Below, piece after piece: positions 1 to 64,000 of a stretch of 64,000 nucleotides of DNA. Every line of letters starts with the position of its first letter. Position 1 is the stretch's first letter. The stretch is from assembly GCF_024713975.1 (NCBI RefSeq), contig NC_091099.1, positions 11,947,501 through 12,011,500 on the forward strand. The letters are read 5' to 3'. The DNA is from Paralichthys olivaceus. Lineage: Eukaryota > Chordata > Actinopteri > Pleuronectiformes > Paralichthyidae. The notes beneath the pieces were generated by a model that was not told where the DNA came from, ran no database searches, and saw only the letters and a list, made by a program, of their open reading frames with translations. A program made the position numbers and the translations under genes.

Positions 1-345
1 GTGCCTTCTGTCTCTAATCACGTAGTTGCCACTGACAACCACGTTCCCCTAAGAGACATCTGGAGTGCCCTGCTGCACAAAGAGGCCCCGCTGCACTCGT
101 CCGACAGATCGCTTGACCAAAGCAATGTGCTGCAAGAAGCACCGGTTTGGCAGCGTGGGTCAAGAGGTCGTCGTCATGCCAACACTGGTGGTGGGCGGGG
201 CCACAGCTACCTGATGAGGGTGGGTTGTGTCCTGGGCACCTGTCAGGTTCAGAACCTCAGCCACCGTCTCTACCAGCTGATTGGACAGAGCGGGAGGGAA
301 GACTCCTCCCCCATTAACCCTCGCAGTCCTCACAGTTATGGCTAA
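1..345 (+). CDS. adm2: Adrenomedullin 2 (intermedin) prepropeptide, C-terminal exon, 5' truncated by window
   Basis: Adm2 is a secreted peptide of the calcitonin/CGRP family that signals through CLR-RAMP receptors. The frame is open from base 1 to a TAA stop at 343-345. The last ~45 residues carry the family signature: a six-residue ring CVLGTC closed by a disulfide, then QVQNLSHRLYQLIG, and a C-terminal SPHSYG. The final Gly is the expected donor for amidation of the terminal Tyr. A basic RGRR processing site lies about 15 residues before the mature region (around residue 57), which suits prohormone convertase cleavage. The signal peptide and true start lie upstream of the window, so the first codon here (GTG) is not a start. 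The neighbours miox and lmf2 are the same as in human ADM2-MIOX-LMF2, supporting the call. Confidence 0.95.
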   Translation: MPSVSNHVVATDNHVPLRDIWSALLHKEAPLHSSDRSLDQSNVLQEAPVWQRGSRGRRHANTGGGRGHSYLMRVGCVLGTCQVQNLSHRLYQLIGQSGREDSSPINPRSPHSYG

Positions 346-1699
346 GACCCCACCTCAAATCCAACAACATGTTGACACTGAGACACGTTTGCAAGCTACC
401 CGGGCCTTGTGGCACAGTGACACACTAAGGGACGAAAACAAGGCTTTGATGTTTGTCCATAAGTTGGCTATTGTGGTTTGTAACAACTTGTCTTATTTCA
501 TATACTAGTTTTGATCATTTTCGTGTTTTATAAAATCTAGGAATGAGTCAACTTTGCAAGAATCACAACCAAAACAAAGGAGGGTAGTAGAACTAACACC
601 CAAACTATCCATTGTTAATGTCCATCACAGTTTACCACAAACCTGCAAGAAAAAAACTTTATTTATTTATTCTTTCAACTCAATTTCGACAAAGCAGTGC
701 CTTATATCCGTGATTATAATGTACTCAGTGCAAAAAAAATAAAAAACTCAAATGCATCGACATTACTTAAAAACCAATAAAAGCATAAATAAAGATACAT
801 AGCAGGCCACCATCCCTCCAACATATGACATTACATCCTCGTCATACAATCCTAAACTTTGATTATTTATATTTTGAAAAACATTTAAATCAGCTACAAT
901 CAGTATTTATTATAATAGAAATGTATCCGTATGAAAAAGGCCAATCATAGGGACACATTTACAGATAATTATCACCTGAATCTGCAGCTCCTTTGACAGC
1001 GAGTACATAGTAAATATTGTGGAGCATTTAGAAGCTACTTTAAATGTATATTTTCTTCAGACATTGGTAGGGACCAAAACCAGAGCCAAAACACAGTAAA
1101 TTTTGGAAATATTTGCTATGTGACCAGAAACATGACACCAAATAGCAACTACGCCAACAGGGTCACTATTTAAGCATAAAAATGATAAAGGCTATGTCAA
1201 AGGTATGTTCACAGGTTGTGTCTGATACTACCATTGCTACTAACTGCATTTAATAGAAGTTATTCAGTTTATGCTGCTTGTAGATTAGTTTGAAAGCAAT
1301 GGCGCTAACATTGATCTCTCAATCTCAAATTCTGAATTTATGATCACCGTCATTTCAGAGGTGCTTCTAGCATTAATGGTTTAGATAATCTGGTTTCATT
1401 TTTGCTGTGTTTGATAATCTGATTGAGAACAAATGCCATCAGACTATGGTGTACCATAATGATGGTTATGGATACGTTGGTCAACACCATGAAAATAAGA
1501 TTTAATAAACCAGAATTTCTACATTTCTTACTTATGGCATTTCACTGCAGTTCTGGACTGCGTATGAGATTCCTTAAATTAGTCATTGTTATTGGCCACA
1601 TTACCACCAGTTTCTTCAGTGAAACTTAATGATTTGTGTTGTAGGCATTCATACAGTAACAACCATTTCAGACAACATGTGTAGAAGGAAAACTGTGAA

Positions 1700-2089
1700 T
1701 CAGCGAAGCCTCTGTTGAACTAGCCGACCAATGTCTGCTATCTTCATCAGTGGTGATCCTGCTGATCTGAACTTACCTGAGCCCTGAGCTAATCCAGCCC
1801 ATCTCTCAAAAGCTCGAACAAGTAGCTTTACCTCAGTGTCAAACCCAGTTAACCCTTCACCCAAAACCCCACAGTGCAGACCATCAGCCAAAATAACCAC
1901 TAACCCTAATCCATTATCTGTCTGCACACTTCTTAACAGATAACCTGTTATCACGGTCTCAGAGAGCGGACCAGAGAGAAGACAACAATGCTCTAGCATG
2001 CTTTTTACCTGTGAAGTGTAAAAATAAGATGCAACATTTTGATTTTTGCAACTAGAAAGTGTTTTTTGAGTCTTAATTGGTATAATCAA
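1700..2089 (-). other. Unrecognised 129-codon open frame
   Basis: An open frame on the minus strand in AT-rich intergenic DNA. The middle and end of the translation (about residues 30-129) look more protein-like than the surrounding shadows, with stretches such as LGLVVILADGL and LVRAFERWAGLAQ. I do not recognise a family. There is no visible partner exon, promoter or signal peptide. It may be a chance frame, an old transposon piece or a remnant exon. Reported only because of its length in AT-rich sequence. Confidence 0.2.
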
Positions 2090-2640
2090 TTCATAAGGCC
2101 TTATATTTTGCCTTTCAAGTGTTATTTAAGGCTTCATAGTCTTATGCTTTTCTATGTATGTCAGTTCAAGCGTTTTGAGTGGTCATCAAGATTAGAAAAG
2201 CGCTATACAAACCATTTCATCATAACTCCAGTTCAGTAGGTGCTCTTACAGGTCAAATGTTCATAGGAATGCATGAAAGCACTTTTTTCTCTTGTATATT
2301 CACTATGACTTGAATTTCCAACGTTATTTAACTTTCAATTAATGAGATAATTTTGCTGTGAGTTTTCCACTTTACTAAATCTTCCTGTTTATGTGAGAAC
2401 CCCCCATGGTATAAGTGTCCTTCTCTGAACTGCCTGTGATACTCTTCATCTCTCTTTGTTAATACAATAGCAGCATTGTGTAATAAAACCCCAGTCAAAT
2501 CTTCACGTGTTTTATCTGTTTGATCTAGCAACACTCTGAGGTGCAAATGTGACCTATTTTAGGTTAATGTACACTGAATTTACGACTGGAAAATTGGTCT
2601 CACTACATATTAGTGACAATGATTATTAATCTTGGCTAAT

Positions 2641-2641
2641 A

Positions 2642-2674
<33 letters not shown>

Positions 2675-2677
2675 ACT

Positions 2678-2708
<31 letters not shown>

Positions 2709-2830
2709 ACAGGTATGTAAGGTCATGTTGGCCTTGACAAATTCTGTGGCATTGGACTTTTCACTTGACCTGTTCTTTACTCTCATTGGCCTGTGTGTGT
2801 GTGTGTTTGTGTGTGTGGGTGAGAGAGTTT
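2641..2830. repeat. (CA)n microsatellite followed by (TG)n tract
   Basis: 2641-2710 is almost pure CA with a few CT interruptions. After about 80 bases of unique sequence a TG-rich tract runs at 2791-2830. The two tracts are on opposite strands of the same motif and could pair as a weak hairpin. Confidence 0.9.
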
Positions 2831-3683
2831 TAGTGAAGATGTGTGTTAATCGAATAAAAAACTGAAGCAGTTAAGATGGGATCCTAAATTTACCATAATG
2901 CAACTGGATACGATTCAAGACATTAAACCTTAAGTGTAAGGTTAAGGTGAGATGTTTGATGTTTTTTAACCACTTCAATGTCACACATTTTTCCTTCAAC
3001 TATTTTCTTGGAGATTCAAATGTGTTATGCTAGTGGTGACTAACGTGTAGCTTATAATAAAGTCCTCTGCAGCTGGCTAACTCTCTAACTCCACACCTCC
3101 AGATTGTTTTCATTTTCAAACTTGTGGTATTCATTCAGTCTTCACCCAACTGATACTGACTCTGGTTACATCACTTGAGGCAGTTTATGACACTCAGTCC
3201 AAATGGCTTTTCAACTTTTTTTTAGATATATCGTTGTACTCCCATGGAATCCAACTTTGATGCTTGACTTCCCTTTACACCGTAAATTATCTGTGCTGTT
3301 CTCAAACATTTCTATTTTTCCTTTTCCGAAGACATCCCATTTCTCTCAGTTTTTGTGGACAATTAGAAATTTGTCTCTAATCAAAATATAACAGAATGGA
3401 ACTTCATCAACAAAAAATTTCCCCATTGAACTGATAATTTTCTGACTACTTTCCTATAGGAAAGTTGAATGCAAAACATTCCCTGGGAGCTGATGATTAC
3501 ACCACGTCAGCTCACATTGCCAAACTTAATGTCTCTCATGACGGACGATTAAATGCACAACATAACAAAAGAAAAAAAACATCTTTTACATGTGAATCAT
3601 CATTTCCTTCACACTATGCGCGGGGAGGCAAGTAGGACCAACACGCTACGACACAGCAGCTTTCAACACTTCATCTGCCAACT

Positions 3684-3886
3684 ATGAGGCTCTTAAGCAT
3701 CATAGGTGGAGACTGTGCTTCCATTTTTTTCTCTCTGATTTTTACTTTAATCAATACGCACATATGTATCCAAGTAAACTCTGAAAATGGTACACTTTGT
3801 TATTCGAAATGCAGGGTCCAGAGCCATCTCTGGCATATCGGCCGAACTTGGAAAAGAATGAAAACAAAGACTACAGAAACTTTGAG
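3684..3886 (+). pseudogene. Decayed tandem copy of miox exons 1-2
   Basis: 3815-3886 reads GPEPSLAYRP...KDYRNFE between a good AG acceptor and a GTAAGC donor. It is 72 nt against 81 nt for the real miox exon 2 at 5579-5659, and differs by a 9-nt in-frame deletion and a few substitutions. Upstream, an ATG at 3684 (MRLLSII) lines up with the real miox start, and the leader around it is recognisably similar to the leader at 5410-5474. However, the only nearby GT donor (3706) leaves exon 1 in phase 1 while the acceptor of exon 2 needs phase 0. The spliced product would therefore be out of frame, and there is no TATA box like the one at 5383. It could instead be an alternative 5' UTR spliced to exon 3. 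Exons 3-10 are present only once. Confidence 0.7.
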
Positions 3887-4130
3887 GTAAGCATTCATGA
3901 CCTCACTTTAGGAGATGTCACAACAAGGTTTTTGGATATGTAAGATTTGTAAGTAAAAGATGACGCTACTGATGAAATTTAGAAGTATATAATTTAATAA
4001 GTAGTTACAATCATTTTAATGGACATTTATAAACACAAATGTAGAAGGCAATTTATAACTAAATGACACATAAATAATCTTGAGAGGGTCAGTACAGGGT
4101 CTGGGTGCCGCACAGCTAATATTACTAACT

Positions 4131-4287
4131 GTAGCCCAGCACACACACATGCATGTACGTACACACACAAGCACACGTAAACACACACACGTAAAACATG
4201 TTATGTCATCGTGATGTTAAGAAATTATGTGGCATTGGTCTGTGTGTGTATGTGTGTGTACGTACATGCATGTGTGTGCTGGGATAC
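4131..4287. repeat. Inverted repeat built from CA/TG and ACGTACATGC motifs
   Basis: The left arm (about 4134-4190) begins CCCAGCACACACACATGCA. The right arm (about 4236-4285) ends in its reverse complement TGTGTGTGCTGGG, with the shared core ACGTACATGC in both arms. The loop is about 50 bases. The region 3887-5380 otherwise shows only AT-rich non-coding sequence before the miox promoter. Confidence 0.7.
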
Positions 4288-5238
4288 AGTTCTATCTTTG
4301 TGAGGACCAGTTTGACAATTAGAAGATTTTGGCTGGTACTTACTTTCTGACCCACATTCAAAGACTGATCAGGGTTGGCACACAATGAGCGGCGCACACT
4401 TTAGGAGCTGGGAAGAAAGCTGCTGAGATGACTACTGGTCTCACTTAGCAGGTGGGTCCTCATGTAAACACAGAAGTAGAGTTTAACAGATTTGTAAATA
4501 GCTCTTGCTTTTACTCTTTATTTTATGTTAGACATCACTTCTTGGGACTGACAAAGAGCAAAATGAAGCAAAATGAAGCAAAACACTCAAACTCCTCAAA
4601 TATTTGATGTTTCTGCTTGCGCGTGTTTGTGTATCCAGGCAATGACCTCTCTGATAATAAGTGTGGCTGCAAACCAAAAGTAAAACTCTATATAATTATT
4701 CACCAATCCATGAGACATTGCATCATTAGCTAATGTACGTTTCTGAATATGCATTGTAATTAATACAATAAAGACTCTGATTTGTAAATTCAGTGCAAAG
4801 CATGTGTGAGGGACACCTGTTGGTGGCCTGGTGCCAAACAGGATGTGTGTGTGTATGTGTGTGTGGACCAGGAGATTTGATACTGAGAAATCAATCACCA
4901 ATTCTTAGTAATAATGTGGTCAATACTCAGAAATTAGAATGTGCGCATGAAAGCAGACTCCTCTTATTTAATTAAATTTCCTTAATTTTCTTTTAATGTG
5001 TATACAAGAAAGTTACTTGGTGGTTGCAGGTACAGGTGTTGTTACAGGTCCACTTTATAAACTATATGCAGGTTTTTGAAGAAACTAAAGAAAATAATAA
5101 GTGTAAAAGTACTTATTATGCAATAAAATAACAAATCATAATATATATATATTATATGGTTAAAATAAGTAGAAAACTATGACACAAAGAACTACTGAGT
5201 CATTCTACATCAGTCAAATTAGGTAACCTGCTGATTAT

Positions 5239-5249
5239 TGGAAAACTCT
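5239..5249 (+). promoter_or_regulatory. Candidate tonicity-response element (TonE) upstream of miox
   Basis: TGGAAAACTCT matches the TonE/NFAT5 consensus TGGAAANNYNY and sits about 145 bases before the miox TATA box. Mammalian Miox is reported to be induced by hyperosmolarity through such elements, so the position is sensible. One match to a short consensus is weak evidence. Confidence 0.35.
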
Positions 5250-5382
5250 GGGGGACACAAACAAACACACAGTCACGACCAAGGTTCAACACAGTGAACC
5301 CAATTAGATGAGGTTGGGTTAAAATGTGACTGGATGCCGGTGAGTCCTGCATGTATACCTACAGCACAGGTCAAAAGCAGGG

Positions 5383-5393
5383 TATATATATAT
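5383..5393 (+). promoter_or_regulatory. TATA box of miox
   Basis: An uninterrupted TATATATATAT sits about 85 bases before the miox ATG, placing the expected transcription start near 5412 and a leader of about 60 bases. The decayed upstream copy of exon 1 lacks this element. Confidence 0.6.
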
Positions 5394-5474
5394 GTGCACT
5401 TGTGCAGGGAAGCAGACGGGCAGTCTCCGAGGATCAACACAACTCAGGAGCTGCAAAGATTTCATTGCCCGGCC

Positions 5475-8400
5475 ATGAGTGTCATTAATATTGTATGAAA
5501 AGGCTCCGCTTTCATTTTTTTGGATGCATCTATGTAAAGACTGAACATGTTTTGGCACTCTTTCTCTTTTAAACACAGGGTCCAGACCCATCTCTGGCAT
5601 ATCGGCCGAACTTGGAGAGAAATGAAAACAAAGAGAAGGAAGACTACAGAAATTTTGAGGTAAGCTTTCAAAGCCTGTCTTCAGGAGACAGCACTTCATT
5701 TAAGGCTAAATGGGAAAACAAAGTCATATAAGTCTACTGTTTTAATCATTAACACAGTTGCTACTTGAACTGATGACCAGCAACTTCCGAGTGAGATTTG
5801 ATTCTACCACATGAAACAAGCACAGCTTTGCATCTCTTCCCTGATTCTCCAATCAATACCTTATCAACTTCCTCACACATCATCATCTATTCATTTCAAC
5901 AAACTCAGTGATTGAAATGTTCTTTTGTTGGCAGTGGTAAGGGGCACTTCACCCTTCCTCTTAGCTTGCACTGATGAACCTTCTCTCCAGCATTTTGCAA
6001 AATTTGCTGTATTGCTAAGTCTTGGTAACTTTTGACAGAAATGCAGATGTTGTAGACGGTTGACGTTGGTTGTTTACAGTCAAAAAGGCTACAAAAAAGC
6101 TAAAACTGTCTTTTTGCTATATTAATTCAACAGAGGGTTCCGACTCTTTATTTAATACAAGAATGATCTTGTAAGAGACTTGATCTGTTTTTTTAGAATG
6201 GAAGCCTGATTGACCGAGTCTTCAGGACGTATACGTTGATGCACACCAACCAAACCCTGGACTTTGTAAAGAAAAAGGTGAGATCTGGAGTGAAAGCAAC
6301 ATGAACATTTAACAACTTCTGATGACAAACCTGCTCAGAGATGTTTTGTTCAGTTTCTGCTTTGCACTGGCCAATAGATGTTCTGTCTGGAATAAACATT
6401 GGGTTCAACATCATTTTCCTTCAGTTCAGAGGTAACACAGGGGCATTTTCCGGTTATGTATCCTGGACTTCTGGGATATCGTAAAATAAGTTACTGTTAA
6501 AAGAAGAAAGAATGTCCTGTTAACATATTGAATATGAGTGGTGACTTTTTTCTGTTTACTGGACACAAACTGTCAGGGGCTTAAACTGAGTAAACATGAA
6601 GTGATTCAAACTGATTCCAGATGAACCTGAGTTTTCTAACCATTACAAGTTTTAGAGAAAAAACCTCCCCAGTAATAACGTGACTCTCACCTTCCTGCAG
6701 CACTATGAATGGATCAGCTGTAACCACACTCAGATGGGGATGATGGACGCCGTCATGTCCCTGGACCAGTTGGTGGATGAGTCCGATCCTGACGTGGACT
6801 TCCCCAACTCCTTTCACGCCTTCCAGACCGCAGAGGGTATCCGCCAAGCCCACCCTGACAAAGGTACCACACAAGGAGAGAGAGACTAACACACGGAATA
6901 TACTGAATGCTGTATGAGCATTTTTGGTACATAACTCTATTAATATTCACTGTCCCTCCTCCAGACTGGTTCCACTTGGTGGGTCTGATTCATGATGTCG
7001 GGAAGATCATGGCTCTTTGGGACGAACCTCAGGTAAGAGACAGGTTCAGCAGAGGTCAAGCTAGATTCACAACCTCACTGCTGAATAGCTGTTTTCCAAC
7101 ATTTACATAATGCATGTATAAATGTAATGTTTAGTATGTGTTTTTATTTTGTCGTCTGCAATGCATGTTTTATCTTTTCAATATTTTCACTGGTACTTTA
7201 TTTCTCTTCTTATATCCTTTTTGTCTGTTTATATAACACACATTTGGTTTTGATAGTATATAAAAGTACTGTAGTATTTGAAAGAATATGTGTTTATGTA
7301 TGCAGATATGAACATTTATTTTACAGAAGAAACTATTTGGAAAAGATGTGCATTTATGCTTACATTTTGCATTCAAAAAGGTTTATTTTCCTAATCAAAG
7401 TTCTATTTCTTTGTTTGTATTTGCGATTTGTTATATTTTTATAGTTATTTATAATAAAGTTTATGGTTAATGTGTAAAACATCAAACCTCAAGTTTCAGG
7501 ATATTTTTATTTCTTACTATCGTTATGCCCCAAAACAATAACCCCTTTGATATTTTAAAATCTGAATAAACATATGGACATATAACCCATTGTACTCTGT
7601 GTGTGTGTGTGTGTCTGTGTTCTCTCCAGTGGGCAGTCGTGGGCGACACCTTCCCTGTGGGATGCAAGCACCAAAAATCCATTGTGTTCAGAGACAACAC
7701 CTTCCTTGAAAACCCAGATGACAAAAATCCCAGCTACAAGTTTGTGCTCTCATGTTCCCTTATCAAAGTTATTAATCTCAGTTTGATGGTTAACTTTGTT
7801 CATTTAAATATGCACTTTGCAGTAAGACCTATACTTGTAATCTTCAATAAATACAGTAATGTTGAGCTAAAGATTCACAGAGATTCTTTCTGATCATTTT
7901 GTTAGTTTAGAATAAAGAAAAAGCAAAGATTGAAATAAAACTGATGAAATGAAATGTCTGTAAACAATAATCCATCAGTCATAATGTATTTCAGCACTAC
8001 CATTATCAATATTATGCATTGGCAAGTTATTTAATTAGCAGGGAGTTGATTTATTTTTTCTCTCTTCAGTACTGAACATGGGATCTATGAACCAAACTGT
8101 GGGCTGGACAACGTCCTCATGTCCTGGGGCCATGATGGTACGAGAAATCATCGCATTCTCTCTCACTCACTGCTGCTCCCTTCAACTCCAGCAGACATTT
8201 TCTTCTGTATAAATACTTTAAACATTGCCAAACCTCTCCATTATGCTACAAACTATTTCTTCTAATCAATGTTGTAGATACCTCGTCTTGGCAGAGGGAT
8301 CCCTCACATGTTGCTCTCTCTGAGGTTCCATTGCAGTACCCTTAAAGGTCCAGTGTGTAAGATTTAGGTGAAAGGGAACTATTGGTAGAAATTTAATGTA

Positions 8401-9447
8401 GAATAATCCTCATGTTTTCACTAGTTCATTTCATCTAAATTGTATGATTTGTAGTTTTCTTTACCCCAGAAAAGGCCCTTTATATTTAAATACTTTATAT
8501 TTACATCGAGGGGGTCCTCTCTACAGAGGCCACAATGTTTTTTACAGTAGTGCAGACTGGACAAACTAAACACATTTTGAGTTTTTATGACAATTAAAGG
8601 CTACCACATGTTCTTCTTCATGTTTGGAAGGAGAGGGTGAGGTGAGGGGTGTTCAGCTGCATCATGCAATTTCAACACTAGATATCACTAAAATCTACAC
8701 ACTGTACCTTTAAATATCAGTCGCCTAAAAATGACTGAATTCTTTTTCATCAAGATCCATGAGTTGTTCCCTGGGAAAACACCCCATCTCAAAATGTTAA
8801 ACTAGGAAAAGAAAAATCCTGGTTCCACCTCCTTGGAGGTAAAGAGATGTGTACTTCCATTAAAGTGCCTGTTTAACTTAACTTTAACATTGTTTGACCT
8901 CCTGTGTTGTCCTCAGAGTATCTCTACAGAGTTCTGAAGTTTAACAAGTGCCAGATCCCAGAGGAGGTGAGTTGACATTTACCTTAAATCACTATTGAAA
9001 GGTTTTAGGTAATGAACTTCACACAGGAGTGAAAGCTGATGATTCTTGTCGTTCTTGCGTAAAGAATAAATAAGCAAAAGCCGTGCAGTAAAGCTGCAGT
9101 GACCTCCTGGCAGTGCTCACAGGCTTAGTTCTGTCTCTCTTCAGGGTCTGTACATGATTCGGTTCCACTCATTCTACCCCTGGCACTCCCACGGAGACTA
9201 CATGCACCTGTGCAACGACAAAGACCTCAGTATGATCCCCTGGGTCCAAGAGTTTAAGTGAGTATCCTCCTGTTACATATTCAAATTATTCTACTCCCTG
9301 TTCTGAACCGACGCTCGACTTCTATATCCTCTCCACAGCAAATTTGACCTGTACACAAAGACCACCGACATGCCCGATGTTGACAAACTGAAGAGCTACT
9401 ACCAGTCTCTGATCGACAAGTACTGTCCTGGAAAACTGAAGTGGTGA
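5475..9447 (+). CDS. miox: Myo-inositol oxygenase, complete, 10 exons, 286 aa
   Basis: MIOX is the cytosolic non-heme di-iron enzyme that cleaves myo-inositol with O2 to D-glucuronate, the first committed step of inositol catabolism. Exons: 5475-5492, 5579-5659, 6197-6277, 6701-6863, 6965-7032, 7630-7739, 8070-8137, 8917-8966, 9145-9257, 9339-9447; all phases agree and the stop is TGA. Length is 286 aa against 285 in human. All six iron ligands are in place with a uniform +1 offset from human: His99, His124-Asp125 (in LIHDVGK), His195 (in MSWGHDE), His221 (in RFHSFYPWH) and Asp254 (in NKFDLY). The first exon encodes only MSVINI, joined to [10 protein letters not shown]. The gene ends convergent with lmf2. 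The acceptor of exon 6 is preceded by a TG-repeat tract. A partial copy of exons 1-2 lies 1.7 kb upstream. Confidence 0.97.
8341..8713. mobile_element. Non-autonomous terminal-inverted-repeat element, family A, in miox intron 7
   Basis: The ends are TTAAAGGTCCAGTGTGTAAG and its near complement CTACACACTGTACCTTTAA, about 370 bases apart. Two further copies occur in this window (about 47823-48190 and, inverted, 60331-60673). No coding capacity is seen. It behaves like a MITE of the fish genome. Confidence 0.75.
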
Positions 9448-10293
9448 AACAGATGACAAAGATCTCAAAGATGAAAATTATATGCTTTATATAATACTAT
9501 AGCTGGAATTATCGTTATCACAGAATATATCCTGAGCAGCTGTATATAAAATCTTGTGCACACAGACAAAGTTCTTAAAATGAAACTGGTGGATATGTAA
9601 CCTCATTACGACACATATTCAAAACAAAATTTAAAGAAAAGCATTTTTATTTCATGGCATTTTCATCTTCTAAAAAAAACTGTACCGTTTTAAGTACTGC
9701 AATATTTGGTGTGAATTTTCCATCTCGATTACTGAGAATGAAAAAGGACACAGTAATGTGAAAACAAAGAAAAGGTGCAGAGTTACTGTAAAGTTCTGTG
9801 CATACAGCAATAGAGGCAAGGAACAAACACAGCACAAACACGCACAAACCCAGACATACACAAACACAACAACACGAGTGCAACTACACTTTACAAAAAC
9901 AGAAGTGGCACAGTAACATGGAAAAAACAGAAGCATTCTTATATTTCAAATTCAGTGTTTCTACTTTGATTCCACATGATTTGATTTGCTGAATAAATGT
10001 CCCTTTGAAAGTTGAGCAATCCAATAAGGAAAGTTTTAAAATGTGTGATCTGTAACATGAGCTCTGTTGAATAAAAACCAATGATCCACAGTGATTAGGT
10101 GACTGGTTTCTGATGTAGACAGCTGATTGACAAACACTGTACTGCAGGAAGTCGCAGGTGAAAAGCTGTAAATAACTTTTTCTGTAAATTAGTTGATTGA
10201 GAACAAAATATACAAAGAATGAAAATAATTTCTTTGGTCATTTTGAAAACATGTCAAGGCAGGCGATGATAGTAGTCAATACCTGAAACTTTA
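9448..10293. other. Convergent 3' UTRs of miox (+) and lmf2 (-)
   Basis: Only 846 bases separate the two stop codons. On the plus strand AATAAA signals occur near 9991 and 10071. On the minus strand an AATAAA (TTTATT at about 9646 on +) could end lmf2. If these are used, the two mRNAs overlap tail to tail by several hundred bases. Confidence 0.55.
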
Positions 10294-13200
10294 TCAGATC
10301 TTTTCCTTTTGGAGGATCTCATCTTTCCCTTGTCTTGCTTTATCATCCTCCTCCTCCTCCTCTTCTTCTTCCTCACCCTCCTCGTCATCACCAACATTGT
10401 CCTTCTCCTCTTCCTCATCTTCACTGTGCTCTTCTTCGTCTTCCTCCTCCTCTTTTTGATCACCCGTCTGATCGGTCACAGTCACAGCAGCCTCCTCAGC
10501 AAGTGGGCTCTCTTTGCTCCTGTTTCGCAATCCCTGGAGGAGACAGAAGGTGGCGCTGCAGGCAATGAGGGTCCAGATGAGTGTGTGGGCAGGAACTCCT
10601 CTGACCTGTGAACGCACCCACCTGACTGCCTGGGCAACGGTCCTGTTGGACATGGGACGTGGTGACGATTTGTCCTACAGACAAATAAAAAACGATTTCA
10701 ACTGATTAAAGCAGGAAAAGTGACATTTCTTTCACATGTTTTCCAAAGTTTCTAATGAAAAATGTATAATAGATAAAACAGAGAAAAAGAGATGAGTTTG
10801 AAGATGCATTTACCTTGAGTCCATACTGATTGAGCAGGCTCTCCAGGGCTGTGTTACCCAGGTGCACTGTGGGATAGAATTCTTCATCATAGACCCTCCT
10901 CCACCAGCGCTGTGGGTAAGAGCTGCCAACAAAGATCAGCCATAGAGTTAATGTCCTGTTCTGTGTACAGGTGAAGAAGAATCTGAGATGTTATAATGTT
11001 TGTTGTTTTATTATGAAAAGACTGAAACCACAACATCATGTCAAGTTAAATAAATGAATATCAAACATTGTGTGAGATTCAGATAATAAATAATATAAAA
11101 AGTATGTTTACTGAGGCCGTGTTTTCACAGGAAAAATTAAGTGAACTAGACAACTCCTGCATAAGATAAAAGAAGATATCTTAAGATTGATCCCTTGCAG
11201 GGGAAATTCAATGTGACGCAGCATCACAAAAACAGTAGCAGCGCAATGGGAAATGTAAGAAATAAAAGAATAATAATATACAGTGACAAAATACAATGGA
11301 TACCTAAACAGGAATCATTTAAAATCATTTCAAGACAGTGACAAAACTGTGATAAATCATGTTAGTACTCGTGTATTTGCAACTAATATTTCACAGAGTT
11401 GCGAGCTTTCAGTGCAGAGGGAGAAGGACAGAGAGAAAGAGAGCACTAACCCATCAGCTTTGGGTAGAGTGAACCAGTATCTGTAGCGATGAGCTCGGAC
11501 GTAGGCAGGAGGCTGCTGGTGGAACGGATACTGAGACACATCTGTCTGAATCAACTCGATCACTGCAGACACACAAAAAAAACATTTAGATATTTATCAA
11601 ATTGTCCCTGAAGGCCTCATTAATAAGCGGACAATGACGCACATGCTGTGACATCAGAGTAAGGGTGTTGGAAAAAACAAAAAAAGTTGCAGCTTTACTA
11701 GTAAACAATATCTGGTTTGTGACCCCCTCCCCGTCAGCTCGCTCGCATTTGCTGTTATGAGTTTCTATCGGAGCCAATTATAAATCTGGGAGGCTCATTT
11801 CGAAGCTTTCAGTTTTAAAAAGGTTAAAACAAAGTTTTACTGTTGCTTTAACATACACAGTAGTGCGGTAGGTTTCTTTCCTATTTGATTCGAAGATGAA
11901 TCATGATGAATCTCTTTTAAAAGACTAAACAGAGACACAGCATTAAAATAAACTGTAGTACTCTGAGGGAGCATACCATCTCTCTTTCCCTGCAGCAGTC
12001 TGTACATGAGGCTGGTGAACCACGGAGCCTGTGTATGAGGCCCGAGGGCAGCAAACCACATCTGCCAGTCCAACCTGGGCTGGTGAGGCGTCACCACAGC
12101 GGGAGGTGCACTTAGGTTCCCAGGCTTATACATAAACTCAATCTCCTAGATGGGAAAAAAGAAATATATATACAGTGTATATATATATATATATTACATA
12201 ACTTGAAATGGTTTATATTGCACAATTGCAGATTTTTAAAACTAGATGCATCTTATGAAACAAGTTTAAATTAAGGGAATCAATTCACAGCCATAGGCCA
12301 GTTGAAACCATCAGGATTTGTTTCCTCTCACCGTCCACGTGATTCCGTCATTACTTCCCTCGATGATGACTTCTGGCCGCCCGCCAACACCTGTCATTCT
12401 TCTGAAGAGGCCGTACGAATTGACCAGCTGGTAGCGATCCACAAGCTCATAGGTCCGACGCACTCCTGGCCACAACCTGGCATGAGAGTCATGCTCAATA
12501 TAGGTGAAGGGAACCTGAAACAGAAAAGGTCATGAGAGTCAAAGTGACGTCACATGAGAGAATACACTGATAATCTGACTTGCTACAACACGAAGATGCC
12601 AGAATCTGAGTGATGATTTATATAGGGACTAATACTGCTGACTGGTTGGGAGATTGAATTGAACAATAATAGTGATTCAGCTACATGATATGAAGCTCAA
12701 CCTTCACTAAACGTCCAACAGCACTCACCAGACTGACAGTGAACATGGCAACAGCAGCAGCAGCGAGCACAGTCCACTGAACGGTGCCCCAAAACCTCTT
12801 CAGGAAACCAGAGACACACGCACACCTGCAAAATCACATCGGGTAGATCATTTTTGTAGTGCTGATTTACATCAACACATTTTCTATAAATAAAAAAGCA
12901 ACTCCACACCAGGAAAGACTTACCTGAACATCGCTGTTATCATTTCCCAGGTGAGAGAGAGAACCCCAATCCAGATAGAGGGGATTATGACAGTCTTCAG
13001 AAACTGGTTAAACTGGTGAAATGTGATTGCTGTGAAGACAAAAATGTCAACAAATAAAACTGCAAATGCAAATCGCTTCTACACACACGCCATAGACTGT
13101 ATATAAATATGGACAACATGACAGCTCCCCAAATATGAAGGTAATTCATTTTGATCGCCCCCCCCACTGGTGGCTGGGTGAAGCTCATAAACTGTCACCT

Positions 13201-16200
13201 GGATCAGACATGGACCAAACTAAAAAGTCAAAGTACAGGTTTAAAAGATTTTCCCAAAGATGGTTTCTATCATTTTAGGACTTCCCTGGTAATTTTGGTT
13301 TCAATCAGTTCATGCAATAAAAACAGGGTGAAACATCATGATTGACAGTTGAGACCGACTCGAGATTGGTCGTGTGGGTGTGTGGACGTGACCCTGATGC
13401 TGCAGCTCCACTCCACGATCAGTACCACGCAGACCCTGACCCAAAACGATGTCAAAACCGCAAAATTGCAGCTCCCTTATCCAGAATATTTGAGCTTAAT
13501 TTTTGCACTACGAGAGAAAGACGAAACACGTTGTCCATCTTAATACACGGTCTACGTTTGACAGCCACAACTCAATACCGGTTCTGGAGGAGATGCCCTT
13601 CTTCACCGTATCCAGCTTTAGATCAAAGCATATAATTGATCCAAAGACCATGAGGGACCAAACTGCCAGTTCCACCAGATAAAACAGCCACGACCACAGT
13701 CTGGACTCTGATCAGAGCAGAGAGAGGGGGAAAAAGAAAGGGTGATTCTCTGGTATATATTTAAGTCCATATTAATGCTCTGTATGTGTGGGTTCATATG
13801 AATTAGTAGTTAAAAACTTTCTGATCACAATTTGTTAACTTTGTAGGCGCTGGTGGGGGTTAAATATAATAACATGGATATTATATTATTAAAGTGATCC
13901 TTAACATCTGGCAAACAAGTGATAGCAAGATTGATTTTCTTCCAAATTTGAATGTTTACATAAATATACATATGTTTAATCATACCGCTGTTGTTGGTCT
14001 TGTCTACCCTGCCTAACCAGAAATGTACATGCTGATCATCCAGCAGTGACAGGGAGAGAGCCAATGTCAGCAGGTTGAAATAGTTGTAATTTCCAGACAA
14101 GATAATGAGAACCTGCAGCAGCACCTACACAAGGGAGACAGTTAATTGCAGACTGTTAAGAGACAGTGTGGAGAATTTCTAGAAGTATTCAGAACCACTG
14201 TACAACCATTAAGTTGATCAAATCAAGAAGTAAACTTAAAGGTGATTACTACTTTTCACAAAAATTAATCATTCAGCAAATTAAAGAGGGAAAATTAAAT
14301 CATAAAACTTTTAGTAGCATTTGAACCATCATTCTACCCACCTGCAAGTAAAAAGAGCCAAGTCTCAGCCGACGTATAGGACTGAAGAACAAAAAAGGTG
14401 CGGCGATCTCGATGACAAAGGTTCCCACCACGCTGAGCTTCTGCCACCACATGGGCAAATGGTGGGCGAACCAGGCCAGAGGTGTCGGAATACACTGAGT
14501 CTCATAGTGATACGTCAAAGCTGTTCATCACAAGGAAAAACCAACAATGGAAATTCATTAATTGACAGAAAGAAATAAAAGGCTGAAAAGAATTAATATC
14601 AGTTACAGTGACAATGAGATGATGTAAGAGGAGTTTAACTGCAGGTTTTAACTGCAGTCCTGGGATTTCTTTCCAGTATAATTTACATCTATGTGTATCA
14701 AAAACGTGCCTGGAACCAGTTTGCCCTTTTACAATTCACATTTATGACACAAATTGAACTCAGAGACGCTTGCACTAGCCTGTCAGGCCCCACCACGTGG
14801 GACAGCGTGATGTCAGCTTCACCACACCAGAAGCAAACATGAGCCGGAAGAGAAGCCAGCGGATCAACCAGAAGGTCACACGATCGTGCTCCCTTACCCC
14901 GCGTGACCCTCTGATTATTGTCAGTGGAGCAACGAGGATACAGAGGAAACCGGTCTCTAGGAGCAGGTTGTCCCTGTTGAAAGAGCAGAGGGAAACAAAT
15001 GTGTGTCAGTGGTATTTCAAACAGTCTTGGGCTCTTTCTTCCAACTACTATTCATAGAAGTAATGCGTATATACACATATGTGCTATAGACATCAAGCAA
15101 TTTTTTTTTAATCATAATGTCCATAACACTCACCACTGGAAGTAGAGGAACACCTGGCCCACCTGAAACAAACATATATGTTTGATGAGGAATAGCATGC
15201 CACCTGAAAACATTGACGAGGAAAGAAAAACAGAGTACAGCTGATATAACTTCACCTGGTACATGGACAGGTACAAGGCCCAGAGGCAGAAAAACACCAC
15301 GCTGTCTCGCAGAGCCTCCACCAGCGTGGCGGCGAGGCTCAGCGCGGCCCCAATGAGACACAGCAGCTCCATGGCAGTGTGCGTGTCCAGGCCGAGCCAA
15401 GGTCCGAGCCACAGGAGGGTGGGAGAGGACACCAGCTGTTCCTTGAGGGACTTACCGCTGTATGGCAGCTGCCAACGAGCCGGCAACAGCCCATCGTTAC
15501 CATAGAGACCTGGAAATAAACACGTAAACCACGTTAAAGAGCGTCATAGAGTTAAAAAGGTGTCCTGTCATTAATGTCACAAACAACAGCCTTAGTTGTA
15601 CACTCTTTCTATATAAGATGTTTGCGTTTGACTGTTGTCCTTCAACACTCTGAGATCCCTGTGACTCTCTGTGTTGATCCTTTCTGCAGGAAGCTCCTAA
15701 TAAAATACACAAAGACTAATTTGGCCTGTTGTATTTTCAGATTTCAATCAATTTACAACAATCAATCAATTCAAAATGATCAATTTACAACAATAAAAGA
15801 CAAATACGAGCAGAAACTTGTCATTCAAGAGGCTGCTGGGATTATTTGGAAAGTAGTTTTCAATTATTTTCCTTATTGATGAATGGACTAATCTTTTCAC
15901 CCCTGCATTGGAAGGCACAGCATGTATGTATTCAAATCTTCCTGTGCTAGTTTCTGTATTCTATAGAATATAAACAATGAAAACCACATCATGTCATTTA
16001 ACTCAAAATCCATTCAATGGGAGCTGCAGACATTAAAGAAAACTATTATAATTATTATTACAGGTGTATCCAAGGCAGCTGTAAAGATTTGGTTAACGGG
16101 GATACAAATAAAATAAAAAAAACTGGACTCAGAATAATACATGTAATCTAAACAAAGTTTTTTTCTGTAGCACTACTAGCACATGGTTGTGGGCGTCTAG

Positions 16201-16519
16201 AGATCAGCTGGACAGTAGCTGTCGGGGTTTTATTGATGCTGTGTTCCATCAGTGTTAGTGTGTAAAGTCTGTGTTTGCAGCAGGAGGAGTCTCTCGGTCT
16301 CAGCAGCTCGTTGAGCAGGAAAAAGTTCAATTTCCAGGCGGAGGAAGTAAAACGGTGAGCGCAGCTAACAAGCTAACACAGTGGGTTCCAGTGAGAGTTA
16401 GCTCGCCTGGTGTTAGCTCACTCACCTGGTATCTGCACATACAGGGAAACAAAGGCGGCCACATAGATGAGCGACATGCTCCAGAGGAACATGCGCCTCG
16501 GCAGGACTATTTCTCCCAT
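10294..16519 (-). CDS. lmf2: Lipase maturation factor 2, complete, 14 exons, 724 aa
   Basis: LMF2 is a multi-pass ER membrane protein of the LMF family (paralogue LMF1 helps lipoprotein, hepatic and endothelial lipase fold and dimerise). Exons in transcript order: 16519-16426, 15509-15256, 15162-15134, 14973-14780, 14520-14342, 14124-13986, 13707-13579, 13029-12924, 12825-12729, 12514-12332, 12145-11977, 11562-11451, 10922-10814, 10674-10294. All phases agree; length is 724 aa against 707 in human. Recognisable blocks include [91 protein letters not shown] and [19 protein letters not shown]. Several hydrophobic helices are visible. Intron 4 (14521-14779) starts with GC instead of GT. The C-terminal ~60 residues are a Glu/Asp run, unlike the basic Lys/Arg-ended human tail. 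The start [11 protein letters not shown] lies just before a hydrophobic helix, as in human. Confidence 0.96.
13088..13556. mobile_element. Terminal-inverted-repeat element, family B, in lmf2 intron 7
   Basis: It begins CATAGACTGTATATAAATATGG and ends near TGTCCATCTTAATACACGGTCT. The internal text (GACATGGACCAAACTAAA, GATCAGTACCACGCAGACC, TTTGAGCTTAATTTTTGCA) is shared with the element at 54964-55476. Fragments of the same family occur at about 32277-32400, 20750-20860 and 34150-34205. It has no coding capacity. Confidence 0.7.
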
Positions 16520-16717
16520 GCCTGGGCCGAGTTGCTAACCGGAACAGCGACTGGGTTCCACGCTGATCCAGCGCGTTTTAACGTAGCCTTCGGCGGGCGG
16601 ACACGTAGCGATGAACGGACGGTGTGATGAAGTTCATCCGTATGGGCTCAAGATGTCGCTGTCGTTAATTATATATATATATATATATTATGGCATGCCG
16701 TTCAGGAAATTAAACCT
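16520..16717. promoter_or_regulatory. lmf2 5' flank
   Basis: This is the immediate upstream sequence of lmf2. It is moderately GC-rich with several CpGs between 16520 and 16625, then an (AT)n run at 16671-16689. No TATA box is obvious. The next feature upstream is a minisatellite. Confidence 0.4.
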
Positions 16718-17024
16718 TTGAATATATGGAATGAAACCTTGAATATATTGAATGAAGTCTGAATATATGGAATGAAACCTTGAATATATTGAATGAAGTC
16801 TGAATATATGGAATGAAACCTTGAATATATTGAATGAAGTCTGAATATATGGAATGAAATCTTGAATATATGGATTGAAGTCTGAATATATGGAATGAAG
16901 TCTGAATATATGGAATGAAACCTTGAATATATTGAATGAAGTCTGAATATATTGAATGAAGTCTGAATATATTGAATGAAGTCTGAATATATTGAATGAA
17001 ATCTTGAATATATGGATTGAAACT
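16718..17024. repeat. Minisatellite, ~20-21 bp unit, ~15 copies
   Basis: Two alternating unit types are seen, TGAATATATGGAATGAAACC and TGAATATATTGAATGAAGTC. It sits about 200 bases upstream of the lmf2 start. The same core (ATTCCATATATTCAA on the other strand) reappears in the loop of the palindrome at 17581-17841. Confidence 0.9.
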
Positions 17025-17580
17025 TGACTGACGTCAGACTTCACCGCAGTGCCTGCAGCCATCTTGTGTAATGTGTGGATGCTATAGCTAAAAGTGAGTG
17101 ACAATGAGTTAGTCCGCTCACAATCTCGTTGCAGCAATATTCAACTATGAGGACATCAGTAACACACTGGCGAATGCGTGTACGGCCCAAAATCCCCCGG
17201 ATAGCCCCGCCCAATACTGTTCAACTGACAAGGAAGTTCGCTCCGTTTTGAATCGTGGCAGACCTACTACAACATGCAGCTGTTTATCAGGCCAACCTCA
17301 GCATGTCTTCAACCTCACAGGAGAGCCCCACAACACCCAGTGTACAATCTCCACCCATACACAATAAAGGGCCCAAGACACTGTATGGTCAGCTTGATAT
17401 AGTTTCCAGGTGATTTAATGAAGGTAAAACACAGTGAAGGGCCGTGCGTAATGGCACTGCGCTCTGATGCGGCACTTCTCCAGCACTGGCGAAGCTGCTG
17501 CGGCTACAGGGATTTCGTGAACTGAAAGAGAAGCTCTTCATAATTTGTTTAGATACAATAAGAATCACCCACATTCATAG
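17025..17580. other. Non-coding gap, nothing recognised
   Basis: Mixed-composition sequence with a few CpGs (17170-17290) and no open frame longer than about 60 codons that looks coding. I cannot assign it. Confidence 0.4.
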
Positions 17581-17841
17581 ACCAATGCAGGCTGAATATT
17601 TAGTTTAGTATTGAATGTATTTGATGATCCGCGACAAAGCTTTGGGCACACAGCGGTCTTTGGACAGACAGACAAATGTATATATTCAAAGTTTAATTCC
17701 ATATATTCAACGTTTTGGCATAATATCATTATGCATTTGTCTGTCTGTCCAAAGACCGCTGTGTGAGTAACGTGCCCAAAGCTGTGTCGCGGATCATCAA
17801 ATACGTTCAATACTAAACGAAATATTCAGCCTGCATTGGGT
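17581..17841. repeat. Large imperfect palindrome (fold-back element), arms ~100 bp
   Basis: The left arm 17581-17678 and right arm 17734-17841 are reverse complements over nearly their whole length (outer end CCAATGCAGGCTGAATATT, inner end GACAGACAGACAAATG). The right arm carries about 9 extra bases. The loop is ~55 bases and contains minisatellite-like CCATATATTCAA. The right arm stops exactly where the inverted duplication begins. It may be a MITE or fold-back element. Confidence 0.9.
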
Positions 17842-19208
17842 AAAACTGGATATTAAGTAAAGTTTACTTCCACGCCTCTCTGTCTGCCTCCCAGGTCGCA
17901 GTGACAGCAGTTGCCATGACGTTCGACAGGGACCAGGCGGTAGAGAAGCCAGCAGACAAGCCTTTTACCAAAGGTCTGTCTGGTTAAAGGTTGCTTTTGG
18001 AGGAGTTGCTGATTTATCTATTTTGACTCAGTTTTAAAATGCATTACTGTTGCTACATTTATTTGCTGACACAAAAATGTTATAAAATGAAAACGTATTG
18101 ATGTGGATGCAGCTTAAGAAACCTGGCTGATTGTGTTTGTACCCTTTCAGGATGCAGTGAGACTGAAGAGCAGCTGCAGTTTCAAATGGAGTTGTGCGCA
18201 GACTCATCAGCCATCAACACTCAGCCCTCATCTAAAATCTCAGGTAGCCTTTAACCATTCTCTTTTTTATTTACTCCCTGACCTCCTCCGCTGCCTGTGC
18301 CCAGCTTCACTAACAGGCATTGCCCATCTCCTCCACTAACACTTCAGGTACAGTCTCTTTACTCACCCCAGTTGCAAAACTCTGCCAAAATCAGCTGGTT
18401 GTGGTTCGTTCAGCAGGTAAATGAACTGCGATGTGACCCTGTGTGTCCTGTTTTGCTTTGAATTTAGATGATTAGTGTGATGTGGTGTAGATGAGTTGCC
18501 GTGCTCCTAAACATTCAGTTGAACTAAGTAAGACAAGAACAGAATATACAATTCTGATGAGTCCTGCACCGGGTCGGGTACGGGTAAAAATTAACTGAAG
18601 GCGGGAAGCTGCTGGGAACTTTTCTTTTGTTTTGGAGAAATCAGAAAAGAAATAATAAATTGGCTCATTGAAGCTGAGTCAGCCGCTGGGATTTGTTTTA
18701 TTGTTAAAACCTATGACACCTCCTTTGACCTCTCACTTAACTTTACAAATGACTGTCGCTTCCAACACCGAAAACAAACTTGAACATCAAAATGAATGGC
18801 ATTAAGACATAATTAGCCAGTTGTGAATTCTTTCTCAGTAGCTTTCCTGCTTGTAAAAAGTCCCACATTAGCCACAAGCTAGGCACATTGTCATGGAAAA
18901 AACACATTGACAGGTGTTGCGACAAGTCACACATAATTTTCCAAGAACACAGCTCACCCACCATAATGAGAGGACAAGGAGATCAGTTGATGCAAGTGAC
19001 TGTGTATGTAGCACATGTGTTTAATCACAGGTGACAGGTCAGGTTGCAGGTCATGTGTTAACAGGTCTGGGCGGGTTTGCTTTTGGCCTAAAGATAATAA
19101 TAATTGCAGGTAATGGGCAAGTCCAGTCCGTATCTTTGTGCATATTGATTTTTCAAAAGGGACCTGTGCAGGACTCTACTGTAGATGTACAGAACATGTG
19201 GATTCTGG

Positions 19209-19277
<69 letters not shown>

Positions 19278-19517
19278 AGGTGTCCCAGAGAGCACCAACG
19301 TCTCACCTCGAGGTAAGCCCACTTCTTGACCACAATCTCCCTCTACCCCACCTCCCCTGCTACCAAAACAACTACACTTCCCTTTTTTTTGGTCTCGGAC
19401 AAAGTTATCCTGCACCACTTCCAAACCTCATCCACTTTTGTTTTTTTTTTCTCTTCTTCTGTTTGTTTTCCGTGTCTTTTTTTTCTTCTGTCTTGTTATT
19501 ATTGTTGTTGTTGTTGT

Positions 19518-19575
<58 letters not shown>

Positions 19576-19839
19576 CTCTCCAGCTGCCTCCGTTGATTAC
19601 GGTTCCTTTGCAGACAGATGCAGCACCTGGCTAGAGCTGCTTAGGCTGAGTAAGTAAGTAGGAGGACACAGTCTCTAGCACACTCTGGTGATCATACCCA
19701 CAAATACACAGTTTCACAAGCAATCCCACACCTGCACATACACTAACTCGCACACAAGCACGCAGACACTCAAACATGTGCATGTCGCTGGGGGGCGGAG
19801 CATCGTAAATCAAGCTCCAGCTAGAGTGTGAAAGTTGAA
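17842..19839 (+). pseudogene. Inverted partial copy of c2cd5 (exons 21-24)
   Basis: Near-identical to the reverse complement of 41711-43880. It carries copies of c2cd5 exon 21 (17895-17973), exon 22 (18151-18243), the 33-nt exon 23 (19280-19312) and a truncated exon 24 (from 19584). The first three exons keep their length and splice sites. Exon 21 has at least one changed residue (V for L before EKPADKPF). In exon 24 the 3' part, including the donor, is gone: GCTTAGGCTG runs straight into AGTAAGTAAGTAGG. The copy also lacks about 80 bases present in the source near 42430-42512, and its GT tracts differ in length (19211-19276 and 19525-19574). It has no start, no 5' exons and no promoter, so it is not expected to make protein. 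Confidence 0.93.
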
Positions 19840-21595
19840 AAATGTTTTGTGAGGAAACAGTCACCTTGACCTTTGATCAGGAAAATGTAATCAGCTCATC
19901 TTTGAGACCAAGTAAACAAATGCTTACAGACTAACGAACGTATGTACAAATGGACAACCTAAAAACTTGGCTGTCACCAGTGTGGAGGCATAAAAACTCA
20001 TGTTGAAATTATGCCAATTATGGTTTTATGGCTCAGGTGATGCGCTGGTGCAGATTCAAATACACTTACCCATTATCTTTTTTGTTGAGTTTGTCCATGA
20101 AAGCCTTGACCACTGGAAGAACATCACTGGAGTTGATCAGCAGACTGCCAGAAAATTTGCATTTCAGTTCCTGTTCATCTGAAGTGTGTGCCCGAAAGTC
20201 CAGGTGGTTGATCTGGAAGGTCTGCCTCCAGTTCATCTCAGGGTCAAAGTAGACATTATCCTTTACCTGCAGAAGCTTCCGTGCTCTTTTTACAATCCTC
20301 AACCCCTTGGCCACAGCTTGGGTCTTCTCTGACGACACAAGCTCGTCTGGTTTCACTGACTCAGTCTGAGGATGAGGCTTTGTGTCCTCTTCCTGCAGTG
20401 GTAACGAGTGGAGTATCTGCCTGAACTTCTCAGCATAACTCTCATAATCTGTTTCATAGTCCCGAAAAAGGGTGTCTGGCGTGATTTCCTTTTCCCTCTC
20501 AATTATGGCTGATTTCTCCCCCATGAGGCTTTGATCTAGTATTCATCAGAGGCAAAAACAGAAAATCAGAGTGAATTGGGCTGACAACACAAGTAACTCT
20601 TTTATAAATAAGAAAAGTGAGAAAATACCTTTGTCTGTGTTTTCTTGTTTCTGCAGGTCAGGACTGTCTAGTTTCATGTATCCAGCTAAACCGGAACTGA
20701 AGATAATTAGAACACAAAATGATCGTTACTGATTCTGGCTCCAAATTGCAAGATGGCCGAGTTCGTATCCAGGATATTTTGCCTTCATTTCTGGACTGTA
20801 GGAGGAAGTGGAGACGCATCGTCTATCTTTATATACAGTACAGTCTGTGGTCTTACTACATATTTGAATAACCTAAATAATATTCAAATAATTTTGAAAT
20901 GGTAACAACAGTAAGGGAAACACTACTTTTTTTTAAAGATAGTGTCAGTAAACAAAAAGACATTTGATAAATCGGAAGGTGTGCAATGCAGACGAATGAG
21001 AAATCATACTTTTTGTTGGTAGATATTTTGCTTCTTATTGTGGTTGATATAGAGTGGATTTGAAATGTACTTTTGCACTTCTGCTAAGTTTAAGGACAAC
21101 TGTGTGTAAGCTAACAAGACCACTGTGTGTGAGCTGTATTCACCAAAATGAAATTAGACTTGGTTTTGTTTCATTTTAACCATATGTGTGTGCGCATACT
21201 GAGACTGTGTATAATTCACGCTAATAATTGTTCGTCATGTTTATGATAATGATGTGGGTTATAAAGTGACAAATAATTACATTTAAGTTGAATATGCTTT
21301 CATGCAGCCCTCTATTAAGAGTTTGTCATTTTGTTAAGATAAATAGTTATATCATAGTGATAGGGATTTCATGTTTGTGTAAATAGTAATTCATGTTAAG
21401 CGAAGGTTTATAACGGATGATCTAAAAGTTGAATATTATCATACCTTTAAAGGGTAATACTGTTCACACCATGTTTGCAGTTGTCAATAAGGTTTTGTGA
21501 GTCATCAGTAAAACAGAGTCAGACCATCAGTTAGCCGAGGATGCTACAACATATGGATCTATAATTTAATTTTCATGTTTGTCCCCAGAGGTCTC
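19838..21595 (-). pseudogene. Inverted partial copy of b4galnt3 (exons 13-14 and flanking introns)
   Basis: Near-identical to the reverse complement of 31537-33266. Copies of exon 13 (20629-20696) and the large exon 14 (20070-20535) keep their splice sites and reading frame. The 152-codon stretch of exon 14 differs from the source at a single residue (VYFDP here, VYSDP in the gene). The intron upstream shows a small block substitution near 20905-20925. The right edge stops 3 bases short of b4galnt3 exon 12. No start, catalytic domain or promoter is included. Confidence 0.93.
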
Positions 21596-22017
21596 TGTAA
21601 TGGAAATGTTACATTTGTGTATGTATAATTGCATGAGCAGACATGTATGTGGAGGACTGACCAAATGGTTGACTAAATTGTTAATCTAAAAGGGCAACTT
21701 TAAGGTTTACGGTGGTGGCTTAAGAGACTTGAGTTTTCTGGCCTCGAGAAACCACAACTTTATGGTATCTTTTGGTATCTCTGTGTCACGGTTATGTATT
21801 CGGTGTCCCTCTCCTGTGTTCCCCTCCTTGTCCCTCGCTATGTTTCACCCTGTGCCCCTTCTGTGTTCATCCCTGTCTGGGTTATTGTATTTTGTTCTTG
21901 TTAATAAGTTCGTTCAGTGTTTCCTGTTTTATTTTGTAATCCTTGCTCCCTGTGTGTTTTCATCTATTGACTTCCTGCCCTCATCAGTTTCACCTGTTTG
22001 TCTTGTGCCACCTGTCC

Positions 22018-22452
22018 CCAGTTACTAATTAGTTCCAGTCGGTATATAAGTCTTTGTGTTTCCCCCATGTGGTTGTTGGTTCGTACTGCCAGGGTTCGTG
22101 TGGAGGGTGACGTGAGAAGGGGAGGACCAACACGCAGAAACTAAATATGATTTAACAAAAAGTGTGTTTTATTTAAAAGGGGTAAACTTAACAAAAGAAA
22201 TCTCCAAGAAACAAAAGTCGCACTCAAAAAGATGAGTGGAACACAGAACAGGGCAGGATACAAACTTACGGGGTAACGTGACGAGAGCTGACGGGACACA
22301 TGAACAGACAGAACCAGAATTGAGCTGACGGACAGGACTGACCCGAAATGACGATGACACATGAACAGACAGAACCATGACGACGACGAACCAACAACCA
22401 CATGGGGGAAACACAAAGACTTATATACCGACTGGAACTAATTAGTAACTGG
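22018..22452. repeat. Inverted-repeat element, arms ~67 bp
   Basis: The left arm 22018-22084 (CCCAGTTACTAATTAGTTCC...) is repeated in reverse complement at 22386-22452 (...GGAACTAATTAGTAACTGGG). The spacer of about 300 bases contains a short direct repeat, ACATGAACAGACAGAACCA. It is probably the end of a fold-back or composite transposon. Confidence 0.85.
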
Positions 22453-23069
22453 GCATTGCGGGAGGAGCCCCCAGCTGGCAATGCACCCATAATAAACATT
22501 GACTTTAACAAAAATATTTTATCATATCTTTAGTCAAAATTCGACTTTTACATACTAGCAAATTCAACTTTTATTTCAGTTCTAAAACAAGGAAATAATT
22601 GTATTAATGTCAATTAAATATCATTTTTGCTTGCTTTACCAATCAGAGTAGTTTTTTTTAAATATGTCCAAAGTATCATTTTTTTCAGTGTTTTTATAAT
22701 TGTATCTAAATTGTACAGTTTGCTATCATGCGGCGTATGTAACGTAAGCAAAGTGATGAATGACGTTCTGTGTGCAGGTCTCTTCATTCTCTTACTTTAT
22801 GAACATCATATCAAGTATATAAAAGCGGTATAGGCTATGTTTTTCCATCAAGATCCTAATTGAATCACTTGGAAATCATTGGGAATATAAAAACCCCTCG
22901 CAATGTTAAAGAAAGGGTTAAAAAAAATCTACGGGATAGTTTTTTTTAAATTTTTGTTTTATTGAACAAAAGATGAATCCACATCTCCACTGTGGAGAGA
23001 GACTGATGTGACGTGTCTTACTTCAAAACGTTATTTGTATCGTGTAAAACACAAGTGCGTCGTTTCATC

Positions 23070-23072
<3 letters not shown>

Positions 23073-23113
<41 letters not shown>

Positions 23114-23124
23114 CTCTCTCTCTC
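23073..23124. repeat. (CT)n microsatellite in b4galnt3 promoter/leader
   Basis: About 25 CT units with one GC interruption, ending 103 bases before the b4galnt3 start codon. Confidence 0.9.
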
Positions 23125-23226
23125 GCGCAGACACACACACTTAGACACACAAACACATTGACAACGGACACATCTATTAACCCGGACTGTGTAAAAACTG
23201 TAAAATAAAATACCACGGGTTCAGCG

Positions 23227-23865
23227 ATGGATGAACAGACCAGGACGAGACGAGGTTTAGTCTCAGCTCAAGTCAAGAAGATGTGGATAGTGTCCCCTCT
23301 GACAAGGCTGCGGCGCAGAGACAAGTTTCTTGTGTTCGGAGTGATGTTGCTGCTCACAGCTGGGGCTGTCTACTTTGAAAATACCTCTACTGACTCATGG
23401 AACCCTGTCAAAGGTGAGTTTGTGGTCATCAAACTTACAAAGCTAAACTCAATCAACTGATGTATGACTCCAACCATGGGAAGTGAACGTGTAAAAAAGG
23501 GGTTCTTTTATCACATCTGTGAATATTCTCAATCATCCAAGTTGTACAGGTGTAAGTAGGGAACTGGGCATGCTTGTGTTTCTTGAAGACATGCTACTGT
23601 CTTATCCAAGAGGATTCTTCAGTTCTTAAGAGTAATGGGACTGACCTCTGTGGGTCTGTACCTGTGTCACCAAAATCACACTACACCCCACCACCAGTTA
23701 GTGGGTTGTTGGGGGTCCTCTAAGTCAAGGAGGGAATAGCTGGTGATGCCTGTAAATTGTAAATCTGTTGCTTACCAAACTGGGCTTATAACATATTTGT
23801 ACATTTCAAGTTTTGCAACATACCACTAACTATGTCCCATCGCTTGGTGAGTCTCAGGTGGGGTT

Positions 23866-23924
<59 letters not shown>

Positions 23925-25125
23925 ACATACATTAACCCCTATGTATGTAGCCGAGAGTTCACCTGTACTGAAAAGTATAATAATGACAGGAAGAATGTGG
24001 CTTGAACCAGGACACGTTTAGTTTTTTAAAACTGGATAAAGTTGATGATAATAATATAAATTTTCACAAGCTATATTATTAGCTATATATTGCTTGTTGT
24101 GAGTCTTTTTTCTTCTATAGTATCGATTATCATGGCAACCGTGAAGCCGTGATATTTCCTCAGACAATCGTGGCACCAAAATTTCATATCGTGACATCCC
24201 TAGCTGTCTGTCTTTTTCCTTCTATAGTACCAATAATATATCGTAGAATATTGTGAAACTGTGTTATTTCCTCTGACAATAATTGTGGCACACCAAAATT
24301 TCATATCGTGACATCCATACTCATGACACAGCCAATATTCTCACAATCACAAGAAATGAGAATCGGATGGCTGGATCATAAAATAATAACATCTTTATAC
24401 ATAAGCCTTGGTAACACACCGACTTGGCATTAGGTTTCATCTATTCATTTCTAAGACCCAGTTTCTTGTGGCTCACACCCACACTGAGCCCTCTTAGGTT
24501 TCTTCTCACAGTGTTCAATATCATTTGATGTTGTGGTTTCTCTCGCGTCTGCTAAATGCCTTAAATGTTAATGTAAATGTCTCTAATGTTTTTTTTACAA
24601 GTTCTAAAATCTATCGCCATCTTCTGTCGCATGTTAAACATCATCAACACATCCGCTTGCTCGCTATCAATTGTCATTGCCAATTAAAAAATAGGTATAT
24701 CAGCCGTTCCATTTTTTACCCTCTAATATCAGTAGCGATTTTCCTAGATTTTCTTATGCCACTAAGCAGAAGAAAAAGATGATGCCAGACCAATAGAATT
24801 GTGGAATGAACATTTTTGAGTGTTGCCGATCTGTTGCATATTTGCCTGTCACCCCTGCATTGCTCTGATTGTGTTCCCTCACTTCCTCAGGCCTGAAAGC
24901 TTACAGTGTCAAAGACTTCTGGAGGAAAGCCATGTCTGACAACTTGGTAAAGATAAAGAAGCAGTAATAGAAAATATGGTGATGTAAAGCTGTGTGTTTG
25001 TGCAGAGCGGCTGAGGAAAAGTGAAATAAATGTGGGTGTTTTGCAGGTCAGAGAGGAACGACCAAGCAATGTGGAGGATTCATCTGCTTGGACAACCAGC
25101 TATATTCTAAAACCCTGGAAACCAG

Positions 25126-25224
<99 letters not shown>

Positions 25225-28200
25225 TAGTGTGTCCAACGCTCTTAATACTCACCTCTTCTGAACTCAGACTAACCTGTTTGGGCCTGCCCCTCCCACCTCA
25301 GCGCACTTGAAAATAACCAATGCTTCTTATTTTCTTATAATCATCTTGTTGTGATGACCATTCAATGTGCTTCACAGAACAGTTTTGCCATTTACCCATT
25401 TATACAAACATTCATTCATTCACTCACATTGCCTGCACAGCCACCTAAGGCAATCTGTGTTGTGCAGTATCTTGCCCTTGACAATTTGTCATGTGGAACA
25501 GTGGAGGCTGGTATCAAACCACTGACCCTCTGGTTAGTGGACGACCTGTTCTACCCAGGGGTGGATTTCAGGGGGGTACAGGGGGGGACCGGACCCCCTC
25601 CCAGAGTGTTGTCCTCCTCAATATCATTGCAAACATAAGCAATGATACATTTAAATATTAATACAATATGCACTGTATGTGTGTTTGTTAATTACAGACT
25701 AAATTAAATCATTAATAAACTTTAACCAATTGCTCCCCCCTCTCCTTGCCTCACAGTGGTTTGGTCCACTGTTCACAGCTCAGTGAATTTTCAACCGATT
25801 TTCAAAGGATGTGTATATGACACAGAATGCTTGGTTTCATTAAAATGAATGGCTACTTGATCTGTTGTAGATGATAATGTAGTAATATTTCTATAATGTT
25901 TAAGATTAACTCAGCCAAAAACAATTAGGTTCTACCGCGTGTATTTTCTGTATCATTTTGGAAATAAATAGTCTTAGTCTTAATTCATTGAAAAAAAGAC
26001 TAAATTACAAGAAACGCTGTTATATGCTCAGTGTCTGGAAGGCTTCATAGTGTTGTGGACTTTTACACAGTAGCAGGAAAACTAAGTCTAGTTAGGAATA
26101 TTATTTGTATTAGATCAGTTAATGGGTGTTGCTTCTCTACCACTCGTGTTAATAACCTGGGGAAAAAAAATATCCATATCTTTTTTCAATGCACCAAAAC
26201 AACAAGAATGTCTAAGCACCCCAGTGATATCAAAGGCAAGTTGATATAAGAAAAGTGCCTTCATGAATGTGTCATCAGGCAAAGTCAACTCAAAGAGAGG
26301 AGCTGAGCAAAGACAGACGGGGACAGTCAGACAGAGGCATAGACTCTCAGGTAAGTTTGGTAGTTTTTGTCTCCAAGTTATGATGTAAAGGCCCTCTCAT
26401 ATTTAGACTTGTAAAAAGTAAAGTTATTAGTCTTGTCACGTTGAACCGTAGTTATGAGAATGGAAAACATGTTATTTCTCTTCTAGGAGACAGACTGTTC
26501 AGGGTCATTGAAAGTGGTATACGGGTCAGATCCAGGTCGGGCTAAGCACTTCTTCAGGACCTCATAGCATGTAGGGCCAGAGGCAAAGATCACAAGAACC
26601 CTTTTTCTTTATATACATATAAACATATATATATAGTACGTTTGGTGGTCCCCTTTAGTGTATCCTCCAGGAATTACTCAGGACTAATGTAACAGGAAAA
26701 GGCACACACACACACACATTTCATTTAGATCCTCTCTCTCCTCTCTTTCTGCAGAATAAGGGACGAGTCAATCTGCACGTGTTTGAGGACTGGTGTGGCA
26801 AATCTATAGCTGACCTCCTCAAGAACCCGCACTACCCGTTGTATCCTCACGTGAGTCAGAGTCTGACCTGAGCACCTCACACTGCATTAATTATGTTCAG
26901 TGGATCGTTACCTCAGCCAGGGTGGGTGTGTTTGTGCCCCTGTCCATTGCATTGTTTGTTCTTCAGCAGGAATACGCAAAAACTACTGAACAGATTTCCA
27001 CTAAACTTGGTGGAGGGATGGGAAATGGGCCAAGAAAGAGCGAACTCCCAGGGAATCATTCATTGATCTTAATGAAAAGAACCAGCTCTATTATCTTTTA
27101 TCTAGGACTGTGATCACGAGTGTCTGCAGTTTGGTGCAACTTTATAGATTTTAAGCCTTGGTGGAGGTATATGCACTCAAATACTCAGTAAACTCTCAGA
27201 TGGAACCCCATGAAATTTCATGGAGACATTCATGATCCCCAGAGGATTAATCCTACTGACCGAAGTGATCCTCTTTTCTTCTTCAGTGTCACAGTGAGGT
27301 GTTTTCACACAGAGTTGCATTCTACATCCACATGTTAGATCCTCAGGTCCCTGGACTCAAGATGTTGTCCCTCTTTGAGTAAACATGGTGGCTGATTCTT
27401 TGTTTCCTCTTTCAGTCCAGAACTACAGCACTGAAGCTGGCTGTCTCTCCTAATTGGACCAACTATGGACTCAGGATATTTGGCTATCTGCATCCATACA
27501 CTGACGGTACCTTACTAGTCACTTCTGTTACCATGCTTACATGTCCAGAATGCAGCAGCTCGACTGGTCTTCAACCTACCTAAGTTCACCCACACTACTC
27601 CACTCCTCCGCTACCTTCACTGGTTACCAGTGGCTTCCCACATCCGTTTCCAAACGCTAGTATTTGTGTACCATGCTGTGAACAGATCAGGTCTAGTCTA
27701 TATCCAGTTAAACCTTACACCCCAGCCCGTCCATTCCGCTCTGCATCTGCCAATAGACTTGCTGCTCCCTCATTGTGAGGGAGCCACTAAATAAAATCAT
27801 GACTGTTTGCTATCCTGGCTCCCAAATGGTGGAACGAGCTCCCAATTGACACCAGGACAGCAGAAAGTCTACATATCTTCCACTGCAGACTAAAGACACA
27901 TCTCTTCTGACTACACCTTGGTTAGGAAGATGATGTCTAATAAACCACATCAACTCTGGTGTTTATAGAATAAAAAAAATACATTCAGTTTAGTTGCACT
28001 CACATGTATCACTTGTACTTTGTCAAACTTTGTAGTTTGAAGCAAACTGTACTTACTTGATTCTTGTTGTGTCTGGGTTTGTACCCTCATGGTTGAATGC
28101 ACTTGTTGTTAGTAGCTTTGGAGAAAAGCATCAGCTAAAGGAAAAGTAATGTAATAGATATCATACATCTCTCTAGATACTGTACCCATGTCTGTCTGAA

Positions 28201-28952
28201 TCCTTATAACCCCACTTTCCTTTGTCTCTCAGGAGAGTTTGTTTTTGCTTTGAGCTCTCAGGACAACTCTGAGTTGTGGCTCAGCACAGATGACTCCCCC
28301 CTCAATGTGCAGTTACTGGGATGGGTTGGAAAGGTATTTATCTCAGTCATCTTCTTAAGCAGCAGAGGAACATTTCCACATTTGTGTCACTGACTACATG
28401 GACATCAATATTCTGACTATTGATCTTATTCTGAATAAGAATTGATTTTTGATTGTTCACATGAGTTGCTAATAGTATTCATCATTGATTCCTCTTTATA
28501 TGTAACAGAGCATCTGATAATGATTCATATCAATGTTACATCATACTCCTAGTTTACACTCGAACCCAGGGTGTTCGTCATCAAGCAGTGGGTAACTACT
28601 TTATGTTGATGTTGAAAAATGCTGGAAAAACTCCAATAGGATAAAGTAACATGAACATACACATGTCTACATAATGTGACTGAGGTCTGAATACTCTTAA
28701 TTTGTTTTGTGCTTATTCCAAGTTTGACCTTTAAGATTTAAGATGATCCGAAACGGCGGTTTACATGGCAGTGTCTTACTTAGCTTATTATCTTAATGGG
28801 GTTAATGTCCAAATATTGGTGTCTTAATATTTGCTTTCCTTTATAATTATTTACCTCCTTTTATTAGACTGGCACAGAGTGGACCGCCCCTGGCGAGTTT
28901 GAGAAATACGCTAGTCAGATATCCAGACCAGTTAGGTGAGTTTACTCTCTCG

Positions 28953-29015
<63 letters not shown>

Positions 29016-32000
29016 CTCAACACGGGCAGAAATATCTCAATAAAAGTAGCTATGGCCTCAAAAGTCAGCTGGATTTCTAGTCACAAAAAAGGTTAAAAAG
29101 AAGCAAAAACTTGTGTGAAATAGATTTTACAAACCAGGATCACAGGAAGCACTACTCAGCCGTTCAAAACTGTCTTTGTATGAGTAAAAAAATGATATCA
29201 GGACTTGCACAGTCAGACTTGTAGGATCCATCTTGATCCGTACAGGGGTCCTTACGTGGCGCTGGATAGATTTTGGACAGAAATTTTGAAATGATATCCG
29301 GGTCGAGTCAGGGACAGAAAATTGGGGGCCACACTGCCCTCTCCCCTGTATCTATGGATAACGTCACCAAAACTCATGTCTCAACAGAAGCACATCCAGT
29401 CTCGTAACTGATAAGTTCTCATAACCTAGTTCTACGTAAAAACGCAAATGTTCCTCTGGGAATTTAACTCATAAATACTGATACGGTAAAAACTCAATGT
29501 AGGTGCTGGAAAGAATAAGACGGCTGTTTCTACCTATTACATGACCTTGTTGTTAACGCTTTGTCACAGAGTGTGGGTGTGGATTACAGGCAGTTTTATA
29601 GACTTTACAATCTAGACCAGTTTCAATTGATACCAAAACAGAAAAAAGAATCAGCAATAAAGATCCAGTACTGTACGTGCCTGGTGGCATTGTTTGTACC
29701 TTAACAAGAACCGTACTGTAAGTGTGCTTCAAGCGTGAGAATAGAAACATTTATGGCTTTAAAATTGTGTTAATGTTTATTCAACGTGTGTATTTTAAGC
29801 TGCTAAAGAAGAAGAGACATGAGAAGGAGAATTTTAAATCTCTAAGTGATTAGATTTTACTCTATGATGTTGTTACACCCTGAAACAAATGAAGGGACAG
29901 AAGTGCTGCACACTCAATATAGAGCAGCCAAGCCAGTCAGCTACCTACGCAGAACCTTTTGGCTCTGTTGTCTAATATGTCTATGGTGTGGTTCTAAATA
30001 TGAACTGTTACTGTCTGACAGGCTTTCTGCAGAGAGGAAGTACTTTTTCGAACTTCTCCACAAGCAGGACCATGAAGGGACAGACCATGTGGAGGTGGCA
30101 GTAAGTAGCTCGATCCAGCTCAGAAAAAAAGTCCCCTCTCTGTTTTCTCATTTGCAGCTTTCTCATTATTGTGTAATCTGAGCTTTTAAACAGAGAAGAG
30201 AAATGTAGTTCTTTGTGTTTGTCTTCACACAGTGGCAGCTCCAGGACGAAGGCTCCAGATTCACAGTTATTGCATCCAAGGACATCTCTCTCTATGTTGG
30301 TAAGGACACGTATCAGACATCACCACACATCATTCCTTCTGACACTGAAATGGCAGAGAAACCTCAGAGTGAATCTGCACCACAGAGTGTCTCACAATCC
30401 AAAACTACTGACTTTATTATTTCTGCACAGATGCTCACACTGTATAAAGTCAGTGGTTTTGTGGCACATTAAATGTGGAGCACTTCTCTGATTTGATTGG
30501 CCTGTGGCTTCATCCCACAGATGAGTCTGCTCTGGTAGCAGGTGATGTTGCTCACGTACCTCAGACAGCTGCGAGCCACCAAAACACGAGACAGAGCAGC
30601 TCCACAGTCGACATGTTGATGGAAGACCCACGAGATGTTCTCTACAAAGGTGAGAGACGTCTCTCTGTCTTGTTCTGTATCACATCTTTCACAAATATCA
30701 CACGTTTCATGTCAGGCTGCAAGTGATTTCCAACTGAACCACAAAGTAGTCTTGGCTCCAATCTCTGTTGTGTTGGTTTGCAGTGCCTTTGATAAACAGT
30801 AAGTTCCTACAAGATGTTTTGCCCGTCTGCGACTACAAACCCAGCTACACAATCAAAGGTGTTCCTCTTGGTCGCTATCAAGGACTGAATTATGTACGTA
30901 TTTGTATGTGTTTGTATTTCTGATAGATGACATCCCGCTCATACTGTTCTTCAGAATACAGTTTTGAAAGTGGAGAACCATGTTCTCGACAAATGGAACA
31001 GGCTAGCACTTATTTTGCTTCCACACTGGTGACAGCCAGTGGCCGGAGGCATCAGGTCTCATTCTTGTGAACATGTAAAAGAATGTGAGGGAATTTCTTG
31101 AAATATGGTGTAAGATTCACAATTAGATTTGGTGGTCAAAGGTCAGGGTTGCTGTGACCTCATAAAATACATTGGTGGCCTTGTGAATGCGTCATATCAG
31201 AAACACCTCCAGGGAATCCTTTTAAATTTCGTACAAACGTTCACTTGGACTTTAAAGTTAACTGATCAGATTTAAGTGAGTTTGGAAAGTTTTTAAATCT
31301 AAACACATGTTGCATTCTGTGATCTGGTCCTGGAGGGAGTGGCTGCATCAAACAGGACCTCATGATTCATATTTGTGTGGCAGCAAATCATTAAGCTCTC
31401 ATGTCTCTAACAGCATGTCATTTCATTTCATCTCACCAGGTCAAATTGTCCTACATCTACCCCAATGACCACACCCGACTCACACACATGGAGTCTGAGA
31501 AAAGCTGCTTCTACCCCCCAGACATCATGGAGAAGTGAGACTTCTGGGGACAAACATGAAAATTAAATTATAGAGCCATATGTTGTAGCATCCTCGGCTA
31601 ACTGATGGTCTGACTCTGTTTTACTGATGACTCACAAAACCTTATTGACAACTGCAAACATGGTGTGAACAGTATTACCCTTTAAAGGTATGATAATATT
31701 CAACTTTTAGATCATCCGTCATAAACCTTCACTTAACATGAATTACTATTTACACAAACATGAAATCCCTATCACTATGATATAACTATTTATCTTAACA
31801 AAATGACAAACTCTTAATAGAGGGCTGCATGAAAGCATATTCAACTTAAATGTAATTATTTGTCACTTTATAACCCACATCATTATCATAAACATGACGA
31901 ACAATTATTAGCATGAATTATACACAGTCTCAGTATGCGCACACACATATGGTTAAAATGAAACAAAACCAAGTCTAATTTCATTTTGGTGAATACAGCT

Positions 32001-35000
32001 CACACACAGTGGTCTTGTTAGCTTACACACAGTTGTCCTTAAACTTAGCAGAAGTGCAAAAGTACATTTCAAATCCACTCTATATCAACCACAATAAGAA
32101 GCAAAATATCTACCAACAAAAAGTATGATTTCTCATTCGTCTGCATTGCACACCCTCCGATTTATCAAATGTCTTTTTGTTTACTGACACTATCTTTAAA
32201 AAAAAGTAGTACCATTGATACCATTTCAAAATTATTTGAATATTGTTTAGGTCATTCAAATATGTAGTAAGACCACAGATTGTACTGTATATAAAGATAG
32301 ACGATGCGTCTCCACTTCCTCCTACAGTCCAGAAATGAAGGCAAAATATCCTGGATACGAACTCGGCCATCTTGCAATTTGGAGCCAGAATCAGTAACGA
32401 TCATTTTGTGTTCTAATTATCTTCAGTTCCGGTTTAGCTGGATACATGAAACGAGACAGTCCTGACCTGCAGAAACAAGAAAACACAGACAAAGGTATTT
32501 TCTCACTTTTCTTATTTATAAAAGAGTTACTTGTGTTGTCAGCCCAATTCACTCTGATTTTCTGTTTTTGCCTCTGATGAATACTAGATCAAAGCCTCAT
32601 GGGGGAGAAATCAGCCATAATTGAGAGGGAAAAGGAAATCACGCCGGACACCCTTTTTCGGGACTATGAAACAGATTATGAGAGTTATGCTGAGAAGTTC
32701 AGGCAGATACTCCACTCGTTACCACTGCAGGAAGAGGACACAAAGCCTCATCCTCAGACTGAGTCAGTGAAACCAGACGAGCTTGTGTCGTCAGAGAAGA
32801 CCCAAGCTGTGGCCAAGGGGTTGAGGATTGTAAAAAGAGCACGGAAGCTTCTGCAGGTAAAGGATAATGTCTACTCTGACCCTGAGATGAACTGGAGGCA
32901 GACCTTCCAGATCAACCACCTGGACTTTCGGGCACACACTTCAGATGAACAGGAACTGAAATGCAAATTTTCTGGCAGTCTGCTGATCAACTCCAGTGAT
33001 GTTCTTCCAGTGGTCAAGGCTTTCATGGACAAACTCAACAAAAAAGATAATGGGTAAGTGTATTTGAATCTGCGCCAGCGCATCACCTGAGCCATAAAAC
33101 CAAAATTGGTGACAGCCAGTGGCCAAAGGCATTAAGTTTTTAGGTTTTCCATTTGTACATATGTTTGTTAGTCTGTAAGCATTTGTTCACTTAATCACTC
33201 AAATGTGAGCTGATTACATTTTCCTGGTCAAAGGTCAAGGTGACTGCGTCCTCACAAAACATTTTTGGCTTCTTGAACGTGGAGTCTGAAGTCTGCCTAA
33301 AGGGAAATTCTTATTATCTCATTTTTCTTATTAAAGCAATATGTCAAGAGTAACTGGAGGAACTGAAACTGCATAAAACCACTGGGTGGTAATGTATTTA
33401 TATTAAGAGATCTAAAATAGGTACAGAGTGGGACCTCACAATTATTTTAGATGAAATAAGAGTATGTTGCATCTTAGAATCAAACAATTTTGTGCATGGA
33501 CTTCCTAACTGTTATTGCAGACATGTCACTGTGTCTGACTCTCTCTGCCCCTGCAGACAGTTCACATTAGTGCGAGTGGTTAACGTGGTGAAGCGTGTGG
33601 ACATCGTCAAAGGAAGCCGTTACCTCCTGGAGCTGCTACTGAAAGACATTAACGGCCGGCTGCTGCGTCTGTCACAATATGTCTACGCTTTGATTCCACA
33701 ACCTGAGCTGGTGCTGTGTAACCCAGTGGGCTTCAGCTGGAATCCTCTTGCCACCGTCCACATCATAGTGCCAGGTACTGTACATCCACCTTTGACCAGG
33801 CTCATCTCTAGTGGTGGAGATTGAACATTGACTCAAGTGCCTTACATCAATACAATTTTGAGGCACAGTAATTGAATTTTTCATTTTCCTTCCACTTTAT
33901 ACTTCAACTCATCTACACTACAGAGGGAAAGGTTTCACTTTACACTCCTTTATACTTGACTTAGTTATGAGTTACTTTTAAGATGATTTAACACAAGATT
34001 TTGTAGTTTTTAACTTGTATTTAGAAAAGTGTTTGCACACTGATATTATGCCCCTAAAAGTGATTTGACTACATCAAGTATGTGATTCTACATGTTGTCT
34101 TGTCATTCTTAATATTTCTTCAAGCAAATATCAACGTCAAAACTTAAAACCTCAGACTGTGTATAAAGAAAATCTCCACTTCCTCCCACCGTCGAGAAAT
34201 GTGTAACGGTGTATTGGGGGATATGTGTACATTTCTGAAATTGCTATTTGTTGTCATAGTCCGTTGTGTTGAGATATGATGGGTGGGGTTATCGATGCGG
34301 CCACATGTGCCCTCTAACAAAAACTAAAGTGAGCTGACAGCCTTGATGTTTAAAGTCGTGTGTCTATCTTCCTGTTTACGTCTCTCAGTGAAAAACCAGG
34401 CTCGGTGGGTTTACCAGCTGATTTTGGAAATGGAGAAAGTGTTCAAAGAAACTGGAGACACCAACTTCAACCTCATCATCACTGACTACGAAAGCACTGA
34501 CATGGACGTGGAGAAGGCTCTAAAGAGCTCGTCACTCCACAGGTTGTGCATTTGTGTGTTTGACCTTTTACGCTGAATATAAACCTATGGTTAAGTATGA
34601 TACACATGATGTATGTGCTGTAACAGTGTGTGTGGAATGTATCAGGTACCAGTATCTGAAGCTGAGTGGAAACTTCCAGCGCTCTGCTGGTCTGCAAGCA
34701 GGAGTCGACCTCATAGAAGTTAGTGATGCAACCGCTCTCAGCAGTAAAATAATTAAGATCAATTCATTTCAATAGAATAATAAGAACATCTTTACCTCTC
34801 TGTCATCCTCCCTCAGGACAAACACAGCATAGTGTTTCTGTGTGACCTCCACCTCCAATTCCCTACCTCTATGATCGACAGCATCAGGAAACACTGTGTG
34901 GAGGGATACATGGCCTATGCTCCCATGGTCATGAGACTGGACTGTGGGGCTACACCACCTGAGGCCAGAGGTAGATACACACATCTTTAGCTTCATTTTA

Positions 35001-36862
35001 AAGGGATAGTTTACTTTAAAATCAAAATGCACTCATTATCTACTCACCACTATGCCAATGGAAGGGTGGGTGAAAGATTTGAGTCCACAAAACACTTTAA
35101 GGGTTTCAGGGACACCCTGTTGCAGCACAATCCAGTACAACTGAAGTCATAGTGACCACTTTTTCAAATGTAAAAACACAACAGGTAACAATAACATGTC
35201 TCCATACTGTGTCCGCAAGCAAAAATAATAATTTACGGCCTATTTTTAAGCCTAAATGTCCAGAGGATCATTCACGATCCACTGGACGCTAGCTTAACCA
35301 CTTCCGGTGGACTATTTTATGTCTGCGCGTGTTATCGTTTGAAAACCTCTCACCATCCACATAGACAGTCAGATCTCTACATGCAGTTGTGCACCTTGTA
35401 TACCTGCAAGTGTCATGCAATGCAGTTCTATCTCCCACTTCCCTTTCAGTTTTTGGTCTGTGTGAATCTTTCATGCGTTAGAGCGACCTTTGTGAACCAA
35501 AAAAAATCCTGTTTTCACCCATTTATTTAAATCCGCTCCAAAAAGCACATGAGTTCTTCCCCAGCCCATATCTCATCCTTCCAATACGTTTGGTAATACA
35601 CTGGTAGTTTTTGCTGTAATCCTGCTAAATAACAGAGAGAAAAACAACTATTATACCTATAATGTAGGTGTAGATGTTGGTAAAACTGTTTACCAACCAT
35701 GCAAACTGGTTAAATTGAAGGTAATAGGATGCAGGTTAAGTGTGGATGTAGTAAATGTAAAATTCGAAATGTAAATGTGTGGATTGCAGGTTTCTGGGAG
35801 GTGGATGGCTTTGGCCTGCTTGGAATCTATAAGTCTGATCTGGATGCAGTGGGAGGAATGAACACCAAAGAATTTACAGACCGCTGGGGAGGGGAAGACT
35901 GGGAACTACTCGACAGGTGTGTTTACTTACTAAATGTAAATTAGCAGATAGACTCTGGTTTTTATTTCTATCCCCATATCAGCCATGCTTTTCCTTCCTT
36001 CAACTTTATAAAGAAACATCAACATCTAGACTTTTCAACATTGTTGAGAAAACATCTGTAGTGATGCCCCTCACATGTAAAGTCTCACACAACCTGCATT
36101 AAACAGAAAAATACCCAATTTATTAGGTACACTTTGCTAAATCTAATGCAACAGTCCTGTAAAAAATCCTAGGTAAACTAAACTATCACAACACACAAGC
36201 TGGTCAGCACTGTTAGGCAAACAGGCACACTTAGTGACTGAACATGGTGAGGCAGTTGGCAAGTAAAGACCCATCTGGAGATGGTATGAGATCAAAACTG
36301 GAAACTTTATGCCAAATTAATATTAATGATGTTCATGTGAGACAGAGTCTGTTATTTCACTTAATATTGATATTGTGGCTCAGAAAGTTTGGTAACCACT
36401 GCCCTGAAGAGTAAAATAAAAGAAAGAAATGTAAGTGAACAAACTCCTCAGTACCGAAGAGTATTGAACATTTTTATTTCAACATGTCAAGAAGGAAGTT
36501 GAAAAGACTCAAGTCAAACTTCTAAAAATATGTCAAACCAATAATATGGGCACACATGCCTGCCTTTACAAAATACACATAGTGTGAGATTCAGTATCAG
36601 GAGATTGTGCAGAAAACTGTGTGTTGACTTTATTGACATTTCAAATTTCTTTTCATAACGCAAAAGGACAGCAATCTTCCTCCCCTCATGTTTTTTTCTT
36701 ATGGCTGAACCTAACACTATACCCACATACTGTACCTCTGTTCTCTGCTCTAGGGTCATTAAGTCAGGGATGGAAGTGGATAGGGTCTACTTGAGGAACT
36801 TCTTCCACTACTTTCACTCCAAACGTGGCATGTGGAACCAGCAGGTTACACCCAACAAGTAA
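23227..36862 (+). CDS. b4galnt3: Beta-1,4-N-acetylgalactosaminyltransferase 3-type, complete, 20 exons, 842 aa
   Basis: A Golgi type II enzyme that adds GalNAc beta-1,4 to GlcNAc to make LacdiNAc. Exons: 23227-23413, 24891-24946, 25047-25127, 26755-26850, 27416-27506, 28233-28333, 28868-28935, 30022-30100, 30233-30299, 30521-30649, 30784-30893, 31440-31534, 32427-32494, 32588-33053, 33557-33774, 34389-34542, 34646-34718, 34817-34970, 35790-35916, 36754-36862; all phases agree. Residues ~34-50 form the signal anchor after a basic cytosolic tail. A PA14 domain follows (~110-260, with [40 protein letters not shown]). The C-terminal ~220 residues are the chondroitin-GalNAc-transferase-like domain, with metal-site FLCDLH (DLH at 723-725) and [10 protein letters not shown]. 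It ends [12 protein letters not shown]. Shorter than human B4GALNT3 (~998 aa), mainly in the linker. B4GALNT4 is the alternative paralogue. Confidence 0.92.
23867..23919. repeat. (CA)n microsatellite in b4galnt3 intron 1
   Basis: Pure CA repeat, about 26 units. Confidence 0.95.
24108..24318. repeat. Local tandem duplication, ~105 bp x 2
   Basis: Both halves read TTCTTCTATAGTA ... GTGATATTTCCTC/GTGTTATTTCCTC ... AAAATTTCATATCGTGACATCC. They differ by a handful of substitutions and small indels. Confidence 0.85.
25128..25221. repeat. (GT)n microsatellite starting at the splice donor of b4galnt3 exon 3
   Basis: About 47 GT units. The intron itself begins GTGTGTGT, so every position in the tract is a potential GT. 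Confidence 0.95.
26279..26350 (+). other. b4galnt3: Candidate cassette exon of b4galnt3 (24 codons, phase 0-0)
   Basis: A 72-nt open segment follows CATCAG and precedes GTAAGT. It has no stop in the frame set by exon 3 and keeps the frame of exon 4. It would insert 24 hydrophilic residues ([15 protein letters not shown]...) just before the PA14 domain. The direct exon 3-4 join ([14 protein letters not shown]) aligns better with the human protein, so this is probably optional. Its polypyrimidine tract is weak. Confidence 0.5.
26925..27260. repeat. Interspersed repeat of the 'ACTAAACTTGGTGGAGGGATG' type
   Basis: The segment reads as the widespread fish repeat that contains CAGATTTCCACTAAACTTGG and GGGATGGGAAATGGGCC, followed by partial similarity to about 27250. 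It lies in b4galnt3 intron 4. The boundaries are uncertain. Confidence 0.5.
27545..28140 (+). mobile_element. 3' fragment of an L2-like (Maui-type) LINE in b4galnt3 intron 5
   Basis: The conserved tail wording is visible: CAGAATGCAGCAGCTCGACT, GGTCTTCAACCTACCTAAGT, CTTCACTGGTTACCAGTGGC, then text on the theme of AACGAGCTCCCAATTGACAC and AAGACACATCTCTTCTGACT. The terminal part (TTAGTAGCTTTGGAGAAAAG, CATCAGCTAAAGGAAAAGTA) resembles the typical L2 tail. There are many stops, so it is dead. Confidence 0.65.
28955..29013. repeat. (GT)n microsatellite just inside b4galnt3 intron 7
   Basis: About 29 GT units starting 19 bases after the exon 7 donor. Confidence 0.95.
31028..31265. repeat. Interspersed repeat (GGTGACAGCCAGTGGCC type)
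   Basis: Shares GGTGACAGCCAGTGGCC and the GGTCA-AGGGT-GCTGTGACCTCAT core with 33109-33280. The inverted, longer copy at about 44880-45066 ends in ACTGCATGGAGGTGTAAAAA. It is a common fish non-coding repeat. The 33266 breakpoint of the inverted duplication falls inside one of these copies. Confidence 0.55.
33109..33280. repeat. Second copy of the GGTGACAGCCAGTGGCC repeat, b4galnt3 intron 14
   Basis: Same motif order as 31028-31265 but shorter. The central part is duplicated in the inverted segment at 19838-19999. Confidence 0.55.
35003..35640. repeat. Interspersed repeat in b4galnt3 intron 18
   Basis: It starts AAAGGGATAGTTTACTTTAA and continues with CTACTCACCACTATGCCAAT, AAGATTTGAGTCCACAAAAC and TAACATGTCTCCATACTG, wording I recognise from a high-copy fish non-autonomous element. 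The ends are not well defined. Confidence 0.5.
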
Positions 36863-39800
36863 ACTTACCATCTGTCACAGCACAATGACTCAGAGTACAT
36901 TTACCTGGAAGTACTACTCACTACTGAGACAATACAAACTGATGCCAATGTGTACCACTGACTATAATAGATACTGCCGTGTTCCAGGTCTGTCACTATG
37001 TCCATGTTTATCTGCACTATACTCACTGCCAAGAGCAAACCTGTTCCAAAGAATTGCAAGGTGGTGCACACTCCGAGGATGTTTAAACATGTGTCCTGTA
37101 TCATGAAGACCAAACATGTTGCACAGATTTTTAAATGTTTTGTATGTGACAAAATGAACATCTTTGTATGACTCTCTATCTGTCTCTATCACGGCCTTAT
37201 TTTATGTTGGGGTTTAACAATCTAGTTATTTTATTGGTGTTTTGTAGCATTTTCATATGATATTTCTAGAAACAAAAGGCCTCGACTTTGAAAAATTTGA
37301 TCTCTGTTTTGCTACTTTGTTCTCATTCACATAAAATGTGCCTTCTACTGTTTGTTATTCATGTACCGAGCGGCTGTTTTGCACTGAAATTTGGGAATAA
37401 TTAAAACTACACTGTTAAATAATTAAAAAGTGCAAGAAGAATGTTTTTGTTTATAAGAATTACCTCGATTCAGGTAAACATATATTCCGCTTGACTGATG
37501 GTCAAGGTGGTTTTAGAGGATGTAAAGTTCAGTTTTTTTCCTGTCTCGTACTAAAGCCATCAAGCTTTTGTAATTTGGTTTCTGGTTGTTCCGCTGTCAC
37601 TCTTCCTTTGCATCCCTGAGAGTGCAGATCATCTCTGCCTTATTATACAGTTCATTGGTTTCTTCTCTCAAGAATACAGTTTCCATACTGCCTAGAAAAT
37701 CTGGGGAATTTGTTGAAAAACTGTTTTGCCTTTAATTGTTTTCATTACATTCAGTACACTATTTAAATAGCTGCCATTCTATTTACTACGTGGACCAACT
37801 GAAAGCCAGATGACAGCACTTTTTGATATCAACTTTTATAACACAAAAAAACACTTTTGTGTCACCACATTGTAATAGTTTGTTTCATTTAATTTCAATC
37901 AATTAGCAGATGCATCACAATATCCTTTTTCAACAATTTGGATTAAAAACTAACTAAGCAAAAACTAGTTATGTAGTAGGTATAAGTTTCATATAAATGT
38001 GTTTGTTACCTAAGATCATGCAGAAACATACTGATCCAGGGGCGTTGCACCAGGGCAAAGCAAGCAATTGTCTGGGGCCTCAAGTTGAGAGGGGCCCCCC
38101 AGGAATACATTAGTTGACGGCAATGACAAGTTTGCCAGAACCTTGTTTAATATTTTGATGTTAATGAACAAGAGACAGCAACGTGATTGGAAACCTCCCA
38201 ACAAGGCTGTTTGGTTGAAGACTAGAGTTTCTAAATGTGTGTGTAGGTTGTGCCTGGGATGGTGGCAGACGTTTGTGTTTTACCACTTCATTATTGCTGT
38301 TATTCCTGTTTATGCATTCTGCACTTTGTATATAGTTTTGGTAATATTACCAATAGTACCACATTTTATCATTCGTCAATAAAACATTACACAAATAAAT
38401 CTCACTCCAAGATTTTCTTTTTCACCATTACAAGTACAAGTACCTCAAACTGTACATAAGCTTTATCAGTGATGACAGATGCATCTTGGATTGACTGAGT
38501 TTATTGTGCAAGACATACCAGGTGAGCATACAGATTCATGGCAATAAAAAGTGGGTCTGCCTGCTGCGAGTCAGAAAACAAAAGCATCCAAAATATGTAC
38601 ATTCAAGTTTTCGACACAAAAATAAGGAGCTGGTCACAAACTGCTGATCACACGAACAGATTAGAGTACCGCTAATTCTCTGACACAGTGATTCAAAACA
38701 TCATTGCACAAGCAAAGAGCACAGTAGATTTCATTAGACTTATGTTACAAAAATACTCAAATCTGATTTTAGAGAACATTTACACAGTTTATTTTCAGGT
38801 GGCATCTACACGAGGAGAAGCTTTCTTTTCCAGCATTGGACGTGAACGTCGGAGGACAGATCAGGAGCAGGACTGTTATTTGGGACTTGGGAATGCCAAA
38901 GCATGAGACCTTGGTAAAGGATGTAAAATTTGAGCCAGAAAACTCAACAGCTACAGATGAAATTCAGCCAAAATGATTTTATTCCATGAAATGTCATTGC
39001 TCGACTGCAAAGGGCCACAGCTTGTATCTAAGGCTGCATGTCTGCTTCTTTTATACCCGTCCCCCACATCTAAGTGAATAGAAAGGCATATACATTATGT
39101 CATTAGCTTTTCAGCAACAAAAACTGTTTTAGTTTATTAAACAGTGACTAAGGTTCATTGTAATGGCTGTTGTAAAAAGAACATTTTTACTGAACAAAAA
39201 TATGTGCACATTACGCCTGTAATCATGGCCTGTTTGATACCAGAAATAGAAATAAGGTTGTGGCTTTATTATTTGACACTTTCTAAAAGAAATTTGGACA
39301 CTGGTTCAGAGAATATCCATCTTAAAAATCAATACAACATCAGATTTAGACACTGCATCACAGATTCACCTACATGACCTTCAAAATGTATATTCCAGGT
39401 AGTTTTATTTTATTTATTTGTTTAATTGAAATTTGTAATATGTTCTGCCAGACATAGCCTTTATCTATCAGCTCAGAAATGGACAGATGGGTGATCTGAA
39501 CGTCACCCGAGACAAAGTTGAACACTGCAGGAGAGTCTGACTGTGTTTTATTTATTTGATGGATAAACTGTGTCTCTTTTGGCAAGTCCATTTACTGTCT
39601 CCTGTGATCTAATGATGGACAGATCAGTCATAGCTGCCTCTCGTGTCACTCGTGCGACACACAGAAAGAAGGAATGGGCAAATGTACTGTAGCTGTGGGT
39701 GACCCCCATATGGACGGCTGTAATACACAGGCAGAAATCAGATGCAGAGGGGTCCTTTGGCTGATGTTTAACGGAAAGAAGAAGAAAGAGAAATATCCTA

Positions 39801-39981
39801 GACTCCTATTTTAATACAGACTGAATATCTTTGAGTGTGTGAATACTAGCTCTTTGTTACTGATGGCCAAACCTTTGGATGTTTTTACAGAGATTTAAGG
39901 CAGACATAAGTGACTCATTTGGACGGTTGTGTTCACTCAGATTGTGTGTCCTGCAGACTCAGTGAGGCCAGCGTTTCATTG
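36863..39981. other. Convergent 3' UTRs of b4galnt3 (+) and c2cd5 (-)
   Basis: AT-rich non-coding sequence. For b4galnt3, ATTAAA-type signals occur near 37400-37425 and AATAAA near 38380. For c2cd5 (minus) a dense TTTATTTTATTTATT stretch at 39407-39422 supplies AATAAA signals. A piece at about 38036-38110 (GGGGCGTTGCACCAGGGCAA) resembles 62740-62790 in reverse and is probably a shared repeat. No gene is seen. Confidence 0.55.
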
Positions 39982-60846
<20,865 letters not shown>

Positions 60847-61176
60847 GATTAAAATGATGAGTCGATCTGTGGAAAAACAATAACCTGCAGTCAGTAACAA
60901 CGGTGGAGACTCATTACAGGGGCATATGTTGTTGACAGTGCGGAGAGCAGCCCCCTCACCCCTAGCTAATGGGCTAGCTCCACTCAGCTAACGCTCCTAG
61001 CTTAACTTAAAAAACAGCGACTGTTCAAACTTCTCTGTTGGACACGTCCACAAACACGGCAGCGGGTGAGTTAGCAAAGATTACGCTAGCAGGGCAAGGC
61101 TAGCGAGAAAAGCCACTTAGCGTTGACTGCATTGCGGGAGGCACAATCTCTTTAGCTCTACCTGATCATCGGCCAT
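60847..61176 (-). promoter_or_regulatory. c2cd5: c2cd5 5' leader with a split 10-codon upstream ORF
   Basis: An upstream exon ends at 61162 (CAG|GTAGAG). The next begins at 60866 (CCACAG|ATCGAC) and contains the main ATG at 60846. Joining them gives an upstream ATG at 61176 reading MADDQIDSSF then TAA, ending two bases before the main start. The intron carries several CpGs, consistent with a promoter region around 61000-61300. Confidence 0.55.
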
Positions 61177-63180
61177 GTTTTGACAAGCACACAGCAAAGC
61201 CACCACCCATCCGACAATAACATCATCCATGCTCCTCGCAGCGGTAACAGCTTCCAGTCTTACCGGGGCGCTGGGGTATCAACAGACGGCTGTCAAAGCG
61301 TTGGTGGGACACTATCGATAACAGCCCACCGCTTATCGGACCTCCGCGTCTCTGCCATTACACGACACGTTAGTTACCGCTGCTGCACCACCCGGGGAAG
61401 TGTGCTTCCAGTCAGAAATGTCCACCGGCTGATACTACAGGTGATATATACTGTTACTGCAGTACAGCTGGTGTGAAAATACACCGACTAAGTCCGTACG
61501 CACGCCGCTGGATTGAGAGTAAACCAGCGGCCAGCGAGATCAGCGTGCGGTGAATGAGCGTTCGAGGTTTGGCGTATGCTGCATTCACGACACGTCGTGA
61601 ACTGGACCTTTACAGTAAAAAAAAAAAAAGTACGCTCTTAGTATCAGTTTGAAAAAAAACAAGAAGCTGCATTCTAAGAAGCAGTGAAACTGAAAAGATA
61701 TAGAAATATGAATTTAAAGCACTAATACTATAAATTGTGATATGTGTTTTACTATCTTATGAGTAGTGACGCAATGAAATCATGCTGAATTCCCAATAGT
61801 GCGTAAAGGCAGCGTCCGGGTTTGACTCACACATGCGCAACATAAACAACCTGGTTTGTCTCTTTTCTTACAAACAACTACTAATAATAATGTTACACCG
61901 TGCTTTAAAAGTCAGGAGAAAGGAGAAAATTCAATAATAAAATAGATATAATTATATAAATACATTTATAGGATTAGTCAGTGCAAATAAAAGCTAATTA
62001 GAATAACACTCGGTATACCTCCGCCGAGGCCCAGCAGTCCCCCTTTGGTCCTACACTTAAAGCTGAACTGTAGCAGACAGTAAATAAGTCTGGTAATTTG
62101 CAAACTTTTTGCTTCTGTCAAAAAACCCATCAAACCCAGGACATAACCTTCCATGTCTGTTTGGCCAAGGAAACTATTAAAAACACATCAGGGAACCAAA
62201 CCATAGCACTGACGAAGACTTCCCTTAATCTGATGGGCACTGCTATTTTTATTGCCTCTCCTGCTTCCATAAATATTCACTAGTTTACAAAATCTGATGC
62301 TGAAAATAGTCTCCATCATATGCTGTAGTTACTACAGTTTGGGAAGTTCCTACTATAAACAGCACACATCTGTCTACCTCTCTCTTTATATATATATATA
62401 GTTTACAGGATGTACTTTACCCATTGTTTTCTGAAAGGGTGCTGGCTGCTGCTTAACAGCTTCATCATCACAATGTTTAAAATCATTACTGGGACAGGAA
62501 GATGATTTGAACAAAAGAAGCATTTATGCTTTGTGCTCTCATAGGCCCACAAAAAAACAACAACATACAGAGAAAGCTGACGCCATAAGGAGAAATCACA
62601 ATGTCAGTCATTTTGAAATTGTAGCCTTCAACCAAACATCTGCAATTAGTGATGTTGCAGGCTCTTGAACAGGGTTCTCTCTTGTCTTGGTGGACTAATG
62701 TAGTCAGCAGTTCCCAGAGGCCTCTTCTCAACTCAGGGTCCTATAGGCAGTTGCTTGCTTTGCCTACCTCATTGCAATGCCCCTGTGTCTCTTAATCAAA
62801 AAATTGAGATTGAAACCCAATAATGGTGACATACAAATGCAACACTTTTTTACAAATTGTAAAACTTTTACTTAGTTTTTTATCTGTAGACAAAATGAAT
62901 AGCCAGAATATCTCAGTGTTATAATTTCAGTTAGAAATAAAATTAGTGAACGTTAACAGGCAGCAATTCAAAATAGAAAACAGGACGTAATGAAAGCAAA
63001 GGCAATGTAGGCATTTTATTCAGGGAAATGTATTGACTCCCCAGATTTGTCAAACAACCTGAAATTGAAAACTGTATCCCTGAGAGAAGAAACCACTGAA
63101 CTGTACAAGAAGTCAGACGTTAACTCGTATAGCATCAAAGTTTGCATACCCAACTGACATTGAGTTCAATAATGCCCTTA
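61177..63180. other. c2cd5 upstream intergenic region
   Basis: CpG-containing sequence to about 61600 (probable promoter), then AT-rich DNA with no recognisable gene and an (AT)n run near 62391-62400. A piece at 62740-62790 resembles 38036-38090 in reverse. Confidence 0.5.
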
Positions 63181-63184
63181 TTTA

Positions 63185-63600
63185 CCTGCTTCACAGAGCA
63201 TACACACACCTGGAGAAGTCACAGAGCACCTTGAGGATTATGTTCTTTAACTTCTCCGGTGTTTGACACTGTTCAGTGACACAGGCTGGCCCATGAGCTC
63301 TCTGTGATGCAGATGGACCGGGACCATCTGTCATGGATCAGACTACATCACAGACAGGCCTCAGTGTGTCAGGCTGCAGGACTGATCCTGGGACACCCCA
63401 CTCCTGTCATCATCACTGTTCAGCCTTTACAGCTTTGAGTTCTGATACAACACAGGAACATGCCATCCACAAAAGTTCTCTGATGACTGTATCTCAGAGG
63501 ACAAAGAGCAGTATGGAGACCTGGTAGGGAGTTTTGTAGGATGGTGTGGCAGAAGTCACCTGCAGCTTAACATTAGTAAAATCAAGGACCTGAAGAATGA
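63185..63600 (+). mobile_element. Degenerate non-LTR retrotransposon (LINE) reverse-transcriptase fragment
   Basis: Conceptual translation with frameshifts and stops gives the familiar fish LINE order: an NFSGVFDT-like piece, then SWI-x-DYITDRPQCVRLQD (one stop-like change), then a YNTGTCHPQKFSDD-like stretch and VGSFVGWCGRSHLQLNISK. Several stops and frame changes make it non-functional. The family is probably a Rex/RTE-type fish LINE; I cannot name it precisely. Confidence 0.7.
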
Positions 63601-64000
63601 ATGTCAAAAACAAAACCCTGATTTATGGCTTTTCTGCAAAACTCTACATTCAACAATGATCTTTGGAAAGTGGCATTGGACAGAATAGGCAGCATACGAA
63701 CAAATATTGGCCAAGTGTACTATGAATTTGATCAGTTTCATGTTTGTGATACAAATATATTTTTCATCTTAAATGTTGAGATACACTTTTATCACTTTTC
63801 TGAAAATAACAAAAACAGATAAAATCAACAACATGAACTCTGTGTTTATCCGATAGAGAATCTTGAATCATATACATACAGTATATTTAATTTTGTCACA
63901 AACAAAACATTTAAAACTCATGTGCATCAAGATATGGGACACTTGTGTTTAAACATCCTCGTAGTGTGCACCGCCATTTCATTGAGGTTTCGATCTTGGC
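63601..64000. other. Right end of window, nothing recognised
   Basis: AT-rich sequence without a coding signal. Confidence 0.4.

Follow-up and report, generated by a model that had tools for sequence, protein, structure and literature searches.

The window analysed here is a stretch of 64,000 nucleotides from Paralichthys olivaceus, C7:11947501-12011500 of the assembly, with positions counted from its first letter. Pfam matches to PF23025 (C2CD5 YbjQ-like domain) were found in two minus-strand open reading frames, 46377-46742 and 58326-58859, and matches to PF05679 (CHGN) and PF02709 in the joined exon peptides of a plus-strand gene between 34.3 and 36.9 kb, which we take to be B4GALNT3. Exons at 26.7-30.1 kb presumably encode a PA14 domain, and the minus-strand open reading frame at 15130-15543, which gave no Pfam match, is assumed to be LMF2. 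The c2cd5 gene sits between the two arms, A and B, of an inverted b4galnt3-like gene pair, and upstream of arm A lies a short segment composed of pieces of both genes. The features are as follows:

16667-17750, no strand: truncated mobile element, with long terminal inverted repeat and interior, colinear with other genomic copies to 17750
17582-17839, no strand: palindrome of 258 bp, with left arm 17582-17678, loop 17679-17733 and right arm 17734-17839
17840-17841, no strand: GT, two bases belonging to neither side, at the left junction between palindrome and c2cd5 piece
17842-19839, plus strand: piece 1, c2cd5 exons reading rightward, an inverted copy of 43880-41711 with the last exon frame-broken
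19838-21595, minus strand: piece 2, b4galnt3-like exons reading leftward, an inverted copy of 33266-31537 with the open stretch 20066-20542 kept
24823-37158, plus strand: arm A of the inverted gene pair, its counterpart arm B at window-scale 77068-63887, almost wholly outside the window
31537-33266, plus strand: source of piece 2, within b4galnt3-like gene A, where arm A has escaped homogenisation with arm B
33267-41710, no strand: the 8.4 kb missing from the copy, comprising what is left of b4galnt3-like gene A together with the 3' side of c2cd5
41711-43880, minus strand: source of piece 1, the c2cd5 3' part, its gene identity given by Pfam PF23025 in nearby open reading frames

In a BLAST comparison of the window against itself, 17842-21595 resolved into two inverted pieces, c2cd5 followed by b4galnt3-like, with the 8.4 kb between their sources skipped. 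The first 1370 columns (17842-19211) matched 43880-42511 reversed at 99.7% with 4 mismatches, followed by two stretches rich in simple repeats and indels (19210-19574 against 42427-42053 reversed, 95.5%; 19503-19839 against 42085-41711 reversed, 88.8%), and 19838-21595 matched 33266-31537 reversed at 96.3%; with scores this high, chance is no issue. The self-comparison bore out to the base the original prediction that the segment is the reverse complement of 31537-43880 with 33267-41710 removed, as well as its statement that both pieces are inverted and ordered as in one inverted block. The pieces had also been described as lying back to back, which proved wrong, since they converge tail to tail. 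In the base-level alignment, piece 1 (17842-19837) carried 15 substitutions in 1996 aligned columns, with 4/1368 in 17842-19209, and piece 2 (19838-21595) carried 28 in 1712, with 11/139 in 19838-19989 beside the internal junction; the cores of the copy are therefore 98.9-99.7% identical to their sources over more than 1 kb each. At 21595 source and chromosome diverge, and the chromosome continues as 21596-21769, so that a high-identity reversed second copy lies within different flanking sequence, as in an inverted segmental duplication.

A whole-genome search with the 3754-base segment (588 Mb, 25 contigs; the best 40 of 1710 candidates scored) gave 45 matches, and those listed were the segment itself, its two sources in three rows, a match of 83% to a less closely related b4galnt3 paralogue at C7:12015145, and, on other chromosomes, 40 partial matches that are taken for dispersed repeats. 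Dispersed repeats aside, the chimera is read as single in the genome among these best 40 of 1710 candidates, because a near-identical second copy would have ranked first. For the right flank (21596-21769), a search that skipped very common words reported no match elsewhere among the best 40 of 1820 candidates. About 190 bases to the right of the chimera, at 21783-22453, two fragments of one LTR family lie in opposite orientation, and 68 bp of them (22017-22084 and 22386-22453) match perfectly as an inverted repeat; in two other genomic copies, L068 and L069, this LTR runs without interruption.

Arm A and arm B align in twelve blocks of alternating high and low identity, five of them at 95-99% (26724-27701, 28074-28744, 29264-30905, 33460-34999 and 36629-36912) and the other seven at 76-88%, a pattern that likely reflects a gene-conversion mosaic between the inverted copies. 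The source of piece 2, 31537-33266, falls in a divergent stretch. Since it does so, and since piece 2 outside its repeat head is 98.9% identical to A as against 83% to B, the piece clearly derives from A and not from B. The original prediction had missed that this source belongs to an older inverted gene pair, partly homogenised, whose arms lie on either side of c2cd5.

Both pieces retain introns, and a retrocopy was rejected on that ground. Each of eleven splice-site motifs checked occurred twice in the window, with one occurrence in the copy. The earlier count of five exons with intact splice sites can be stated more precisely, in that eleven motifs of six exons are kept, the damage falling on the donor side of the sixth. 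The last c2cd5 exon in the copy has lost 28 bases (27 + 1) and meets an early stop in a frame that is open in the source, and 85 bases are missing beside the TG tract; the base-level alignment agrees here with the predicted partial loss of a c2cd5 exon and of about 80 bp near the GT tract. In piece 2, the open stretch 20066-20542 differs from its source by 2 base changes and in 1 of 158 residues, and genome-wide the large b4galnt3 exon stretch had good matches in A, the chimera and B (72%) and a weak one at C7:4702055 (36%). The two pieces cannot yield a single fused protein, because their exons converge, those of c2cd5 running to the right and those of b4galnt3 to the left, and the c2cd5 piece is also frame-broken. 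The retained splice motifs, the large b4galnt3 stretch that is still open, and the close likeness of the cores to their sources in opposite orientation could suggest that chimera transcripts serve as antisense RNA to b4galnt3-A (rightward) or to c2cd5 (leftward). This is highly improbable, as the likeness is explained by youth alone, the c2cd5 part is decaying, and no Rfam match at the gathering threshold was found for structured RNA in 16500-46000. The pieces look functionless, no evidence of a function having been seen.

Arm B and copies of dispersed repeats served as outgroups for assigning a direction to the changes. In piece 2, 13/28 substitutions could be polarised, with the derived base in A at 11 sites and in the copy at 2 (two-sided p = 0.022). 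Eight of the A-derived sites and both copy-derived ones came from the base-level alignment and three A-derived sites (19955, 21557 and 21590) from the alignment with arm B; at one of the eleven, 21401, the outgroups were divided 3 to 1. The sites left out comprised five with no outgroup or an undecided one and ten in the repeat head at 19856-19940, where five had as sole outgroup a non-orthologous repeat copy in B (3 derived in A, 2 in the copy) and the others had none. Where copy and source differ by a substitution, arm B shares the base of the copy at 6 sites and that of the source at 1. In the core of piece 1, the outgroup placed 2 derived sites in c2cd5 and 1 in the copy, and the fourth, a missense change at 17940, had no outgroup. 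Derived changes are thus found mostly in the in-place sequences (A 11 to 2, c2cd5 2 to 1); the excess in A was noticed post hoc, and we offer no explanation for it. That selection on a young double antisense locus would underlie the slower change of the b4galnt3 copy (2 derived sites against 11 in the in-place gene) is more improbable still than an antisense function as such.

Length differences could be read in the same way. The 37 bases at 19977, which appear as an insertion in the copy, have a homologue in arm B, so that A has lost them, and 16 bases kept in A are missing from the copy. The block change reported for a b4galnt3 intron is therefore present, though it is not simply a change of the copy, since the source lost 37 bases and the copy 16. 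With private losses in both, neither sequence in its present assembled form can be the descendant of the other, and this makes a simple false join less favoured. An assembly artefact, in which a chimeric or other-haplotype fragment was placed at 17.8-21.6 kb, would fit the core divergence of 0.3-1.1%, which is within the allelic range, and the presence at the edge of a 258-bp palindrome that is hard to assemble. It is nevertheless unlikely, as all three junctions would need to be false in a window that contains no N bases, private losses and a complex indel that breaks the frame mark the copy, and the copy agrees with arm B or other repeat copies against the source at 11/13 sites of known ancestral state. 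Given the private losses in copy and source, and that 11/13 polarised sites of piece 2 are derived in the in-place gene, the chimeric copy is probably real, as far as the assembled bases can tell.

The left edge of the chimera had gone unnoticed in the original prediction, where a truncated mobile element folds back on itself as a palindrome that ends 2 bases short of the c2cd5 piece. The element was compared with 14 other genomic copies (L054-L067), many of which have long terminal inverted repeats with a minisatellite, and the best interiors are colinear with the window to 17744-17750. In the window, a 41-bp minisatellite (unit of about 20 bp) lies at 16719-17027 in the long terminal inverted repeat; copy L054 1488-2479 corresponds to 16771-17750 at 90.6% and copy L059 2797-1761 to 16719-17744 at 90.8%. 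The turning point of the palindrome, 17750/17751, is where the element's own 17-bp inverted repeat ends, this short repeat of the interior reading GGACAGACAGACAAATG and CATTTGTCTGTCTGTCC in the window. It is recognisable in 7/14 copies (L054, L055, L057, L058, L059, L061 and L062) and perfect over 17 bases in four (L055, L057, L058 and L061), and its presence there indicates that the repeat at the turning point predates the event; in the remaining copies, its second half is absent, altered, reversed or outside the aligned stretch. The loop is reversed in L066 and, over a shorter stretch, in L067, so that unusual forms of this interior also occur elsewhere in the genome; L063-L065 have a different interior past the arm.

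The second arm of the palindrome was found in none of the 14 other element copies, and both arms in the window have TT where all 11 covering copies have GC, which points to local copying. Folding of 17540-17860 with RNA parameters gave -176.9 kcal/mol. Over 97 aligned bases, the arms differ by 3 mismatches and one 9-base gap in the left arm, which weakens the case for local copying. At two mismatch sites and across the gap, the other copies agree with the right arm; at the third mismatch, 8/13 copies have the base of the right arm and 5/13 that of the left, a split that may leave room for arms of different descent. The left arm accordingly carries 2 derived substitutions and the 9-base loss and the right arm none, with the third site undecided. 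In the 164 kb read, no stretch of at least 60 bases of three element copies was found outside 16667-17839. Capture of the fragments by the transposon (Pack-type) was rejected, no second element end having been found to the right of 21595 to enclose the fragments.

At the internal junction the two sources overlap by 2 bases (AA), which is unremarkable, at least 2 shared bases being obtained in 16.8% of 20,000 joins placed at random in the window. Substitutions cluster there, the 11/139 of the repeat head standing against 17/1573 in the remaining piece 2 (p = 4e-6), and the c2cd5 side of the junction has two short complex indels. The differences between 19838-19989 and 33110-33266 possibly stem from error-prone synthesis at the junction or from conversion by a further copy of the repeat. 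Recombination between like repeats was set aside by eye, as only the 33266 side carries a repeat. Divergence is unequal in the two cores (4/1368 in piece 1 vs 17/1573 in piece 2, p = 0.014), which could mean two events.

The main rival to a single event is a two-step history, in which the whole 12.3-kb inverted block (31537-43880) was copied and 8.4 kb was later lost by end joining, the palindrome being unrelated. The order and orientation of the pieces are consistent with one block, the 2-base overlap is consistent with end joining, and the palindrome arms diverge more than the piece cores. We consider this history possible yet rather unlikely, because it would need a separate cause for a palindrome that is absent from 14 other copies and ends 2 bases before the insert, and for the crowding of changes around the internal junction. 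The earlier description as a single inverted block, internally deleted, is likewise possible and, at the same time, incomplete, as it omits the palindrome at the left junction and the arm A/arm B pair.

It is somewhat more probable than otherwise that the segment is a genuine, non-functional chimeric inverted duplication that arose from repair of a break (or stalled fork) inside the mobile element. The short inverted repeat of the element would have let the broken left end fold back, and this end would have been extended by a reversed copy of about 90 of its own bases. The folded end would then have joined a templated insert, c2cd5 43880-41711 plus b4galnt3-A 33266-31537 in inverted order and orientation, with 8.4 kb skipped at a 2-base overlap and templates 10-26 kb away; at 21596 the far end would finally have been joined to other sequence, the second half of the element being lost. 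Set against template switching of the MMBIR/FoSTeS type, in which one event makes several joins that typically have short overlaps, one join has the 2-base overlap found above to be common by chance and one has 2 extra bases. The anatomy of the sequence is directly observed, and the order of the steps, template switching by a polymerase and the view of a single event are what we infer from it. The palindrome may be older than the insertion, because its arms (3/97 plus the 9-base gap) diverge more than the 0.3-1.1% of the piece cores. The true young duplication claimed earlier is better supported than a false join, given the private changes on both sides, arm B, the absence of N bases and the fold-back signature, and is taken as probable.

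The chimera is a known kind of rearrangement. Hairpin-mediated fold-backs are described in yeast (PMC7467729, PMC11724301), fold-backs at inverted microhomologies in human patients (PMC3907307), short fold-backs with distant inverted insertions at yeast double-strand breaks, the local fold-backs being mostly about 5-34 bp (PMC11724301), and complex duplications with inverted segments at PLP1 (PMC4352052). The fold-back inverted duplications of yeast and human (PMC7467729, PMC3907307) share with this locus an inverted repeat at the turning point, a single-copy loop and a reversed adjoining copy, whereas the reversed copy here extends just 89 bases past the repeat and the chromosome resumes after the insert, with no long inverted arm. 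The break insertions (PMC11724301) and PLP1 (PMC4352052) share the local fold-back, the nearby inverted pieces and the small overlap at joins; in contrast to the yeast insertions, the fold-back here precedes inserts of 2.0 and 1.8 kb and lies in a germline assembly. Searches of the literature found nothing on this locus for c2cd5 and b4galnt3 in fish, as judged by titles and the opening of abstracts, nothing related on b4galnt3 duplication in teleosts, and nothing on template switching combined with inverted duplication and complex rearrangement in teleosts.

For annotation, the c2cd5 and b4galnt3 exons at 17.8-21.6 kb should be taken as fragments and not as genes, and the inverted arm A/arm B pair is a possible substrate for inversion of c2cd5. 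Events of this kind have mostly been described in tumours, patients and yeast, and the present locus provides a germline example, in which the repeat at the turning point, the reversed arm and the two inserts survive together in one stretch, and in which the genome also contains relatives of the mobile element and a paralogous arm of the gene pair that allow the changes to be polarised.
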